Assembly (NCBI GenBank): GCA_024278755.1
Contig: JAJRSO010000012.1
Span: 1 to 64,000, forward strand
Reading direction: 5' to 3'
Length of the DNA stretch: 64,000 bases
From: Calditrichota bacterium
GTDB lineage: Bacteria > Calditrichota > Calditrichia > Calditrichales > Calditrichaceae
Below the pieces are notes generated by a model. That model was not told the origin of the DNA. It ran no database searches and saw nothing but the letters and a program-made list of their open reading frames with translations. This document shows, piece by piece, positions 1 to 64,000 of this stretch (within the stretch, counting starts at the first letter, position 1; every line of letters begins with the position of its first letter). The translations under genes were made by a program, and so were the position numbers.

Positions 1-99
1 ATGCGCAGAGTGGATAATTATAAAAAATTGCATGAAATGCGTGCTGTGTTAAAACAAGAAGTGACTAAACAAAAGAAAACTATAAAAAATGTGGCGTGA
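1..99 (+). CDS. C-terminal end of an upstream ORF (or 32-codon ORF)
   Basis: Frame 1 is open from the first base to a TGA at 97-99. It encodes a short, very basic, lysine-rich tail. The window begins on an ATG, so this could be a tiny ORF, but it is more likely the end of a gene that starts outside the window. No domain is recognisable in so little sequence. It lies on the same strand as the sensor kinase that follows 80 bases later. Confidence 0.35.
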   Translation: MRRVDNYKKLHEMRAVLKQEVTKQKKTIKNVA

Positions 100-179
100 C
101 CTTTTCTTAATAAATTTCAACTAAGATTTGGACATCGCCAAACAGAATCGTAGCTTTTATTTTAAAAAAGAACTTGTCT

Positions 180-1202
180 ATGAAAAAGCGCAGCCCCTTA
201 TTTTACCACATTCTTATTTTTATACTGGCTCAGCTGGCCTGGTTCTCTCTGCTGGGGTTGTGGATTTACTGGTATGTGACCAATTATATTCTGTTTACCA
301 AATTCGGTCAGGAAGTCTCTGCGCAAATGGTTTCGGACAGCACCAATGTATTTGCTTTGATAAGCGGGCTTTTTTTACTGGTGGTTGTTTCGGTTGGGAT
401 GTCACTTATTTTTATCTATCTGAATAAACAGCTGCATTTAACAAAAATGTATGATAATTTTATTGCCAATGTCACACACGAATTAAAATCGCCGTTATCG
501 TCCATTCAACTGTATCTTGAAACCATGGGCGCGCGGGATGTACCGCAAAACAAACAACGACAGTTTTTCGCACTCATGTTAAAAGATGTGGACCGCCTCA
601 ATAATTTGATCAATTCAATTTTATACATGTCCGGATTCGAACAGAGAAAAACGGCCTTTAAATATCCGCATAATTATCATATTTACAAGGCCGAATCAAT
701 CCTGCGGGAAATCATTGACGACGCGGCGAAACAGCAGCGTATTCCGCCGCAGGCCGTCCAGATAAAAGGGCACCTTCCCTGCCGTTGTGTTATTGATCGT
801 AACTGGTTCCGGATTGTATTTGATAATCTGTTTGATAATGCCCGTAAATACTCGGAGCGCGCTGTATCCATTGAGATATTGTTGCGATGTACAGCGAAGA
901 ACATTATAATCGAATTTCGTGATCAGGGAATCGGTATCGCTCCCCGTGAGCAAAAGAAAATATTTCATAAATTCCACCGCGTGGACATTGCGGACAGTCC
1001 CAGTGTCAAGGGAACCGGACTTGGTTTGTATTGGGTTAAAGAGATTGTAAATTATCATGGTGGCACTGTGTCCGTATACAGTAAAGGGCGGGGCCATGGT
1101 TCCACTTTTAAAATAGAGCTACCGGTGTACAAGGTCTCTAAAAAGCGCCATATCCGGGGTCTGTTAAAACGTAGTATAAATAAAACGGATACAAAAACAT
1201 GA
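180..1202 (+). CDS. Membrane sensor histidine kinase
   Basis: Sensor kinase of a two-component pair. Two N-terminal membrane segments (about residues 10-34 and 57-81) enclose only some 20-25 extracytoplasmic residues, so it probably senses within the membrane or through a partner. The H-box NVTHELKSPLSS carries the phospho-acceptor His at about residue 100. The ATPase domain follows with N-box (NLFDNARKYS), G1 (DQGIGIA) and G2 (GTGLGLYWVKEIV). No HAMP or PAS domain is evident. I chose ATG 180; an in-frame TTG at 174 is the alternative and neither has a strong ribosome site. Its stop overlaps the response regulator start (ATGA), so the two are translationally coupled. The signal sensed is unknown. 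Confidence 0.9.
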   Translation: MKKRSPLFYHILIFILAQLAWFSLLGLWIYWYVTNYILFTKFGQEVSAQMVSDSTNVFALISGLFLLVVVSVGMSLIFIYLNKQLHLTKMYDNFIANVTHELKSPLSSIQLYLETMGARDVPQNKQRQFFALMLKDVDRLNNLINSILYMSGFEQRKTAFKYPHNYHIYKAESILREIIDDAAKQQRIPPQAVQIKGHLPCRCVIDRNWFRIVFDNLFDNARKYSERAVSIEILLRCTAKNIIIEFRDQGIGIAPREQKKIFHKFHRVDIADSPSVKGTGLGLYWVKEIVNYHGGTVSVYSKGRGHGSTFKIELPVYKVSKKRHIRGLLKRSINKTDTKT

Positions 1203-1918
1203 TACAGTCGGAACTTAAAGGCAGCAAAATACTATTGGTGGAAGATGAAGAATCCCTCGCCATCGGGCTGGAATACAATCTTTCGGCAGAAGGCTGCAAA
1301 ATTGAACTCGCAGAAGACGGCAAGAAGGCGCTGGTATGTATAGAAGAAAACGAATACGATTTACTTATCCTCGACATTATGCTGCCGTATGTGGACGGAT
1401 TTGAAATAGCCAAACGGGTGCGAGCTAAAAACGCACAGATCCCCATTCTGTTTTTAACCGCCCGAACCGACGCCAAGGATCGCATTAAAGGTTTAAAAAT
1501 TGGCGCGGACGACTACCTGACCAAACCGTTTCATCTGGATGAACTTTTGTTGCGTGTACGCGGAATGTTGCGTCGTAAAAGCTGGTACAAAGAGGCCGTG
1601 CAGGAAAATCCGCTGTATCAGTTTGGTGATAATAAAATCAACTTCGAAAATTTTATGTGCAGCGTCGGGAAAAAGAAAATACAGTTAACCGCCCATGAAG
1701 CCGTTCTGTTAAAATATTTAATTACCCATAAAAATAAAATCGTTTCCCGAAAAGAATTGCTGCAAAATGTATGGAATACTAATTCGGATATCGAAACCCG
1801 TACCGTAGATAATTTTATTGTCCGTTTACGCCGATATTTTGAAAAAGACCCCAATAGTCCCCGCTATATTAAAAGTGTACGAGGACGAGGGTATATTTTT
1901 AATGATACGGTTGAATAA
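1199..1918 (+). CDS. OmpR/PhoB-family response regulator
   Basis: DNA-binding response regulator paired with the upstream kinase. The receiver domain covers residues 8-125, with an acidic pocket (EDE at 15-17), phospho-acceptor Asp59 in LLILDIMLP and the conserved Lys109 in YLTKPF. A winged-helix Trans_reg_C domain occupies about 145-236 and ends in the typical VRGRGYIF wing. Its length of 239 residues is normal for the family. The start overlaps the kinase stop by four bases. The genes downstream are convergent, so the regulon cannot be read from context. Confidence 0.95.
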   Translation: MIQSELKGSKILLVEDEESLAIGLEYNLSAEGCKIELAEDGKKALVCIEENEYDLLILDIMLPYVDGFEIAKRVRAKNAQIPILFLTARTDAKDRIKGLKIGADDYLTKPFHLDELLLRVRGMLRRKSWYKEAVQENPLYQFGDNKINFENFMCSVGKKKIQLTAHEAVLLKYLITHKNKIVSRKELLQNVWNTNSDIETRTVDNFIVRLRRYFEKDPNSPRYIKSVRGRGYIFNDTVE

Positions 1919-1953
1919 GAGATTTTAAATTTATTTGCTCTCTATGTTCTGTA

Positions 1954-1973
1954 TTGTAAATTTTTATTTACAA
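1954..1973. terminator. AT-rich palindrome between convergent genes
   Basis: An 8-base perfect inverted repeat (TTGTAAAT/ATTTACAA) with a TTTT loop sits in the 61-base gap between the response regulator and the convergent PepSY gene. It could act as a weak bidirectional terminator. The stem has little GC, so this is tentative. Confidence 0.3.
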
Positions 1974-1979
1974 ACATCT

Positions 1980-2543
1980 CTAAAAATATTTGTAAATTAG
2001 TATAAAAACAATTGGTATAAACAATCCTAAACCGGTGAGCCACTTCCCTCTGCCGGACAATCCATTTTTCCCTTTCAGTACAAACATACCGGAAATCGCC
2101 AAGAACAATAACGCTACGGCATATAAATCCGAAAACCAGGTCCACCATTTTTTCGCATGATTCAGATGCAGATAGTTCATATCGTGCAAAAGCACCCGTT
2201 CTTGTACAATTTCCCGGCGTCCTTTTCCTGTAAACAAATTGATTTCGATGGTCTGTTTGTCTAAATAAATATTCAGCCTTTCCCGCGAGGGACGGAATGT
2301 GCTCCGGGGCTCTTCTTTTATATTAAGAGACGACAGCACATAAGCCACCGCCCTGTCTGCGTTCTTTCCGTCAAACGGGGCGATGGCAATATTTTGATAT
2401 TCGATGTTAAAATTCGGATTCCAGCTATCCACATGGTTGACGGCAATGCCGGAGATGGCAAACACAATCGTTAATCCCACGGCAAGATAACCGATATCAC
2501 GATGCAGAATATTATTCCATTTACGCCATTTAAAGCGGCTCAT
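1980..2543 (-). CDS. PepSY-associated transmembrane protein
   Basis: Small inner-membrane protein of the PepSY_TM type (187 residues). It has an N-terminal helix after a conserved NILHRDIGYLAVGL stretch, a periplasmic region of about 90 residues, a second helix near 140-160 (LYAVALLFLAISGMFVL) and a third at the C-terminus. Histidines next to the helices (LHRD; LHDMNYLHLNHAKKWWTW) fit the family and are often discussed as metal or heme ligands, but that role is not shown here. It follows the DUF4920 gene by 14 bases and is probably co-transcribed with it. It may belong to a metal or redox envelope function. Confidence 0.75.
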   Translation of the reverse strand: MSRFKWRKWNNILHRDIGYLAVGLTIVFAISGIAVNHVDSWNPNFNIEYQNIAIAPFDGKNADRAVAYVLSSLNIKEEPRSTFRPSRERLNIYLDKQTIEINLFTGKGRREIVQERVLLHDMNYLHLNHAKKWWTWFSDLYAVALLFLAISGMFVLKGKNGLSGRGKWLTGLGLFIPIVFILIYKYF

Positions 2544-2557
2544 TTGCTTCCCTGCAA

Positions 2558-3031
2558 TTATTTAGAAAAGTTTATTTTTGCGCCCAAACCACGGATCCGA
2601 TAGATAACACGTCCTTCTTTTACGGATGCGGGATCGAATTTTTCACCGGATTCTTCGGCATGATGTTTCATCTGTTTGATCATCTGTTCTTTGGAAATTT
2701 CCAGTTTCTCAACCGTGCCTTCCACAAGAGACAGGTGCCCTTTCCCTTCCAGAGGAAAAACAATTTCACCGTCGTTTACTTTTACCTTAATCGTCTGAAA
2801 CGCTTTGTCACTGGCTATTTCCATCCAGCAGCCGCGCTTTTTACAGACATCCACCACCCGGCCTTCCACCAATACTTTCTGACCGACATATTTTTCCGGC
2901 TGACTTAGAATATCCGATATCTCTGTCGTTTTTGTCAGGCTTATTCCGGCGCCAAACGTTTTCCATTCATTGGCTGTAGCCAGTGAAATAGTCGTTAATA
3001 AAATAATTAAAAACAAATATTGTCTGCGCAT
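2558..3031 (-). CDS. DUF4920-type periplasmic protein
   Basis: A secreted protein of 157 residues. It has a signal peptide (MRRQYLFLIILLTTISLATA) followed by an OB-like DUF4920 domain. The family hallmark VCKKRGCWMEI, with two cysteines, is at about residues 62-72 and could bind metal. The rest is beta-rich with a charged helix near 115-135. The molecular function of the family is not established. It is first in a two-gene unit with the PepSY membrane protein. Confidence 0.75.
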   Translation of the reverse strand: MRRQYLFLIILLTTISLATANEWKTFGAGISLTKTTEISDILSQPEKYVGQKVLVEGRVVDVCKKRGCWMEIASDKAFQTIKVKVNDGEIVFPLEGKGHLSLVEGTVEKLEISKEQMIKQMKHHAEESGEKFDPASVKEGRVIYRIRGLGAKINFSK

Positions 3032-3259
3032 GTGTATCTCCCCAGTTGTAAAATTAATATTTTAAGTTTCAGATGCTAACTACGTTCTTTCTATGATTAT
3101 TCCCCCATTTAAATAATACAAACCTCAATTAAGTGTTTCTTATTTGTCTTCCTGCGAAGCGGGATATTAAATACGATTGCTTCAATTGCACCTTTCCTCG
3201 CAAAAATGTTTTTTCTTTAGACTTTTTATAAACATCCGCCCAGTTTAGAAATAGAAACA

Positions 3260-3799
3260 TTAAAACAGAAGTCGGCACACATAGACGGCCGTAATTAATC
3301 CCGCGGCATCGGCCAGCAGACCGGCCGGAAGCGCATAGCGGGTTTTAAAAATATTCACCGAGCCAAAATAAACCGCAACCACATAAAACGTCGTTTCGGT
3401 ACTGCCGAACATAGTAGAGGCCGTAAAACCGATCAGCGAATCCGGGCCGTAGGTTTTCATCAATTCGGTCATGATACCGATGGAGCCACTGCCGGACAGG
3501 GGGCGCATAAAGGCCATAGGCAACACTTCCGGGGGCATGCCGATAAAGGTGGTTACCGGACTCAGTATCCAGGTTAAAACATCCAGAGCGCCGCTGGCCC
3601 GAAACATCCCGATGGCAACCAGCATGGCAACTAAATACGGAATAATTTTCACCCCTACTTCAAAACCCTCTTTGGCGCCCTCAACAAAAACCTCGTATAC
3701 TTTTACTTTTTTAAGATAGCCGTAAGCCAGAAAAATAAAAATAATCAACGGAATAGCAAGAATCGACAGCCAGTCCAGAATAATTTTAAAACTATGCAT
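3260..3799 (-). CDS. spmB: Spore maturation protein B homologue (Gate-domain membrane protein)
   Basis: A 179-residue polytopic membrane protein of the nucleoside-recognition/Gate family. The segment GMFRASGALDVLTWIL and the MRPLSGSGSIG motif match SpmB. In endospore formers SpmA and SpmB affect core dehydration, but they occur widely in non-sporulating bacteria, where they probably form a transporter or channel. Nothing else in the window suggests sporulation. It lies 10 bases downstream of spmA in the same operon. The exact substrate is unknown. Confidence 0.85.
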   Translation of the reverse strand: MHSFKIILDWLSILAIPLIIFIFLAYGYLKKVKVYEVFVEGAKEGFEVGVKIIPYLVAMLVAIGMFRASGALDVLTWILSPVTTFIGMPPEVLPMAFMRPLSGSGSIGIMTELMKTYGPDSLIGFTASTMFGSTETTFYVVAVYFGSVNIFKTRYALPAGLLADAAGLITAVYVCRLLF

Positions 3800-3809
3800 G
3801 CGTCCTCCG

Positions 3810-4487
3810 CTATTTTGTTTTGGATGGATTATTTCTTTTATTATTAAAATACTGAATGAGCTTTACGGTGGTAACCCCCACAATGGTTGCCACGCTTGCC
3901 GAAAGGATAGCCGGTACAACAATTTGCTGCGGATTGACCGAGCCCAGAGAAGCGCGGATGGCAATGGCCGTGGCCGGTACAATGGTAATGGCGCTTGTAT
4001 TTATCACCATAAAAGTAATCATATCATCCGTTGCTTTTCCCTTTTCCGGATTCAGCTTATCCAGCTCTTCCATCGCTTTTAAACCCAGCGGCGTTGCGGC
4101 GTTAGAGAGCCCCAGCATATTGGCCGCAATATTCATAACCATTGCGCCAACCGCCGGATGTTCCGAAGGAATGGTTGGGAAAAGCCGTTTAGTAATGGGC
4201 CGCACTGCTTTTGCCAGAATTCTGATGGCGCCCGCCTCTTCGGCCACACGCATAATGCCCAGCCATAACGCCATTACTCCAATTAAGCCGAAAGCGATTT
4301 TAACGCTCAGACCGGCTGCTTCGATAGCAGACGAAGTAACCTGCCCCAGTTTCGTGTCCTTATTCAGATTACGGTGTACTTCTTCCTGAACAGGCGCATC
4401 GCTCGATGTAATTTCCTGAAACAAGTCGGTTCCGCCGGCAATCAGGATACTTAGAATAATCATCCATAGCCAAATATGGTTCAGCAT
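3810..4487 (-). CDS. spmA: Spore maturation protein A homologue (Gate-domain membrane protein)
   Basis: A 225-residue membrane protein and partner of the adjacent spmB. It contains the Gate-domain signatures GVMALWLGIMRVAEEAG and NMLGLSNAATPLGLKAM, with several hydrophobic helices. In some bacteria SpmA and SpmB are fused; here they are separate and in the order spmA-spmB. The first helix (MLNHIWLWMIILSILIAGG) could be a signal anchor. Its role is inferred from the family and no sporulation context is present. Confidence 0.85.
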   Translation of the reverse strand: MLNHIWLWMIILSILIAGGTDLFQEITSSDAPVQEEVHRNLNKDTKLGQVTSSAIEAAGLSVKIAFGLIGVMALWLGIMRVAEEAGAIRILAKAVRPITKRLFPTIPSEHPAVGAMVMNIAANMLGLSNAATPLGLKAMEELDKLNPEKGKATDDMITFMVINTSAITIVPATAIAIRASLGSVNPQQIVVPAILSASVATIVGVTTVKLIQYFNNKRNNPSKTK

Positions 4488-4606
4488 TCTCTCTCCTTCT
4501 TCGTATTTTTTTCTGCTAAAAGAATAGAAAAGATGTTAGGCAATTTTATAATTTAGTTCAAGTTTATAGCAAGATTAACAAACATTTCCGTCACTCTTAA
4601 ACAAGC

Positions 4607-5605
4607 GTGACTTCAATCACAATAGGATTGCAGGATTATCTTAAAATAGGGTTTAAAATCAGTATGCGGGAGCCTTCTGGATTGAATCCTAATTTTAAAT
4701 TTAATACACTGTTTGGCCTGAAACTATCTGACCGTCTGGATGGCACTTACTATTCGCTATTGCTCATTTCGACGGCGCTCTTTTCGGTTTTTGTAATTAT
4801 TCTCTCACAGCTTAATTACAAAACTTTAAGCAGTAAGGCCGATTTGCTCATCCGCGATCGTTATAAAGCATTAGTGGCAACTTTAATTATTGAAGAACCG
4901 TCGGCGCCTCCTCTTGCGGATATATCCGGCATAGATACCGAGGCCTATGCCAAACCGGCCAAAACCAGGATGAAAAATATCGAATCCAAAATTCAAAAGT
5001 CTGTTGATCGTTTTGCGCAATCCGCCCGCACCGCAACCAACGCAAAAAGTATTTTAGAAAATGACTTACCTGATGTAGATGATTTTATTGGCGATATGGA
5101 ATCCATTGAAGATGGACAGCTTTTCTATGGTAGTAATAAATGGCCCACAATCAAAACCACCGGGACCGCCCGCAATGTGACCCATTTTGATCCGGGTAGT
5201 ATTGACGATATGATGGAAAAGCCCTTCAACTATCTCCTTTCCCGCAAAGGCGCCATGTATATAGACTTGACCGATGAAATGGTGGATGACCCCAACGACA
5301 AAATCGGCTACCGCGATCCGCTGGAAATTGAACGCGTGGTTGAACAGAATCAATCCATGATCGAACATTGTTTCCGTAAAGAAGCGCGGCGCAACCTGCA
5401 TTTAAACGGTTTTGTTAAGGTCGAGTTCAGAATTTCATTTGAGGGTTTTGTGATCCCCGAAAGTATCCGTATTATTAATTCTACGGTACGCAGCCGTAAA
5501 GTGGAAAAATGTATTAAACAATATATTAGCCGCTGGCGGAACTTTAGAAGACTGGATGAAGAAATGGGCATTGCCCGGGTTGTACAGAAGTTCGTTTTTA
5601 ATTAG
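4607..5605 (+). CDS. TonB-like protein with AgmX/PglI-type C-terminal domain
   Basis: Up to 332 residues. One membrane helix (about residues 46-66, YSLLLISTALFSVFVIILSQL) precedes a long periplasmic linker rich in Ala and charged residues. The C-terminal domain (about 235-332) starts IERVVEQNQSMIEHCFRKEA and resembles the AgmX/PglI C-terminal domain of TonB-like adaptors. That architecture suggests an envelope-spanning or energy-coupling part. No ExbB or ExbD gene is beside it. The GTG at 4607 has no clear ribosome site; ATG 4664 (residue 20) is a good alternative start and gives 313 residues. The neighbours are unrelated. Confidence 0.65.
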   Translation: MTSITIGLQDYLKIGFKISMREPSGLNPNFKFNTLFGLKLSDRLDGTYYSLLLISTALFSVFVIILSQLNYKTLSSKADLLIRDRYKALVATLIIEEPSAPPLADISGIDTEAYAKPAKTRMKNIESKIQKSVDRFAQSARTATNAKSILENDLPDVDDFIGDMESIEDGQLFYGSNKWPTIKTTGTARNVTHFDPGSIDDMMEKPFNYLLSRKGAMYIDLTDEMVDDPNDKIGYRDPLEIERVVEQNQSMIEHCFRKEARRNLHLNGFVKVEFRISFEGFVIPESIRIINSTVRSRKVEKCIKQYISRWRNFRRLDEEMGIARVVQKFVFN

Positions 5606-5931
5606 TCCAGTGTTTTAGAAAAACCGTTCGAATATACGGGTTAATCCCCTCTTTAGAATCGTTTGCCTGAGAATATGGCCTGCTTTTGCACTAGGTAAGA
5701 AATTCCCTCTCACGCTTAAATTCAGAACTAAATAACTAAGCCCTTCCGCAAACCAACAAGCCAATAAATGTGACAAAAGGTTACTACCGTTTAATGAACA
5801 ATCCCATCGCAAGTTAGAAATACCGATTTATCGCGGCAAGGGGTATCCAGAAAAATTTAAATCTTTATAACGGCCTAAGGATCGGGGAACTCTCCCCTAT
5901 TAATGGGAGTAACGTTTATTTTTTTACGGTT
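5606..5931. other. Intergenic, no convincing gene
   Basis: 326 bases between convergent genes. A minus-strand ORF at 5615-5812 has no ribosome site and an atypical composition, and I do not believe it. A short imperfect hairpin near 5892-5909 (CTCCC/GGGAG) follows coaE and might be a weak terminator. Otherwise I see nothing functional. Confidence 0.5.
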
Positions 5932-6585
5932 TTAAGAAACACGCTTATGTTCCATCTTGCGTTGTTTCTGCATTAAATCATTGTATAGTTTTTTCGTATT
6001 TTCTTTTAGCGCTTCCAGGGAACCGTTGTTGTCAATTACATAATCCGCCCATTTTACTTTATCGGCGAGCGGGATCTGTTTCCCGGCGCGTTCCTTAAAC
6101 TGCTTTTGCGTCATCCCGTCCCGTTCGTTTACCCGTTTCATGCGCAAAGGCATTGAAGTGTTAACCACCACAATAAAATCAAACATACGCTCGATGCTTA
6201 TTTCGTAAATCAGCGCCGCGTCGATAATTATAAGCGGATACCGGCCCGAAAAACGCGCCTGTTCCATCTCTTCGATAAGGCTGGCAACCATTCGGGGATG
6301 TACCAACTGGTTCAGTTTCTGCGTTTGCAACTGGCTGCTAAACGCTATTTCTGCCAGCCGCTTGGTATCCAGTTTCTTCCCGTTTATAAAAATATCATTA
6401 CCAAAAGTCTTTTTTAATTCCGTCTGTAAACCTCGGTCTTTCTGTATCAATTCCTTTGCCTTCATATCCGCATTGATTACCTTACAGCGCATCTGCTGTA
6501 AAAAAGAACTAACCGTCGACTGGCCGCTGCCAATGCCGCCGGTTACGCCGATAATCAGCGGATTTTTATATTTTTTCGGAGCCAA
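5932..6585 (-). CDS. coaE: Dephospho-CoA kinase
   Basis: Catalyses the last step of coenzyme A synthesis, ATP-dependent phosphorylation of the ribose of dephospho-CoA in the cytoplasm. The P-loop is at residues 13-25 (GVTGGIGSGQSTV) and is followed by the typical NADMKAKELI segment. The family LVHPRM motif lies near residue 96, and the later part contains the ADYVIDNNGS stretch. Its 217 residues match the family. The start lies four bases past the stop of the giant subtilase gene, so the two are almost certainly on one transcript, an unusual partnership for a housekeeping enzyme. Confidence 0.93.
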   Translation of the reverse strand: MAPKKYKNPLIIGVTGGIGSGQSTVSSFLQQMRCKVINADMKAKELIQKDRGLQTELKKTFGNDIFINGKKLDTKRLAEIAFSSQLQTQKLNQLVHPRMVASLIEEMEQARFSGRYPLIIIDAALIYEISIERMFDFIVVVNTSMPLRMKRVNERDGMTQKQFKERAGKQIPLADKVKWADYVIDNNGSLEALKENTKKLYNDLMQKQRKMEHKRVS

Positions 6586-6589
6586 TATA

Positions 6590-9500
6590 TCACCTCACAA
6601 CTACAATTTTACCAAGCTTATGCCTGGTATCGGTTTTTATTTCGTACAGATAAATGCCGCTGGATACCCGTCGGCCGGATGTGTCTTTTAAATTCCATTC
6701 CACACCTCCAAACAATGTTTGATCTTTGAAATGCCAAATACGACCACCGTTTATATTAAAGATGGAAATTTCAACATATTGCGGCAATTTTGCAAATAAA
6801 AGCGTTGTATGCTCCGGTCGTATGGGTTGCGGATAAATCAATAGATGGCTTAGCCCCTCCACTTCGCTGAACAGATTTAATCTATTCGTTTCCCTAAGCG
6901 GAACTCCGTTACTGCCAATAAGATTGCGCAACTCCAAATAGGCCGGCCGACCAAAAGCGCCCGCCAGACTATTGGCGCTTAACCGTAGTTGAACAGCCGT
7001 ATGCACGCTATCCAGAAGAACAACTTCTTCCACTTCTCCGGAAGGCGTGAGTATATAATTCTGAATCTGCTTTAAGCTATGAGCTTCCATACTATTACTA
7101 AAATAGAGCCGGATTTTCATACGACTGACAATCACTGATTTTTTTAAATACGGTTCTTCCATATCGGAATAAAACGAAAAGGTTTGCCAATCAAAACGTC
7201 GATCTACCGGAACGCCGGAGCGGTCAAATACATTCATTACATGAATAGTATCTGTTTTTTCATCCCTAAAGGGGCCGGAAAAGCTACAAAGTAAGCTCCG
7301 TTTATCGGACATAATTATTGCGGATTCTGCGCTCTGCTGTAAACCTCTTAGCCGGATTAAAGCCGGCTGTGCCGCGGAGAGCAAAATTTCTTCGTTAAAA
7401 CGAAGCTGCAACTGCCGATTGTTTAACGCTCGCGCTCCGATTAAACGCGGCGGCTTGCTGGTACGGGCAGAGTCAATGATACTTAAAAAACTATGCGGAA
7501 CGGCAAAAGCAGAATCCAGCGTGGCAACGGCATAAAAATACTGTGTCTCCTCATCTAATCCGCTATCTGTAAATGATTCTGCCGAAACAGTTGTACTTAA
7601 TCGAAGAGAATCTTTGTTTGTGCCGCGGAAAACCTGATAGGCCTGGGCCCCCTGCACGGCGCTCCACTGAATAAAAATTCGGTTACTATCCAGCGGAAGC
7701 GCATTAAAAGCAAAAGGGAAAGCGGGCCGGGCTGCTTCTCCGCTACTAAATCCGACAATCTTTGTTCCTGTATTATAATAGAATTCTTCCCGTCCGTTTT
7801 GATCTAAATCGGCAGTTAAAATAGCATTGGTACGCGCATCGCTCCGAAACCAGACCAGACGCAGAGCATCTTCATCGATCCGAAAAACATATAGATTTGG
7901 ATAGAGTCCGGCAAAAAGATACTGTTTACCGGAAATTCGGACTACTCTGATTCCACTGTCAAAATCTTTTTGATTTTTATACCCTGAAAAATAAAGGGTC
8001 TCTTTCAGAAAAAAAACGTTTGTATTTTGTTTGAAAACAAAATAGTCAATACTCCAGTAACGGGTGTCGGCTTCATGTTCGTAATAGCTCTCATTGGCGC
8101 CGTGGCTGGCAATAAACAGGCTGCTGCCATTGGCGGTGATGAGCCCGGTGGCATCCTGCTGTGTAGCGCGCACCGTATCCAGAAGCTTAAACGTACCGTC
8201 CGCGTCTTTTGACCAGATCAGCACATCGCCGTCATAGTCGCCAAAAACCAGTTCCTCCGTTCCGTCGCCGTTAAAATCATTTTTCTGAATTTTTGGCGTG
8301 CCATATTGATTTCCACCGGCTGTCGGATTGCTCAACGCGGCGATTTCGTTAAATGAATTATCGGCAATTGTTTCCAATACAAGGTAGAGGGAATCTCTGC
8401 GTCCGATAATTTCTTTGGCGCCGTCGCCATCCAAATCACCATATCCCGCCGCCCAAAAATTAACCGTATCCTGCCAAACCAGTTGCGTCGGATAGCCGGC
8501 CGATGTGTTCGCCTCGAACAGAAAAGAACGTTGCCCATATCCCAAAATCATATCGCCAAGCCCGTCGCTGTCCACATCGCCTGCGTCACGGGGAATAGCG
8601 ATAAATCCGGTACGCAGACGCAAATCAAACTGCCCTTCTGAAAATTCATATATTTCCAGCGGTCCAAATGAAGCATCTTCAGCGTAACGACTTATAATTA
8701 CTTCCGGTTTGCCGTTTCCGTTAAGGTCAACACTTTTATCCAGCAGATATCCGGCAGGCAATTCCCAGGGAAGAGGGCTGAATTCAGTCCAGTCGGAATC
8801 AAAATCAAGGTTAAAAGAAAAATACTGCCCCCCGTTATCTTCCGTTGATGAGAGCCCACTATTGTTCTGTGCTTCTAAATAAAATTCAAAACAGCCGCTG
8901 TATGCGCCGCCCGGCAGTTTAATAACCTGATGGACAGATTCGTAGGGAAAAGAGACTTCATCGGAAAAGGTTTCGCTTCCACAGGGGCGCAGGTGCAGCG
9001 TGGCCCGGCATAAATCATCCGAAGTAAATGTAATCAGACAGGCACGCCCAGCCCCATCAAACATGGGTACAATCTTCACGGCGCTGATTTTCGGCGCCGT
9101 ACGGTCAATTTCAACCGGGCGATGTAGTTCGTCGTAGCGGCCGTTTAAAAGCTGCATTTTCAATTTTAACTGCAAAATCGTATCCGGCAACGCGTTTAAC
9201 CGAACAAATCCCATTGTATCTCTTAACACCTGCTGCCGTTCTAATGAAGAAATCGCATTCCAGTGTAACGGTTCTTTTCCGATTCCATACAAAAGCTCTA
9301 CCCGCTGGATATCGGGATGCAAAGCGGTGCCGCTAATCCACAAGGTATCGGCTGCCGTGCTGAAATTAAGCGGCGGATTTTGTATTTCGAGGATTCCGCT
9401 CTCCTGCACCGCCAGCGCTTTATCGGCATTCAAACGTCCGGCGCCCGTGTAGACATCCCAGCCCGAATATAAAATATCATCCGCCGATGTTTTAAGAATA

Positions 9501-10666
9501 TTGCGCACCCGTTCCGGCGTAAAAGAGGGATATTGTGATAAAATCAATCCGCTTACCGCCGATGTCATCGGAGCGCTGAACGAGGTGCCGCTCACGATAT
9601 TATAACCGCCGCCCACAGCCGTACTGATAATGCTGTCCCCCGGAGCGGACAGGTCTAATGTCGGGCCATAAGTCGAAAAACCCGCCGGATAATCGTGAAT
9701 GGTTGTGGCGCCGACGGAAATGGTTTCCGAAAGTCCGGCCGGATAGAGCATTTGATCGGTTCCGCTGTTTCCGGCCGAGGCAACGAGAACCAGCCCCTGC
9801 TCATGAGCAAAATGAATCACATCCCGCAGCAATTGTGAAAGCGCTTCGTCCCCAAAGCTCATATTCAGGATACGGGCGCCGTTATCAACGGCATATAAAA
9901 TAGCGCGAGCCACATCGTCTTCTTCGAGATAGCCGCTGGCCGTGCCGGCCCGTAGCGCCATTACGCGTACACCCGGTGCAATGCCGGTAATTCCCAGCAG
10001 ATTTGTCTGTGCGGCGATAAGACCGCTTACCTGCGTACCGTGACCGCTGCCGAACTCGTCCATCGGATCGTTATCTTCATCGAGGTAGTCGCCACCGTCG
10101 GCAAAGCGCGGCGCGTCCGTAAAATCCCAGCCGATCACATCATCCACATAGCCGTTGCCGTCGTCGTCAACTCCGGCAATTCCGTTTTTTTCCGCTTCGT
10201 TCTGCCACAGACTGCCCTGCAAATCGGGATGGGTGTAATCCACACCCGTATCGATAACGCCGATAATTACGGAGGAGATTCCGCGCGTTTTCTTCCAGGC
10301 ATTCAAAACTTTTAGTTTATCAAGATACCATTGCTGTTTAAATAAACTGTCCCGCGGAACGCCTTTTATTTTAAAACGGCCGACCGGTTCGGAAAAATCG
10401 ATGAACTTTTCATTCCGTAAATCGGACAGGAAACCGGAATCGGACTGAACGGTTAACCAGTTGCTAAAATATGCTTTACGGTAGACAGCCTTTAAAGAAA
10501 CGCCGCTCCGCTTAGCGGTAAGTCCGGGAATGCGATTAAACTGTCCGCTGAGAAGATTGCTGCGCTGTTTTAAGCCCGCTTCGGTTAGACGGACAAAATA
10601 CGTTCCGGCCGAAAGAGAGGAAATCATAAACAGAAGAACGAATGTTTTAAATAGAATATTTTTCAT
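6590..10666 (-). CDS. Giant secreted S8 (subtilisin-like) protease with FG-GAP repeats and sorting domain
   Basis: A 1358-residue exported serine protease. It has a signal peptide (1-20), a propeptide-like stretch (about 20-115) and an S8 catalytic domain (about 120-415). The triad is Asp139 (VIDTGVD), His209 (GHGTQVSG) and Ser362 (GTSFSAP), with oxyanion Asn300. A Ca-binding FG-GAP/VCBS-like region follows (about 645-1000), with repeats such as DLNGNGKPEV, DVDSDGLGDM, DLDGDGAKEI and DFNGDGTEEL. Next come a fibronectin type III-like domain (about 1010-1090) and Ig-like sequence. The last 80 or so residues (YPQPIRP...GIYLYEIKT...GKIVVVR) look like a T9SS type A sorting domain. It is probably a cell-surface or secreted protease or adhesin. 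The gene runs directly into coaE. Confidence 0.93.
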   Translation of the reverse strand: MKNILFKTFVLLFMISSLSAGTYFVRLTEAGLKQRSNLLSGQFNRIPGLTAKRSGVSLKAVYRKAYFSNWLTVQSDSGFLSDLRNEKFIDFSEPVGRFKIKGVPRDSLFKQQWYLDKLKVLNAWKKTRGISSVIIGVIDTGVDYTHPDLQGSLWQNEAEKNGIAGVDDDGNGYVDDVIGWDFTDAPRFADGGDYLDEDNDPMDEFGSGHGTQVSGLIAAQTNLLGITGIAPGVRVMALRAGTASGYLEEDDVARAILYAVDNGARILNMSFGDEALSQLLRDVIHFAHEQGLVLVASAGNSGTDQMLYPAGLSETISVGATTIHDYPAGFSTYGPTLDLSAPGDSIISTAVGGGYNIVSGTSFSAPMTSAVSGLILSQYPSFTPERVRNILKTSADDILYSGWDVYTGAGRLNADKALAVQESGILEIQNPPLNFSTAADTLWISGTALHPDIQRVELLYGIGKEPLHWNAISSLERQQVLRDTMGFVRLNALPDTILQLKLKMQLLNGRYDELHRPVEIDRTAPKISAVKIVPMFDGAGRACLITFTSDDLCRATLHLRPCGSETFSDEVSFPYESVHQVIKLPGGAYSGCFEFYLEAQNNSGLSSTEDNGGQYFSFNLDFDSDWTEFSPLPWELPAGYLLDKSVDLNGNGKPEVIISRYAEDASFGPLEIYEFSEGQFDLRLRTGFIAIPRDAGDVDSDGLGDMILGYGQRSFLFEANTSAGYPTQLVWQDTVNFWAAGYGDLDGDGAKEIIGRRDSLYLVLETIADNSFNEIAALSNPTAGGNQYGTPKIQKNDFNGDGTEELVFGDYDGDVLIWSKDADGTFKLLDTVRATQQDATGLITANGSSLFIASHGANESYYEHEADTRYWSIDYFVFKQNTNVFFLKETLYFSGYKNQKDFDSGIRVVRISGKQYLFAGLYPNLYVFRIDEDALRLVWFRSDARTNAILTADLDQNGREEFYYNTGTKIVGFSSGEAARPAFPFAFNALPLDSNRIFIQWSAVQGAQAYQVFRGTNKDSLRLSTTVSAESFTDSGLDEETQYFYAVATLDSAFAVPHSFLSIIDSARTSKPPRLIGARALNNRQLQLRFNEEILLSAAQPALIRLRGLQQSAESAIIMSDKRSLLCSFSGPFRDEKTDTIHVMNVFDRSGVPVDRRFDWQTFSFYSDMEEPYLKKSVIVSRMKIRLYFSNSMEAHSLKQIQNYILTPSGEVEEVVLLDSVHTAVQLRLSANSLAGAFGRPAYLELRNLIGSNGVPLRETNRLNLFSEVEGLSHLLIYPQPIRPEHTTLLFAKLPQYVEISIFNINGGRIWHFKDQTLFGGVEWNLKDTSGRRVSSGIYLYEIKTDTRHKLGKIVVVR

Positions 10667-10994
10667 AAACCCGTTTGAATTAAAAGATACGGAATCGTAT
10701 CAATATCCGTTTTTGTTATGTTTATGAAAAGGTACATCGAATAGCTAAATCTGTCAATTCAATATCAAGGTATTAAATATCAGAGCCGCCGAACTGTCTT
10801 TAACAGATGTATTCTTTTTAATGAGCGTTTTGAGACAGGTATTTTTATGATGCAAACCTTGTGGTAAGTCTGATGAATTTCCTGCAATAACCATGGATTG
10901 AATAACCATGGAATTTTGCCGGCATTCCGCTTGCGGGAAGCGTGTGGAAAACGGTAAACACCACAAGGCCGGGCTTTAGCCCAAATAATTGAGC
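10667..10994. other. Intergenic with short palindromes and a direct repeat
   Basis: 328 bases without a gene. The left part is the leader of the subtilase gene. At 10886-10912 the 12-base word AATAACCATGGA occurs twice, three bases apart. An imperfect TTCCGC/GCGGGAA inverted repeat lies at about 10925-10937, and GGGCTTTAGCCC at 10971-10982 just past the TPR gene could be part of its terminator. The cluster of small palindromes looks like decayed repeat DNA. Confidence 0.5.
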
Positions 10995-12629
10995 TTATTC
11001 CTGCATCTTAACGATTTTATCTAAGAATTCGATCTTTTTCTGAAAGCGTTTACTATCCGGTTCATTCTCAGACAGGGCAATAAAAACCTGACGGGCGTCT
11101 TTAAATTTCTTCTGGGCGATTAAAATTTCGCCAAAGGTGGGCGTCAACAAACTGGGGTTTTGTAAAATATCCTCGATATTCACATCTTCATCGTCCAATA
11201 TCACGGCCTCTTTTGTACTGAGATTATCCATAGCTTTTACAGCAGGCGCTTCGGCTTTTTCTATCTTTTCGATAACTGCATCAAGGGCGTTGATATCGCT
11301 CGGTTCTTCGATGGCTTTTTCTTCTTCCTGTTCACGGTGCAATTCGGCGGATTTTTCTATCTCTTCCTCCACGGCAAACGAGGCCTTGGTGGACATTAGT
11401 TCAATTTCGTCGGCAACCTTATTCATATCTTCAATTACATCTTTGGAAAGCGTATCTTTTGGAGTTTCTTCTAAATCCTCCGAGCGTTGTTCCCGGAAAA
11501 TAACCGACGTATCCAAAAAGGAGCGTTCTTCCACCGGCTGCTCCGGTTCTGCAGGTTCCTTTTGCTCCGCATCGGCAGGAAGCACTTCCTCATCATCTTC
11601 CTGAAAATAACCTTCAATCAAAGTGGAAAAATCATCTTCCGTATTATCAAACTGATCCAAATCCAGCGGTTTATTAAACGAATTGTTTTCGTCCAGTCGT
11701 TCTTCGATATCATTGCGCTCAAAATTTTCCCTTTCCTCTTCGGGAGATTCGGTCAATCCGGTAATATCTTCCAAATCCAAACCGGCGCTCTCTTGAATCG
11801 GCGCTAATTCCACGGCGGGTTCTTCTTCGGTAAATAGTTCTTCCACGACATTGTTTAATTCCGATTCGGTAAACATTGCCGATTCTTCCGTCACGTTCTC
11901 GGCCGCGTCTTCGAAAACGGGCATTTCTTCCGGCATTGTTTCCGCTGGTATTTCCTCCACCGCCGGGATATCCGTTTCGGATAAAGCCTCAGTTTCCATT
12001 TCCGGCGCAGATTCGGGCTCGGGTTCTCTCCTATCAGGGATATCATTTTCCTGAATTTGTTCCGCTTCGTGAAAGGTCTCTTCCTTCGTTTCGGGATCGA
12101 GCATGGAAAGCGGCTCATCTCCCGCAGGGAGTTCTGCTTCCAAATCAGCTTTGGGTACATCGTCGACGGAAGCTACTTCTGCGGGCTGTGCCGCTTCTTC
12201 CTCTTCTACAAAAGCGCCCGCATCTGTTTCCTGTGGTTCATCGGATGCGTCAAAATCAAGCAGTGTTTCATCGGATAGCGGCTGCGCAGGTTCCATATCC
12301 GCTTCCGAAACGTCAAATACATTTTCACTGCGCAGAAAATCCATCAGTTCCGTATTCAGCGGATCGTATGCCGCCATGGTTAGCAAGGCATCGTTTCCCT
12401 TTTCACGCCATTTATTCTGGTAATTAAGGTAGGCCAGCGCTTTAAGCGCTTTGAGGTGGCCGGGACTGTAATACAATGTGCGCTCGAATTCTTCACGGGC
12501 TTCTTCGGTTTGGTCCAGCACTTGGTAGCAACGGGCCAATACATAGTGGCCTTCCGCATAAAACGGAAAACGCTTTACGCCTTCTTCACAAAATTGCAGA
12601 GCTTCTTCGGCGGCATCCGAATTAAGCAT
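10995..12629 (-). CDS. TPR protein with long acidic linker
   Basis: 544 residues. The N-terminal 100 or so residues are tetratricopeptide repeats (EEALQFCEEGVKRFP, EGHYVLARCYQVLDQTEEA). About residues 110-400 are extremely rich in Glu, Ala, Pro and Ser and probably disordered. The C-terminus (about 490-540) returns to a TPR-like helical pair (FGEILIAQKKFKDARQVF). This resembles an interaction scaffold; the TPR/acidic layout recalls FimV-type proteins, but no LysM or membrane segment is visible. The frame stays open upstream of ATG 12629 for 14 codons (ILFAHKAANM), which also look like TPR sequence, so the true start may lie upstream at a non-standard codon. It may be co-transcribed with lptE. 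Confidence 0.8.
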   Translation of the reverse strand: MLNSDAAEEALQFCEEGVKRFPFYAEGHYVLARCYQVLDQTEEAREEFERTLYYSPGHLKALKALAYLNYQNKWREKGNDALLTMAAYDPLNTELMDFLRSENVFDVSEADMEPAQPLSDETLLDFDASDEPQETDAGAFVEEEEAAQPAEVASVDDVPKADLEAELPAGDEPLSMLDPETKEETFHEAEQIQENDIPDRREPEPESAPEMETEALSETDIPAVEEIPAETMPEEMPVFEDAAENVTEESAMFTESELNNVVEELFTEEEPAVELAPIQESAGLDLEDITGLTESPEEERENFERNDIEERLDENNSFNKPLDLDQFDNTEDDFSTLIEGYFQEDDEEVLPADAEQKEPAEPEQPVEERSFLDTSVIFREQRSEDLEETPKDTLSKDVIEDMNKVADEIELMSTKASFAVEEEIEKSAELHREQEEEKAIEEPSDINALDAVIEKIEKAEAPAVKAMDNLSTKEAVILDDEDVNIEDILQNPSLLTPTFGEILIAQKKFKDARQVFIALSENEPDSKRFQKKIEFLDKIVKMQE

Positions 12630-12725
12630 ATTTGCCGCTTTATGGGCAAATAAGATGGAATCGGTTCCTGCTTAGCTTACAGTTTTACGCGCAGTGTACA
12701 TTCTTCTCTCCCGTATATTTTTTTA

Positions 12726-13235
12726 TTACCAGCCACCTAAAACGGCGTCTACTATTTTTTCCACAATCTGTTCCAGCGCCGTGTCGATGGCAACATCCCG
12801 TTCGTCCAAACCGGCATCTTCGTTCATCAGACCGTAGTCGTCAAAATTGCGCTCGAACAGAACTTTATTCTTTACGACGTCTTCGCATTTAACTTTAACC
12901 CGTACGGTCACTTTATACTCCGTTACCGCTTCGCCTGTTTTTACCACGGCCGGCGCCGTATGTATGGAATTGATTGAACCGGTCAGCACCAGATCGGCCT
13001 TTGTTTCATCTTCAAGACGCAGGGTATTATCCTCGATAAAGGCGTCGGTCAGCATATCGGTTAACTTTTCGCGCACACCGGCATTGGGCGTTGGATCGTT
13101 AAATAAAGGAATGGCAATGCTTTTCAAATGCGACGGAAGCGCTCCTTTAAACGAATAATAGCCACAAGAGCTGAGCAGGAAAAGAAATAAAAGTAGAAAC
13201 ACTCTGCCCGTTTTTTGAATATCTCTGCGACTCAT
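12726..13235 (-). CDS. lptE: LptE-family LPS assembly lipoprotein
   Basis: An outer-membrane lipoprotein predicted to plug LptD during lipopolysaccharide insertion. Residues 1-23 form a lipoprotein signal with lipobox LSSC and the modified Cys at 24. The following CGYYSFKGALPSHLKSIAIPLF is the classic LptE opening. The remainder is the alpha/beta fold ending in the ALEQIVEKIVDAVL helix. Its 169 residues fit the family. The start codon overlaps the stop of the upstream sigma-54 activator by four bases. It implies an LPS-bearing outer membrane. lptD is not in the window. Confidence 0.85.
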   Translation of the reverse strand: MSRRDIQKTGRVFLLLFLFLLSSCGYYSFKGALPSHLKSIAIPLFNDPTPNAGVREKLTDMLTDAFIEDNTLRLEDETKADLVLTGSINSIHTAPAVVKTGEAVTEYKVTVRVKVKCEDVVKNKVLFERNFDDYGLMNEDAGLDERDVAIDTALEQIVEKIVDAVLGGW

Positions 13236-14377
13236 AATCCGTACTCTTTAATTTTTCGGTACAAGGTGCGCTCGCTTATCTGTAAAGCACGGGCGGTTTT
13301 TCGACGGCTGCCCATATACTTATCTAACGTTTCTTTAATAAGTTGCCGCTCCATTCCGCTCATGGTACTGGGAGAAACCGCCTTATCATTTTCCTCCGAA
13401 GCGGACGCTGGATCTCCCACGACATTATTCGTCCGATCGGTCATTAAACGGCTAAGCATCTCTTTCACTTCGGTCATGTCCAGTTTTAAGGAAATTAACG
13501 TACGGTAAATTAATTCGCGCTCAGCCTGATCCGGTGTTTTATTAAGCGGTACGGGCAGATTTTCGGAATCTGTTGTCGACTGCTGCATATTTAACGAAGA
13601 GAGTACATACCCCGAACGGACCACTTCGCCTTTGTTTAGAATGATGGCCGTTTCTACAAAATTACGCAACTCCCGGACATTTCCCGGCCAATGGTAGCGC
13701 ATCATTGTATCGATCGCTTCCGGAGCAAACCCTTTAAAGGGAATACTGTTCTTTTCGGCATAATCCGCTGCAAATATCTTAGCAAAATGGGGAATGTCCT
13801 CGAGATGTTTCCGCAAAGGCGGAATGTTCAGAGTAATTGCTTTCAGCCGGTAATAGAGGTCGCGGCGAAATTCATTATTTTGCACAGCCCGTTCCAGATT
13901 TTTATTAGTAGCCGCGATGATCCGCACATCCACTTTAAAACTTTCGGTGCCGCCGACCCGCATCACTTCCGATGTTTCCAGCACCCGCAACAGTTTCACC
14001 TGTGTGTTTAACGGCATTTCACCGATTTCATCTAAAAAAATAGTGCCATGGTTGGCCGCTTCGAAATAGCCTTTTTTCTGACCAATGGCACCCGTAAACG
14101 ATCCCCGCTCGTGGCCAAACAGTTCCGATTCCAAAATCCCTTCGGGAATGGCGCCGCAGTTCACTGAGATAAGCGGCCTCTTTGCGCGTTTGCTTAAGTA
14201 ATGAATAGCATTGGCCACCACTTCTTTTCCGGTACCGCTTTCACCGATAATTAAAACGGAAAGCTCGGTAGGCGCAACCGTAACAAGCGTCTGAACAATT
14301 TCTTCCACTTCTGCCGAATGGCCGTAAAACCCTATTTGCTGTTGAATTGATTCGATGGAGGCGGTAGTATCCTGCAA
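13232..14377 (-). CDS. Sigma-54-dependent transcriptional activator without receiver domain
   Basis: An AAA+ enhancer-binding protein of 381 residues. The N-terminal sensory part is almost absent (about 20 residues). The AAA+ domain has Walker A GESGTGKE (45-52), a GSFTGA loop (92-97; the consensus is GAFTGA), Walker B around TIFLDEIGEMP, and a sensor/R-finger region. A Fis-type helix-turn-helix sits at about 340-381 (RRKTARALQISERTLYRKIKEYGL region). With no receiver or ligand domain it is probably controlled by level or by a partner. It overlaps lptE by four bases, so lptE and the activator share a transcript. Its target promoters are unknown. Confidence 0.92.
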   Translation of the reverse strand: MQDTTASIESIQQQIGFYGHSAEVEEIVQTLVTVAPTELSVLIIGESGTGKEVVANAIHYLSKRAKRPLISVNCGAIPEGILESELFGHERGSFTGAIGQKKGYFEAANHGTIFLDEIGEMPLNTQVKLLRVLETSEVMRVGGTESFKVDVRIIAATNKNLERAVQNNEFRRDLYYRLKAITLNIPPLRKHLEDIPHFAKIFAADYAEKNSIPFKGFAPEAIDTMMRYHWPGNVRELRNFVETAIILNKGEVVRSGYVLSSLNMQQSTTDSENLPVPLNKTPDQAERELIYRTLISLKLDMTEVKEMLSRLMTDRTNNVVGDPASASEENDKAVSPSTMSGMERQLIKETLDKYMGSRRKTARALQISERTLYRKIKEYGL

Positions 14378-14432
14378 GGAGATTCCTTTTGGTTATAAGA
14401 TTTAAACGCTATAATTTATTAATAATTGTCCG

Positions 14433-15428
14433 TCAAATCAATGTACGTTTAAGCAAATAGGCAACAATACTATTTACATCCATTCCTTCGGCCTCGGCGC
14501 CGTACGACAGAACCAGGCGGTGGCGCAGAACAGGAACGGCCATGGCCCGAATATCGTCCATATCCGGCGTAAAACGGTTATGCAGTAAAGCGCGTACTTT
14601 AGCGCCTAAAATTAGATACTGTGATGCGCGCGGCCCGGCGCCCCAGCGAATCCACTCTTTAATTTTCGGGTCACTGTCGCCATTTCCGGGACGGGTGGCT
14701 GCGGTAAGTTTTACAGCCGCTTCGATTATGGCGTCTGCCACCGGAACGCGTCGGACAAGCCGCTGAAACTTAATAATATCTTCTTTATGCAAAACGGTTT
14801 TGAGTGCCGGTTCCTCCTCATAAGTCGTGCGCCGTACGATTTCCGTTTCCTCTGCAAATACGGGATAATCCAGCCACAGGCTGAACATAAAACGGTCTAA
14901 CTGTGCTTCGGGCAGCGGATAGGTACCCTCTTGTTCGATGGGATTTTGAGTGGCCAAAACAAAAAACGGTTTATCCAGTTCAAACGTATGCCCTGCGGCA
15001 GTAACCCGGTATTCCTGCATAGCCTCAAGCAAAGCGCTCTGTGTTTTGGGCGGCGTCCGGTTTATTTCATCGGCCAGAACAATATTGGCAAATACAGGAC
15101 CTTTGATAAATTTAAATGCCTTTTGTCCGCTGGATTTATCCTCTTCCAGGATTTCGGTGCCGGTAATATCGGAAGGCATTAAGTCCGGCGTAAACTGAAT
15201 ACGCGAAAACTGCAATCCCAGCGCCTGACCCAGAGAGCGGATGATCAGTGTTTTGGCTAGACCGGGCACTCCCACCAACAGGCAGTGTCCCCTGGCAAAC
15301 AGGGCGGTTAGCAGTTGCTCTAAAATTAAATCCTGTCCTACGACGACCTGTCCCATTTCTTTTAAAACAGACTGGTACGCCTGCTGAATCTGTTCGGCTG
15401 TCTGCACATCTGCGCTCTTTGAATTCAT
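14433..15428 (-). CDS. MoxR-family AAA+ ATPase
   Basis: 331 residues. Walker A is GVPGLAKT (about 58-65) and Walker B is VLADEINR, followed by the MoxR signature PPKTQSALLEAMQEYRVT. A sensor 1 region ATQNPIEQEGTYPLPEAQ and a C-terminal lid domain complete it. MoxR proteins act as chaperones that help assemble or activate enzyme complexes and are often next to DUF58 and von Willebrand genes. No such partner is present here, so its client is unknown. It is transcribed ahead of the sigma-54 activator with a 55-base gap. Confidence 0.92.
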   Translation of the reverse strand: MNSKSADVQTAEQIQQAYQSVLKEMGQVVVGQDLILEQLLTALFARGHCLLVGVPGLAKTLIIRSLGQALGLQFSRIQFTPDLMPSDITGTEILEEDKSSGQKAFKFIKGPVFANIVLADEINRTPPKTQSALLEAMQEYRVTAAGHTFELDKPFFVLATQNPIEQEGTYPLPEAQLDRFMFSLWLDYPVFAEETEIVRRTTYEEEPALKTVLHKEDIIKFQRLVRRVPVADAIIEAAVKLTAATRPGNGDSDPKIKEWIRWGAGPRASQYLILGAKVRALLHNRFTPDMDDIRAMAVPVLRHRLVLSYGAEAEGMDVNSIVAYLLKRTLI

Positions 15429-15470
15429 TCGGAATCGCCCCTTGAGATTTATCGGCTAATTGGTTAAATT

Positions 15471-16583
15471 TTGGCGAACTTATATCAATATCATTTTAAA
15501 AGCAAATTGGAGTCCGACATACAGAGCGTATTAGATTTAAATCCGGAACAAATAGAAACCTATTTTTCGGAAATCGGAGAACCCAAGTTTAGAGGCGCTC
15601 AGTTATGGAAAGGCGTCTATTCCGCGGGTTATACCGATTTTACTCAATTTACCGTTTTTCCCAAATCTCTGCGCGAAAGGCTCGCATCCGATTTTTCTTT
15701 GCGTACCTTCTCTTTAATCGATACAACCACTTCACCCGTGGATGAGACCGTTAAATTTTTATGGCAGATGACGGACGGCTATAAAATTGAAAGCGTAATT
15801 ATTTACGAAGGGAAACGGGTTACTTTTTGCATTTCCTCACAAATTGGCTGTCCGCTGGATTGTAAATTTTGTGCTACCGGAAAAATGGGACTGTTACGAA
15901 ATTTAACCCATGCCGAAATTGTGGAACAGGTTATGCAAATGAAAATGCGCAGTAAATATCCTCCGACCAACATTGTTTTTATGGGAATGGGCGAGCCTAT
16001 GCTTAATTACGATTCGGTAATGCGGGCCGCGGAAATTTTAAGCGAGCCCGAAGGATTGGCCTTCAGCCGAAAGAAAATAACCATTTCCACCAGCGGTATT
16101 ATTGACGGTATCCAACGCATGGCCAACGAAGACCGGCCCTTTTCTTTGGCTATTTCGCTAAATGCACCGAATCAGAAAACCCGCGAAGCGGTGATGCCCA
16201 TCGCCCGAAAGTACCGCTTAAAAGAGTTGATGCAGGCCGCAAAACATTACACAAAAATTACAAAAAAACGCATTACGTTCGAATATGTCCTGATGGACGG
16301 CATCAATACCAGGGATGCCGACGCACAAGCTCTGATTGAACTAACAAAGGGAATTCCCTGCCGCATCAATATCATTCCCTGCAATTCAGATGACCCGCAT
16401 TATCAACCGCCATCCGATGCGGTTATTCAGCATTTCGATCAGCTGGTAAATAAAAACCATCGTACCATCACCGTTCGCAACCGAAAAGGCTGGGAAATCC
16501 AGGCCGCCTGCGGGCAGCTTTATGCCACCAATGAAAAAAATAAAAAAGCAACCCTGTATAAAACCTTAAAACATGTGGAGTAA
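15471..16583 (+). CDS. rlmN: 23S rRNA (adenine-2503-C2) methyltransferase RlmN
   Basis: A radical-SAM enzyme that methylates C2 of A2503 in 23S rRNA, and often A37 of some tRNAs. The cluster motif is Cys127, Cys131 and Cys134 in GCPLDCKFCATG. The catalytic cysteine pair appears to be Cys120 and the Cys in QAACGQL near residue 348. GMGEPMLNYD is the conserved SAM-site motif. Its 370 residues match the family. The frame opens only two codons before TTG 15471 and has no ATG nearby, so a TTG start is implied. It lies four bases upstream of adk. Confidence 0.95.
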   Translation: MANLYQYHFKSKLESDIQSVLDLNPEQIETYFSEIGEPKFRGAQLWKGVYSAGYTDFTQFTVFPKSLRERLASDFSLRTFSLIDTTTSPVDETVKFLWQMTDGYKIESVIIYEGKRVTFCISSQIGCPLDCKFCATGKMGLLRNLTHAEIVEQVMQMKMRSKYPPTNIVFMGMGEPMLNYDSVMRAAEILSEPEGLAFSRKKITISTSGIIDGIQRMANEDRPFSLAISLNAPNQKTREAVMPIARKYRLKELMQAAKHYTKITKKRITFEYVLMDGINTRDADAQALIELTKGIPCRINIIPCNSDDPHYQPPSDAVIQHFDQLVNKNHRTITVRNRKGWEIQAACGQLYATNEKNKKATLYKTLKHVE

Positions 16584-16586
16584 TGA

Positions 16587-17237
16587 ATGTACATAATTTT
16601 ATTTGGCGCACCAGGAGTCGGCAAAGGAACGCAGGCAAAAAGAATCAGCAGAGAATACGGAATCCCCCAGATCTCCACCGGCGATATGTTGCGCGAAGCG
16701 GTTCGTGAGAAAACGGAGTTAGGCAAAAAAGCAGAAGCCATTATGAACCGCGGCGAACTGGTTCCCGATGATTTGATGCTAAATCTTATACGTGAACGCA
16801 TTTCAAAACCCGATTGTGCGAAAGGGTTAATTTTAGACGGTTTTCCACGTACAACGCCACAGGCCGAAGAACTGTCCAAATTAATGGGAGAAATGCAACT
16901 CCCTCCGTTTACCTGCATCGAAATAACCGTTCCCAGTGAAACGATCATAAATCGACTGACCTCCCGCATGACCTGCAGTAGTTGCGGCAAAGATTTTAAT
17001 CCGGTATTCACCGAAGTTCCGACCAATATGAAATGCACTAAATGCGGCGGCGCAATTATTACCCGCTCGGATGATAATAAAGAGACCATTCAAAAAAGGC
17101 TGAATGTTTATAATGAACAAACCGCACAAGTAAAATACTTTTATAAAGACAAGGGCCATTTTTTCAGCATCGACGGCGACAGGGATGTTTCGGAAGTGTA
17201 TACTTCCATTAATGACATATTGCATCGTTTAAGATAG
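16587..17237 (+). CDS. adk: Adenylate kinase (zinc-type LID)
   Basis: Interconverts ATP + AMP and two ADP. The P-loop is GAPGVGKGTQ (7-16), with the AMP-site motif ISTGDMLR and the DGFPRT motif near 84-89. The LID domain holds four cysteines (130, 133, 150, 153), so it is a zinc-binding adenylate kinase. Its 216 residues are a normal length. It follows rlmN by three bases, and the signalling lipoprotein gene begins about 70 bases later. Confidence 0.97.
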   Translation: MYIILFGAPGVGKGTQAKRISREYGIPQISTGDMLREAVREKTELGKKAEAIMNRGELVPDDLMLNLIRERISKPDCAKGLILDGFPRTTPQAEELSKLMGEMQLPPFTCIEITVPSETIINRLTSRMTCSSCGKDFNPVFTEVPTNMKCTKCGGAIITRSDDNKETIQKRLNVYNEQTAQVKYFYKDKGHFFSIDGDRDVSEVYTSINDILHRLR

Positions 17238-17310
17238 TTTTATCCAATTCATTAGGCAGGCGGCGATTAAAATAAGACTAAAGCAACTTTCGGGTAGAGT
17301 GTCTCTATTT

Positions 17311-18579
17311 ATGAACTATTTTATTTTACATCGTTTTATTTTACTGACCGCCGGCCTTCTTTTTTTACTATCCTGCCAAAGAGAACACTCAAATATTTTT
17401 GACCCTAAAAACGAAGTTGATTTTTTGGAACTCGGCCTGCAAATAAAACAGGCAGATTCGGTGGTCGTTTTAAAATGGAACGCGCCAGCTTCCGCAAATT
17501 ACATCGGGTTTAATGTGTTTCGTAAAACCGCAGAAGAAGAGACCTATACAAAAGCAGCCGTGGTTGCAGCGGATTCCTTCTCATGGACAGATAGGGATGT
17601 ACAAAACGCCAAAACATATTCATACTATCTAACGGTTCAGGGAGACGGTGTGCAGTCTTCGGCCACTAGTGTAATTAAAACGACCCCCGGCCCGGATCGC
17701 TTTTGGATTTTGGATCGCTGGAATTTTTATATCTTACATTTAACATCGGATTTGCGCCATACCATTGCCAGCCATTTTGCTGTCGATCGTCCGCAAAATA
17801 TGTGTTTTAATTCCATCGGAAACGCCGCCTTAATTACTTACACACGCCAACACTATATGGAACTTTTTAACCCGCGCAGCGGTGAACATTTAAAAGATTT
17901 TTATCGGCTGGAAAAACCGTACGACTGCATATTCGACGCCGCCAACAACCGCTTTTGGATTTCCGATTCTGCCGGCGTTGTTTTTACCCTGAATAACGAA
18001 ACCCGAGAACTCCAACCGGTAAACGAAAGCCTGTCCCGGCCGGCGCAGTTGGGGATGGACAGGCAGGGACGTATATATGTTTTGGACGCACAGTTACAAC
18101 GGATTATCCGATTAAATCCCGAGGGGGCCATTGCGGATACCCTGACGATCTCCGATGACAATATCCTCTCATTTGATATTGATTTTAAACGAAACCTGCT
18201 CTATTCTGTCGGTACGGACGATTCGTTAAAGTATCTGCGCCGTTATTCGATTACGGATTCCGTCGTAACAGAGCTTTTTAGCGATCCGTATCTGAAACAG
18301 GTGCGGCATTCTCCGCGGGATGCATCGGTCTGGTTTACCCTGAATAATGACAACTCTGCAAAAATAGTGCAACTTTCTGCAGAAGGTATTCGTCTTAATG
18401 TGCTGGACGGATTGAATTATATTGCGGATATGGACATCTCTTCCGCCACCGGAAATATCATTGCCGGAACATTAAATTTAGATTCCCGGGAAGGTCTGGT
18501 ACAGCATCTGACTCCTAACGGTTCTGTTATCGGCAGTTCCAAACAAGTGTATTATCCTTACAGGATTTATATTAAATGA
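17311..18579 (+). CDS. Lipoprotein with FnIII domain and beta-propeller
   Basis: About 422 residues. The signal is lipoprotein-type, with a hydrophobic run then LLSC near residue 22. Residues of about 40-125 look like a fibronectin type III domain (SVVVLKWNAP...TYSYYLTVQG). The rest (about 130-420) consists of NHL/SMP-30-like blade sequences (QLGMDRQGRIYVLDAQLQRI), so probably a beta-propeller. I chose ATG 17311; GTG 17299 is in frame but poorly supported. The stop overlaps the start of the membrane phosphatase gene (ATGA), which couples the two. It may be an envelope sensor feeding the phosphatase, but that is inference from context only. Confidence 0.75.
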   Translation: MNYFILHRFILLTAGLLFLLSCQREHSNIFDPKNEVDFLELGLQIKQADSVVVLKWNAPASANYIGFNVFRKTAEEETYTKAAVVAADSFSWTDRDVQNAKTYSYYLTVQGDGVQSSATSVIKTTPGPDRFWILDRWNFYILHLTSDLRHTIASHFAVDRPQNMCFNSIGNAALITYTRQHYMELFNPRSGEHLKDFYRLEKPYDCIFDAANNRFWISDSAGVVFTLNNETRELQPVNESLSRPAQLGMDRQGRIYVLDAQLQRIIRLNPEGAIADTLTISDDNILSFDIDFKRNLLYSVGTDDSLKYLRRYSITDSVVTELFSDPYLKQVRHSPRDASVWFTLNNDNSAKIVQLSAEGIRLNVLDGLNYIADMDISSATGNIIAGTLNLDSREGLVQHLTPNGSVIGSSKQVYYPYRIYIK

Positions 18580-20693
18580 AGCGGTTTAACCTGCGCAGCT
18601 ATTTACCGATTATCCTTATCTTAATAATCAGCCTGATAGCGTTTATTTTTGATGTTTTAAAGTTCTACAGCTCCGTGGATATCCAGAGTTGGTCGTATAT
18701 TCATGAATCGCTGGCCTTTATTAATATGGTTGTTTACTATCTTTATCTTCGTAAGCGTCCCCTGTTTAAAGAGACCGACGTAAAGACCATAATCAAAAAC
18801 TTTGGTGTATTGTTAGCGGCTCTCTATATCCTGGTTTTATTGAATAAACAATTTTTATCCGGTGATTTTTCGGGCGGCGCCTTTCCGCTGGAACCCGACA
18901 ATATCTCCTCACTGGTGTATGCCAACAGTATGTCCCTGATTGCCATCCTGTTCTTTATTCCCATGCTGCTTCTGATTCGTAACCTGATTACCTATAAATA
19001 TAAAAAACGAACCAAACTGTACCTGACCGGTGCGGTCGGTCTGACCGTCTTTTTAATGGCCTGGACAGCCGTATTTAAAATCGCTCCCGATATCAGTTTC
19101 GATTTTTCTCTGAACGATACAAATTCCATTTTAACGTTGATTTCAAATAGCGTTTTTATGCTGTCCCTTCTCTTTTTTTTCATACTCTCAACTCATACCA
19201 GTTGGGTAACCCATCTGCGCAAGCGCGAAAAGGCCTCCTTTTTTATCCTCTCGGCCATTCTCATCTGGTTGATTATTTATATCTACGGTTTTGCCTTTGA
19301 CCAGGCGGTGCCGGCGCACAGCATCGCACTGGGAATATTTACAAATTCCGCCTGGTTGTTTTTAACTTTTTATTCCACAATGGCCGGTTTAAACTTAATG
19401 ATGCATCTGCCCACGGCCCGTATTTTTGACCGTAAAATGAACGAAATTTCTTCCCTACACGACTTAAGCCGCGCCATTTCGGTGGATACGGACTTCCACT
19501 CCATCGTGCATCTCGTCATTGAAATGAGCGCCGATGTACTGGAGACCAACTTTACCTGGCTCGAAGTGTACAATCAGGAAGAGCAAACCTCTAAAGTAAC
19601 CGCTTCAAACCGCCTGACTCAGAGAGAAATTGCCGCATTGTCCAAACACTCCAATCATTTCATAAACAATCAGATTTATTCCGAAAAAAAAGTAGTTGTT
19701 ATTAATGAATTTACCAAAGACAGCCCCTATCAGCAGATTAAATTCTGGAAGAAGGAGATTGAATCGTTGGCCGGCGTACCCATTATCGGCAGCGATGGAA
19801 ATCTGTTTGGTATTCTGTACACGGCAAAAACCAAACGCTACGGATTTGACCCGGATGATGTAAATCTGCTGGAAGCCTACGCTAACCAGGCGGCTATCGC
19901 CTTTGAAAATGCCGAGTTAATGGCCAAGTCTCTCGAACGGGAACGTATGGAACAGGAACTTCAGATTGCCCGCGAAGTGCAGATGCGACTGCTGCCTCAG
20001 GATACGGCCGACGTACCCGGCTTACAGGTGGAAACACTTACCATTACCGCTTACGAAGTGGGTGGCGATTATTATGACTTTTACAGCATCTCCGACCGGG
20101 GGTTGGGCTTGATTATCGGCGATGTGAGCGGAAAAGGAACCTCCGCGGCCTTTTACATGGCAGAGACCAAAGGTATCATTTTATCCCTGGCCGAGAGTTT
20201 GACAAGACCGGCGGAAATATTAAAGAAAGCCAATAAAATTCTCTATCCGTCTATGGAAAAAAAGGCCTTTATCAGTATGCTGGCCGCCCGCTGGGATGCC
20301 GATACAAAAATCCTGCATTTTGCACGGGCCGGGCATTGTCCGGTTATTCACTACGCTTCCGCTTCTAAAAATACAATTTTATTGCAACCGCCGGGCCTGG
20401 CCATCGGTCTGGATGAAGGACGTATTTTTGACCAGATTTTAAAAGAGACGGAACACCAGACCGCAGCAGGCGATATTCTGGCTTTTTACACAGACGGATT
20501 AAGCGAAGCGCGCAATAAAAACGACGAAGAATTTGGCGAACAACGCCTTTGCGATGTAATCAGAGAAAACGCCCATCTTGATGCGGAAGCATTAAAACAA
20601 GCGATCATCGATACCATCTTAAGCTTTTTGGACGGTCAGGCTTTACATGATGACCTGACTCTGGTATTGTTAAAAATTAACGATTTGAAATAG
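18576..20693 (+). CDS. Membrane GAF-PP2C (RsbU/SpoIIE-type) serine phosphatase
   Basis: 705 residues. About eight hydrophobic helices occupy residues 8-274 and a GAF domain about 290-455. A PPM/SpoIIE phosphatase domain fills about 465-705. The metal-site motifs GGDYYD, GDVSGKG, YTDGLSEA and HDDLTLVLL are all intact, so it should be active. The likely role is to dephosphorylate a STAS anti-sigma antagonist in a partner-switching cascade. It is translationally coupled to the upstream lipoprotein and followed by a STAS gene 11 bases later. The ligand of the membrane or GAF part is unknown. Confidence 0.92.
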   Translation: MKRFNLRSYLPIILILIISLIAFIFDVLKFYSSVDIQSWSYIHESLAFINMVVYYLYLRKRPLFKETDVKTIIKNFGVLLAALYILVLLNKQFLSGDFSGGAFPLEPDNISSLVYANSMSLIAILFFIPMLLLIRNLITYKYKKRTKLYLTGAVGLTVFLMAWTAVFKIAPDISFDFSLNDTNSILTLISNSVFMLSLLFFFILSTHTSWVTHLRKREKASFFILSAILIWLIIYIYGFAFDQAVPAHSIALGIFTNSAWLFLTFYSTMAGLNLMMHLPTARIFDRKMNEISSLHDLSRAISVDTDFHSIVHLVIEMSADVLETNFTWLEVYNQEEQTSKVTASNRLTQREIAALSKHSNHFINNQIYSEKKVVVINEFTKDSPYQQIKFWKKEIESLAGVPIIGSDGNLFGILYTAKTKRYGFDPDDVNLLEAYANQAAIAFENAELMAKSLERERMEQELQIAREVQMRLLPQDTADVPGLQVETLTITAYEVGGDYYDFYSISDRGLGLIIGDVSGKGTSAAFYMAETKGIILSLAESLTRPAEILKKANKILYPSMEKKAFISMLAARWDADTKILHFARAGHCPVIHYASASKNTILLQPPGLAIGLDEGRIFDQILKETEHQTAAGDILAFYTDGLSEARNKNDEEFGEQRLCDVIRENAHLDAEALKQAIIDTILSFLDGQALHDDLTLVLLKINDLK

Positions 20694-20704
20694 AGGGAGA
20701 AACC

Positions 20705-21058
20705 ATGAGCGGATTTACGGTTGAACGTAGCGATAAGGATGATATTTCGGTTTTGTATATATCCGGTTTTTTGGATTTACATACGGTACCTAAATTCGAA
20801 GAGGCCGTTCAGAACCTGGTAAACGAAACACATTTTAAAATAATCGTCAATTTCCAAAAGCTCGATTATATCAGCAGCGCCGGTCTGGGGGTTTTTATGG
20901 GATTTATCGAAGAGATCCGTGAACAAGAGGGCGATATCGTACTGTGTTGTATGTCCGACCGCGTTTATAAGGTATTCGATCTGCTCGGGTTTCCGGCTCT
21001 TTTTAAAATTGTGTCCAATGAAGAAGAAGCCATGCAAAAGTTTAATTCTGCCGGATAA
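20705..21058 (+). CDS. STAS-domain anti-sigma factor antagonist
   Basis: A 117-residue single-domain STAS protein of the SpoIIAA/RsbV type. The conserved phosphorylation loop is DYISSAGLGVF, with the target Ser at about residue 58-59. Such proteins bind the anti-sigma kinase when unphosphorylated and release the sigma factor. The ribosome site (GAGGGAGAAACC) is clear. It lies between the first phosphatase and an RsbW-like kinase, the expected partners. Confidence 0.92.
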   Translation: MSGFTVERSDKDDISVLYISGFLDLHTVPKFEEAVQNLVNETHFKIIVNFQKLDYISSAGLGVFMGFIEEIREQEGDIVLCCMSDRVYKVFDLLGFPALFKIVSNEEEAMQKFNSAG

Positions 21059-21101
21059 ACGGGACTTCCTGATTATTTAAATTTAACATAAAGACTGCGC
21101 T

Positions 21102-21542
21102 ATGGAAAAACAAAAGACCAGACAATTTAAACTTAAAGTTGCCAGCTCCCCGGAAAATCTGGGTACAATCCGCGAGTTTATTCATGATATTTCGCTTAAT
21201 GCCGGGTTTGATTCCGAAACAGCCGGCCAGATAGAACTGGCCGTAGACGAAGCCTGTACCAATGTGATTAAACATGCCCATAAATACGAATACGATAAAT
21301 CCATTGACTTGCTTGTTCTTCTTGATGCGCAGAAAATTACGGTTACTATTACGGATCGCGGACTGGGATTTGATGTAAACAAAGTGGCAAAACCGGATCT
21401 GCAAAAATATATTCACGAAGCAAAAAAAGGCGGGCTGGGGATTCATCTGATGCGCAGTTTAATGGATGAAGTCCAATTCGAGTTTAATCCCGGCGTAAAA
21501 AATCAGGTTACGATGGTTAAATATTTTAAGAATAATAAATAG
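21102..21542 (+). CDS. RsbW/SpoIIAB-like anti-sigma serine kinase
   Basis: A 146-residue GHKL ATP-binding protein. The N-box is ELAVDEACTNVIKHAH, G1 is DRGLGFD and G2 is GGLGIHLMRSLMDEV. It is predicted to phosphorylate the adjacent STAS protein and to sequester a sigma factor or another output partner. No sigma factor gene is in the window, so its target is elsewhere or is not a sigma factor. It follows the STAS gene by 43 bases and precedes a second phosphatase by one base. Confidence 0.92.
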   Translation: MEKQKTRQFKLKVASSPENLGTIREFIHDISLNAGFDSETAGQIELAVDEACTNVIKHAHKYEYDKSIDLLVLLDAQKITVTITDRGLGFDVNKVAKPDLQKYIHEAKKGGLGIHLMRSLMDEVQFEFNPGVKNQVTMVKYFKNNK

Positions 21543-21543
21543 T

Positions 21544-23310
21544 ATGAGTGCGTATTCGGACAACAATAAAAACCGGCGCTACGGAAGTGGAAACCAGACA
21601 GACTTTGAGAAAAGGGGGCTGGAACTATCCGCCCTGTTTGAAATAAGTAAAACACTTAATTCCAGCCATAAGCTGAATTTTGTTTTGGACAATATTCTTT
21701 TGGTTCCCATGGGACGGATGCTAATCAGTCGTGGCGTCATCCTGTTTCGGAATACGGAAAATACGTATCAAATACGGCATCTTAAAGGTCTTTCCAAAGA
21801 GTTACTGAATCAACATATAACGTTTCAGCCCGTACCCGACAGGCCGCTTTTAGCAAATAGCCTAAATGACGGTTCTGCCTGGCAGTTTTTTTTAAAAGAG
21901 ACTAAAATAGAACTGTTAATACCGCTAAAAGGCAGCATGCACTTTAACGGGCTTTTGGGATTTGGTAAAAAATTAACAGGAAAACCATTTTCGGATGAGG
22001 AAATTCAGTTTCTTTCTTCCCTTGGCAATATCGCCGCACAATCCATCGAAAATATTACGATGCTGGAAAAACTGAATTCGGCCAACCGCGCACTGGATCA
22101 AAAAGTGCAGGAACTGAATACTCTGTTCGAAATTGGCCGGGAACTGAACCAGATATTCGATCGCCCCTCCATCTTAAAACAGCTCTCCTATTCCCTGATG
22201 GGACAATTACTGGTCAATCAGTTTTTTGTCGCTTTAAAACAGAACGGAAAGCTTCGCATCGAATACCGCAAGGGCTCAAAATTAAACGCCGATAAGGTAA
22301 AGGACTGCGAACATCTTTGTGCATCGATAAAGGAAATAGAGCGACCTCTTTTTATTGGTAACGAAAACAAGTATCCGAAACTTCAGGCGCTGGGCATCAG
22401 GCTCATTGTTCCTATGATTTATAAAAATCAAACCAGCGGATTTATCTTTCTCGGTGAAAAATTAGACCATTCGCCCTTTAGCAAAACCAATCTTAGCTTC
22501 CTTTCCACCCTGGCCAATATGGTCATCATCTCACTGGAAAATTCCCGGCTGATTCAGGAAATCATCGAGAAAAAACGCCTCGAAGAAGAACTCAATTTGG
22601 CCAAAACAATTCAAAGACAATTGCTGCCTGCAAAAATGCCCGCCATTCCGGGATATGATATTCACGGATTAAATATTCCCAGTCGGCAGGTAGGCGGCGA
22701 TTATTATGACATTATTTCTCTGAGTGAAGATGAATATCTGTTTACAATCGCAGATGTATCCGGCAAAGGAATGCCCGCCGCTCTGCTGATGTCTAACCTG
22801 CAGGCCGGTTTACACTCACTGGCCGGAGAGCACTATAAACCGGAGCAAACGACTGCCCGCCTGAACAATCTTATCCACCGCAACACAACCATTGAAAAAT
22901 ACATCACTTTTTTTGTGCTCATCCTTAACACGCGCAGCGGGGCCTTTACCTACGTGAATGCCGGACATAATCCGCCCTATCTGTTTAGTGAAACCGATGG
23001 CGTCACGGCTTTGGAAGACGGCGGAATAATTCTTGGAATGATGCCCGACGTCGTTTATCAATCCGGCAGCGGACTCATAAAATCGGGCGAATGCCTGGTA
23101 ATGTTTACCGATGGCGTTACGGAAGCGGCCAATGCAAACGAGGAAGAATTTGCCGAAGGCGGTGTTATAGATTTTTTTAAATCCCGTTTTCCCCTGCATA
23201 GCAGCGAACAACTGAACACACTTTTATTGGAAGAATTACACCGTTTCTCCAACGGCGATCCCGCCCGGGCCGATGATATCACAATCCTTACCATTAAGGC
23301 CCTTCGCTAA
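21544..23310 (+). CDS. Cytoplasmic tandem-GAF PP2C (RsbU-type) phosphatase
   Basis: 588 residues with no membrane segment. Two GAF-like domains lie at about 20-175 and 190-340. A coiled linker (KRLEEELNLAKTIQRQLLP) leads into a PPM/SpoIIE phosphatase (about 355-588). The metal motifs GGDYYD, ADVSGKG, FTDGVTEA and ADDITILTI are complete. It is probably the second input to the same STAS/kinase pair, this time from cytoplasmic signals. Its ATG lies one base after the kinase stop. Confidence 0.92.
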   Translation: MSAYSDNNKNRRYGSGNQTDFEKRGLELSALFEISKTLNSSHKLNFVLDNILLVPMGRMLISRGVILFRNTENTYQIRHLKGLSKELLNQHITFQPVPDRPLLANSLNDGSAWQFFLKETKIELLIPLKGSMHFNGLLGFGKKLTGKPFSDEEIQFLSSLGNIAAQSIENITMLEKLNSANRALDQKVQELNTLFEIGRELNQIFDRPSILKQLSYSLMGQLLVNQFFVALKQNGKLRIEYRKGSKLNADKVKDCEHLCASIKEIERPLFIGNENKYPKLQALGIRLIVPMIYKNQTSGFIFLGEKLDHSPFSKTNLSFLSTLANMVIISLENSRLIQEIIEKKRLEEELNLAKTIQRQLLPAKMPAIPGYDIHGLNIPSRQVGGDYYDIISLSEDEYLFTIADVSGKGMPAALLMSNLQAGLHSLAGEHYKPEQTTARLNNLIHRNTTIEKYITFFVLILNTRSGAFTYVNAGHNPPYLFSETDGVTALEDGGIILGMMPDVVYQSGSGLIKSGECLVMFTDGVTEAANANEEEFAEGGVIDFFKSRFPLHSSEQLNTLLLEELHRFSNGDPARADDITILTIKALR

Positions 23311-23904
23311 AAGAGTTTTGGGGCAGCGTCGTAAAATCGGGTACAAACAGACAAATCTGCCCAGTATTGAATAATCAAGACGTTGTATTTTATCAACTAA
23401 ATGGTTCCTGAAGAACAGTAATTCCCCCTAAAACAGGCTGTCACAGCTTTTCATTAAACCGCAAAACGCGCAACGGTTCGCCGGGAAAAACAAAAAGCGG
23501 GGCGCCTATTCCCGCTCATTTTCGTTTCGAGCCGTTTCTTTACGCTTATTGCATGCGCTGCGTTTAGACCCTTATTCTGCACTACCCAAATCTTAGCTGA
23601 TAACAACCGAAGACTAACGCGAATACATTTAAACAAATGAAACAACAAACTCTAAAAGGGGCTAATCAATGAAAATCAGTATTTATCCCTGGTAAAAAAA
23701 CCGGTAACAACCTTATTAAAAAGATGTCCTCGAAAGGTCTGCAAACGCCTGTTTTATTTTTTAGGACACAATCCCCACAAGTCGCCAGAGTCATTCACTT
23801 TTTATCTTTCTTTAAAAAATAAAATAAATTACGGCCATATTGGGTAATGCTTATTTGAAACTTGTTACCTTTTTGATTAGATTTCGGAAAAACAAGGAAT
23901 TGAT
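23311..23904. other. Long intergenic gap inside the signalling block
   Basis: 594 bases with no believable gene. A minus-strand ORF at 23454-23648 has basic, random-looking translation and no ribosome site. The stretch near 23458-23500 (CGCAAAACGCGCAACGG and on) is a purine-rich phrase of the sort found in decayed intergenic repeats. The right end carries a promoter-like sequence for the next phosphatase. The gap probably divides the block into two transcripts. Confidence 0.5.
23855..23883 (+). promoter_or_regulatory. Putative sigma-70-type promoter
   Basis: TTGAAA (23855-23860) and TAGATT (23878-23883) are separated by exactly 17 bases. They lie just ahead of an AAGGA ribosome site (23894-23898) and the TTG start of the third phosphatase. 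The promoter consensus of this lineage is unknown to me, so this is tentative. Confidence 0.3.
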
Positions 23905-25815
23905 TTGTCAGCATATAAACTTATAATTTCCACCGTTTTATTTATTCTCAGCATCGCATTATTTTGCCTGCTGAACACCGTATTGAACCGTATTGTCGTC
24001 TTTCACGCCGTCTATTCATTTGCGCTTACTCTCTTATTTTTTATGGCCTTTAACAAGCTGGCAGAGAAATATCTGAAAAAAATTATTGGCAAAGCTTATT
24101 TTCTGCGTATGAGCAAAGCACAGGAGATACTAATTCTTCTGAATTCCGAACTTAACCGCGCTCTGCGTTTTCGTAAAGTAACCCAAATTCTTTTCAAATC
24201 GTTTAAGAGCTTGTTTCCGGAAGTGCCGTACGCTTTTTATATTCTCGAAGACGGACGTTTCAGTCTCCGCAACCAGCAGTTAATCGAAGACGAAGAAATT
24301 TTACTGCGCGATATTAAAACGGAAGAGCTTTCCGATATTTCCGAAGACGATATTTTTATCAGCATAAAAAAACTAAAACTACCCAAACCCTTTGTAAAAA
24401 AACTGAATAAGGCCGGACTTACCGCCATCGTACCGTTTCAGGGCAGAGTTCAGTTGTTTGCCTTTTTACTAATCGCCCCCCGTTCCATTCCCTTTTATAA
24501 AGAAAAAGAAACAATGGAGCGGTTACATATCATTCAAAGCAAGGCCGGTGTGATTTTAGAAAACACCGCGCTTTTTGCGGACCTCGAACAAAAGAATAAA
24601 GAGACAAAGAATCTTATTGAAATAAGCAATCAGATTTTGTCTTCTTTCGAAATTACAAAAACGCTTGATTTTATATTGGAAGCGCTAAGTTCGGTTGCGG
24701 CCTATGACGCAGCAGTCATTTATCTGCTCGATAAAAGCGGAAAACGACTCTTACGCGCCAGCAGTACGGGATACAATCCCGAAGTAATGGAAAATCTTCG
24801 CCTCAAAATAGGTCAGGGTTCATGCGGCAAAGTAGCCGAGACAAAGCAGACGGCCGTGCTTGACGATGTTGAGCAGAGCGAACACTATTTTATGTTGCGT
24901 AAAGAGACACGATCTCAGGTTTCTATTCCTTTAGTCCATGCGGACGAAGTGGTGGGTATTTTATGTCTCGAGAGTAACCGCCCGGCATTTTTCAATGCCA
25001 CAGCCGTAGATAAGCTACAGCTTTTCGCCCGCCTGGCAGCTATCGCTATTTTCAATGCCGGGCAAATTAAATCACTCATCGATAAACGCGCCCTGGAAAA
25101 TGATTTAATCAGCGCCGGAATTGTTCAGAAAAAACTACTGGTGCAACGTTTCCCTTCCGTAGAAAAATTAAAAATAAATGCCGTAAACATTCCCAGTAAG
25201 TTTATGAGCGGCGATTTATACGATATTATCCGCTACAACGAAAAGACCATCGGCGTAGCCATCGGCGATGTGGCAGGCAAAGGCGCCCCCGCCTCTCTAA
25301 TGATGGCCCTTATTCTGGCCGGCCTGCGTACGCAGAAGAAAAGCTTTTTAAACACCTGCGATCTGGTTTACCGCCTTAATAATCTGGTTGCCGAAACAAC
25401 CATAGAGGGGAAATACGCCACCTTTTTTTTCGGCGTCTTTTCGCTAACCCAAAATAAGCTTATTTTTACAAATGCCGGGCATAATCCTCCATTTTTAATT
25501 AAAGCCGACGGCACAATCGTTCGATTAGAAAAAGGCGGCATTGTGCTTGGTTTCATCCCCGACTGGGAGTACATCCAGCATGAAGTCAGTTGGGAGCCGG
25601 GCGATTTGTTTATCGCATATACCGACGGAGTAAGTGAAACAATGAACAGCGCGGGAGAAGAGTTTGGTGAAGAGCGGCTGATAAACCTTATGTTACAAAA
25701 ACGCGATAAAAACGTATTTGAATTAAAAAATATAATTATTTCGGCAGTAGAGGAATTTTCAGGCAAGGACGCGCCAGACGACGATATGACCCTGGTCATT
25801 TGTAAAAACGAATAA
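23905..25815 (+). CDS. Membrane-anchored GAF-PP2C (RsbU-type) phosphatase
   Basis: 636 residues, starting at TTG 23905 with an AAGGA site six bases upstream and no better ATG. Two hydrophobic segments (about 5-28 and 34-52) form an anchor. A first sensor-like region (about 65-220) is followed by a GAF domain (about 235-395) and a SpoIIE phosphatase (about 400-636). The usual GGDYYD reads SGDLYD, keeping the metal Asp; GDVAGKG, YTDGVSET and PDDDMTLVI are present. It is likely active. It is the third phosphatase of the block and is followed seven bases later by the REC-GGDEF gene. Confidence 0.9.
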   Translation: MSAYKLIISTVLFILSIALFCLLNTVLNRIVVFHAVYSFALTLLFFMAFNKLAEKYLKKIIGKAYFLRMSKAQEILILLNSELNRALRFRKVTQILFKSFKSLFPEVPYAFYILEDGRFSLRNQQLIEDEEILLRDIKTEELSDISEDDIFISIKKLKLPKPFVKKLNKAGLTAIVPFQGRVQLFAFLLIAPRSIPFYKEKETMERLHIIQSKAGVILENTALFADLEQKNKETKNLIEISNQILSSFEITKTLDFILEALSSVAAYDAAVIYLLDKSGKRLLRASSTGYNPEVMENLRLKIGQGSCGKVAETKQTAVLDDVEQSEHYFMLRKETRSQVSIPLVHADEVVGILCLESNRPAFFNATAVDKLQLFARLAAIAIFNAGQIKSLIDKRALENDLISAGIVQKKLLVQRFPSVEKLKINAVNIPSKFMSGDLYDIIRYNEKTIGVAIGDVAGKGAPASLMMALILAGLRTQKKSFLNTCDLVYRLNNLVAETTIEGKYATFFFGVFSLTQNKLIFTNAGHNPPFLIKADGTIVRLEKGGIVLGFIPDWEYIQHEVSWEPGDLFIAYTDGVSETMNSAGEEFGEERLINLMLQKRDKNVFELKNIIISAVEEFSGKDAPDDDMTLVICKNE

Positions 25816-25822
25816 TAGTCCT

Positions 25823-27457
25823 ATGCAAGAAGACAAAATAATTCTTTACATCGAAGATGACCCCCAAGCCCGGTTTCTGATGGCAGATATTATCCGATAT
25901 AAAGGATATATTTATCTTGAAGCATCCCGCGGGCTCGAAGGAATTCAGCTTGCAGAGCAGCACACGCCCGATTTAATTCTTATTGACCTGATGCTTCCCG
26001 ATATGCAGGGGTACGAAGTTACCACCCATTTAAAAACACTTCCGCGACTTGATAGCACACCAATTATAGCGATCACCGCCGCCACACAAAAAAATGTCAA
26101 GGAAATGGTATTGGCGGCAGGCTGTGACGGTTTTATCCCCAAACCCATCAATGTAAGCGAATTTGTATATAAAATTGAAGAGTATCTCTCGGGACACAAA
26201 GACAATATGGAACCCGAAGAGGAACGTCTCTATCTTCAAAAATATAATATTCAGTTGGTCAGTCGTTTAAAAAAGAAAATTTTGGAACTGGAAACCTTAA
26301 ATGAAAATTTAACCGCTCTTAACTCCGAACTTTTCGCATCCAAAGAAGAACTTTCGCATTACAATGATCGCCTGTTTTATCTGAATAACCTTTCCAATTA
26401 TTTACGCACACTCACCGATCCTCTGGATGTTATCCGTATTCTTCCGCAAAAAATTATCGAAGGGTTTCAGATGAAGCGATGCGTGATTTTCGAAACCGGA
26501 TATAATGAAGAAACGCTTATTCCGGCAGCGACTTCCGGTATTCCCCTTTCATTTCTGGAACAAAACAAAACAAGGCTTTCCCGGCAGTTTTTTCATGAAT
26601 TATCAAAAGAGGGACATATCCTCTGGATTAAAGACCCCGCCGAAATTGTGGATGAATCGTTAGTGACCTTTTCACAACGGCTGGACACATCTAATTTTAT
26701 TATCGGAAATATCTCCAACTTGGGAATTCATAAAGGTTTCGGAGCCGTTTTAAGCGATTCCGGCGTAGAAATTCTGCCAGAGCTTGACCTTCCCTTTTCC
26801 CGGCAATACCTTGTTTTTATAGACAAGGGGAAAAAAGGCGTACCGTTTCATACATACGAAGTGCGCATTATGAAATCACTTCTGCATTCGGCAGCCATCA
26901 CTTACGAAAATATTTTACTGCACACACAACTGGTCAATCTCTATAAAATCAAAGCCGAGCAGGCCATACGGGATGAAATGACGAACATGTACAACTACCG
27001 TTATTTTATTCAGGAATTGCATCGCGAAACCAACCGTAGCAAACGGTTTAAAACCTGCTACTCGCTCATGATGGTAGATATCGACCATTTTAAAAAATAC
27101 AATGATAAAAACGGCCATCCCGAAGGTGATAAGGCCTTAAAACTGATCAGCGGTTTAATGGATCAAAACACCCGAACCACCGACACCGTTTGCCGCTACG
27201 GCGGTGAAGAATTTACCATCATTATGCCCGGGTTAAAAAAGACAGAAGCCATTATGATTGCCGAAAAACTGCGTACGTTAATCGAAAACCATCGTTTTTC
27301 GGGAGAGGGAGAAGAGCCCTGTTGTAAGCTCACCATTAGCATTGGCGTTGCTTCGTATCCCGAAGATAGCACCCAACCGGAAGTATTATTACAATTGGCA
27401 GATAAGGCCATGTACAACGCCAAATCTCAGGGACGTAACCGGGTTGTCGCCAGCTAA
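25823..27457 (+). CDS. Receiver-GGDEF diguanylate cyclase
   Basis: 544 residues. The receiver domain (1-125) has acid pocket EDD (11-13), phospho-acceptor Asp55 in LILIDLMLP and Lys in FIPKPI. A coiled coil (about 145-185) and a GAF-like middle region (about 190-375) follow, then a GGDEF domain (about 385-544) with active site RYGGEEF. The inhibitory site RTTD is placed five residues before GGEEF, the classic product-inhibition spacing. It should make cyclic di-GMP under phosphorylation control. No kinase is adjacent. It probably shares a transcript with the third phosphatase. Confidence 0.93.
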   Translation: MQEDKIILYIEDDPQARFLMADIIRYKGYIYLEASRGLEGIQLAEQHTPDLILIDLMLPDMQGYEVTTHLKTLPRLDSTPIIAITAATQKNVKEMVLAAGCDGFIPKPINVSEFVYKIEEYLSGHKDNMEPEEERLYLQKYNIQLVSRLKKKILELETLNENLTALNSELFASKEELSHYNDRLFYLNNLSNYLRTLTDPLDVIRILPQKIIEGFQMKRCVIFETGYNEETLIPAATSGIPLSFLEQNKTRLSRQFFHELSKEGHILWIKDPAEIVDESLVTFSQRLDTSNFIIGNISNLGIHKGFGAVLSDSGVEILPELDLPFSRQYLVFIDKGKKGVPFHTYEVRIMKSLLHSAAITYENILLHTQLVNLYKIKAEQAIRDEMTNMYNYRYFIQELHRETNRSKRFKTCYSLMMVDIDHFKKYNDKNGHPEGDKALKLISGLMDQNTRTTDTVCRYGGEEFTIIMPGLKKTEAIMIAEKLRTLIENHRFSGEGEEPCCKLTISIGVASYPEDSTQPEVLLQLADKAMYNAKSQGRNRVVAS

Positions 27458-27606
27458 CTATCCTCCAGGAATAAAACTAATACCTGTAAACATCCGGCTT
27501 ACAGCATTCCCCTTTTTTTGCCCCTTTCTCTAATTGTAAGGAACAGCCTCCTGCTACGTCTAAGCGTTTAAATAGCATCGAACATGTTTTATTTTAGGGA
27601 AACCGT

Positions 27607-28029
27607 ATGAAAGAGAAGGTCAGACCAATTCTAATGGGTGGCATCATTGCCACTGCGGCAATGACCGTGTTTATGCCGGTTGCGCCTTACCTGCGCATGC
27701 CAAAAATGCTTATAGGAAAAATGCTGGCCGGTTTTATGCATCTGCCGATTTTCATGGGCTGGATATTACATTTTATAATCGGAACTATTTTAGCCACCAT
27801 GTTTGTTTTAGTCTGGGAAAAGCGTTTACCCGGGAATGCGCCGGTAAAAGGAATGTTCTTTTCGCTTATTCCATTTTTAGTGGCGCAAACAGTTGCAATG
27901 CCGGTAATGGGCGCCGGATTCTTTTTTATGAATTCCCCTGCTCCGGCAATGATGGTGATAAGTAGTTTACTTGGGCATTTGGTATATGGCGGTGTTTTGG
28001 GAATTGTGACAGAAAAAGCAGGACAATAA
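27607..28029 (+). CDS. DUF6789-like small membrane protein
   Basis: 140 residues and mostly hydrophobic, with four likely helices (for example GGIIATAAMTVFMPV, GWILHFIIGTILATMFVLVW, FFSLIPFLVAQTVAMPV). It resembles DUF6789/YagU-type membrane proteins of unknown function. The ribosome site is weak (AGGGAAACC before the ATG). It ends one base before the NDH-2 gene, so it may be a membrane partner of that enzyme, although this is only inferred from spacing. Confidence 0.65.
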   Translation: MKEKVRPILMGGIIATAAMTVFMPVAPYLRMPKMLIGKMLAGFMHLPIFMGWILHFIIGTILATMFVLVWEKRLPGNAPVKGMFFSLIPFLVAQTVAMPVMGAGFFFMNSPAPAMMVISSLLGHLVYGGVLGIVTEKAGQ

Positions 28030-28030
28030 A

Positions 28031-29296
28031 ATGCAATCTAAAGAACATATCGTAATTATTGGCGGAGGATTCGGTGGTTTACACGCTGCTATGGCGCTCC
28101 GGAATACGAATATTCGGGTAACACTCATCGACAAGCGCAATTTTCACCTGTTTCAACCCCTGCTTTATCAGGTTGCCACCGGTGGTTTATCTCCGGCCGA
28201 TATCGCTACCCCTCTGCGGACCGTATTTAAAAGGTATCGAAATATCCGGGTAGTATTGGGAACCGTTCGTAAAGTTGATCTTGAACAGAAACTTGTGTAT
28301 CTCGAACGCCAGAAATTTTCTTATGATAAACTTATTTTGGCCGCCGGCGCCAGTACCCATTATTTCGGAAAAGATCAATGGGCCGAAGTGGCTTCCGGAC
28401 TTAAAACCATCGAAGATGCAACAACTATTCGTAGTAGAGTTCTTTCGGCATTTGAAATGGCCGAGCTGGAAAAAGAGCCAAACATAAAAGCCGCCCTGCT
28501 AACATTTACCGTTATCGGAGGCGGACCGGCGGGTGTGGAAATGGCCGGGGCCATTGCCGAAATTGCCAGGATTACCATGCGCTGTGACTTTAGAAACATC
28601 AATCCGTCTCTGGCGCGAATTATTTTAATTGAAGGAAATGAACGCATTTTATCCGCCTATCCGGAAAAACTGTCTGTAAAGGCGCAGAAAACCCTGAGCA
28701 AACTGGGTGTTGAAGTGCTGACCGGGGCCTATGTTACCGGTATTCGGCAGGGAACGCTCACTCTTAAAAGCGCAAACGGTTCCCGATCCATTGCATCACA
28801 AACTCTTATTTGGGCGGCCGGCGTTAAAGCGGCTTCGGTAAGCGCCATACTGGCAAAACACTACAACCTTATAACAGACCATTCCGGACGAATTATCGTA
28901 AATCCTGATTGTACGATTCCCGATTTCCCCAACGTTTATGTAATCGGCGATATGGCTCATTTCCAGACAAAGGGAAAAGATATGCTGCCGGGCGTGGCCC
29001 CGGTTGCCATGCAGCAGGGGCGATACGTGGCCAATCATATTCTAAAAAAGAAAACAGGACCGTTTAAATATACGGACAAGGGGAACCTGGCTGTTATCGG
29101 ACGGAAATCGGCCGTGGCTTTCCGTGGAAATATAAAACTTTCGGGTGCGATTGCCTGGATATTGTGGATTTTTGTCCATCTTTTATTTCTTGTCGGAGCG
29201 GAAAACCGCATTCTGGTCGCTATTCAATGGGGCTTTAACTACGTTACATTCGGTCAGAGCGCGCGTTTGATTGTAAACAATCGCAACGCCTGTTAG
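28031..29296 (+). CDS. ndh: Type II NADH dehydrogenase-like FAD oxidoreductase
   Basis: 421 residues. The FAD-binding motif is IIGGGFGGLHAAMAL (9-23) and the second Rossmann motif is VIGGGPAGVEMAG (about 159-171). The FAD-closing motif is VYVIGDMAHF. The early FQPLLYQVATGGLSP segment is typical of NDH-2. The C-terminal amphipathic or hydrophobic stretch (ILWIFVHLLFLVGAENR and on) suits membrane-surface binding and quinone reduction. It is expected to oxidise NADH without proton pumping. It follows the DUF6789 gene directly and is followed by a terminator-like hairpin. Confidence 0.9.
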   Translation: MQSKEHIVIIGGGFGGLHAAMALRNTNIRVTLIDKRNFHLFQPLLYQVATGGLSPADIATPLRTVFKRYRNIRVVLGTVRKVDLEQKLVYLERQKFSYDKLILAAGASTHYFGKDQWAEVASGLKTIEDATTIRSRVLSAFEMAELEKEPNIKAALLTFTVIGGGPAGVEMAGAIAEIARITMRCDFRNINPSLARIILIEGNERILSAYPEKLSVKAQKTLSKLGVEVLTGAYVTGIRQGTLTLKSANGSRSIASQTLIWAAGVKAASVSAILAKHYNLITDHSGRIIVNPDCTIPDFPNVYVIGDMAHFQTKGKDMLPGVAPVAMQQGRYVANHILKKKTGPFKYTDKGNLAVIGRKSAVAFRGNIKLSGAIAWILWIFVHLLFLVGAENRILVAIQWGFNYVTFGQSARLIVNNRNAC

Positions 29297-29322
29297 CCCG
29301 GAATTAATCCGGGCATATTTTA
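29296..29322 (+). terminator. Probable intrinsic terminator after ndh
   Basis: A perfect 7-base stem, GCCCGGA (29296-29302) and TCCGGGC (29308-29314), with loop ATTAA, starts on the last base of the ndh stop codon and is followed by ATATTTTACTTTT. The T tract is interrupted, so efficiency is uncertain. Confidence 0.6.
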
Positions 29323-29353
29323 CTTTTAATAAGAAAAGAAAGAGGCAGATAAA

Positions 29354-29635
29354 ATGGAAGCAAGATGGAATAATAAAACAATCGCTAAAAGCGACAAAAC
29401 AATCATCGTCGAAGGCAATCACTATTTTCCACCGGAATCGGTGCACAAAGAATTTTTAACTGAAAGCAGCCATACAACAAAATGCCCGTGGAAGGGAACC
29501 GCTTCTTATTATAACGTTGTAGTGGAGGGCAAGACGAATATAAATGCCGCCTGGTGCTATACGCAGCCCTTCGCAGCCGCGGCACAGATAAAGGGATATA
29601 TTGCTTTCTGGAACGGGGTTGAAATCTCTGATTAG
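29354..29635 (+). CDS. DUF427 protein
   Basis: 93 residues, a single small beta-rich domain. The sequence EARWNNKTIAKSDKTIIVEGNHYFP and the TTKCPWKGTASYYNVV segment are typical of DUF427 (PF04248-type) proteins. The biochemical role of the family is unknown to me. A ribosome site (AAAGAGGCAG) precedes the ATG. It is convergent with the CrtI-like gene, whose stop lies 16 bases on. Confidence 0.8.
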   Translation: MEARWNNKTIAKSDKTIIVEGNHYFPPESVHKEFLTESSHTTKCPWKGTASYYNVVVEGKTNINAAWCYTQPFAAAAQIKGYIAFWNGVEISD

Positions 29636-29650
29636 ACGATGGCCTTTTAG

Positions 29651-31240
29651 CTATGATTTCGTTTCCGATTGTAAAATTTTTAGCTCCGGCCCGTTCATTT
29701 TTAATAAACCGCCTGTGGAACAGCGCAGTATTTTTTTGGCGGCGGTTAAACCCGATACCGTGGCGCCAGCCACTCCGTGACTTAGGGTACTGGCTCCGCA
29801 CATGAGCAGATTTTTGATCTCCGTCTGTACCGGGAAGGAGCCCGGCCCCACCTGGGACGGCGTTTTGGCAATACTGTACAAATTACCCCGGGTAGCGTTT
29901 ATATAGTGTTCGTTTGTTAATGGCGTGGCCAGATTTTTAAAGACAACATGGTCGGAAATACCCGGCACCTGTTTTTCCAGACGACTAAACATTGTCTGCA
30001 TAAGTTTTTCTTTTAACTGCTGATATTCCTGGGAACGGTGGCCGCACTCTTCTCCGGCCCATTTGCTAAAGGCCGCGTAATCAATAAAAGAAAACGCTTC
30101 ACAGGTATGAATACCATCACGCAGTTTGGCCGGATCTTTTAGCGTGGTAACCGTTAAAAACATGGCCGGCACGGTATTCGTTTTTAAAACCGCGCTGCTT
30201 TGGCCCATCCGGTACAATCCGTCCACATCGGGTGAATCGTACAACCAATAGTTACCCGAATCCAATCCCGCCGCGCGTAAATCCATATCCACCGCAAAAA
30301 AGAGGCTGAGCGCGGAGATGGAATAGGTAACCCGATCCAGTTTTTTGCACAGCTTTTTACTCAGATGCTCCCGTCCTATTAGGGTTCCAAAGGTCACTTC
30401 CGGGTCTGCATTGCTGATCACATAGCGGGCGCTTAGTTCAGTTCCGTCCTGCAGAATAACCTTTTGAATAGTGCTTTTTTCCACGATGAGTTTTTTCACC
30501 GCCGTTTGTAAACGGATTTCTCCGCCGGCCCGTTTTAAGGCGCGGACAAAAGCATTAGGAATGGCCTGGGCGCCGTTTTTGGGATAGTAGCCGCCATCAA
30601 AATAATGGTGGGTAATCCCGGCATGCACAAAGGCCGAAACCTGCGATGGCGGCAATCCATGATCGCCTGACTGCGCCGAGAGAATACCCTTTAATAAGGG
30701 ATCGGATACGTAGGCGTCCATCAAATCCTGCCCGGTGCGTTTAAACCATTTAAGCACCGAAGCTAAACGGACAGGTAATTTAAAGACGTCTCCGGCATTT
30801 TTTACCTGTCCCAGATGATTCAGGTTTTCCATCATCGCCGTGAGGGTGTCAAAATAGCTGTCAATCCCCTTTGCTTCCTGTGGGAAGCGCTCTTTTAAAC
30901 GGGCAATCAACTTGTCTTTTCCTCGGGGAAAATCGAAGCGCTCGTCGCCGAATATAAAATGATCAAAACCATCGGGATTCAATTCATAAAATGGCAAATC
31001 CTGCGAAACGCCCAACCCTTCGTAAATGCGGCGCATGGGTCCGCCTTCGTTTAACCCGCCGATATAATGTACACCGGGGCTAAAACGGTGACCTCCGATG
31101 GTAAAGGAATGCGTCCAGCCGCCCGGTACATCATGCTGTTCGCAAACCAGCACTTTTTCTCCGGCCTGAGCCAGGGGCAACGCCGCGGATAGTCCCCCGG
31201 CTCCCGAACCGATAACAATGACGTCATAGTCATAATTCAT
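29651..31240 (-). CDS. CrtI/RetSat-like FAD-dependent oxidoreductase
   Basis: 529 residues. An N-terminal dinucleotide motif VIVIGSGAGGLSAALPLAQAG is followed by the CEQHDVPGGWTHSF segment seen in phytoene desaturases, carotenoid isomerases and retinol saturases. GGYYPKNGAQAIPNAFVRAL is the mid-protein family signature. The C-terminal GASTLSHGVAGATVSGLTAA closes the FAD site. It is probably a polyene or lipid desaturase, saturase or isomerase; the substrate cannot be read. No other carotenoid genes are in the window. Confidence 0.85.
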   Translation of the reverse strand: MNYDYDVIVIGSGAGGLSAALPLAQAGEKVLVCEQHDVPGGWTHSFTIGGHRFSPGVHYIGGLNEGGPMRRIYEGLGVSQDLPFYELNPDGFDHFIFGDERFDFPRGKDKLIARLKERFPQEAKGIDSYFDTLTAMMENLNHLGQVKNAGDVFKLPVRLASVLKWFKRTGQDLMDAYVSDPLLKGILSAQSGDHGLPPSQVSAFVHAGITHHYFDGGYYPKNGAQAIPNAFVRALKRAGGEIRLQTAVKKLIVEKSTIQKVILQDGTELSARYVISNADPEVTFGTLIGREHLSKKLCKKLDRVTYSISALSLFFAVDMDLRAAGLDSGNYWLYDSPDVDGLYRMGQSSAVLKTNTVPAMFLTVTTLKDPAKLRDGIHTCEAFSFIDYAAFSKWAGEECGHRSQEYQQLKEKLMQTMFSRLEKQVPGISDHVVFKNLATPLTNEHYINATRGNLYSIAKTPSQVGPGSFPVQTEIKNLLMCGASTLSHGVAGATVSGLTAAKKILRCSTGGLLKMNGPELKILQSETKS

Positions 31241-31366
31241 AATTTTACCTTCTTTCGTGTCCTGGCTTTTTTTAAAAGGTGTTAGATTTTCAGACTATTT
31301 TATGGTTCGCCGATATTTCTCCGAACACTGGACATTGGTTTGTCCCGTGCGGTTGGCTCTGTTCCA

Positions 31367-31403
31367 CCGATTCCATCCATTCAGGGGATGGAATCGGTTT
31401 TTC
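31367..31403 (+). terminator. Perfect 12-base hairpin followed by T tract
   Basis: CCGATTCCATCC (31367-31378) pairs perfectly with GGATGGAATCGG (31386-31397) around a 7-base loop and is followed by TTTTTCT. On the plus strand this is a textbook intrinsic terminator, but no plus-strand gene precedes it. It could end a small RNA or be a REP-like palindrome belonging to the remnant beside it. Confidence 0.6.
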
Positions 31404-31409
31404 TGTTTC

Positions 31410-31559
31410 TTACTCCAACTGCCAGCGGCGGATGTCTTGATTACCCTGAACCACCGCATGATAGGTTTTAAATTCTTCCAAAGAGCCGAACCAGTTTAAT
31501 ACCTCCTCTTTCGGGAAAATGACTGGCACCCTGTAAACCGCTTTCTGCTTTCTGCCCAC
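31410..31559 (-). pseudogene. C-terminal remnant of a probable transposase
   Basis: A 49-codon open stretch on the minus strand reads RVPVIFPKEEVLNWFGSLEE and ends QDIRRWQLE before TAA at 31410-31412. Its composition is clearly protein-like, unlike the surrounding frames. It resembles, from memory, the C-terminal end of IS200/REP-associated (RAYT-type) transposases, but I cannot verify this. Upstream, in-frame stops (TGA at 31560-31562) interrupt it, and no catalytic HUH part is present, so it is a fragment. The adjacent 12-base palindrome would suit a REP-type element. Confidence 0.45.
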
Positions 31560-31618
31560 TCATTCCATCTAAAATTTAATCTTTTCTTCGCATCAAACAA
31601 GGCCCCTCCCTTAGCTCC

Positions 31619-31707
31619 TTTGTTAAGGGGGAAATAGAGTTTCGCACATTTAAAATTTTCTTCGCGTAAATCCGTGCAATCCGTAGACTAAACGTTAAAG
31701 GTATAGC
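31619..31707. repeat. 89-base direct repeat, copy A
   Basis: Begins TTTGTTAAGG and ends AAAGGTATAGC. It aligns without gaps to copy B 181 bases on, with about 14 mismatches by eye. It contains the phrase AAATCCGTGCAATCCGTAGAC, a wording that recurs in intergenic DNA of many FCB and related bacteria. Confidence 0.8.
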
Positions 31708-31799
31708 TTCGTCACTTCGTTTCTCGTTATCACGAGTGGGTTTTCAACCCCAGATTGAAAAGATGTTGGTTTCCTTTCATGGACAATCCCCTATCTCCC

Positions 31800-31888
31800 T
31801 TTGTTAAGGGGAGAATGGAGCATCGCATATTTAAAATTTCCTTCTTGTAAATCCGTGCAATCTGTGGACGAAACCTTAAAGGTATAGT
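31800..31888. repeat. 89-base direct repeat, copy B
   Basis: Same length and phase as copy A, ending AAAGGTATAGT just before the stop of upp. The divergence suggests an old duplication or two separate insertions of one element. Because it abuts upp, it forms part of the 3' flank of that transcript. Confidence 0.8.
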
Positions 31889-31894
31889 CTCGTT

Positions 31895-32527
31895 TTATTC
31901 GGTTCCGTAAATACGGTCGCCGGCATCTCCGAGGCCGGGCAAAATGTACTTGTGTTCGTTCAGTTCACGGTCCAGCGCCGCGGTAAAGATGGGAATATCC
32001 GGATGCGTCTTTTCTAAATGAAGCACTCCTTCCGGCGAAGCGACGAGACAGACAAAAGTAATGGCCGTTCCGCCGGCATTTTTAACAAAATCAAGCGCGG
32101 CGGCGGCGCTCCCTCCGGTAGCCAGCATAGGGTCAATAACAATAATTTCCGTTTCGGCAATGTCTTCGGGAAACTTGCGGTAATATTCCACCGGCATCAT
32201 GGTCTTTTTATCGCGATACAATCCCAGATGCCCCACCCGGGCATGGGGAATCAGACGCAGAATACCGTCGCTCATACCCAATCCGGCACGTAAAATAGGC
32301 ACCAGCGTCACTTCCTTAGCCAGCACATAGCCAACCGCTTTTTCCAGCGGAGTTTCCAATTCCCGTTCGCGCAAGGGCATATTGCGCGTTACTTCGTAAA
32401 CCATCAGGCCGGAGATTTCGTTAAGCATCATTCGGAAATTAAGATTATTAGTACGTTTGTCACGGAGGTAAAAAAGTTTTTGCTGAATGAGAGGATGGTG
32501 AAGGATGGTTAAATTTTTAAAGTCCAT
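31895..32527 (-). CDS. upp: Uracil phosphoribosyltransferase
   Basis: Pyrimidine salvage: uracil + PRPP gives UMP. The PRPP-binding loop is IVIDPMLATGGSAAAAL (about 129-145). The VPILRAGLGMSDGIL motif (76-90) and the C-terminal uracil-site sequence PGLGDAGDRIYGTE are diagnostic. Its 210 residues are a normal length. It lies three bases downstream of the acyltransferase gene, in a serS-plsC-upp transcript. Confidence 0.96.
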   Translation of the reverse strand: MDFKNLTILHHPLIQQKLFYLRDKRTNNLNFRMMLNEISGLMVYEVTRNMPLRERELETPLEKAVGYVLAKEVTLVPILRAGLGMSDGILRLIPHARVGHLGLYRDKKTMMPVEYYRKFPEDIAETEIIVIDPMLATGGSAAAALDFVKNAGGTAITFVCLVASPEGVLHLEKTHPDIPIFTAALDRELNEHKYILPGLGDAGDRIYGTE

Positions 32528-32530
32528 ACA

Positions 32531-33247
32531 TTAGTCCTTTTTTAAAGAGGCTTCGTAACGACTCACAATACTATTGCGGATATTCTGTATTAATTGCTGT
32601 CGCTGCTCATATTTATAGTTTTCGGTGGGCACCGGTTCTAAGAACTCAATCTGAATAGTTCCCTTGTGCAAATGTAAATCCTTCTTTTGCATAATTTCCA
32701 TAGCGCCGGTTAAAACCATGGGCGCAATGGGGATGCCCCCTTTTATGGCCAGTACAAATCCGCCTTTTTTAAAGGGCTGAATGTTACCGTCTTTCGTGCG
32801 CGTACCTTCTGGAAAAATAATAACGGAAACACCTTTTTTAATTTCTTCGATGGCCTTATCGAGAGACTGACGCGCTTTTTTACTGTTGCCGCGATCAATG
32901 GGAATCATGCCTACGGCACGCATACCCTGTGCAAATACCGGAATACGGAAGAGTTCCTGCTTGGCCAGGAAACGGGCCGTTCCGGGAATAACGCTCAGAC
33001 AGGTCATAATATCAAAGGTGCTTTGATGGTTAGACATGAACAGGTAAGATTGATTTGAGTCCAGCCGTTCGATCCCTTTTACCCGCACCTGAATACCGGA
33101 TATTTTTAGAATGGAGCGCGCCCAGGAACGAACGATATTATTGGTTCGCTCCGAATAGGGACTTATTAATCCGGAAATAATGGCAATAACCGAATAAAAA
33201 AAGGTTACCATCGACGAGGCAAAAATAATCCATGCGGAACGAAACAT
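32531..33247 (-). CDS. plsC: 1-acyl-sn-glycerol-3-phosphate acyltransferase
   Basis: Makes phosphatidic acid from lysophosphatidic acid at the inner membrane. An N-terminal helix (about 5-28) anchors it. The HX4D motif is SNHQSTFD (His74, Asp79), and FPEGTRTKDG is the glycerol-phosphate site (block III). GGIPIAPMVLTGA is block IV. Its 238 residues are typical. It lies between serS and upp with short gaps, so they are probably co-transcribed. Confidence 0.92.
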   Translation of the reverse strand: MFRSAWIIFASSMVTFFYSVIAIISGLISPYSERTNNIVRSWARSILKISGIQVRVKGIERLDSNQSYLFMSNHQSTFDIMTCLSVIPGTARFLAKQELFRIPVFAQGMRAVGMIPIDRGNSKKARQSLDKAIEEIKKGVSVIIFPEGTRTKDGNIQPFKKGGFVLAIKGGIPIAPMVLTGAMEIMQKKDLHLHKGTIQIEFLEPVPTENYKYEQRQQLIQNIRNSIVSRYEASLKKD

Positions 33248-33260
33248 AAACGGATGCTCC

Positions 33261-34544
33261 CTATTTGTAGATTCGCTTGATACTATCGATGCCGCCCATG
33301 TACGGACGCAACGCTTTGGGTATGATTACCGTCCCTTCATCCGTTTGATAGTTCTCAAGCAACGAAACCATCAGGCGCGACGTAGCCAGTCCGGAACCGT
33401 TAAGCGTATGTACAAATTCCGGTTTGGCGCCCTTTTCCCTGCGGAAACGGATATTGGCGCGCCGGGCCTGGAAATCCATAAAATTACTGACGCTGGATGC
33501 CTCCAGCCATTTATCTTCGGCCGGCGACCAGGTTTCGATGTCGTAACATTTTGCAGCCGCAAAACTGAGATCGCCACTGCACAAAAGCAAGATGCGGTAG
33601 GGAATTTCCAAAAGGTCCAATATTTCCAACGCTTCACCCAGCATCTGTTCATGTACCTGCTCTGAATCTTCGGGACGGACAAAATTTACCATTTCCACTT
33701 TATTAAACTGGTGTACCCGCAAAAATCCGCGGGTCTCTTTTCCGTATGAACCGGCTTCCCTGCGAAAACAGGCCGAATAGGCGGTGTATTTTATGGGCAG
33801 TTCTTCCCCGTCCAAAATTTCATTGCGGTGCATATTGGTAACCGGCACTTCGGCGGTGGGAATTAAAAAGAGATCGTCTTTTTCGGCAAAATACATATCG
33901 TCCTGCAATTTGGGAAGCTGGGCGGTGCCGTACATGCTGTCCCGATTGGCGACAAAAGGCGGAAAGATTTCGGTATAGCCGTGCGTATCGATATGCAAAT
34001 CGAGCATAAAATTAATCAGGGCGCGTTCCAGCCGGGCGCCCAGTCCTTTGTACAGCGGAAATCCGCTGCCGGCAATTTTACCGCCGCGCTTAAAATCCAG
34101 GATATCCAGCTGCTCACCCAATTCGATATGGTTAAGCGCTTTAAAATCAAATGCCGGAATGGTTCCCTGTCTGCGCACTTCCACATTGGCTGTTTCATCC
34201 TTACCGATGGGTGTATCGGGATGCGGCATATTGGGAATCCGCGACAAAAGATGATGCAATTCGGATTCAAGCGCGGAGAGTTTTTCGTCCAGCTCTTTAA
34301 TCTGCTGCGAAATCTGCTTGGTGGATCGAATGACATCCGAAGCGTCTTTGCCCTCTTTTTTATAGACGGAGACTAATTTGGAATTTTCATTACGCTGTTT
34401 TTTTAATTCTTCGGTTTTAAAAATGAGTGCGCGCCGTTCTTCGTCTATTTTCAGAACCAGATCGGCGTCCCCTTTTTCGTTCTTTGCGGCGATGCCTTTT
34501 TTTACCAGGTCCGGATTTTCCCGGATGAATTTTATATCGAGCAT
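33261..34544 (-). CDS. serS: Serine--tRNA ligase
   Basis: A class II aminoacyl-tRNA synthetase of 427 residues. An N-terminal tRNA-binding helical arm (about 1-105, with a charged coiled coil at 35-100) is followed by the catalytic domain. Motif 2 is FRREAGSYGKETRGF and motif 3 is LNGSGLATSRLMVSLLENYQ. The residues SACFRREAG and the Glu-rich serine pocket are conserved. It is first gene of the serS-plsC-upp group. Confidence 0.97.
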   Translation of the reverse strand: MLDIKFIRENPDLVKKGIAAKNEKGDADLVLKIDEERRALIFKTEELKKQRNENSKLVSVYKKEGKDASDVIRSTKQISQQIKELDEKLSALESELHHLLSRIPNMPHPDTPIGKDETANVEVRRQGTIPAFDFKALNHIELGEQLDILDFKRGGKIAGSGFPLYKGLGARLERALINFMLDLHIDTHGYTEIFPPFVANRDSMYGTAQLPKLQDDMYFAEKDDLFLIPTAEVPVTNMHRNEILDGEELPIKYTAYSACFRREAGSYGKETRGFLRVHQFNKVEMVNFVRPEDSEQVHEQMLGEALEILDLLEIPYRILLLCSGDLSFAAAKCYDIETWSPAEDKWLEASSVSNFMDFQARRANIRFRREKGAKPEFVHTLNGSGLATSRLMVSLLENYQTDEGTVIIPKALRPYMGGIDSIKRIYK

Positions 34545-34873
34545 TTTATATCCTTATAATTAAAAACAATTTATATTCGGAAATCGGAATTCAAAAACCG
34601 TTAATCGTTAAACGATTGCAGAACAACGCTTTTTGATTTCTTTTTTGTAACTTGCAACCTCTTGTGAGTCAGGCATAATCTGTATTTTCTACTATTATTT
34701 AATTTAACGAAGATGGGTATAAGGAGCAAGAATGGAATGGGGATAAATTTTTCCCTTGTTTTAGGGACAATTTTTTTATATGTTTTTGAAAATCAATTTA
34801 AAACCGATTGGAGAAGCGTCCCGCAAACCTTGTTACTATCTTATTATTGTCACATAACTAAGGAGAAAGTAGC
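34545..34873. other. Divergent intergenic region
   Basis: 329 bases between serS and a small plus-strand gene. It must hold promoters for both. A loose match TTGCAA (34652-34657) to TAATCT (34676-34681) with an 18-base spacer is the only plus-strand candidate I see, and it is weak. A plus-strand ORF starting at 34713 lacks a ribosome site and overlaps the small gene. Confidence 0.45.
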
Positions 34874-35131
34874 ATGGTTCAGAATCCGCTTAAGGCCTAT
34901 ATCCCCGATTCTATTTTTGAATTCTTAGTCAAAAACAACCTGCTCAATGAAAAAGGCGTGCGTGATTTTAAAATCCGTAAAGCATTCTCTTCATTGAGAG
35001 AAAACCACACCACGCAAAATGCCATCGAAATTTTGCAGGGCGAATATCCTTACCTGCAATATGAAACTATTCGAAAGATTATTTATCAAAAGGTGCGTCT
35101 GAATTCGGCGGAATATTTTTATCTTTTTTAA
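34874..35131 (+). CDS. Small protein of unknown function (85 aa)
   Basis: The start is strongly supported by AAGGAG eleven bases ahead of ATG 34874. The protein has no signal or membrane segment and reads as mostly helical, with an ordinary charged composition (IPDSIFEFLVKNNLLNEKGV, FKIRKAFSSLRENHTTQNAI). I do not recognise the family. The repeated helix-turn feel and basic residues would allow a nucleic-acid or protein-binding role, but no motif proves it. It is monocistronic as far as the sequence shows. Confidence 0.7.
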   Translation: MVQNPLKAYIPDSIFEFLVKNNLLNEKGVRDFKIRKAFSSLRENHTTQNAIEILQGEYPYLQYETIRKIIYQKVRLNSAEYFYLF

Positions 35132-35189
35132 TAGTCTGTTATTTAAATCCGGTTTTTTTCGGTATTATATCGTTTTGTGTGGGTAACCG

Positions 35190-35252
35190 ACAAAAGAGAT
35201 TACCACGAATATACACAAATAATCGGTGTTTTATCGGCGCTAATCGATGGGT
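35190..35252. repeat. Decayed intergenic repeat phrase
   Basis: The run ATTACCACGAATATACACAA followed by ATAATCGGTGTTTTATCGGC and GCTAATCGATGG resembles the common intergenic wording CACGAAT...ATCGGTGTTTATCGGCG...AATCGGTGG found in many FCB and Planctomycetes genomes. It is the same class of text as the ATCCGTGCAATCCGTGGAC phrase in the 31.6-31.9 kb repeats. Confidence 0.4.
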
Positions 35253-35292
35253 TTTTTCGTTTGTTGTTTCCCATACGATTCGAAACAGGGCC

Positions 35293-37362
35293 CTATTTTT
35301 TTTTACTGTGGTAAAGAGCTTTTAATAGAATTTCTATGTCCATTGGCAGAGAGTGGTTTTTTAGATACTGGTATTCCTGTTTCTGCAATACTTTTTCGGT
35401 TTGATTGCTCCGGCCGGTCTGCTGCACAACCCCGGTTAGACCCGGTTTATAATCCAGCGCCGAATAGCCTCTATTATGGGCCGATAGCGGTGCGCCAACA
35501 AAAGAAATACGTCCCCGCAAAATTTCAAAGACATTTAAAAAGAACCTTAGAAACCCTTTTTCCGTGCCCCATAGAATGCGCTGTTCGTAACGACTGTTTT
35601 CATGAATCGTTTTTAGGGTTAGTTTCTTTCGCTGTACAAAAAGCATAACAATTCCCGGAAGTATCATCGGCACAAACAGTATGAGAGACAGCGCCAGATC
35701 AAAGATACGTTTAATAAACAGGTTAAATGTTCTGCCGTAATTATAATCAATATCCACCAGCGGGATATCCTGAAAACGTTCCACCGACGATTTACTGATC
35801 ATATATTCCAGATGGCTGGGCACAATTTTAAACTCGATATGCTGGCGCTGCACATGGGCCATTGTACCGAGGATTGTTTCGTAGGAAATATTATGCGTAG
35901 GAAAGATAACCATATCGGTTTTACGCATATTTAAAAAATCGCGCAAACGGTCGATGGAGGTTACCGCGGGCACCCCGTTAAACTCCCTGCCAATGTCCGC
36001 TTTATTTAATGTAACAATTCCTTTTATCTGAATGCCCGAATCAACCTGTTCGTTTAGCTTATCAATTAAACTCAGAGATTCTTCATCACAGCCCACAATC
36101 AGGGTACGTTTCGAGAAAAAAGAGTGGCCGGGCGAAGCCTTTCGGCTTAAAAAGCGCAGCACAATACGCCAGGTTAGCATAAGCGTTGTGCTTACTGCGG
36201 CAGTGACAAGCACGACCAGCCGTGAAAAGGCAAACTGATTTAAAAAGAATGTCAGAGCCGAAGCGGAAATAAATGTAACAAGATTGGCCGAAATTGTCTT
36301 TCGCACAGAAAACCGTTCGCGTTCGACAATACCGAAAAAAAGCGCGCTGAAAAAGAAAAAAACAGAGGTAATGATATTCACAACAATATGATGATTAAAA
36401 AAATCGCTTATCCTAAATCCGCTCTTCATTTCGAAACGAATATAAAAACTAAAAAACATCACCAGATTTAAAATCAGTAAATCCAGCAGCAACGGGAAAT
36501 ACCGTTTCACCAGATTTTTTGTATAAATGATTACTCCGCGAAAGATAACGCCGAGCAGGATGAGCCATTTAAAAGGGGTTATATATTTTTTCTGGTAGTG
36601 TTTTTTATAAAACAGATAAAGGGAACGGTTAAACGTTATCACATAATCGAGGTTATTGATTTTTGTGCTTTCGCCTTTGTAATGGATGATTTGAGAATCG
36701 GGCACATAAAATATTTTTCCGCCCGCTTTGTTGATGCGGTGGCAGTAATCGATATCCTCGCAATACATAAAAAAATCTTCATCCAGTTCTCCAACCTGTT
36801 TAACAATTTCGCTACGCATCATCATAAAGGAGCCGGAGATGGCTTCCACCTGATTCATTTCATTTTCATCAAGGTAGGTTAAATTATATTTTGCAAAGAT
36901 ACGGCTTTTAGGAAAGAGCCGGTCTAGGCCGAGTAGTTTCCAAAAGGCCGTTAACGGGGTGGGAATGGAGTGGCGGCAGTCCACCGAAAAAGTACCGTCC
37001 GGATTTAAGATTTTACAGGTTGCCGCAGAGGCTTGCGGAGAAGATTCGAAAAACTTCAGCAGTTTTGTAAAGGTATCTTCCTGTACCACCGTATCGGGAT
37101 TGAGCAGAACGATAAACGCCCCCTTTGCTCTGCGCAGGCCCACATTATTCCCGGCGGAAAAGCCGACATTTTTCTTATTTTCTATTAAGATGACTTCGGG
37201 AAAACGTTCCTTTATCATCTGAACGGAACCGTCCACGGAGGCATTATCCACCACAATAATTTCCGAGGGAATATTCTGCAGCGCCCGGCCGGCGGAAAGT
37301 AGCGCCTGTTCCAGAAAATCCCGGACATTGTAATTGACAATTATAATGGAAATTGTTTTCAT
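35293..37362 (-). CDS. GT2 glycosyltransferase fused to degenerate WcaJ-like phosphoglycosyl transferase module
   Basis: 689 residues. An N-terminal GT2 domain (about 1-255) of the rhamnosyltransferase type has IIVVDNASVDGS, LLNPDT (nucleotide-sugar/metal site) and the CEDIDYCHR acceptor-site motif. About 262-405 contain membrane helices, about 415-530 a CoA-binding-like Rossmann domain (LIVGCDEESL), and about 545-689 a bacterial sugar transferase domain beginning FIKRIFDLALSL. In that last domain the catalytic Asp-Glu of the DELPQ motif is replaced by Arg606-Phe607 and VGPRP reads VGAPL, so I expect no phosphosugar-transfer activity. PGLTGVVQ is retained. The ATG overlaps the upstream fused gene's stop by one base. 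It is probably an acceptor-extending enzyme held at the membrane by the dead module. Confidence 0.88.
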   Translation of the reverse strand: MKTISIIIVNYNVRDFLEQALLSAGRALQNIPSEIIVVDNASVDGSVQMIKERFPEVILIENKKNVGFSAGNNVGLRRAKGAFIVLLNPDTVVQEDTFTKLLKFFESSPQASAATCKILNPDGTFSVDCRHSIPTPLTAFWKLLGLDRLFPKSRIFAKYNLTYLDENEMNQVEAISGSFMMMRSEIVKQVGELDEDFFMYCEDIDYCHRINKAGGKIFYVPDSQIIHYKGESTKINNLDYVITFNRSLYLFYKKHYQKKYITPFKWLILLGVIFRGVIIYTKNLVKRYFPLLLDLLILNLVMFFSFYIRFEMKSGFRISDFFNHHIVVNIITSVFFFFSALFFGIVERERFSVRKTISANLVTFISASALTFFLNQFAFSRLVVLVTAAVSTTLMLTWRIVLRFLSRKASPGHSFFSKRTLIVGCDEESLSLIDKLNEQVDSGIQIKGIVTLNKADIGREFNGVPAVTSIDRLRDFLNMRKTDMVIFPTHNISYETILGTMAHVQRQHIEFKIVPSHLEYMISKSSVERFQDIPLVDIDYNYGRTFNLFIKRIFDLALSLILFVPMILPGIVMLFVQRKKLTLKTIHENSRYEQRILWGTEKGFLRFFLNVFEILRGRISFVGAPLSAHNRGYSALDYKPGLTGVVQQTGRSNQTEKVLQKQEYQYLKNHSLPMDIEILLKALYHSKKK

Positions 37363-39833
37363 TATTTTGCTTTCATGCCAATAAAGAAAATAACCACCGA
37401 GCGCAAAATAATCCGTAAATCAAATGTCAGCGACATATTTTCCAGATAATATAAATCCAGTTTTAACTGTTCTTTTTTGTAGCGCAAGGCCTCTTCGTAC
37501 CGAAAACGCACCTGCGGCCAGCCGGTTAAACCGGGCCGGATTTGAAAACGTCGGTTGTAAAACTTTATTTTATTTCTGAGTTCCGCGGCTGTTTTTTCAT
37601 CTTCGGGCCGGGGGCCGACAAAACTCATCTGCCCCAGAAAAATATTCATCAGGGCGGGAAATTTATAAAAACGAGTGCTGTAAAGCAGCCTGCCCAGCGC
37701 ATTGCGCCGGCCGTTAACTTCGGTGTTCAAATTTAACATTCCAAAACGCACACCGTTTTTCCCAATCATATTATCGATCCGAAACAAGGGTGAATTTCCG
37801 GTTAAAATCTGGGCCGCCAGTGCAGCTAAAAAGAAAGGCGTCAGCAGCAGCAGCAACAGAGCGGACAGGAAAATATCCATGACCCGTTTTACCGCCCACT
37901 GCCATAAATGCATAGAATCTGGAAAGAGCCGAATCAGAGGATGCCCGATGACCTCCGCTGATTTATGGCCGGAAATCAAATCGTACATTTTTGGTAAAAT
38001 TTTAAAGATCACCGCCGCATTTTCGGTGCGGGCCGCAATATTTAAAATTTCATCCCGCGAACGCTCGTTGATGGCGATGATTACCTCTTCCACGCCCTGT
38101 GTGCGAATAATTTCCGGAATGTCGTCATAGACGCCGAGACAGTCAAGTCCGTAAAATTTTTTCGTCTGAATTTCCCGGGATACGAAGCCCACAAAATCAT
38201 ATAATAAATGGGGATTTGCGGAAATATCCTTTAGCATTTTACGGCCCTTTTCCGAGGCGCCGATGAGCAGGGTTTTATGCGGCGCATATTCCAGAATGGA
38301 AAGTGTTTTTTCAATCTGAATTAAAACAATGCGTCCCAGACTCACGAGAAACAGCAGAACGGCAATGTAAATGAGCAGAGTTAGCCGCCCCTCCGAAAAG
38401 ATCACCCCCTGTTCCATGGTCATCAGAAATAAAACAGCGCCTCCGAACAGAATCACTTTACCCGATGAGCGCAGGTGGTCAAAACGGGAAACATCCCAGC
38501 GCAGGCTGTACAAATCGTTTAATACAAATAAAATCAGCCAAAAAAGCGTTAAGATAAGCGGCAGCGGCGTCGCCCAGAATTTCGCAAAAGGAATCATTTT
38601 ATCCGGATGCAGCAACCCGGAATTGTATTTAATCCACCAGACCGTAAATAACGACCCATTGATCATAATCGTATCACTGACAAAAAATATAAATTTATGT
38701 ATAAAACGGCGCATGGAAAGCGGTGCAATCTCTTTTTTAACAGCCGCCATTTCCTCGTCGCCAAAATACATTTTCGTCCGTTGCGCTTCGAGATAGCCCA
38801 CCCGTTTTAGACTTAAGAAAGAAACCGTTAAAACAGAGGCAAGTAAGATAGATGAAATAAAGGCCGATTGCACCGTAATTTGCCAGGCAGTAAGTGCAAA
38901 TACGAGCGAGGCAAGATAAATAATATGCACCGCCTGTTTATGCGACAGGCCGAGATAAATCAACCGATGGTGCAGGTGATCTTTATCGGGCTTAAAAGGG
39001 TGGCGGCCTTTATTCAAACGACGGAAAAAAGCGATGGCCGTATCGCCGGCGGGAATGGCCAGAATAATAAGCGGCAGGATAAAATTAATATTCCCGGGCG
39101 GTTTTTCAAATACTTTGAGTGAAAGTACCGCTAATAAAAGACCCAGAAACAGCGAACCGGTATCGCCCATGAATATTTTGGCCGGATGGTAATTATAGCG
39201 TAAAAATCCGATGGAACCGGCCGCAAGCGAAAGGCTTAAAATAAAGACGGCGCTGTTTTGATACTGCCAGGCAATAAGCGCAATAACCGCCGCCGCAATG
39301 GCGCTGAATCCCGCCGCGAGGCCATCCAGACCATCCAGCAAGTTCACCGCGTTACTCATCCCAATCAGCCACAGATAGCTTACCGGAACCGTGAGGATAC
39401 CCAGCGCAACCGGCCGAAAAAAGGGCACCTGAATACTTTCTACACGACAACCTGAATAGATGAGTATTGAAACAATGATAAACTGGCCGAATACCTTCTG
39501 CCCCGCATTCATTCCCTTTAAATCATCATAAGCGCCCAGTCCGACAATCAGCACGGAAGAAATCAAAAGACCAAAATAAGAATGAATAATTGTTTCTGCC
39601 GCCTGCGGGAAGAAGAAAAAAGAAAGCAGAACGCCGCCGATAAATCCGGCAAAAATACCAAAACCGCCCATATGCGGCATAAAGGTCTGATGCACTTTGC
39701 GCGGCCCCGGTTCTTCCCCGATTTTATATTTAATCGCCAGCATACGTACGCGGCCGGTTACCAGCAGAGAGACAGACAGCGCAAGCAAAAACAGCAGTAG
39801 AAGATACAAATATGTATTTTGATTTAGCGGCAT
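37362..39833 (-). CDS. WecA/MraY-like phosphosugar transferase fused to degenerate WcaJ-like module
   Basis: About 823 residues from ATG 39833, preceded by an AGG site; an in-frame ATG at 39905 would overlap the upstream gene by 71 bases and is less likely. Residues of about 5-350 form a polytopic UDP-HexNAc:undecaprenyl-phosphate transferase with intact motifs: AYDDLKG (Asp103-104), NAVNLLDGLDGLA (161-173), FMGDTGS (221-227) and HLHHRL (about 287-291). A second membrane region, a CoA-binding Rossmann domain (about 516-616) and a sugar transferase domain (about 645-823) follow. The latter keeps SFVGPRPED and RPGLTGWPQV but has Tyr723-Lys724 in place of Asp-Glu, and NLNT in place of KFRT. The N-terminal half probably starts repeat-unit synthesis; the C-terminal half looks catalytically dead. 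Confidence 0.9.
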   Translation of the reverse strand: MPLNQNTYLYLLLLFLLALSVSLLVTGRVRMLAIKYKIGEEPGPRKVHQTFMPHMGGFGIFAGFIGGVLLSFFFFPQAAETIIHSYFGLLISSVLIVGLGAYDDLKGMNAGQKVFGQFIIVSILIYSGCRVESIQVPFFRPVALGILTVPVSYLWLIGMSNAVNLLDGLDGLAAGFSAIAAAVIALIAWQYQNSAVFILSLSLAAGSIGFLRYNYHPAKIFMGDTGSLFLGLLLAVLSLKVFEKPPGNINFILPLIILAIPAGDTAIAFFRRLNKGRHPFKPDKDHLHHRLIYLGLSHKQAVHIIYLASLVFALTAWQITVQSAFISSILLASVLTVSFLSLKRVGYLEAQRTKMYFGDEEMAAVKKEIAPLSMRRFIHKFIFFVSDTIMINGSLFTVWWIKYNSGLLHPDKMIPFAKFWATPLPLILTLFWLILFVLNDLYSLRWDVSRFDHLRSSGKVILFGGAVLFLMTMEQGVIFSEGRLTLLIYIAVLLFLVSLGRIVLIQIEKTLSILEYAPHKTLLIGASEKGRKMLKDISANPHLLYDFVGFVSREIQTKKFYGLDCLGVYDDIPEIIRTQGVEEVIIAINERSRDEILNIAARTENAAVIFKILPKMYDLISGHKSAEVIGHPLIRLFPDSMHLWQWAVKRVMDIFLSALLLLLLTPFFLAALAAQILTGNSPLFRIDNMIGKNGVRFGMLNLNTEVNGRRNALGRLLYSTRFYKFPALMNIFLGQMSFVGPRPEDEKTAAELRNKIKFYNRRFQIRPGLTGWPQVRFRYEEALRYKKEQLKLDLYYLENMSLTFDLRIILRSVVIFFIGMKAK

Positions 39834-39834
39834 T

Positions 39835-41553
39835 TTAGTACCTAAACAGAATCCCAAAATAGAATTCATTCCGTGTTTCTTTTTGCCGTCCTGTTTTTTT
39901 ATCAATCAAATGATAGCGGGCGCACAAATATAAATCATTAAAAATTTCGTATTCCGCATCGACACTGTAACGACGTTCGGTTGTGAGAGTGCCTTCGAGA
40001 AAACGGCGCGTGTCCTTATAATCTGTGGCGTCCAGCTGACTTCCGTACGGCACTCCCCTGCCCAGTAAAATATCGCCGCCGATGTTTTCATCCGCATAAT
40101 TGGCGCCGTGTTTGAACTGGCGGAAAGTGAATCCGCTACTAAATCGCTGATGCCATTCTTTTTTCAGACGGACATACAACACTTCGGAATTAGGGCCGGC
40201 CCAGTGTCCCAGCGAACGATAATCGCTGGTGTAACTGTTCACCCGATATTTATGGGTATACACCCAAGGCATAATGGCCGTATATTCGGCACGCAGGGAG
40301 AGGTTGGCCAGGCCAAAGGGATCGGTCAGATAAAAACCGGTCAGCAGGGCTTGTTTGTTGCCGAACCAGTCGCTACCGATTTCACTCATTCGAAACTCAT
40401 CGAGGAAGACCGTGCTGTACAGTTTCATCCCCGGATAGGGCAGGACTTCCACATCCACCGAAATGGTGGCATTATCGCGATCCCGCAGTTTATGCTGCAC
40501 CGCCCGGTAAAAATTAAAGGGAAGAAGGTAGGCCCAGTCCACGTAACGATTTCCGTAAATAAAATTCTCGTTCAGGCCAAAAGTAAGCCAGGGCGCCGGA
40601 CTGATTTCAAGGCGCTGTGCGGCCAGCCATTTATCGGGATAGAGTCGTTGGCCGTCGGTGAGCGTATCCTGTGGAAAAGACTGCAACTTGCCGTGCAGAG
40701 AGATGAATTTCACCCAGCCCCAGTCTTTGCCTAAACTAAGATAGGGATACTGCTCCGGATTACGCGATAAAATCAGTTTACCGGATTCTCCGTAGCCCCA
40801 TTCCACTTCCTGCTGGGCCAGTTGAATATCGAGATAATCCGTATGCCAGTACAATTCTCCGCCGGTGCGGTCGGAATAGCGGGCGCCGCTTTCACCGGGG
40901 CGTTCGCTCCAGGCGCCTTTGAGTATTGGAATATTCAATAAATAGGATTCGTCTCCGCGCAGGCCATGTAGTTCGGTTTCCGCCCGGTAGCCAAATGTCT
41001 CATTTAACGTGCCACGAAAAATAAAGGTTTGCCAGCTTGCCGAACGGGAAACATTATCCGAGCGTTGCTCGTAGGTCAGTCCCTGTTCATAATTAAAATA
41101 AAAATCATCCTTCCCTTTTTCGTATATATAGACATAATTTCTTTCTTCGGGATGGGCCTGTTTAAAATAACGCCGGAAATCCTTTTTAAAATTGCTCCAG
41201 CTTGCCAGAACAGAATACCAGTTCTGCTCCCCGGGCGTCTGTTCATATTTTCTCTGCGGTTGCAGTTCCCTGCGGTAATCGAGCAGAAAATCCTGCAGGC
41301 GGCGGCGATCGATGTGGGTAAGCCTATCTGTCTGCGGAATCAGTTCTTTAAGATAGCGGCTGATTTCATTGCGCGAGAAGGGTTTGATACCGTTGTGTAC
41401 GTGGCTGAGAAAACCGAGGGTTTCCATACGGTCGAGATACGGATAGATGGGATCGTCAAGTCCGACTGAAACGGGTGATGCATTTAGTGCGGATAGTAAA
41501 AAGAAATTTATTATTATTAGTGTGGTATTTTTTTTTAAATTCATAAGGCCCAA
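39835..41553 (-). CDS. Wzi-like outer-membrane capsule assembly protein
   Basis: 572 residues. An N-terminal signal (about 1-26) is followed by a short helical region (PYLDRMETLGFLSHVHNGIK, about 37-56) and then amphipathic beta strands ending in a C-terminal aromatic (FYFGILFRY), as in outer-membrane barrels. The composition and the GDESYLLNIPILKGAW and DWAYLLPFNFYRAVQHK stretches resemble capsule assembly Wzi-family proteins, which tether capsule at the surface. Its stop lies one base before the start of the fused WecA-like gene. It is first in a probable three-gene transcript with the two fused transferases. Confidence 0.72.
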   Translation of the reverse strand: MGLMNLKKNTTLIIINFFLLSALNASPVSVGLDDPIYPYLDRMETLGFLSHVHNGIKPFSRNEISRYLKELIPQTDRLTHIDRRRLQDFLLDYRRELQPQRKYEQTPGEQNWYSVLASWSNFKKDFRRYFKQAHPEERNYVYIYEKGKDDFYFNYEQGLTYEQRSDNVSRSASWQTFIFRGTLNETFGYRAETELHGLRGDESYLLNIPILKGAWSERPGESGARYSDRTGGELYWHTDYLDIQLAQQEVEWGYGESGKLILSRNPEQYPYLSLGKDWGWVKFISLHGKLQSFPQDTLTDGQRLYPDKWLAAQRLEISPAPWLTFGLNENFIYGNRYVDWAYLLPFNFYRAVQHKLRDRDNATISVDVEVLPYPGMKLYSTVFLDEFRMSEIGSDWFGNKQALLTGFYLTDPFGLANLSLRAEYTAIMPWVYTHKYRVNSYTSDYRSLGHWAGPNSEVLYVRLKKEWHQRFSSGFTFRQFKHGANYADENIGGDILLGRGVPYGSQLDATDYKDTRRFLEGTLTTERRYSVDAEYEIFNDLYLCARYHLIDKKTGRQKETRNEFYFGILFRY

Positions 41554-41628
41554 TTTTTCAAACCGAAGTGTTGCACTTATTAGTTGAATCCACGTTCGTA
41601 TTTTTTTATAAATTAATCCCGGTATTTT

Positions 41629-42963
41629 TTAGCTGCCCTGTTCAGCGTTATGCGGCTTATTTTTTAGAAGGTTTTTTACCGCATATAAAGGTACCGTTCT
41701 GATACTATCGTAAGCGGTAAAGTTCTCATGTGAAATACGAATTCCCAAATCCAGCTTACGTTCTTTTAGAAACAAGTGCAGACTCTGCATTTGCCCGGTT
41801 GTTCCGGATTTGACTTCAATTGGAATTACTTTTTCTCCGTTCGATATGACATAATCAACTTCAGCATTACTAGACTTGGATTCTCTCTGCCAATAAAACA
41901 ACTGGGGCCGCAGATGTGCCGGCTGAGCAGCAATTAATTCCAATCCAACATATAATTCTGTAAACGGACCTTTATTTATTATCGTTTTAAAATCAGACGC
42001 TAAATATTCAGAAATCTCCAGCCCAAGCATCCTTTGATAAATACCACAGTCAAAGAAAACTACTTTAAATCTCTTAGGATTTATTTGAGCTCCCAAAGGA
42101 ACTCCCTGAGCAGAACTATGGTTTATCTTAAAGGCCAAACCGGCTTTTAACAATAAGTCTAATGCATTTTTATAGGTATCAATTTTCCCCTGTCCTGCAT
42201 GGCTGTATTTAAATTTATGCCCAACCTGATAGATAACGGACTGAAAAACTTCCTGCAAACGTATTAAGGGCATACGCTTTTTATATTTAGTAAAATCATC
42301 CGTCATCACGGTTATCAGATTATCAAGAACGCGCTGGCTACGTATAAAATCCCTTGTTTCTATATAGGTCTTTACAACTTCCGGCATTCCTCCCAATAAT
42401 TGAAATATTTTAAGTTTTTCCAAAATCCGCTTATGAAAAACCGGGTCCAAAGGTTTATTCCATCCAGAATCATCAATAAGCGCGTTTAATCTTTTTCCAT
42501 CATCGGCGTGTAAAAATTCACTGAAATTCATTGGGTACATAAATAGCGGACTGATACGGCCGACTCCAAAAGAGGGAATGGCTTCAAGTGCAAATTCCAA
42601 AAGTGATCCGGCAGCTATTACGTGCAGCTGTGGAAATTTTTCATAAAAATATCGCAGCGAACGTAAAGCATTTGGACATGATTGTATTTCATCAAAAAAA
42701 ATTAGTGTTTTACCAGGCTGGATTGATGTTTCAAAATAGATAGATAGTTTTTCAGTTATCTCCTTGGGATTTAATGTTTGCTGAAAAAAAGAATGTACTT
42801 CTGGCTGCTCCTCAAAATTCACTTCTAGAAAGTTTTTAAATGTTTTCCCTAATTTTCGAACACTATATGTTTTACCAACCTGACGCGCGCCACGCAGCAA
42901 TAGGACTTTTCTGCCCTTCTCTTCTTTCCATTTTAATAAATGTTCGTCAATCTGACGTTTCAT
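41629..42963 (-). CDS. DUF4143 AAA+ ATPase
   Basis: 444 residues. Walker A is RGARQVGKTYS (24-34), Walker B IFFDEIQSCPNALRSLRYF, and sensor VIAAGSLLEFAL; then comes a helical DUF4143 region. The C-terminus has NAEVDYVISNGEKVIPIEVKSG, a restriction-nuclease-like D...ExK core. Proteins of this family occur widely as solitary genes of unknown function, often in variable regions. It interrupts the polysaccharide locus between the Wzi gene and a broken glycosyltransferase, so it probably arrived by insertion and has no obvious part in capsule synthesis. Confidence 0.88.
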   Translation of the reverse strand: MKRQIDEHLLKWKEEKGRKVLLLRGARQVGKTYSVRKLGKTFKNFLEVNFEEQPEVHSFFQQTLNPKEITEKLSIYFETSIQPGKTLIFFDEIQSCPNALRSLRYFYEKFPQLHVIAAGSLLEFALEAIPSFGVGRISPLFMYPMNFSEFLHADDGKRLNALIDDSGWNKPLDPVFHKRILEKLKIFQLLGGMPEVVKTYIETRDFIRSQRVLDNLITVMTDDFTKYKKRMPLIRLQEVFQSVIYQVGHKFKYSHAGQGKIDTYKNALDLLLKAGLAFKINHSSAQGVPLGAQINPKRFKVVFFDCGIYQRMLGLEISEYLASDFKTIINKGPFTELYVGLELIAAQPAHLRPQLFYWQRESKSSNAEVDYVISNGEKVIPIEVKSGTTGQMQSLHLFLKERKLDLGIRISHENFTAYDSIRTVPLYAVKNLLKNKPHNAEQGS

Positions 42964-43066
42964 TGTTTTTCCTGGTGAAGTAATTTTTACAAGGCGAATT
43001 TAAACCCTAAAAGTAATTTAATCAAGGCTAATATTGACTGCTGAAGGTATTTTTACAGGGCTGTAT

Positions 43067-43663
43067 TTAAAAATTATTCTGAGCAGAAGTAGTATTATTC
43101 AGCCGGCGTAAAGTTATTTCTTTCAAAATTTGTAAATAATCATCTGCCAGTTTATTGCGGTCAAAATGCCGGCTGATAAAATGTCTGCCTTTTCCCCCCA
43201 TGCGATGCAATTCTTCGGGATTATTTTTCAGAAATAAAATATTTTTAGCAAGGTCATCCGGATTTTCGGGTTCAACAAAAAGACCGGCGTCTACTTCTTC
43301 TACAAAAGTCCGCGCCTCACCGTCTACCATCAGCAGTATAGGTTTGCCCATTGCCATAATTTCGAAAAGTTTTGAGGGCAGTGCATTTTTAAACAGATCA
43401 ATTTTACGCAGAGTCACTAACAAAACATCAGCTAAAGCATAAAACTCCGGGGTATGCTCTTTTGCAGATTTACCTCGAAAGGTAACATTTTTGAGCCCCA
43501 GCTGTGAGTACGGTGACATCGGCACCCCGCTCTACCCAACTGCGTGATAACTCATATACACAGGCAGAAGGCGCCCCCATTTCCGGAGGGCCGATCTAAA
43601 GAGGATTACAACGGTTTATTGATACCAGTAGAATAATGATAATCGAACCTGAACATTTTTCAT
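43067..43663 (-). pseudogene. Broken GT4 glycosyltransferase (internal deletion)
   Basis: The C-terminal 150 residues of a GT4 enzyme are readable from about 43505 down to 43067 (LGLKNVTFRGKS, FKNALPSKLFEIMAMGKPIL), including the nucleotide-sugar end. Upstream, in a different frame, an N-terminal piece reads PPEMGAPSACVYELSRSW and VERGADVTVLT (about 43589-43503). The normal middle of some 200 residues is missing, and the pieces join out of frame. An AGGAG site and ATG at 43663 survive, followed by an in-frame TAA after 15 codons. An internal start at 43525 could still make the 152-residue C-terminal fragment, which would lack the acceptor domain. Confidence 0.75.
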
Positions 43664-43681
43664 TCTCCTGGCTCGTGTTAG

Positions 43682-44641
43682 TTAAAGATTTCCACGATAC
43701 GCACTCAATAGTATTTTGTCCGGAATTGGGTTGTCTGATTTCCGACCTAAAAAATAATATCCGGATGCGGCATCATAAACACCCTGTTTTTTATTGAGCA
43801 CTTTATCAAAATACTTTAAAAAAAAGGAGGTAAAATTCGTAAATACTTTAATAAAAATTCTTAAATTTTTATTACTTGTAAAACTAAGTAAAAAATAGCG
43901 GTAACTCCAGGCCAGCGCCATTCCCGGCCCGCCGGCTGCTCCCCGCTTTATTTCGGAAAAATGGCGAAACAGTCTACGATGCCCCAGTTCGGTGTATCGG
44001 GTAAAATCGTGGCTTCCCATATGCACCTGTTGCATAAAAGGTGTTTCGGCATATACAATTCCACCGTTCTTTAGAACCCGATGCATCTCGCTGACGCAGC
44101 GCGGCGGATCGATTACATGCTCCAAAACAGCCTGGGCAATAACGCCATCGAAAGCATCATTATCAAAAGGCAGATCGTGGGCATCGCAAATAAGGGCCGT
44201 CCGTTCACCAAAGGAAACATCTGTTTCCAGAATCTGAAGCAATTCATTTTGTAGCAGGAGGTTCATTCCCTCTCCCAGAATGCTGCCGCCAATTACTAAG
44301 ATTTTAGGATGCGAAGAAATCTGGAGAACAGATTCCGCAACCATCCGGTAATTATTTGCCGCGGGGTAGTTGCTGCTGATGGAAGGGATTATTTTTTTTA
44401 GTGCATTTTTAACAGAAGACTGCTCATGCGCAAAAGCAGCGGCACTTCTGCGTGTAAAATCTACAATTTTAAAAAGGCTATTCTGCTCATTTATCAGAAC
44501 GGGAATTCCGTCTAAAACGGGAAATTTCCGGGCACAGGAAGCGTTTTGGCATTTCAGTACCTTCCCCGTTTTTTGTAGTTTACTTTTACAAACCGGACAA
44601 CGTAGTAGCGCAAGGAATTCTTTAGATAATTTGTTTTTCAT
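43682..44641 (-). CDS. SAM-dependent methyltransferase with N-terminal zinc ribbon
   Basis: 319 residues. The N-terminal Trm112-like ribbon has LRCPVCKSKL and later CQNASCARKFP, four cysteines in all (about 14-41). A class I methyltransferase follows, with ILVIGGSILGEGM as motif I, DAHDLPF as the acidic loop and VLEHVIDPPRCVSEMHRVLK as the motif IV region. It probably methylates a sugar or a lipid-linked saccharide, given its place between GT4 genes, but it could act on another substrate. It lies 16 bases downstream of the first GT4 gene. Confidence 0.85.
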   Translation of the reverse strand: MKNKLSKEFLALLRCPVCKSKLQKTGKVLKCQNASCARKFPVLDGIPVLINEQNSLFKIVDFTRRSAAAFAHEQSSVKNALKKIIPSISSNYPAANNYRMVAESVLQISSHPKILVIGGSILGEGMNLLLQNELLQILETDVSFGERTALICDAHDLPFDNDAFDGVIAQAVLEHVIDPPRCVSEMHRVLKNGGIVYAETPFMQQVHMGSHDFTRYTELGHRRLFRHFSEIKRGAAGGPGMALAWSYRYFLLSFTSNKNLRIFIKVFTNFTSFFLKYFDKVLNKKQGVYDAASGYYFLGRKSDNPIPDKILLSAYRGNL

Positions 44642-44657
44642 CGTTGTTCTTTAAAAT

Positions 44658-45827
44658 CTATCTTCCCGTTATTTTAACTTCCTTAGCAGATTTCGAAAAA
44701 TATCCATGATAGAGTTTGTCCAGTGTCGAAACTGTTTTTTTTATTGAAAAATCGTTTTGTGCTCTATCGTAACCCAAATGTCCAAGTTTTTGGCGTTGTG
44801 CAGGACTCTCTAATAATTGAGAAAGCTTCTCATAAAACGCATCGGGCGTATTCGGTTTGCATAAAAAGCCGGTTTCATTTTCGATAACCAGTTCTCTGTT
44901 ACCTTTAATATCCGAAACCACAACCGGAAGTTTTCGTACCATTGCTTCTAAAATGGCAATGGATAATCCTTCCCACAAAGACGTCAGCATAAAAACATCG
45001 GTGATACTTAGAATTTTATCAACATCATTTCTCCAACCCAGTATTTTAATGTTTTTTTCACACCGACGGGCGGTAATCATCCGTTCCAGTTTACTTCTTA
45101 ATTCACCATCTCCAATCAGGAGGAAATAGACATCTTTACGATGCTCTAATATTTTTATAGCTGTCCGAACAAATACCTCAGGCGCCTTCTGCCGCCATAG
45201 TCTTCCCACCTGAGTTACAACCAGTCCATCCGCCGGAATATGAAGATTTTCTTTAAATCCGGAAAGGTTTGGTATCCGTTTATTTTCTTCCGGAGCAATA
45301 CCATTGTATACTTTAATAATTTTATTTTTTTTAATGATTTTATGTTTAACGGCATAATCCATATCATATTGATTAACGGAAATATGCAGGTCGGTATATT
45401 TTGAGACCAACCGTTCAATAGGAATAAATATGGTCTTTGCTGTTAATGATGAAAATTCGTGAAATGAGAATCCATGAATCGTATGAAAAATTACAGGGAT
45501 TCCGGCATGGGAAGCGGCAATACGGCCAATTACCCCACTCTTTGAAGAATGCGTATGTACAATATCCGGTTTTTTCTCTTTGAGTATACGTGTGATGTCT
45601 TTAAGCGCAGAAAAATCTTTTAAAGGATTTACATTGCGCACAAGAGACGGAACCGTAATAAACTGAATATTCCATTCCGTTAAAATATCCGTTAATTCGC
45701 CTTCCTCTTTACAAATAACCGTAATCTCAAATTTCTTTCTATCCAGCCGGGTGATTAAATCGACCATAGCTTTTTGTACGCCGCTCATTATGGGTAATAG
45801 CTGAATATGAAATAGTTTGATGGGCAT
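44658..45827 (-). CDS. GT4 family glycosyltransferase
   Basis: 389 residues with GT-B fold. The N-terminal half has HIQLLPIMSGVQKAMVDLI and KPDIVHTHSSKSGVIGRIAA, the classic GT4 opening. The C-terminal half has VGRLWRQKAPEVFV and the ExFGxxxxE-type segment LWEGLSIAILEAMVRKLPVV. It is expected to add one sugar of the polysaccharide repeat; the donor cannot be told. The coding DNA is visibly AT-richer than the fatty-acid genes. It is separated from the next GT4 gene by about 87 bases. Confidence 0.9.
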   Translation of the reverse strand: MPIKLFHIQLLPIMSGVQKAMVDLITRLDRKKFEITVICKEEGELTDILTEWNIQFITVPSLVRNVNPLKDFSALKDITRILKEKKPDIVHTHSSKSGVIGRIAASHAGIPVIFHTIHGFSFHEFSSLTAKTIFIPIERLVSKYTDLHISVNQYDMDYAVKHKIIKKNKIIKVYNGIAPEENKRIPNLSGFKENLHIPADGLVVTQVGRLWRQKAPEVFVRTAIKILEHRKDVYFLLIGDGELRSKLERMITARRCEKNIKILGWRNDVDKILSITDVFMLTSLWEGLSIAILEAMVRKLPVVVSDIKGNRELVIENETGFLCKPNTPDAFYEKLSQLLESPAQRQKLGHLGYDRAQNDFSIKKTVSTLDKLYHGYFSKSAKEVKITGR

Positions 45828-45914
45828 TATCTATCCTGATGAATAACTGTGGTCTAATATAAAAAATAATTAGGATATGATTCAATTAAAGTAGTAAATG
45901 AATGACTAATCCGG

Positions 45915-47015
45915 TTATAAAATATTTTTATTTTCCAGTAGCCCTATATAAAGAGCCTGCGTTTTAGTAGTTAATGCGTTCACAGAATATTTTTCCACAA
46001 TGGTTCGCCGGGCAGCTTTCCCAAATGTTTCCCGCATCTGGGGCTGCCTAAAAAGGGAACGAACTGCATTAGCAAGCTGTTCCGCGCTATTCGATTTAAT
46101 AAGAAATCCCGATTCTCCATCCTTAATCACATTAGGGATACTGCCCGATGCAGGTGCAATGACCGGAAGTTCCAATGCCATTGCTTCCAGCACTGAAATC
46201 GGAAGCCCTTCAAAAATCGAAGTAGAAAGATATATCTCTTTTTGCTGCATTATTTTTTTTACCGTTTCATTTGGTTTGGCTCCACAAAGGTGAATGTTCT
46301 CCTGGAGTCCAAGAGAAGTTATTTTTTGAATAAGAGGATTAAATAGCGGCCCATCTCCGATGATGGTGCAACGTATATCAGCATACTTTTTTTTCAGAAT
46401 ATTTACAGTATCTATCAAAAGGTCGTAGTTTTTTTCTTTCACCAGTCGGCCGGTCGAAACAATACTGTATTCTTCCTTTTCAACTAAAGGATTAGGACTA
46501 AAAAAGTCACAATCAATTCCGTTTGGAATTAAGCAGATTTTATCTGCGGCATAGCCCGTTTTCAGCATAAATTCATGTACGGATTTGGATATGCTGATAG
46601 TTCGTATATTCAGTTTTTTGGATAGATAATCATCTAAGCGGTATAAAAAACTGCCACTTTTAGGAAGTATTTCATGATGCCGCGTGCTGACAATTACCGG
46701 AATGCGCAACGCCCGTCCGAACAGTTTTCCTATTATTCCGGCATGAACAAGATGTGTATGCAATACCTGAAATTTATTTTCCCTCATATATGCAAATAGT
46801 TTAAGCAGCGATAAAAAACGAAGGCGGCCTTTCCGGGAAAAATTCATAATTTGAATATCTACTTCCCAGCCGTCTAAAAAAGAACCCGTTTTGTAGAAAT
46901 AGGCCAGGTGGTATTCAAATGTTTCCGTATCCGCATTTTTTAAAAAAGATTTTAACAGCGATTCGGCACCGCCTGGTTCCATACTATTTATTAAATGCAG
47001 AATTTTGATTTTCAT
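45915..47015 (-). CDS. GT4 family glycosyltransferase
   Basis: 366 residues with GT-B fold. N-terminal HLINSMEPGGAESLLKSFL and VLHTHLVHAGIIGKLFGRAL match sugar-transferring GT4 enzymes of the PelF/WbaZ style. The C-terminal domain carries VSTGRLVKEKNYDLLIDTV and FEGLPISVLEAMALELPVI. It is one of three consecutive GT4 genes and is expected to build the repeat unit. The 34-base gap to the next GT4 gene suggests a single transcript. Confidence 0.9.
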   Translation of the reverse strand: MKIKILHLINSMEPGGAESLLKSFLKNADTETFEYHLAYFYKTGSFLDGWEVDIQIMNFSRKGRLRFLSLLKLFAYMRENKFQVLHTHLVHAGIIGKLFGRALRIPVIVSTRHHEILPKSGSFLYRLDDYLSKKLNIRTISISKSVHEFMLKTGYAADKICLIPNGIDCDFFSPNPLVEKEEYSIVSTGRLVKEKNYDLLIDTVNILKKKYADIRCTIIGDGPLFNPLIQKITSLGLQENIHLCGAKPNETVKKIMQQKEIYLSTSIFEGLPISVLEAMALELPVIAPASGSIPNVIKDGESGFLIKSNSAEQLANAVRSLFRQPQMRETFGKAARRTIVEKYSVNALTTKTQALYIGLLENKNIL

Positions 47016-47049
47016 AATGTTGATCTCAAGTTCAGAACGGCCCGTTTAA

Positions 47050-48228
47050 TTATTCAAATACCTGGTTGCATCTGGATATAATTTCCTGCGATAATTTCTG
47101 CCAATTGTGATTCTCTTTCGTATAATTATATCCATTCGTAGCAATTGTTTCCGCTTCGGTATTATAGTTGTTCATAAGCCATTCTATTTTTTCTGCAAGT
47201 AATGCGGGCGAATCAGGTTCTACAACAATGCCGCATCGATGTTCCCCAACAAATTCAAGGCCAGGTAAATCACTGCAAATTACCGGACATTTATGTGCCA
47301 TATACTCAAATATTTTTACCGGAGAAATTCCAGTGACTTCGTTCCTTCTTCGTATTAATGGCGCTAAACAAATATCTGCATTTTTATAGTATGGTTCTAA
47401 CTTATCCCTATATACGGCGCCAATGAACTGCACTTTCTTCTCTAAATTATTCGTCCGAACCAGATATTCAAACAACTCTTGATGCGGCCCTTCCCCAATA
47501 ATTTTTAACTTAAAAAGAATATTAGTATTTAAAAATGTAAGTGCTTTAATAAGGATATGAATGCCTTCTCTTTTATGTAGAAGCCCCACATACAACAATT
47601 GAAATTCTCCGGAGAGCAGATCTTTTGTAAAAACTTTTTTAACACTATTTTCTTGTTCTCTAAACGCAAACCCATTTGGAATAACCGAAAATTTGCTTTC
47701 CTCAAGGCCAAACGTATTTATAAAAAAGGATTTCATATTTGTAGTTATCACTCTAATATGTAAAGCATTGTTAAATGAAAACTTTTCTAATTTTCGCTCC
47801 AAAACGCCAATACTGTTAATTGATGCTTCTTTATAGTCTTCTAAAATCAGGCTGTTTGATTCAATAAATAGCTTTTTATTAAATAACCTGCTGAATAATG
47901 GGACAGCAAAGTTTAAATTTGACTGGCGTAAATATATTCCTTTAACTGTGTCTGAAAAATTCAATACCAGTAATTTAAAAAAAAGAGCTAGTTCGAAAGA
48001 GAGAAGTTGAAATAATGTCCCCCATTTTTTAATTCTTTTTATATGAAAATAGGGTACTATAACAAAATTATAAAGCTCTTCATCTCTGATTTCTGCAGGA
48101 AGCTCACGCACAAATACTCTAATATATTTATAGTTTAATTTTAAGGTATTGTATAAATCAGTAAAATGTTTTACCGCGCCGGAGTTTTCTCTAAGATCGA
48201 TATTCCCTATTAAATAGATATATTTCAT
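47050..48228 (-). CDS. GT4 family glycosyltransferase (AT-rich)
   Basis: 392 residues. It is less typical at the N-terminus (YIYLIGNIDLRENSGAVKHF), but the C-terminal half is clear GT4: LLYVGLLHKREGIHILIKAL, and FEYMAHKCPVICSDLPGLEF with the donor-site Glu. The gene is rich in A and T and uses many Lys, Asn and Ile codons, more than genes flanking the locus, which suggests a separate origin. Its start overlaps the stop of the ligase/polymerase gene by four bases. Confidence 0.85.
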   Translation of the reverse strand: MKYIYLIGNIDLRENSGAVKHFTDLYNTLKLNYKYIRVFVRELPAEIRDEELYNFVIVPYFHIKRIKKWGTLFQLLSFELALFFKLLVLNFSDTVKGIYLRQSNLNFAVPLFSRLFNKKLFIESNSLILEDYKEASINSIGVLERKLEKFSFNNALHIRVITTNMKSFFINTFGLEESKFSVIPNGFAFREQENSVKKVFTKDLLSGEFQLLYVGLLHKREGIHILIKALTFLNTNILFKLKIIGEGPHQELFEYLVRTNNLEKKVQFIGAVYRDKLEPYYKNADICLAPLIRRRNEVTGISPVKIFEYMAHKCPVICSDLPGLEFVGEHRCGIVVEPDSPALLAEKIEWLMNNYNTEAETIATNGYNYTKENHNWQKLSQEIISRCNQVFE

Positions 48229-49523
48229 GTTTCGTTTAATTCCAGCTTTTTAGGTTTTACAGTAATTGTGCCTGCTGCAAACCAAAGTAATGGATTATGT
48301 GCAATATCACCGCTAAATTGGGCATTTAAAAAACCAAATAAAAAGATCAGCATACTGATATCATAAAGATATTTATAAGGCCCAGTATTATTTTCTTTTC
48401 GAAGGTGAAACAATCTGGTAAAGATATAAATACAAAAGGCAATAAACAGCCCCATTACAAGGAGGCCATTTTCCATCCCAAGTTCCAGAAAAATATTATG
48501 CGGATATTTAATAACTTCATTAACAAGATCTTTAAAACTCCCGGTACCGGTTCCAAGAAATGGATTAACCCAAATTAATTTTGCAGCCTTAATTGCAGAA
48601 TAGATTCGTAATAAACTACTGGGATCATCAGACAGATTCTGAAAACGAGAAATTATTTTTGGAAGCATTACAAGGGTTGCCCCAGCCACGGTAAACGTAA
48701 AAACAATTACGGCTATTATTTTTTTATACAAGGCTCCTCTGTAAATAATTACTAAATAGATAAATGCAGTAATAACATAGGCCACAACTGGGCCTCGGGA
48801 ACCGGCTAAATTTAGGAAAAGGATTGATACTGCAATCAAAACAAAAGAAACCAATTTGCTAACCACTGACTCTGCAGTTAGATATTGATATAAGAAAAAG
48901 AAGCTTAATAACCCTGCTTCACGCCCAAACCATATTGAGCTTAAAGTACCGGACGGATCGAATCTCTCTGGTATTCCGTTATCAATTAATAACAAAACAC
49001 ATATAATAAAAATTAAAATACCTGCCGTAACACCTTGTTTATATATTGTATCCAATGATTTTTTTGAAGCAAAAAAATAAAACGGCAGTATAAAAAAGGT
49101 CACATTATAATAAAAATATAGAAACGACTTAAGCAACCCATATGTTCTGCTGGGTGAATAACTTGCTTGAAAAAATAGCAAGAGACCGATTCCCAGCACT
49201 ATAATTAATGGAAATAGCGGTTTCGGTTCTTTTTGAAGATTTTTAAAATACAGAACAGCTAATGCGCTACCGAGTAAAATTGTATTCACTACCGAAACCG
49301 AAACCAAAGTTAAATCGAGATAATTAAAATAGGCAAAAAAAAGAACTGAATCTGTCAGAAATATCGCGACGGCAAACTCCGGATAACGGATGGTCCAAGT
49401 AATTGAAAAAACAATTATAAGGCCATACAAAGGTATGGTGTCCGCTAAAAACAGACTACCCAAAATCGGAATTCCCAGGAGTAAAGCTATTTTTAGATCC
49501 GTTTTCTGCAACTTAACTCTCAT
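48225..49523 (-). CDS. O-antigen ligase / Wzy-like polymerase
   Basis: 432 residues with about ten to twelve membrane helices. A long extracytoplasmic loop (about 290-350) contains VNPFLGTGTGSFKDLVNEV and KYPHNIFLELGMENGLLVMG, the signature of the Wzy_C/O-antigen ligase family. It polymerises or transfers lipid-linked polysaccharide units on the periplasmic face. Together with Wzx and Wzz it points to a Wzy-dependent pathway. A 200-base gap without a gene (49524-49724) separates it from wzx. Confidence 0.85.
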   Translation of the reverse strand: MRVKLQKTDLKIALLLGIPILGSLFLADTIPLYGLIIVFSITWTIRYPEFAVAIFLTDSVLFFAYFNYLDLTLVSVSVVNTILLGSALAVLYFKNLQKEPKPLFPLIIVLGIGLLLFFQASYSPSRTYGLLKSFLYFYYNVTFFILPFYFFASKKSLDTIYKQGVTAGILIFIICVLLLIDNGIPERFDPSGTLSSIWFGREAGLLSFFFLYQYLTAESVVSKLVSFVLIAVSILFLNLAGSRGPVVAYVITAFIYLVIIYRGALYKKIIAVIVFTFTVAGATLVMLPKIISRFQNLSDDPSSLLRIYSAIKAAKLIWVNPFLGTGTGSFKDLVNEVIKYPHNIFLELGMENGLLVMGLFIAFCIYIFTRLFHLRKENNTGPYKYLYDISMLIFLFGFLNAQFSGDIAHNPLLWFAAGTITVKPKKLELNET

Positions 49524-49724
49524 TTAAAATCTCTTCGCACAAAGCTACAATCCACCAGGCTCAAACACAGACTTAGACTACAAAAATACCGCCATTCCGA
49601 TTCTTTTTCAACAACGGGTAAAAACGAGGTCCTATGCATCTAATCTCTTTTCTGAACAACTTCAATGTTAGCGGTATTAGTTTTACGGCCATTACAAGAT
49701 GCCAGAAGATGCACGCTCGTTACC

Positions 49725-51014
49725 TTAGCCAGTTGTCTTCATGGTTCCCGCCGAAAAATGGTAAACCATCCCCAGTAAAACGGCATAATGCAGCGATAGC
49801 GTCAGGCTAACCGTCCATAAAAACTGCTCGATTGAAAGATGAAACTGCCAGGCTATCCAAAAAACAGCAATCGTTATCAACAGCATAGCAAACTGCCAAA
49901 TCATATTTTCCATCTGTTTTTCAAAAGCAATGACTACCGTGCTTAACGGCGTTACAACAAATCGCGCAAAAAACAGGGGCAGTAAAATTTGCGCATAGCT
50001 TCCTGCAGCCAACCAGTTTTGACCAAAGACCAACACAAAAAGATCCTCGATAACAAAATAAAGCGGAACAAACAGCGCCAGGCCTAATAATAAAAGCCTG
50101 ATAAAAATTCGTTTAAACAATCGCCTCGCACTGCCTTCCTCTTTTCGGTTTTCGCTGGCCTTCTTCAAAAACACCTGGGCGAAAGCGCTGCTCACCAAAC
50201 CGAGTGGCAGTCCCAGAACCCGGTACACCATGGCATAAAACCCCAAAATTTGCGATGCATATAAAATGGAAATAAAAAAATTGTTAATATTTTGCGTTAC
50301 CGAATTGGTAAATAAACCGGGCAGTGAATATTTAGGAAATCGGATATAGCGTTTGGCAAGCCGTATATAATCAACCCGTTTTAGATCATTCCACAATTCC
50401 CTTCGATTGATAAATACCCCGCTTAAAGGAACATTAGCTGCCATATAGGATAAGAGCTTGCCGATAATCAATCCGGCCGGTCCGTTTTTTAATAAACCGA
50501 TTCCCGCCTGTCCAGCCGCCGAAGTAAGCGAACGGTAAATATTTGCCTTGGCAATGACGCCGTATTTTTCGTAATTGAGATTTAAATAGTTGAGTACATT
50601 AAACAGGCCCATAAAAAAAGTAACCAGCGGAACAAAATACAACCAGCCGGCAATGGAGAGATTATTTAACAGCCCCGCAATTTCATCTTTAAACAGCAAA
50701 ACCAGAATCAAAACGATGAAACTAAGAATGAGCGTGATAAAAAAGGCCAGAATCGCAAGCGTCAGGGAATCTTTTTCATCTTCCGGGAGGACAATCGCCA
50801 GTTCATATTTACCTGTGGCGGAAATGCTTAAAATGGCAGTAAGAGCCGAAAACAGAGCCAGTACTCCAAAATCTTCCGGGGTATAAAGTCGGGCCAAAAG
50901 CGGCGCAATGACCACGGGAATGATCTGGGCGATACCGGTACCGCTCATCAGGGTTAACACCTGGCGGGTAAAAACGGATTTTTTATTCTTCAATGTTAAA
51001 TCCCGGATGAACAA
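49725..51014 (-). CDS. Wzx-like polysaccharide flippase
   Basis: 429 residues with twelve or so membrane helices, of the polysaccharide-transport MATE/MOP type. The N-terminal segment MSGTGIAQIIPVVIAPLLARLY and TPEDFGVLALFSALTAILS is diagnostic of the O-antigen translocase group. It flips undecaprenyl-linked repeat units to the periplasm. It sits eight bases downstream of the Wzz gene in the same transcript. Confidence 0.9.
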   Translation of the reverse strand: MFIRDLTLKNKKSVFTRQVLTLMSGTGIAQIIPVVIAPLLARLYTPEDFGVLALFSALTAILSISATGKYELAIVLPEDEKDSLTLAILAFFITLILSFIVLILVLLFKDEIAGLLNNLSIAGWLYFVPLVTFFMGLFNVLNYLNLNYEKYGVIAKANIYRSLTSAAGQAGIGLLKNGPAGLIIGKLLSYMAANVPLSGVFINRRELWNDLKRVDYIRLAKRYIRFPKYSLPGLFTNSVTQNINNFFISILYASQILGFYAMVYRVLGLPLGLVSSAFAQVFLKKASENRKEEGSARRLFKRIFIRLLLLGLALFVPLYFVIEDLFVLVFGQNWLAAGSYAQILLPLFFARFVVTPLSTVVIAFEKQMENMIWQFAMLLITIAVFWIAWQFHLSIEQFLWTVSLTLSLHYAVLLGMVYHFSAGTMKTTG

Positions 51015-51022
51015 AAATATCC

Positions 51023-52192
51023 CTAAGAGAGATGTATTTTAAAATGAGACAGAATGCTTTTCAATTTTTCATACCGGAGTGGTTCATTGTTTTTAAGGGT
51101 CCGAATTGATTCCAATATAATAATATAAATGAACATCAGTAACATTATAAAGCCGGTGGCCCCAATGACTACAAAGGCCCGTTTCGGTTTGTATTTATAT
51201 TCCGGAACATCCGGCGGGTCCAGAATCACAAAACTGGGCTGGCTTTGGTTCTCTTTTATCTTTGCCTGCTCGTACTGCGGCGTTAAAAATTCCAAAACCT
51301 TGGCGCCAATCTCAAGTTCACGCTTTAAGCGATAGTAGGTAAACGCATGCAGAGATACTTTTTTTAGCGGAAGCAGCACCGAGTAATCCGGTGTGGAGAA
51401 TTGCCTTTTATTCAATTCTTTTTCGGCCACTTCGATTTGGATTTTTAAATCCCGCAGTTTGGGCGAATTTTTGTCCAGTACACGGCTAAGATAATCGTAT
51501 TGAATACGGATTTCCATTAACTGCGCTTCCTGGGTAGCCTGTGCTTCAACGGTGGCGGTAATCTGTTCATCTAAGAGAAAAACGTTATACTTTTGCTGAA
51601 ATTGGTGCAATGAATCTTCGAGCGCTTTTATGCGGTTTTGTGCTTTGTTATAGGCCGCTTCGATAAAACTGCGATTGTTTCGTGCCTCTTTGGATTGGAT
51701 CTCAATATTCATTTCATTGGCTTTGTTAAGCATAAAGGTACATATTTCATATGCCTTCTGCGGATCCCCTTTGTAATCGAAGGAAACGGTTATGGACTGA
51801 TCGTCATAATTCATTTCCGTCGAAATATTGTCTGTAAGCATTTCCCGTGTTTTAAAACGGTATTCTTGTTCATACACTTCCTGTAGCTGGAATTTATCAA
51901 TTACATCGTCTAAAAACACCCGGCTGCCGAAGATGGAATTTAAACGCTCATTGCCAAGCACTCCTTGCATTCCGAGATCAATGGGTACGTTTCCGAGAAC
52001 CGCGCTCATATCAATATTCAGTCCCCCGCTTTGTTCCGGAAAAAATACTTTTGCGCTGGAACGGTACCAGAGCGGCAAAAGAAAGCTGATAATCAGCGAT
52101 AAGATTACGGCCGAAAAGAACGTATAAATCAATAGTTTTTTATATTTCAGAATAGTTTCTAAAAAATCCAGGAAATCGCGTTTTTGTTTCAT
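51023..52192 (-). CDS. Wzz-family chain-length determinant
   Basis: 389 residues. A membrane helix near the N-terminus (about 18-40) and another near the C-terminus (about 335-360, RAFVVIGATGFIMLLMFIYI) flank a long periplasmic coiled-coil region (about 160-300). The proline-rich segment before the last helix (PPDVPEYKYKPKRA) is the Wzz hallmark. It controls polymer length and couples to the export protein. No tyrosine kinase domain is attached, so any kinase is separate. It lies 20 bases downstream of the export gene. Confidence 0.9.
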   Translation of the reverse strand: MKQKRDFLDFLETILKYKKLLIYTFFSAVILSLIISFLLPLWYRSSAKVFFPEQSGGLNIDMSAVLGNVPIDLGMQGVLGNERLNSIFGSRVFLDDVIDKFQLQEVYEQEYRFKTREMLTDNISTEMNYDDQSITVSFDYKGDPQKAYEICTFMLNKANEMNIEIQSKEARNNRSFIEAAYNKAQNRIKALEDSLHQFQQKYNVFLLDEQITATVEAQATQEAQLMEIRIQYDYLSRVLDKNSPKLRDLKIQIEVAEKELNKRQFSTPDYSVLLPLKKVSLHAFTYYRLKRELEIGAKVLEFLTPQYEQAKIKENQSQPSFVILDPPDVPEYKYKPKRAFVVIGATGFIMLLMFIYIIILESIRTLKNNEPLRYEKLKSILSHFKIHLS

Positions 52193-52212
52193 CTTCTCTC
52201 TTCCGTAATCGT

Positions 52213-53484
52213 CTATCTGGAGTATATGGAGTAGGTTGACAGTATAATACTTACAACGGGAATGACAATGCTTATATAATCGCGGATGATGGCTCTGTTT
52301 TTTCGCGGGACGATAATCGTATCGCCCTTCTTTATCGGCACATTTCCGCCGGTAAGCACCTCATTGCTTCCCGGACGAACCACCATCACATAATCATTGC
52401 CTTTTGCCCATTCCAGTACGCCGGCGCGTCCGACATAGTCACTTGCCGTTAAATTTACATTATACGGATACGCACCGGGAATGCGCACATCGCCCTGAAC
52501 ATAAACATAGGTATTTATATCCGGAATAATTAAACGGTCTTTACTTTGCAATTGAAACGTATTGTATTTTTCATACTGATTTAACATATCAATGGGAATC
52601 TTTTCCCTGTTTCGTATCAAAATTAAACCGGAAAGGTCTATTACCGAATTATAGGCAGAAATCCGGCGCATAAACATGGCCAGCGTTTCACCTTCGACCA
52701 AAGAATAATATTTAATCGTACTCTTATTCTCGGGGATATGCGAAACAAATGTCGTTCGTTTTACCGCCAGTTCCGCTTTATTTTCCACCACCACATATGC
52801 TTTGGATAAGTCCACAAGCGGCACATAAATCATATCGCCGCTACGCAGGAGCGGATTACTCTTTTTATCCGCTTCCCGATAAAACATCGCCAGATTCACC
52901 GTATCACAACTGTCATCGAGATGCCGTATTTCAACTTTTGTTTCGTCAGACCATTCTTTTGAGCCTCCGCTCAGGTCCAGCACATCTGAGACCCGATCTG
53001 TTCCCTGTACAAAATACGTACCGGGCGAAAACACGGCACCCGTTAAATAGACTCTGAATTTTTTCATTCCATAAAAGCTGACCGTCGCCTTAATATCGAT
53101 ATACGTTTCTTTAATCTTCTGCAAGATTTTTTGTTTGGCCGTTTTTAAGTTTAAACCTTTTAAATCGATCTGCCCAAGAGATGGAATCACTACCGTACCG
53201 TCGGGAGCAACAAACGCCTGATATTCATTTTCAAATTGTCCGAAAACATTAATTAAAAAGATATCGCCGGGACCAACAATATATTCTTCTTCATTCACTT
53301 CTTTTTCAAGTACCTGTGGAACAACAGAGCGCAAAAAAGTACGGTTTTTATACAGTTCTTCCATCGATCCTTTATAATCAAAACTCTCCCTTTCCCGGAA
53401 GAGGGAACTATTTTCCTTTAAATCAGAACTCTGGGCGAACAGGATCCCCGCTAAAATAACGATAATCGAAATTATTTTTTTCAA
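52213..53484 (-). CDS. Polysaccharide export protein with SLBB domains (Wza-like)
   Basis: 423 residues. A cleavable signal (about 1-18) lacks a lipobox cysteine, unlike classical Wza. A polysaccharide export domain follows (about 70-145: EEYIVGPGDIFLINVFGQF). Two or three SLBB-type segments come next, such as YLTGAVFSPGTYFV and VYVQGDVRIPGAYPYNV. A C-terminal helix (ISIVIPVVSIILSTYSIY) could cross the outer membrane. It forms the export channel of the locus and is its first gene, with an AT-rich leader upstream. Confidence 0.88.
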   Translation of the reverse strand: MKKIISIIVILAGILFAQSSDLKENSSLFRERESFDYKGSMEELYKNRTFLRSVVPQVLEKEVNEEEYIVGPGDIFLINVFGQFENEYQAFVAPDGTVVIPSLGQIDLKGLNLKTAKQKILQKIKETYIDIKATVSFYGMKKFRVYLTGAVFSPGTYFVQGTDRVSDVLDLSGGSKEWSDETKVEIRHLDDSCDTVNLAMFYREADKKSNPLLRSGDMIYVPLVDLSKAYVVVENKAELAVKRTTFVSHIPENKSTIKYYSLVEGETLAMFMRRISAYNSVIDLSGLILIRNREKIPIDMLNQYEKYNTFQLQSKDRLIIPDINTYVYVQGDVRIPGAYPYNVNLTASDYVGRAGVLEWAKGNDYVMVVRPGSNEVLTGGNVPIKKGDTIIVPRKNRAIIRDYISIVIPVVSIILSTYSIYSR

Positions 53485-53526
53485 GAAAGGCCTCTCTGTA
53501 AAGGTTCGGTTTTATTTCCTGTTTAA

Positions 53527-53570
53527 ATTATAAATTAACCAAATTTCTTTGATTTTCCTATTTTTGTCAA
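53527..53570 (-). promoter_or_regulatory. Possible promoter region of the polysaccharide locus
   Basis: Reading the minus strand ahead of the export gene, TTGACA (53565-53570) and TATAAT (53527-53532) both occur in a very AT-rich leader, but they are 32 bases apart and so cannot be one promoter. Either could form part of a promoter with a weaker partner. Listed as the likely control region only. Confidence 0.25.
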
Positions 53571-53578
53571 GGAATAAT

Positions 53579-54367
53579 TCAGTCGCTGTTTTTCGTATTT
53601 ATAGCAGGGATATCCTGCTTTAAAATATGCAAAAGTTCTGCAGCGGCCTTTTGTTCCGCCTTTTTTTTACTCTTACCACTGCCCCGGGCCGAGCGTTTGT
53701 CTGGCAGTTCGGCAGAAACGAAAAATTCTTTTTTATGGTCCGGCCCCGTCTCTTTAAGCACTCGGTAAGTGGGAACACCCAAACCCTTCGCCTGGGCATA
53801 TTCTAACAAGGCCGATTTGTAATTAAAATTCGATTCCTGCGCTAACAATTCGTCGGCGCGTTTTAGCAAATAGGCGTATACAAATTCCTTGGCCGGTTCA
53901 TAGCCGCCGTCCAGATAAACGGCTCCTAAAACAGCTTCGAAAAGATTGGCAAGATTAGAAGGACGCGTACGTCCGCCTGTTTTTTCTTCGCCTTTATTTA
54001 ACAGTAAAAAATCCCCCAGACGCAATTCTGCGGCAATTTTACCCAAAACAAGTCGCGAAACAAGAATGGCGCGTTTCTGTGACAGCGTACCTTCGTCTTC
54101 CGTTTTAAAGCGATCATACAAATATTCGGTGACAATCAACTCCAAAACGGCGTCGCCCAACAGCTCCAGGCGTTCATTGGAATCGTATTCATGTCCATTG
54201 GTAATCGTAAGGTAGGAGCGATGTTTAACCGCCAATAAAAGCAGTTGTTTGTTTTTAAATATATACCGAAGGATTGTTTCCAGAGGCGCCAGATTAATAG
54301 GGAATGTTTCTCCGGATGTTTTTTGTTTGTTTCCAATCCTTTGGAATATATTTTTTATCATCAGCAT
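53579..54367 (-). CDS. rnc: Ribonuclease III
   Basis: A double-stranded RNA endonuclease for rRNA and mRNA processing. The signature NERLELLGDAVLELIV (64-79) supplies the metal-binding catalytic residues. The later DGGYEPAKEFV region carries the second acidic set. A dsRNA-binding domain covers about 185-255 (YRVLKETGPDHKKEFFVSAE, and a Lys/Ala-rich KKKAEQKAAAELL end). Its 262 residues are slightly long at the N-terminus. It lies downstream of fabF, the common acpP-fabF-rnc order, but behind two terminator hairpins. Confidence 0.96.
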   Translation of the reverse strand: MLMIKNIFQRIGNKQKTSGETFPINLAPLETILRYIFKNKQLLLLAVKHRSYLTITNGHEYDSNERLELLGDAVLELIVTEYLYDRFKTEDEGTLSQKRAILVSRLVLGKIAAELRLGDFLLLNKGEEKTGGRTRPSNLANLFEAVLGAVYLDGGYEPAKEFVYAYLLKRADELLAQESNFNYKSALLEYAQAKGLGVPTYRVLKETGPDHKKEFFVSAELPDKRSARGSGKSKKKAEQKAAAELLHILKQDIPAINTKNSD

Positions 54368-54446
54368 ACACTTCTTAAATGAACCCCTGAACCAGGCAGG
54401 ATATTTAAATAGAAAAATGATTTAATGCGAACCTGATCTCAGAAAA

Positions 54447-54470
54447 CAAAACCCAGATTACCGGGTTTTG
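54447..54470 (-). terminator. Terminator hairpin between fabF and rnc (distal)
   Basis: CAAAACCC/GGGTTTTG, an 8-base perfect stem with an 8-base loop. On the minus strand it is followed by TTTTCT. It is the second of two tandem hairpins after fabF. Confidence 0.65.
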
Positions 54471-54480
54471 CAAAATATAA

Positions 54481-54498
54481 GGCGGAAATAAATCCGCC
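54481..54498 (-). terminator. Terminator hairpin between fabF and rnc (proximal)
   Basis: GGCGGA/TCCGCC with a 6-base loop, four bases past the fabF stop; the minus strand continues TTATATTTT. With the next hairpin it probably ends most fatty-acid-operon transcription. Confidence 0.65.
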
Positions 54499-54502
54499 CG
54501 GT

Positions 54503-55744
54503 TTATTTATATTTCTTCACGCATAAGCTCACATTGTGTCCGCCAAATCCGAATGAATTACTAATTGCTGCATTTACGTCCTGTTCAATCATCCTGTTGG
54601 GAACATAATTTAAATCGCAGTCGGGATCGGGAAACTCATAATTAATTGTCGGAGGTATTTTACTCTCTACAATGGAATAAACCGCAGCAATAAACTCCAC
54701 GCCGGCGGAGGCGCCAAGCAGGTGGCCGGTCATTGATTTTGTGGAACTGATACTTATTTCGTAGGCCCGTTGTCCAAATACCTTTTTTATAGCCGCCGTT
54801 TCATTGCGATCATTGGCTTCGGTCGACGTGCCATGCGCATTGATGTAATCGATGTCATCCGGACTTAATCCGGCATCTTTTATGGCGCCGCGCATGGCCC
54901 GGACAGCGCCTTCGCCTCCCGGCGCCGGCATGGTGATATGGTGGGCGTCTGCGGTAAACGACATTCCCGTGAATTCAGCATATATCTTTGCACCGCGGGC
55001 CAGGGCATGTTCCAGCTCTTCCAGAATAATAACCGCCGCGCCTTCGCCCATTACAAAACCGCTGCGCTTGGCATCAAACGGCCGACTTGCTTTTTGCGGC
55101 TCATCATTTTGGGTTGAGATCGCTTTTAATGAGTTAAAACCGGCAACGCCAATCGGACAAATGGCGGCTTCTGCTCCGCCGGCCAGCATAATATCGGCGT
55201 CCCCGTACTGAATGGCGCGCAAGGAAGAGCCCAGTGCATGCCCGGCCGATGCGCAGGCCGATACCGTTCCGTAATTAGGACCTTTTAAATTATGTTTAAT
55301 AGAAACGTAGCCGGAAGCAATATCACCGATTATCATGGGAATAAAAAAGGGACTGACGCGCCGGGGTCCCTTATTGAGCAATTTGGTATGTTCCTCTTCG
55401 AACGACAGCATTCCGCCGATTCCAGAACTGATAATTACTCCGATACGATCTCTGTCTTCATTATCAAAATTAAGTCCGGAATTTTTTACGGCTTCATCGG
55501 CCGCAATCATGGCAAACTGTGTGTAACGATCCATTTTTCGGGCATCTTTTTTATCAAAATATACAAGAGGATCATAATCCGTAACTTCAGCGCCGATTTT
55601 AGTTGTATATCCTTCCGTATCAAAAATAGTGATCGTATCAACACCACTGATACCCGCCAGCATTGATTTCCAGGTTTCTTCCGCGGAGTTACCCAGCGGA
55701 GAAATACTGCCCATTCCGGTAACTACTACTCTGCGTTTATTCAT
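54503..55744 (-). CDS. fabF: 3-oxoacyl-ACP synthase II
   Basis: The elongating condensing enzyme of type II fatty acid synthesis. The nucleophile is Cys164 in TVSACASAGHA; the two histidines are in NAHGTSTEAND and KSMTGHLLGASAGVE. Its 413 residues are standard, and it ends with the family's SNSFGFGGHNVSL. It is separated from acpP by 134 bases that contain a strong hairpin, so its expression may differ from that of the upstream genes. Confidence 0.97.
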   Translation of the reverse strand: MNKRRVVVTGMGSISPLGNSAEETWKSMLAGISGVDTITIFDTEGYTTKIGAEVTDYDPLVYFDKKDARKMDRYTQFAMIAADEAVKNSGLNFDNEDRDRIGVIISSGIGGMLSFEEEHTKLLNKGPRRVSPFFIPMIIGDIASGYVSIKHNLKGPNYGTVSACASAGHALGSSLRAIQYGDADIMLAGGAEAAICPIGVAGFNSLKAISTQNDEPQKASRPFDAKRSGFVMGEGAAVIILEELEHALARGAKIYAEFTGMSFTADAHHITMPAPGGEGAVRAMRGAIKDAGLSPDDIDYINAHGTSTEANDRNETAAIKKVFGQRAYEISISSTKSMTGHLLGASAGVEFIAAVYSIVESKIPPTINYEFPDPDCDLNYVPNRMIEQDVNAAISNSFGFGGHNVSLCVKKYK

Positions 55745-55810
55745 ATAAAGGTACCCTTATTCCTGTCATTTCCTAAAACGGGTAGAAAGGCCTGTACCCG
55801 CCCTAAATAC

Positions 55811-55849
55811 ACAGAAGCAATTCCGCCCGCTAGGTGAAATTGCTTCTGT
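55811..55849 (-). terminator. Strong hairpin between acpP and fabF
   Basis: ACAGAAGCAATT (55811-55822) pairs perfectly with AATTGCTTCTGT (55838-55849) around a 15-base loop. On the minus strand no good T run follows. It may be an RNA stabiliser or processing site, or a partial terminator that lets acpP be made in excess over fabF. Confidence 0.5.
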
Positions 55850-55878
55850 AACATATGTCTATTTATAAACGGTTGGTT

Positions 55879-56112
55879 TTAACCGATTTTTGCCGTTAAA
55901 CTGGCAATCGCATCACCAACGGTACGCAGTTTTTCTGCTTCTTCGTCGGGGATTTCAATATCAAATTTATCTTCGAAAGCCATAACCAGTTCAACCGTAT
56001 CTAAGCTGTCTGCGCCTAAATCGTCAATAAATGAAGCTTCCGGTTTAACCTGATCTTCATCAACGCCTAACTGGTCAACGATGATTTCTTTTACCTGTGC
56101 TGCGATATCCAT
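55879..56112 (-). CDS. acpP: Acyl carrier protein
   Basis: 77 residues, acidic. The phosphopantetheine attachment Ser36 is in [13 protein letters not shown]. It carries acyl chains for FabD, FabF, FabG, FabH and PlsX encoded around it. GGAGAG precedes the ATG, a strong ribosome site fitting an abundant protein. Confidence 0.97.
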
Positions 56113-56151
56113 TTTTTCTCTCCTGATTTGATTGAGTGTTTATTTACGATT

Positions 56152-56892
56152 TTAAATAACCATTCCGCCACTTACATTAATTGTGGTGCCCGTAATATAA
56201 GCCGCCGACGGTGAAATTAAAAATGCAGCTGCATTGGCAATATCTTCCGGTGTGCCGCCGCGTTTTAAAGGAATCTGTTTCAGATATTCATTTTTTACAT
56301 CTTCGGATAATTTATCGGTCATTTCCGTAATGATAAATCCCGGTGCAATGGCATTTACCGTAATATTACGGGGGCCCAATTCGCGGGCCATTGTCTTTGT
56401 CAGCGCCATCACGCCCGCTTTGGACGAAGCATAATTGGCCTGACCGGCGGTTCCCAGAATCCCGCTTACCGAAGCAATATTGACGATACGGCCAAAACGT
56501 TTTTTCATCATCGCTTTTGCCGCCTGCTGAGAACAGAGGAAGGTGCCTTTTAAATTGATATTTAAAACCATGTCCCAGTCTGTTTCGGACATCCGAATGG
56601 AAAGATTATCACGGGTGATCCCGGCATTGTTAATCAGATAGTCGACGGCCCCAAAGGTTTCAACCGTTTTACTGATTAGTTCGGTAACGTCGTCCGCATT
56701 GGAAACATCCGATTTTATGGCCAAGGTCTTAACGCCAAGAGTTTCCAGCTCTTTCGCCGTTTCAATGGCGGTTTCTTCCATAATATCAGAAATGACTACA
56801 TTTATTCCGGATTCGGCTAATTTTCTAGCAATCGCTTTACCGATTCCTCTTGCAGAACCCGTAATAACGGCTGTTCTGGTTGGTTCGCTCAT
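56152..56892 (-). CDS. fabG: 3-oxoacyl-ACP reductase
   Basis: A short-chain dehydrogenase of 246 residues that reduces 3-oxoacyl-ACP with NADPH. The cofactor motif is TGSARGIGKAIA (11-22) and NNAG is at 88-91. The catalytic set is Ser in NIASVSG (about 141-143), Tyr154 and Lys158 (YASSK). The ISPSAAYITGTTINVSGGM end is typical of FabG. The start overlaps the fabD stop by four bases. Confidence 0.96.
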   Translation of the reverse strand: MSEPTRTAVITGSARGIGKAIARKLAESGINVVISDIMEETAIETAKELETLGVKTLAIKSDVSNADDVTELISKTVETFGAVDYLINNAGITRDNLSIRMSETDWDMVLNINLKGTFLCSQQAAKAMMKKRFGRIVNIASVSGILGTAGQANYASSKAGVMALTKTMARELGPRNITVNAIAPGFIITEMTDKLSEDVKNEYLKQIPLKRGGTPEDIANAAAFLISPSAAYITGTTINVSGGMVI

Positions 56893-57815
56893 ATGGTTTC
56901 TCCCAGATTTTCTATGGTTTCTGTCGTTCCAATTTCACTGCATAAAAACTGGCGGTTAATACGTTTTTGCAACCCCTTTAATACTTTTCCCGGCCCGATC
57001 TCATAAAACGGCTGGTAGCCGTCTGCAATCATATTTTCGATGATGGTTTGCCAGAGCACCGGTTTAGTGAGCTGCTGCACAAGCAATTGCCTGATTCTAT
57101 CGCCGTCCTGTACCGGTGCGGCTTCCACATTCGAATATACGGGAATATCCGGATTTTGAATTTCAATGGCATCGAGAACGTTTTTAAGTCCGTCTTGTGC
57201 CGCCTGCATCAGTGGGCTGTGAAATGCGCCGGAAACCACCAGCTCCACCGCCTTTTTTGCGCCGGCTTCTTTTGCTTTTACAATGGCTGTCCGGACAGCC
57301 CCAACATCACCGGAAATGGCAATTTGCCCCGGTGAATTAAAATTAGCCGCCTGCACAATTCCTGTTCCCGCAATATCGGCGCAGATTTCATTGACCTGCT
57401 CCGGAGCCAGTCCAATAATGGCTGCCATCGTTCCCGGTTGTTCCTGTCCGGCTTTATACATCAGTCTGCCACGCTCTTTTACAATTTTCAGTCCGTCTTC
57501 AAAAGAAAGCGCACCGGCCGCGGTTAGGGCACTGTACTCCCCAAGACTGTGTCCCGCTGCTGCCGAAGGCATAAAACCTTTTTCCTTAAGAAGCTCAAAT
57601 ACGGCGATACTGTGCACATAAATTGCCGGCTGGGTAATGTAGGTTTGTTTTAATTCTTCCTCAGGACCTTCAAAACAGATTGTTTTTAGATCCACATCCA
57701 TAATTTCATTCGCCAAATCAAAAATTCGGCGGGCGGTTTCATATTTTTCATATAAATCTTTTCCCATTCCGACAAACTGTGACGCCTGCCCGGGAAAGAC
57801 AAAAGCTGGTTTCAT
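56889..57815 (-). CDS. fabD: Malonyl-CoA:ACP transacylase
   Basis: Transfers malonyl from CoA to ACP. The nucleophile is Ser90 in GHSLGEYSAL; the catalytic His is in SGAFHSPLM. The FPGQASQFVGMGKDL opening is standard. Its 308 residues are a normal length. It is coupled to fabG by a four-base overlap and lies 94 bases downstream of fabH. Confidence 0.97.
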   Translation of the reverse strand: MKPAFVFPGQASQFVGMGKDLYEKYETARRIFDLANEIMDVDLKTICFEGPEEELKQTYITQPAIYVHSIAVFELLKEKGFMPSAAAGHSLGEYSALTAAGALSFEDGLKIVKERGRLMYKAGQEQPGTMAAIIGLAPEQVNEICADIAGTGIVQAANFNSPGQIAISGDVGAVRTAIVKAKEAGAKKAVELVVSGAFHSPLMQAAQDGLKNVLDAIEIQNPDIPVYSNVEAAPVQDGDRIRQLLVQQLTKPVLWQTIIENMIADGYQPFYEIGPGKVLKGLQKRINRQFLCSEIGTTETIENLGETI

Positions 57816-57909
57816 CTATTCAACTCTGTATTCTTTTGTAATTGAGCGGATTGCTCTGCTTATCAGGTCTCTGTAACCTATTTTACATTTTATTTTATAT
57901 TAAAACAAG

Positions 57910-58920
57910 TTAGATTTTTTTTGGTTTGGGAATTCCCCATTTAAAAAGCGAACTTCCCCATGTAAATCCTCCGCCAAAAGTGGCAAAAAGCACCAAATCG
58001 CCCACATCGAGTTTTCCCTGTTCATACGCTTCCGAAAGCGCCAATGGAATGGTGGCCGCGGTTGTATTTCCAAATTTACCGATATTGATCATCACCTTAT
58101 CATAATCAATACCAAGCCGTTTTACCGCCCCGTCAATAATACGCAGATTAGCCTGGTGCGGAACAAACAGCGTTAAATCATCACCGGTGTAATTATTCCG
58201 TTTTAAAACATCCACGGCTACTTCGGCCATTTTTTTTACGGCAAATTTAAAAACCGATTTCCCATCCTGATAGATAAAATGCCAGTCGTTGGCAATGGTT
58301 TCCAGCGAAGCGGGATTTAAACTTCCGCCGGCCTTCATCATTAAATAGTCGGCGCCGCTACCGTCGGAGAATTGCATAGAATCAATATAGCCGATTTCTT
58401 CGTCTTCCGTAGGTTCAAGTAAAACGGCTCCGGCAGCATCTCCAAACAGAACACAGGTATTGCGATCCCGGTAATTTACGATGGAACTCATTTTATCGCC
58501 GCCGATAACGATTACTTTTTTATGTTTTCCGGAAACGATGAACTGCACACCAATTTCAAGGGCATAAATAAAACCGGAACAGGCCGCGGCTACATCAAAG
58601 GACCAGGCGTTTTTGGCGCCCACTTTTTCTTGCACAAGATTTGCCGTGCTGGGAAAAAACATATCCGGCGTAACCGTGGCTACAATAATTAAATCAATTT
58701 CCATGGGATCCATATCTTGCGCCGCACAAATCTTTTTAACCGCTTCGGCAGCCATATCCGAGGTTGCTTTACCCTGCTCAAGGATTCGGCGTTCACTGAT
58801 ACCGGTACGGGTCCGTATCCATTCGTCATTGGTATCCACCATTTTTTCCAGATCAAAATTCGTCAGTACCTTATCCGGTACATAATGCCCCACAGCGCTA
58901 ATGTATGCTCGTTTAGCCAT
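57910..58920 (-). CDS. fabH: 3-oxoacyl-ACP synthase III
   Basis: Starts fatty acid synthesis by condensing acyl-CoA with malonyl-ACP. The nucleophile is Cys114 in AAACSGFIYAL; His is in PHQANLRI and Asn in KFGNTTAATIP. Its 336 residues are normal. Its start overlaps the last base of plsX, and the cluster is the classic plsX-fabH-fabD-fabG order. Confidence 0.97.
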   Translation of the reverse strand: MAKRAYISAVGHYVPDKVLTNFDLEKMVDTNDEWIRTRTGISERRILEQGKATSDMAAEAVKKICAAQDMDPMEIDLIIVATVTPDMFFPSTANLVQEKVGAKNAWSFDVAAACSGFIYALEIGVQFIVSGKHKKVIVIGGDKMSSIVNYRDRNTCVLFGDAAGAVLLEPTEDEEIGYIDSMQFSDGSGADYLMMKAGGSLNPASLETIANDWHFIYQDGKSVFKFAVKKMAEVAVDVLKRNNYTGDDLTLFVPHQANLRIIDGAVKRLGIDYDKVMINIGKFGNTTAATIPLALSEAYEQGKLDVGDLVLFATFGGGFTWGSSLFKWGIPKPKKI

Positions 58921-59921
58921 TAGCTATTACCTCCGCTTAAACGTTTTGCAATGCGCTCGTTAACGCTATTGCTCTTCATTCGTTTTGCCACTTTCAGCGC
59001 GTTATAAATCGCTGTTCCGGTTGATTTCCCGTGACAGATGATCGAAATACCATTGACGCCCAGCAACGGAACACCACCGTATTCTTCGTAATTATAACTC
59101 TTTTTTAATTCTCTGAAAGCGGGTCTTACCAAAAAGCCGCCAATATTGGTAATAATATTATTCCCAATATGCTGCTTAATGAGTTTCATCAGAACGCTGG
59201 TTACGCTTTCCACCATTTTTAGAACAACATTTCCCACAAATCCATCACACACAACGATATCAGTAGTCCCCTGTAAGATATCGCGTCCTTCCACATTTCC
59301 GTGAAAATTATTGAGTTTTTCTTTTAGAAGCTGGTGGGCGGCAACGGTTAGCTCGTTACCTTTTTTTTCTTCTTCTCCAATACTAAGAAGACCTATTTTA
59401 ATTTCATTTTTCTTAAATACCTGCCGCACAAAGATTTCGCCCATTTGGGCAAACTGCAACAGATGAACCGGTTTTGAATCGACATTTGCTCCCACATCGA
59501 TCACAAAAACCATCCCCTTTTTCCCCGGTAAAAAGGTCCCGATCCCGGGCCGTTTTACACCGGGAATCCGTCCCAGAGCAAACAGACTTCCGGCCATTTG
59601 TGCTCCGGTATGGCCGGCGCTTACAAAAGCGGATACATCTCCCGCTTTATGCAGATTAAGCCCCATTACCATCGAAGAATATTTTTTCTTACGAATCGCC
59701 TCTGTGGGCGATTCGTTCATTTCGATGTTGTCCGGCGCGTGTAAAATGGGCATCCGGCGACGTAATTTTTCGGGAACCGAAATCAGCTGTTCTTCAATTT
59801 TCGTTTTATCGCCAACCAAAACAACTTCATCGGCGTTAAATTCCTGTATATACAAGTGAGCCCCTTTGACTGTCGCCAGGGGCCCAAAATCTCCGCCGTT
59901 TACATCTAATGCAATGCGCAT
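58920..59921 (-). CDS. plsX: Phosphate acyltransferase PlsX
   Basis: Converts acyl-ACP to acyl-phosphate for phospholipid synthesis with PlsY and then PlsC (plsC lies at 33 kb here). Its opening, IALDVNGGDFGPLATVKGA, reads NGGDFGP where the usual motif is MGGDxAP. The sections SAGHTGAQMAGSLFALGRI and CDGFVGNVVLKMVES are conserved. Its 333 residues fit. It lies 22 bases downstream of rpmF. Confidence 0.95.
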   Translation of the reverse strand: MRIALDVNGGDFGPLATVKGAHLYIQEFNADEVVLVGDKTKIEEQLISVPEKLRRRMPILHAPDNIEMNESPTEAIRKKKYSSMVMGLNLHKAGDVSAFVSAGHTGAQMAGSLFALGRIPGVKRPGIGTFLPGKKGMVFVIDVGANVDSKPVHLLQFAQMGEIFVRQVFKKNEIKIGLLSIGEEEKKGNELTVAAHQLLKEKLNNFHGNVEGRDILQGTTDIVVCDGFVGNVVLKMVESVTSVLMKLIKQHIGNNIITNIGGFLVRPAFRELKKSYNYEEYGGVPLLGVNGISIICHGKSTGTAIYNALKVAKRMKSNSVNERIAKRLSGGNS

Positions 59922-59943
59922 CTGATTATTCCGAGATTATTCT

Positions 59944-60132
59944 TTACGCATTTTTAGGGATAAAAACACTCTTGCCATTATAATACCCACAGCTGGGGCA
60001 GGCACGGTGTGGCATTTTTTGTTCACCGCAATGATCACATTTTACCAACTGGTTCGATTTCATATCATCAAACCAATTTGCTCTGCGTTTATCACGTTTC
60101 GAGCGGGAAATTTTTCGTTTAGGATTAGCCAT
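59944..60132 (-). CDS. rpmF: 50S ribosomal protein L32
   Basis: 62 residues, basic, of the large ribosomal subunit. The opening ANPKRKISRSKRDKRRANW is typical. Four cysteines (CDHC and CPSC, about residues 33-49) make it a zinc-binding C+ form. It sits between yceD and plsX, the widely conserved order. Confidence 0.97.
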   Translation of the reverse strand: MANPKRKISRSKRDKRRANWFDDMKSNQLVKCDHCGEQKMPHRACPSCGYYNGKSVFIPKNA

Positions 60133-60141
60133 TGTATGCTC

Positions 60142-60636
60142 CTATTTAATAATTTTTTTTAGTTCTGCCCACCGGGGGTCAATATTTCCGGCAGAACACG
60201 TGCATATATCAACATTCAAATCAGCGCCGCATCCGGGGCAAATCCCCTTACATTCCTCAATACAAACCATTTTAATGGGATGATTTAGAACGATGGCTTC
60301 GTGCAGTAGAGGACTGATATCAATTTCCACCGCATTGGCCGGGAGAATTTTAATATCGTCGTCCGAAACCGGCTGGTCGCTGTCGGTTTCATATACCTGT
60401 GATATTTGTGCCGTAAACTCCGGTTCGTATTCCTTTAGGCAACGGTCACAGATATAATGCGCACGCGTTTGAATTGATACATCTATTTTATAATCGTTTC
60501 CGAACCTGTCCAGTTTCACACAGACATTAAGCCTGTACGGATAATAACGGCGCAGCTCCGGTTCTAAAAAATCTGTTTCTACAGTGCCTTCGTGTTCGAG
60601 CACATTATGCTCGAGGTTCTGAATATTAATTTTCAT
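60142..60636 (-). CDS. DUF177 (YceD-like) protein
   Basis: 164 residues. It has cysteine pairs in CDRCLKEYE (about 96-99), and CIEECKGICPGCG with CTC near the end, so probably a metal-bound knuckle. The family is conserved next to rpmF and in some bacteria is linked to 23S rRNA accumulation and ribosome assembly; that role is family knowledge, not shown here. It is the first gene of the yceD-rpmF-plsX-fab block and follows the ackA terminator. Confidence 0.9.
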   Translation of the reverse strand: MKINIQNLEHNVLEHEGTVETDFLEPELRRYYPYRLNVCVKLDRFGNDYKIDVSIQTRAHYICDRCLKEYEPEFTAQISQVYETDSDQPVSDDDIKILPANAVEIDISPLLHEAIVLNHPIKMVCIEECKGICPGCGADLNVDICTCSAGNIDPRWAELKKIIK

Positions 60637-60651
60637 AACGAAGCCGCCAAT

Positions 60652-60698
60652 ATAAAAAAAGAACCCGGCAAATTCAACATTTAATAATTCGCCGGGTC
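60652..60698 (-). terminator. Intrinsic terminator after ackA
   Basis: On the minus strand ACCCGGCGAATT pairs with AATTTGCCGGGT (one mismatch) around an 11-base loop and is followed by TCTTTTTTTAT. This is a strong intrinsic terminator separating ackA from the DUF177/fatty-acid block. Confidence 0.85.
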
Positions 60699-60722
60699 TA
60701 TAAAAACTATAAAAATCTTATT

Positions 60723-61925
60723 TTAGTTCGATTCATCCACTATGCGCTTGGTATCTAAAGCGATAACAAGTTCTTCATTGGTAGGAATTACCAGAATCCG
60801 AACTCCGGAATCTGCTTCACTTATATCCCGCTCCTCTTTTGACCGGTATTTATTTTTTGCATCGTCAAGCGCAACGCCCATATATTCGAGCCCGGTCAGA
60901 GCATTTTTACGAACCATTTCCGAGTTTTCGCCAATCCCTCCCGTAAATACAATCGCATCGACTCCGCCCATAACCGCCGTATAAGCGCCGATGTATTTTT
61001 TTAACCGATACGTAAACATGTCGTGTGCCAGCTTGGCCCGATTGCTTTCGTCATACTCTTCTTCAATTTCACGCATATCGCTGCTGATGCCGCTGATACC
61101 CTGAAGACCGCTGTGCTTGTTCATTAAAATATTCGCGTCATTTACGGTAAGCTCTTCCTTATGCATCACCTGCAGGATAATCGCCGGATCCATATCGCCG
61201 CAACGGGTACCCATCAAGAGCCCCTCCAGCGGGGTAAATCCCATCGAGGTATCCACCGAACGCCCGTTTTGGATTGCGGAGATGGAGGCCCCGTTTCCAA
61301 GATGTGCTGTAATTATTTTTAGCTCTTTCAGCGGCTTGCCCATCATTTCGGCAGCTCGGTCCGAAACAAAACGGTGGGATGTGCCGTGAAATCCATAACG
61401 CCGAATCCCATGCCTGCGATATAGCGTGTAAGGAAGTCCGTACAGGTAGGCATATTTGGGCATGGACTGATGAAACGCCGTATCAAAAACCGCTACCTGC
61501 GGCACATCCGGCAACAGGCTTTTTACGGCATTAATACCTTTTAAATTGGGCGGATTATGCAGCGGTGCGTAATCGATACAGGCGCGAATTTCGGCCATCA
61601 CTTCTTCGGTAATCAAAACAGAACCGCTAAAGGCTTCGCCGCCATGTACAACCCGGTGGCCGACGGCATCGATTTCGGATTTGTCCTTAATGACTCCATG
61701 ATTTTTACTAAGCAAGATGGACACCATATATTCTATGGCCATTTTATGATCCAAAATCTCACCGGAAAGGCGCACTTCTTTTCGGTCGGTGGGTTTATGT
61801 GTTAAAATAGCACCGGACATTCCGATACGTTCTACCAAACCTGTGGCCAGCGCCTTTTTTGTCTGGGCATTGAAAACCTGGTATTTTACAGAGGAACTCC
61901 CTGCATTTATCACTAAAACTATCAT
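60723..61925 (-). CDS. ackA: Acetate kinase
   Basis: Acetyl-phosphate + ADP to acetate + ATP, giving ATP by fermentation or overflow. The first motif is VINAGSSSVKYQVF, the second FHGTSHRFVSDRA, and the phosphate-loop region GHRVVHGG is present. Its 400 residues are standard. No pta gene is adjacent. A strong terminator follows it. Confidence 0.97.
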   Translation of the reverse strand: MIVLVINAGSSSVKYQVFNAQTKKALATGLVERIGMSGAILTHKPTDRKEVRLSGEILDHKMAIEYMVSILLSKNHGVIKDKSEIDAVGHRVVHGGEAFSGSVLITEEVMAEIRACIDYAPLHNPPNLKGINAVKSLLPDVPQVAVFDTAFHQSMPKYAYLYGLPYTLYRRHGIRRYGFHGTSHRFVSDRAAEMMGKPLKELKIITAHLGNGASISAIQNGRSVDTSMGFTPLEGLLMGTRCGDMDPAIILQVMHKEELTVNDANILMNKHSGLQGISGISSDMREIEEEYDESNRAKLAHDMFTYRLKKYIGAYTAVMGGVDAIVFTGGIGENSEMVRKNALTGLEYMGVALDDAKNKYRSKEERDISEADSGVRILVIPTNEELVIALDTKRIVDESN

Positions 61926-61963
61926 AGTTAAATCCCGGAAATATTTTTATCCGCTTTTTGGCA

Positions 61964-62899
61964 TTAAATTGGTTTTGGATATTCAAAAAAACCTTTGCCT
62001 GTTTTACGTCCCAAATGACCGGCACGCACCAGTTTCCTCAGCAAAGGGCAGGGACGATATTTTGCGTCTCCCAATTCGCGAAAGAGTGTTTCCATCCAGG
62101 CCATTAACTCATCAAGACCGATAATATCGGCCATGGCCAGAGGCCCCCTGGAAAAATTGTAACCCAGTTTCATGGCGGTATCGATATGATCGGCTGTGGC
62201 AACGCCTTCCATTAAAATATGGATGGCTTCGTTAATCATGGGCACGATAACCCGCGTTGTTATATAACCGGGATATTCGAACACCTCAACCGCCGTTTTA
62301 TCCAGCGTTTCGGCAAAGGTGCGGATAAATGCATAGGTTTCGTCGGAGGTTTTTAACCCGCGCACAATTTCGACCAGCGGAATTTTGGGAACGGGATTCA
62401 GAAAATGCATGCCGATTATTTTTTCCTGCCGACCGGTTACCGAAGCCACTTCCGTTATACTCAGGGCGGAAGTATTGGTAATAAAAATAGTATCCGGATC
62501 GCAGATTTTATCGATTTTTTCAAAGAGCTGTTGTTTCAGCAAAATATTTTCGGTAATGGATTCGATTACCAAATCGCCATACACCGCATCTTTGATTTTA
62601 CTGGAGATTTGTATTCTCCCGAGGATAGCGCGTTTTTCACTGTCGGTCATGGTCCAGCGGGCAATCTCGTCATCAATACTTCGTTCCAAAGCATTTACAC
62701 TCTCTTTCGCCCGTGTATCGCTGCGTTCGATTAGCAGCACTTCCATCCCTTTTGATGCAACCAACTGACAGATGCCCTGCCCCATGGTACCGGCGCCAAA
62801 CACGACTACACGTTTAATGGCATCCATCTGATCGCCGCCGCCCAAATCGGTTTGGCCCAGGATTTTTATATCCATGACGTCTTTTGTCTTCTCTGCCAT
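61964..62899 (-). CDS. 3-hydroxyacyl-CoA (3-hydroxybutyryl-CoA) dehydrogenase
   Basis: 311 residues. The NAD-binding motif is [19 protein letters not shown] (about 33-51), after a 20-residue N-terminal extension. The [11 protein letters not shown] segment and [15 protein letters not shown] (catalytic His) are typical of the HBD/PaaH group. The C-terminal domain carries [24 protein letters not shown] about nine bases before ATG 62899 supports the long start; an internal ATG at residue 24 would give a more usual length. It is likely in butyrate/crotonate or fatty-acid oxidation chemistry. Confidence 0.92.
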
Positions 62900-62942
62900 T
62901 CCTGAAGCTCCTTACCCGGATTAACCGGAACAAATAGCATAT

Positions 62943-62974
62943 CCACTTTCGGCGGCAATTACCCCCGAAAGCGG
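62943..62974 (-). terminator. Imperfect hairpin after ndk
   Basis: A ten-base stem with one mismatch (CCACTTTCGG with CCGAAAGCGG) and a 12-base loop, 12 bases past the ndk stop. There is no T tract, so it may be a weak terminator or RNA stabiliser. Confidence 0.35.
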
Positions 62975-62985
62975 AAATCGGTTAT

Positions 62986-63408
62986 TTACATATTGTCAAT
63001 TAGTTCCCGTGACGAAAAGAAGAACGATAATTCGATAGCTGCATTTTCATTGGAATCCGACGCATGGATAATATTGCGTCCCTTGCTTTCGGCATACAAT
63101 TTACGAACGGTTCCCTCTTCCGCTTCCGCAGGATCGGTAGCGCCGATTACTTTGCGTAATTCGGCAACGGCATTTTCACGTTCTAACGCGATGGGAACAA
63201 TTCTGCTTTCCGTCATAAAGTCTACTAGTTCGGCATAAAACGGGCGGTCTTTATGAACCGCGTAGAATTCACCGGCGGTCTGTTTTGTTAATTTCACCAT
63301 TTTCATACCAACGATTTTAAAACCGGCGTCAAGCAAATGCTGTAACACATGGCCAATTTTATTATTCTGTACACAGTCCGGTTTTAAGATTGCTAATGTT
63401 CTATCCAT
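62986..63408 (-). CDS. ndk: Nucleoside diphosphate kinase
   Basis: 140 residues from ATG 63408, preceded by AGGGAG at about ten bases; an upstream in-frame ATG (63429) would overlap the region next to the sucD stop and adds seven residues not seen in the family. [11 protein letters not shown] opens the fold; the active-site His115 is in NIIHASDS. It transfers phosphate between nucleotides through a phospho-His. It lies downstream of sucD and is probably co-transcribed; succinyl-CoA synthetase can supply it with substrate. Confidence 0.96.
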
Positions 63409-63430
63409 TAAAAAAATACTCCCTGTCATT

Positions 63431-64000
63431 TTATTTTAAAACTTTTTCAATTGTCTCGCCAATTTCGGCGGGGCTGTTACATACGTGAATACCGGCGTCG
63501 CGCAGGGCAGCCATTTTCTCGGCGGCTGTTCCTTTACCCCCGCTGATGATAGCGCCTGCGTGGCCCATCCGTCGTCCCGGAGGCGCGGTCTGCCCGGCAA
63601 TAAAGCTGACCACCGGTTTTTTGAAATTTTCTTTTATCCAGGCCGCAGCTTCTTCCTCTGCCGTACCGCCGATTTCACCAATCATCACAACCGCATGGGT
63701 ATCGTCATCTTCATTGAACAGCTTTAAAGCATCAATAAATTTGGTGCCAATCACCGGATCGCCACCGATGCCGATACAGGTAGACTGGCCGATATTACGG
63801 CTGCTCAGCTGGCCCACCGCTTCGTAGGTCAGCGTACCGGAACGACTGATCACGCCTACGTGCCCCTGCTGATGGATAAAACCGGGCATAATGCCCATTT
63901 TACCGATTCCCGGCGAAATAACGCCCGGGCAGTTAGGCCCGACAAGATGCGTGTCTTTATCTTTGATATATTCGTAAACATGCACCATATCCATGGCCGG
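63431..64000 (-). CDS. sucD: Succinyl-CoA ligase alpha subunit, C-terminal part
   Basis: Partial; the frame is open to the window edge, so the N-terminal CoA-binding domain lies outside. About 189 residues are present. [12 protein letters not shown] and [17 protein letters not shown] lead into the ligase domain with [10 protein letters not shown] and [16 protein letters not shown]. The phospho-His is in [15 protein letters not shown]. It is a TCA-cycle enzyme making succinate and ATP or GTP from succinyl-CoA. The sucC partner would be expected upstream, beyond the window. Confidence 0.95.

Follow-up and report, generated by a model that had tools for sequence, protein, structure and literature searches.

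The partner switches of Bacillus, RsbU/RsbV/RsbW (SigB) and SpoIIE/SpoIIAA/SpoIIAB (SigF), combine a PP2C phosphatase, a phospho-serine STAS protein and a HATPase_c_2 kinase, as does the gene row analyzed here, and they are the nearest solved relatives of its kinase and STAS protein. RsbW-like kinases are customarily annotated as anti-sigma factors. In Pseudomonas, the SiaABCD system comprises a PP2C phosphatase, a kinase, a partner protein and a diguanylate cyclase, and SiaC binds SiaD, setting c-di-GMP; in the HptB-HsbR-HsbA-HsbD system, as in the row, STAS and diguanylate cyclase genes lie close together. The Moorella stressosome with the cyclase MtG, as outlined in the text available, also ties switch proteins to a cyclase. 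The RsbU-RsbV1/V2-RsbW system of Chlamydia is presented, in the relevant parts of PMC11619594, as a partner switch with a sensor phosphatase that operates without SigB. Our literature search, which covered papers outside subscription, returned nothing on partner switching in Ignavibacteria and no mention of "Calditrich" among the matches listed for RsbU/RsbW; the matches for Caldithrix genomes and sigma factors appeared unrelated.

Architecture of the gene row

In the window, i.e., the whole stretch of 64,000 nucleotides that was analyzed, from a genome of the little-studied Calditrichota, positions 17299-27457 hold a row of plus-strand genes in the order lipoprotein (LP), PP2C1, STAS, RsbW, PP2C2, a gap, PP2C3 and REC-GGDEF. 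The initial annotation had described three PP2C phosphatases with intact metal motifs and differing sensory ends around one STAS protein and one RsbW-like kinase, with a REC-GGDEF gene closing the row, and this description is borne out. SpoIIE-type PP2C domains were identified by Pfam in PP2C1 (18576-20693; E=1.6e-45), PP2C2 (21544-23310; E=2.5e-43) and PP2C3 (23905-25815; E=5.6e-44), and all six tested metal-motif aspartates are present in each enzyme and conserved among relatives. PP2C1, of the RsbU/SpoIIE type, has eight predicted membrane helices, a GAF domain and a coiled linker ahead of its phosphatase domain, and its predicted model has eight long N-terminal helices ahead of GAF. PP2C2 is a soluble GAF-GAF-PP2C protein, with two GAF_3 stretches assigned by Pfam, and PP2C3, which opens an accessory pair with the cyclase gene, has two N-terminal hydrophobic helices, judged by eye from the sequence, followed by GAF and PP2C.

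The STAS protein (20705-21058; Pfam E=1.3e-20), of the RsbV/SpoIIAA type, scores 79.2 bits against TIGR00377, above the cut-off of 53.45, and its predicted phospho-acceptor is Ser58; the closest solved structure is SpoIIAA (1th8). The RsbW-like protein (21102-21542; HATPase_c_2, E=5.3e-31), an anti-sigma-type switch protein, has the N, G1 and G2 box residues of a HATPase_c_2 serine kinase, and its closest solved structure is the serine-protein kinase RsbW (6m36). It scores under every curated equivalog cut-off: 92.6 bits versus 145 for NF003144, 84.8 versus 155.05 for TIGR01924, and 65.6 versus 135 for TIGR01925. Judged by its PP2C domains, the STAS serine and the kinase boxes, the row is a predicted RsbU/V/W-type module.

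Two features were absent from the initial annotation. The LP gene (17299-18579, with an alternative ATG start at 17311) opens the interval and overlaps the PP2C1 gene by 4 bases. It encodes a predicted lipoprotein with an FN3-like domain and an approximately seven-bladed beta-propeller; it has no match in Pfam or NCBIfam, its lipobox-type Cys is near-invariant in a 21-row alignment, and its predicted model has a pLDDT of 92.5. Foldseek matches of LP are seven-bladed propellers and Bacteroides surface lipoproteins at 10-15% identity; it should be noted that such matches, for LP and PP2C1 alike, inform on fold alone. The second feature is a gap of 594 bases (23311-23904) that splits the row and contains two dispersed intergenic repeats, the first (23433-23529) matching contig C35 at 81% and, in shorter parts, other places in the genome, and the second (23615-23700) with matches at C77:65855-65940 and on several contigs, for the most part at 76-84%. 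Promoter and terminator scans gave results at chance level (22 versus 20.0 expected and 15 versus 12.9 expected) and were left out of the argument.

Conservation of the core and its sigma factor context

The domains, the intact residues, the order of the genes and the conservation of this order are direct observations. We compared 114 loci, the window included, from which 14 duplicates were removed ahead of counting, leaving 100 distinct loci; 80 loci were the best 80 of 578 confirmed, so that near relatives are favoured in the sample. The relatives are MAGs with short contigs, named according to submitters' titles; genes were labelled with purpose-built models, and adjacency refers to the next labelled gene. 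STAS and RsbW are adjacent in 100/100 loci, which belong to Calditrichota, KSB1, Ignavibacteriota, Bacteroidota, Gemmatimonadota and Acidobacteriota, and Ser58 of STAS and Asp49, Glu50, Asn54 and Asp85 of RsbW are kept in every one of them. A PP2C gene comes next upstream of STAS in 84 of the 93 loci with room (9 exceptions) and next downstream of RsbW in 89 of 96 (7 exceptions), including all 34 Calditrichota loci; the intergenic gap is at most 300 bases for 82/85 upstream and 87/90 downstream PP2Cs. Two to five PP2C genes are found within the visible stretch of 87 loci, with catalytic residues intact in nearly all copies examined, and the additional PP2Cs of relatives have REC, HAMP-GAF or PDZ-GAF input domains. 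The core LP-PP2C1-STAS-RsbW-PP2C2, with LP ahead of PP2C1, recurs throughout the class, frequently behind adk. In a tree of STAS plus RsbW, the Acidobacteriota group together and most remaining loci lie near their own group. The proposal that several sensors converge on one STAS/kinase switch is thus supported by both anatomy and comparison, and two or three sensor enzymes appear to feed one on/off switch.

The usual partner of such a switch was sought in the window, on its contig and in the genome. The Sigma70_r2 profile has no match in the window, as the initial annotation had stated, and none on the contig of the window, C77; the ten matches in the genome (one RpoD, two FliA/WhiG-type and seven ECF-sized candidates) all lie away from the row. 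The model of the SigB/SigF/SigG type, TIGR02980, was above its curated cut-off in 0/60 genomes, the present one included, and in 1/14 control genomes. In a scan of the 100 loci with a model built from three sigma factors of the present genome, no gene for a primary or group 3 sigma was detected within the visible stretch. An adjacent sigma gene overlooked in the earlier reading is rejected on these scans, and the expectation of a distant or missing sigma factor holds as far as sequence goes. By these comparisons, the STAS-RsbW switch is conserved over several phyla, apparently without its usual partner. The absence of a sigma gene is not universal, since an ECF sigma gene lies ahead of the cassette in 18 Ignavibacteriota-type loci; the best matches of this sigma factor in the present genome (approximately 31-39% identity) are split between two ECFs, so that no orthologue is named.

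Judged by gene order, PP2C3 and REC-GGDEF are a unit separate from the core. REC-GGDEF (25823-27457) has Response_reg (E=3e-24) and GGDEF (E=2e-46) domains by Pfam, a middle part without domain assignment, a GGEEF active site and an RxxD I-site; the key residues (phosphorylatable receiver, GG(D/E)EF and I-site) are kept in 17 orthologues, and the score against the PleD equivalog, 237 bits, is below the cut-off of 474. PP2C3 lies directly upstream of the cyclase orthologue in 17/17 loci with a visible upstream side (the divergent G027 excepted), and the pair stays together away from the core, e.g., at a distance of 74 kb in G006; in other genomes, the cyclase is distant from the core or on a different contig. 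By our own tally, the pair follows the core in 7 of the 23 Calditrichota loci in which 3.5 kb or more is visible past PP2C2, and the orthologue is absent from 19 of the 34 class genomes with the core, ten of these being at least 90% complete. The cyclase is thus not kept wherever the switch is kept and, on this distribution, is a putative later, optional neighbour of the switch. The initial interpretation is thus supported in part: the anatomy backs the convergence of sensors but not the cyclase as a general output. The cyclase follows PP2C3 rather than the core, and as a conserved output it was rejected on its absences and separate placement. A lineage-specific input from the switch to the cyclase may exist.

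The target of the switch

We consider it reasonably probable that the row combines an old core switch with interchangeable sensor PP2Cs, that the target lies outside the row, and that REC-GGDEF is a separate output. The phosphorylation cycle and the direction of the switch are inferred from the RsbU/RsbV/RsbW family, and, in a genome with nine SpoIIE and nine STAS matches, all three phosphatases are assumed to act on the STAS protein of the row. RsbW would phosphorylate STAS at Ser58 and, free of STAS, hold the target protein. A membrane signal, perhaps by way of the co-encoded propeller lipoprotein, would turn on PP2C1, a cytoplasmic signal would turn on PP2C2 through its tandem GAF domains, and a third signal, in the present lineage, would turn on PP2C3; the active phosphatase would dephosphorylate Ser58, whereupon STAS would capture RsbW and the target would be set free. 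This target could be a WhiG-like, primary or ECF sigma factor or a non-sigma protein. REC-GGDEF would be governed by its own receiver; together with PP2C3 it makes up a two-gene unit, which is found next to the core in some members of the class.

Alternatively, dephosphorylated STAS could itself bind the target, with RsbW merely the STAS kinase. The better conservation of STAS (mean column identity of 63% in a 21-row alignment versus 39% for RsbW in a 30-row alignment) is consistent with this, and STAS-as-effector proposals for SypA, RbaV and HmpV are outlined among the non-canonical systems in a review (PMC8256260). However, the conservation of STAS is perhaps due to contacts with RsbW and several phosphatases, and when the unlabelled ORFs lying on the same strand and no more than 7.5 kb from RsbW were clustered, no conserved candidate target emerged, the largest cluster being one family of membrane proteins near the ECF sigma gene in 13 loci, all Ignavibacteriota-type. 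We regard a STAS effector as possible but rather unlikely.

An ordinary anti-sigma circuit, in which RsbW acts on the distant, non-flagellar WhiG-like sigma factor encoded on contig C61 beside a REC-HisKA hybrid, also seems unlikely. No other group 3 sigma is encoded by the genome away from its flagellar cluster, and relatives of this one (52-88% identical) are found in class loci; by our own tally, 26 of the 30 class genomes that were searched have one. FlgM was not found in the present genome and had a match in only 3/15 class genomes, although it is small and easily missed; its rarity suggests that FliA/WhiG-type sigma factors may need another anti-sigma. Conversely, the C61 sigma is of the FliA/WhiG type, unlike the SigB/SigF type, the cassette is kept in 21/60 genomes without a FliA/WhiG sigma above cut-off, and G012 and G015 contain the core with one FliA/WhiG-type match each, presumably FliA.

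It is still more doubtful that RsbW holds the primary sigma factor, with the switch thereby adjusting transcription as a whole, as in the Chlamydia working model, in which RsbW represses via sigma-66 (as outlined in PMC11619594 and PMC4552016). Of the 60 genomes, seven (G003, G068, G069, G077, G082, G087 and G088) have just one sigma-70 match at 1e-10, and its score lies under the FliA/WhiG cut-off, which leaves a housekeeping-type sigma as the sole common candidate there; however, all seven genomes are drafts, G003 being 87% complete and the other six having no completeness stated, and ECF sigma factors and non-sigma targets remain alternatives. Finally, direct binding of REC-GGDEF by STAS or RsbW to set c-di-GMP, in the manner of HsbA with HsbD, is very improbable: the cyclase ends the row behind PP2C3 in the 7 of 23 loci noted above, the three PilZ proteins of the genome could read c-di-GMP, and the HsbA-HsbD interaction of Pseudomonas is described as dependent on the phosphorylation state of HsbA (PMC5085249, in the part concerned), but the cyclase is missing from 19/34 core genomes, lies apart in others, has its own intact receiver domain, and is separated, with PP2C3, from the present core by the repeat-containing gap.

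A wider reading concerns the origin of the switch and is put forward tentatively, with less than even confidence. The switch may predate the split of Calditrichota, KSB1, Ignavibacteriota and relatives, and Acidobacteriota, serving as a hub for many exchangeable PP2C sensors with no dedicated alternative sigma; RsbW or STAS might then target the primary sigma, ECF sigma factors particular to a lineage, or a non-sigma protein, with outputs such as a cyclase added in single lineages. That the cassette keeps every catalytic residue in genomes lacking a SigB/SigF-type sigma, some of which apparently have a housekeeping-type sigma only, makes the question of what a sigma-less RsbW controls directly testable. 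The cassette also supplies a ready-made collection of two to five differing sensor phosphatases with seemingly one common STAS substrate.

Comparison with described partner-switching systems

Unlike the Bacillus systems, the row has several PP2Cs and begins with a lipoprotein gene, and no SigB/SigF/SigG-type sigma scored above cut-off in the 60 genomes. Unlike in SiaABCD, the switch proteins match the STAS and RsbW families; PP2C2 and PP2C3 score 26-29 bits against the SiaA cut-off of 700, and the cyclase scores 141 against 290 for SiaD. The row differs from the Hsb system in having a separate kinase and phosphatases and a cyclase that carries a receiver and is missing from more than half of the core genomes. 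MtG of Moorella, in the description available, has an RsbU-type N-terminal domain where the cyclase of the row has a receiver, and the row is without the RsbR/RsbS/RsbT stressosome set. Chlamydia has one RsbU acting on two STAS proteins, whereas the present loci mostly have two to five phosphatases and one STAS-RsbW pair.

Organization of the row and conservation of its residues

The draft genome that contains the window, on contig C77, is 3.94 Mb long and 95.8% complete; its nearest relatives are Calditrichota. The row lies on the plus strand and includes a lipoprotein gene (LP, 17299 or 17311-18579), PP2C1 (18576-20693), STAS (20705-21058), RsbW (21102-21542), PP2C2 (21544-23310), PP2C3 (23905-25815) and REC-GGDEF (25823-27457). 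With a 4-base overlap of LP with PP2C1, and spacings of 1 and 7 bases for RsbW-PP2C2 and PP2C3-REC-GGDEF, respectively, the row is likely to consist of two tight units, one on each side of the 594-base gap between PP2C2 and PP2C3. This gap contains two dispersed intergenic repeats, 23433-23529 and 23615-23700, both with copies elsewhere in the genome, those of the second being found at 65855-65940 of the same contig and on many other contigs.

The initial annotation assigned intact metal motifs to the three PP2C phosphatases, and this is borne out: all six tested aspartates are present in each. In the PP2C1, PP2C2 and PP2C3 groups they are kept in 102-103 of 104, 88-89 of 89 and 10 of 10 copies, respectively. 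Ser58 of STAS, which we take from the family to be the phosphorylated serine, falls, in alignment, on the first serine of the DSSGLG motif of SpoIIAA and is present in 100/100 loci, as is each of the RsbW residues Asp49, Glu50, Asn54, Asp85, Gly87, Gly111 and Gly113. In the cyclase, the receiver residues are kept in 16/16 aligned orthologues and the I-site (Arg451 and Asp454) in 17/17, with the active-site motif GGEEF in 14 and GGDEF in 3 of these 17; the roles of the aspartates are likewise assumed from their families. Judged from sequence, the row encodes a genuine partner switch with several phosphatases, all of it intact, to which a phosphatase-cyclase pair is optionally attached.

The high-confidence LP model (pLDDT 92.5) combines an FN3-like domain with a beta-propeller that resembles, in fold only, designed seven-bladed propellers and Bacteroides surface lipoproteins. 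The position of LP before PP2C1 across the class suggests that LP may assist PP2C1 in sensing an extracytoplasmic signal. The PP2C1 model shows a long linker helix (residues 426-472), similar to the coiled linkers described in PMC12143880, through which sensor domains preceding PP2C are exchanged.

The core among relatives

A search with RsbW (threshold 0.001) gave matches in 51 of 60 relatives, with an orthologue in 33 class genomes (41-61% identity), the loci of which were used for comparison. STAS and RsbW are adjacent in 34/34 class loci, the window included; where there is room, PP2C is the next labelled gene upstream in 32/32 and downstream of RsbW in 34/34, and rlmN-adk-LP often precedes the core. 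An RsbW-alignment scan of named genomes confirmed 578 relatives, the best 80 of which were kept; after 14 duplicates were dropped from 114 loci, 100 distinct loci remained (34 from the class and 66 others). Among the others, from these best 80 of 578 relatives, STAS and RsbW are adjacent in 66/66, with PP2C next upstream in 52/61 and next downstream in 55/62. The number of PP2Cs seen per locus in the 100 loci is 0 in 1, 1 in 12, 2 in 40, 3 in 38, 4 in 7 and 5 in 2. In the STAS+RsbW tree, where group ranks are taken from the titles given by submitters and more than one change was required for some groups, Acidobacteriota occupy one branch (100/100), most Ignavibacteriota fall together and the class loci form two supported groups. 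The LP-PP2C1-STAS-RsbW-PP2C2 core thus appears to be old.

Five further row proteins of relatives were scanned for domains. Four are, one each, REC-PP2C, HAMP-GAF-PP2C, PDZ-GAF-PP2C and a PP2C with an N-terminus lacking a domain match; the fifth (KSB1 locus L131, 5033-7069) is a REC-PAS-GAF protein without PP2C or a recognised output domain. The latter occupies the place of PP2C1, followed by a lipoprotein and then STAS, and an ORF of similar size is found in locus L145. Two tandem RsbW genes stand behind one STAS in L136, L146 and L182, and in L104, from the single-contig genome G006, PP2C1 seems to occupy two open frames and may be broken or misread.

Sigma factors and candidate targets

The search of the genome for a sigma factor yielded ten Sigma70_r2 matches, classified by ORF and NCBIfam as one RpoD, two FliA/WhiG-type and seven ECF-sized, with no SigB/SigF/SigG-type sigma over the cut-off. 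One FliA/WhiG-type sigma lies among flagellar genes (named by eye) on contig C27, and the other, on C61, adjoins a REC-HisKA protein. Despite these two, FlgM had no match in this genome; it matched in 3/15 class genomes. In a survey of 60 genomes (30 from the class, the other 30 chosen among the 80 loci representing the best 80 of 578 relatives), a SigB/SigF/SigG-type sigma was over the cut-off in 0/60 and a FliA/WhiG-type sigma in 39/60, with none in 21/60. Seven genomes, six without stated completeness, have a single sigma-70 match, below the FliA/WhiG cut-off, presumably the housekeeping sigma. In 18 Ignavibacteriota-type loci the PP2C1-STAS-RsbW-PP2C2 cassette has an ECF sigma gene ahead of it, at most 150 bases from the phosphatase in five (L161, L172, L177, L184, L187) and 1.0-1.7 kb from it in twelve; this sigma is a plausible lineage-specific target there. 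Given these distributions of SigB/SigF-type, FliA/WhiG-type and ECF sigmas, the types found with the cassette vary and none accompanies it everywhere. The partner switch is widely kept across these relatives, and no dedicated SigB/SigF-type sigma goes with it.

Three targets are candidates in this genome: the WhiG-like sigma; the primary sigma, by analogy with Chlamydia (PMC11619594); and a target to which STAS itself binds, in the manner of the non-canonical systems covered by section 6 of PMC8256260.

The genome also has twelve HATPase_c_2 matches (three strong and RsbW-like), nine STAS, nine SpoIIE (three in this row), eight GGDEF and three PilZ matches. A second partner switch lies on contig C37 (locus L032, 6294-10270, minus strand). 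It includes a STAS with a C-terminal extension, a 356-aa protein without a Pfam match, and a 724-aa fused protein with an N-terminal RsbW kinase domain, then HAMP and PP2C, ending in a weak HTH_23 match (0.0059); the tails of neighbouring proteins look alike by eye. The majority of class genomes have RsbW matches of this kind (32-39%), for the most part within open frames 360-1200 aa long.

The phosphatase-cyclase pair

A REC-GGDEF orthologue was found in 19/40 class genomes at 1e-60, with PP2C3 directly upstream in 17/19; of the other two, one is at a contig cut and the most divergent, G027, is without PP2C3. Among the 23 Calditrichota loci, the window's own among them, that extend 3.5 kb or more past PP2C2, the cyclase stands behind the core in 7, and PP2C3 lies near the contig end in two more. 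The pair is 74 kb from the core in the single-contig genome G006 and on a different contig in several other class genomes, where upp, plsC and serS adjoin it in most; these genes (named by eye) are also in the window at 31895-34544, minus strand. On this pattern, an original position of the pair between the core and upp-plsC-serS is probable, with more than one separation since then. In the window, 27607-31240, between the cyclase and upp-plsC-serS, encodes a small membrane protein, an NDH-2-like oxidoreductase and a CrtI-like oxidoreductase (named by eye); several relatives are without corresponding genes there.

The cyclase had been proposed as a possible output of the switch. Conservation speaks against this here, the orthologue being missing from 19/34 class genomes with the core, ten of these 19 at least 90% complete. 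Over half of the class genomes keep the core but not the pair, and the cyclase, with PP2C3, forms a module separate from the core. The proposal has precedent, since switch proteins can act on cyclases, as in HsbA-HsbD (PMC5085249), in SiaC-SiaD (PMC8457831) and in the Moorella stressosome with MtG (PMC12143880 and PMC4976288).

Follow-up and report, generated by a model that had tools for sequence, protein, structure and literature searches.

PNPTs and PHPTs carry out one reaction in two unrelated ways. Unexpected monotopic-polytopic PGT fusions have reportedly been found by O'Toole, Imperiali and Allen in 2021; like the protein analysed here, they would join both PGT superfamilies in one chain. 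A PGT fusion as such is therefore already known, and the original prediction that the kind of fusion is undescribed is not supported. Those fusions are not known to show phylum-wide loss of the catalytic dyad, reciprocal loss or a GT2 partner that bears another dead module. Literature searches did not turn up an inactive PHPT of this type, a fixed or reciprocal inactivation or paired dead modules.

The large monotopic PGTs WbaP and WcaJ (PDB 8t53) have the same order of four helices, CoA_binding_3/DUF and PGT domain as the protein P0001 analysed here, but P0001 has Tyr-Lys in place of Asp-Glu and a preceding PNPT. The polytopic PGTs WecA, TagO and MraY (PF00953) share their fold and all catalytic motifs with P0001, but P0001 carries approximately 450 extra residues. 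The large-PHPT scaffold serves as a point of protein-protein regulation in the EpsZ-EpsW system of Myxococcus (PMC12802240), but EpsZ is catalytic, whereas the PHPT domain of P0001 lacks the dyad.

Domain structure of the fusion and its locus

The window is the whole stretch of Calditrichota DNA that was analysed, 64,000 nucleotides in length. A domain with its catalytic residues is termed live below, and one without them dead. The fusion gene contains the following features.

37362..39833, minus strand: PNPT-PHPT fusion gene P0001, 823 aa, ATG at 39833 (open frame, Pfam)
38829..39812, minus strand: live PNPT (WecA/MraY-type) domain, residues 8-335 (Pfam Glycos_transf_4, MraY fold, intact catalytic residues)
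39522..39527, minus strand: PNPT Asp103-Asp104, within the DDLKG motif (sequence motif)
39315..39353, minus strand: PNPT motif NAVNLLDGLDGLA, residues 161-173 (sequence motif)
39153..39173, minus strand: PNPT motif FMGDTGS, residues 221-227 (sequence motif)
38961..38978, minus strand: PNPT motif HLHHRL, residues 286-291 (sequence motif)
38301..38714, minus strand: bundle of four transmembrane helices in the large-PHPT module, residues 374-511 (AF2 secondary structure; conserved in the alignment)
37914..38285, minus strand: CoA_binding_3 (DUF) domain, residues 517-640 (Pfam, AF2 model)
37380..37913, minus strand: dead PHPT (Bac_transf) domain, residues 641-818 (Pfam, dyad alignment, structure match)

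A TTG located 72 bases 5' of the ATG sits within the upstream gene and is therefore an unlikely start. P0001 matches Glycos_transf_4 (PF00953) at residues 87-240 (E 4e-40, 137.8 bits) and Bac_transf (PF02397) at residues 649-816 (E 3e-34, 118.6 bits), both against a curated Pfam cut-off of 27, and CoA_binding_3 at residues 460-614. The catalytic Asp/His motifs of the PNPT (DD, NxxDxxDG, FMGD and HHR) are all present. An AlphaFold2 model built from 33 orthologues has a mean pLDDT of 79.6. In Foldseek comparisons its N half has an MraY-like fold, with a TM-score over the target of up to 0.81 (5jnq), and its C half is WbaP/PglC-like, with TM-scores over the target of 0.59 (8e37) and 0.44 (8t53). 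The frame, the Pfam matches and the model with its Foldseek matches thus confirm the predicted fusion with a full set of PNPT motifs. The Pfam and AF2/Foldseek matches also indicate that the C half is a complete large monotopic PGT, consisting of four helices, the DUF/CoA domain and the catalytic-type domain. The beta-hairpin of the WbaP-type DUF is not evident in the model, in which this region is of low confidence.

The only other PNPT in the genome groups with MraY-length sequences of relatives in the PNPT tree. The genome also encodes other PHPTs with intact DELP. One of them (L004:7-1992) is a 661-aa PHPT with intact DELPQ and an unusual N-terminal part, whose domain match begins late (model position 34); similar frames of 626-696 aa are present in G001, G166 and G179.

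The fusion gene adjoins a polysaccharide locus.

39835..41553, minus strand: Wzi-like capsule assembly protein, directly 5' of P0001 (Pfam; the same upstream neighbour in many relatives)
43067..53484, minus strand: rest of the Wzx/Wzy-type locus, with Wza-, Wzz-, Wzx- and Wzy-like proteins, glycosyltransferases and a methyltransferase (Pfam; 43067-43525 by sequence only)

The PNPT half of P0001 is the only plausible initiator encoded in this Wzx/Wzy locus. An AAA_14/DUF4143 ATPase gene (41629-42963) is inserted into the locus and separates the Wzi gene from the glycosyltransferases. Elsewhere in the window, at 18576-27457, three long frames resemble, by eye, PP2C-type phosphatases with sensor domains and are followed by a receiver-GGDEF protein; they possibly form a signalling cluster.

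The PHPT dyad and selection on its domain

Two replacements are located in the active-site region of the PHPT domain.

37662..37667, minus strand: Tyr723-Lys724, replacing the catalytic Asp-Glu (alignment to PglC)
37722..37733, minus strand: NLNT (residues 701-704), replacing KFRT (sequence, alignment)

The Asp-Glu dyad of PglC (8g1n, chain positions 97-98) aligns to Y723-K724 of P0001, exactly at the predicted bases 37667-37662, and the alignment of the fusion sequences contains no substitute acidic pair that is invariant in the PHPT domain. The predicted loss of the dyad to Tyr-Lys, together with the change of KFRT to NLNT, is thus borne out. The fusion is found in 35 of 40 Calditrichota genomes, two of which are single-contig, and a sequencing error or misjoin is therefore rejected as its source. 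The dyad position is occupied by Tyr-Lys in 34 of these 35 fusions and by Asn-Arg in one; Asp-Glu is found in none. Five Calditrichota genomes are without the fusion: in two of them (G036 and G007) a contig breaks off at the partner gene described below or at the end of that gene, and the remaining three are drafts with a completeness of 72-84%. One genome (G005) contains two fusion copies, the second of which (L121:7598-10057) is nearly identical to the copy of another family (G016), suggesting transfer or contamination. Two Calditrichota fusions (L145:2253-4796 and L146:8048-10603) have FMGEVGS for FMGD in the PNPT half, by which an Asp of a catalytic motif is replaced by Glu.

For close pairs (dS below 1), the dead PHPT domain has a dN/dS ratio of 0.03-0.13, as compared to 0.08-0.09 for the live PNPT, and no deletion of the PHPT domain is found among the 35 fusion sequences across Calditrichota. 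On these ratios, the domain is under purifying selection and not in decay. Among 42 columns with a conservation of 90% or more across 56 live PHPTs, the Calditrichota fusions keep 24 and have lost 13. The lost columns include R689, K701, R709, R718, D723 and E724, which cover the active-site region and the dyad, while the kept columns include K649, P666 and D805, which align to Lys7, Pro24 and Asp169 of PglC. R650, which aligns to PglC Arg8, is invariant in the fusions, and PRP (741-743) and PGxTG are retained. In PglC, Lys7, Arg8, Pro24 and Asp169 are known to determine the re-entrant membrane fold (PMC6133551). These results suggest that the active site is gone but the fold is retained, because the dyad and cation columns are lost and the fold determinants are kept. 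Some relaxation relative to the PNPT is visible in the sequences: the mean identities of PHPT and PNPT are 0.48 and 0.48 in the Calditrichota fusions, as compared to 0.78 and 0.63 in the fusions with two live halves.

The partner gene, the second phylum and the origin of the fusion

The gene that follows P0001 carries a second module of the same kind.

35293..37362, minus strand: partner gene P0002, 689 aa, in which a GT2 glycosyltransferase is joined to helices, a CoA_binding_3 domain and another dead PHPT module (Pfam, relatives)
35305..35727, minus strand: this second dead PHPT module, P0002 residues 546-686, without Asp-Glu (Pfam, dyad alignment)

The GT2 partner is the next gene on the same strand in all 31 Calditrichota fusion loci in which the contig reaches far enough, and its PHPT module lacks the dyad in 26 of 26. 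Full-length relatives without Asp-Glu are present in four other phyla (G084, G093, G097 and G117), and three further relatives (G040, G046 and G119) have wholly lost the PHPT domain. In the phylum of G093, hereafter the second phylum, eight genomes each have a frame of 688-716 aa with the same partial Bac_transf match, the architecture of which is verified for G093 alone; a GT2 partner adjoining the fusion was looked for in this phylum and not found. The recurrent element is the helix-CoA module, since it is also fused to PNPTs and to GT2s without any PHPT. Five proteins of approximately 600 aa (L151, L152, L153, L154 and L186) consist of a PNPT, helices and CoA_binding_3, with NLLDNMDGL and GGKDHSSHRL motifs and without a PHPT. 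In the PNPT tree, the PNPT-helix-CoA_binding_3 proteins group apart from the others as one clade.

In the second phylum, both sets of catalytic residues are intact in the fusions of 12 genomes. In four others (G166, G179, G187 and G218), the PHPT dyad is intact (IDE-type) and the PNPT catalytic residues are lost: the equivalents of D103, D104, N164, D170, D224, H286 and H289 are missing, and the PNPT halves score 22-29 bits, around the Pfam cut-off of 27. The dead-PNPT clade is nested inside the fusions of the second phylum in the PHPT tree with a support of 100/100. One genus (g170) contains both a live-live species (G230) and a dead-PNPT species (G218); the genomes are incomplete, and the two copies could be paralogues. 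The dead-PNPT genomes retain other intact PNPTs, except G218 (77% complete), just as Calditrichota genomes have further intact PHPTs. Judged by the catalytic residues, the Calditrichota fusions and the dead-PNPT fusions have lost opposite halves, and the loss is reciprocal. The original prediction, whose observation holds and whose interpretation is partly supported, missed these live-live and reciprocal forms, as well as the second dead module in the next gene. Just 5' of the live-live fusions of the second phylum are small PHPTs with Asn-Glu for Asp-Glu (e.g. KINELPQL), in which the nucleophile is lost (L171:9670-10365, L175:6256-6975, L178:175-810 and L179:4945-5619).

Two genes downstream of P0002 serve as synteny anchors.

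33261..34544, minus strand: serS, common to the second phylum (gene-order comparison)
32531..33247, minus strand: plsC-like acyltransferase (gene-order comparison)

The PNPT tree places the fusions of both phyla on one side of a branch with a support of 100/95, against 37 other PNPTs. The PHPT tree also groups them, with a weaker support of 85/85; a quick PHPT tree that includes the long-branched GT2 modules and small PGTs places the Calditrichota rows apart. Eight Calditrichota loci have the order fusion, GT2 gene, serS and plsC, and eleven second-phylum loci, among them that of the dead-PNPT genome G166, have serS directly 3' of the fusion. The grouping in the PNPT tree and the serS-plsC order in both phyla suggest that one ancestral fusion probably lies behind both, and independent fusions in the two phyla are disfavoured by the same results. 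Outside Calditrichota, the fusion is found in G093 alone among 106 sampled genomes, and it is found in none of 82 genomes of G084's phylum. The phyla of G097 and G040 are each represented by a single genome.

Possible role of the dead module

P0001 as a whole is probably best explained as a WecA-type initiator with a pseudoenzyme PHPT module for non-catalytic interaction. The PNPT half would transfer HexNAc-1-phosphate from a UDP-sugar to undecaprenyl phosphate, and its product would start the repeat unit of the polysaccharide made by the Wzx/Wzy system encoded upstream. The intact PNPT, the only one of the genome that is not MraY-like, counts for this assignment as initiator. The C-terminal large-PHPT module has putatively lost catalysis and retained the membrane fold and the dimerising parts, and may act as a docking or dimerisation module. 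The near-invariant Tyr-Lys counts against a purely non-catalytic module, because it could reflect a retained ligand-binding or even an altered catalytic role. The WbaP-type beta-hairpin that is not evident in the low-confidence region of the model and the GT2 partner that was not found beside the second-phylum fusions also weigh against this explanation. The predicted retirement of the PHPT half is supported as far as a non-catalytic module is concerned, given the phylum-wide Tyr-Lys, the purifying selection and the retained fold determinants; scaffolding and regulation, both of which had been proposed, are not distinguished by sequence.

An altered catalytic role, with Tyr723 as the nucleophile and a different metal site, is very improbable. 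Tyr-Lys in 34 of 35 fusions is a stronger conservation than decay would give, but not only the Asp and Glu of the dyad but also several cationic residues of the active site are missing, one fusion has Asn-Arg, and monotopic PGTs are described as working with an Asp-Glu dyad, Mg2+ and a covalent intermediate in the active site (PMC10519829). Only slightly more credible is a C-terminal half that survives as a passive remnant heading for deletion. The PHPT evolves faster relative to the PNPT in Calditrichota than in the live fusions, but its dN/dS is near that of the live PNPT, more than half of the conserved columns are kept (24 of 42) and all 35 sequences retain the domain. A regulatory sensor, in which the old active site would still take up undecaprenyl phosphate, UMP or a nucleotide sugar and control the PNPT allosterically, is unlikely, although less so than either of these. 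The retained PRP and PGxTG and the near-invariant Tyr-Lys look like signs of a pocket that is still in use, and a regulatory protein in Myxococcus acts on a large PHPT by binding to the DUF and the catalytic domain (PMC12802240), but the active-site region has lost R689, K701, R709 and R718 along with the dyad, and judging by the GT2 partner and the forms without a PHPT, it is the helix-CoA part that matters.

For the preferred non-catalytic interaction module, pairing is the likeliest use, because the GT2 partner bears the same kind of dead module. WbaP dimerises via its helices and DUF (PMC10942596), parts through which EpsZ is regulated as well (PMC12802240). The dead modules of P0001 and P0002 may likewise pair, as homo- or heterodimers, and would then keep the pathway's first two enzymes side by side on the lipid carrier. 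Of these steps, the pairing between the P0001 module and that of the GT2 protein is the least certain and is proposed tentatively. Live-live, live-dead and dead-live forms of the fusion all persist, so that a benefit other than a double activity seems to preserve it. The whole history is somewhat less likely than not: a single fusion would have been followed by loss of opposite sites, the dead halves would have stayed folded, and the dead module would be a dedicated dock for the initiating and second enzymes.

If this is true, the dead module, which is also present on the GT2, would be an assembly device of lipid-linked glycan synthesis. The survival of what is probably one fusion in live-live, live-dead and dead-live forms is a natural experiment, in which the common feature is the joined scaffold and not a second activity, and it makes testable the idea that PGTs are assembly platforms for later glycosyltransferases. 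It is also a warning that, in these phyla, some proteins annotated as Bac_transf are pseudoenzymes at key positions.
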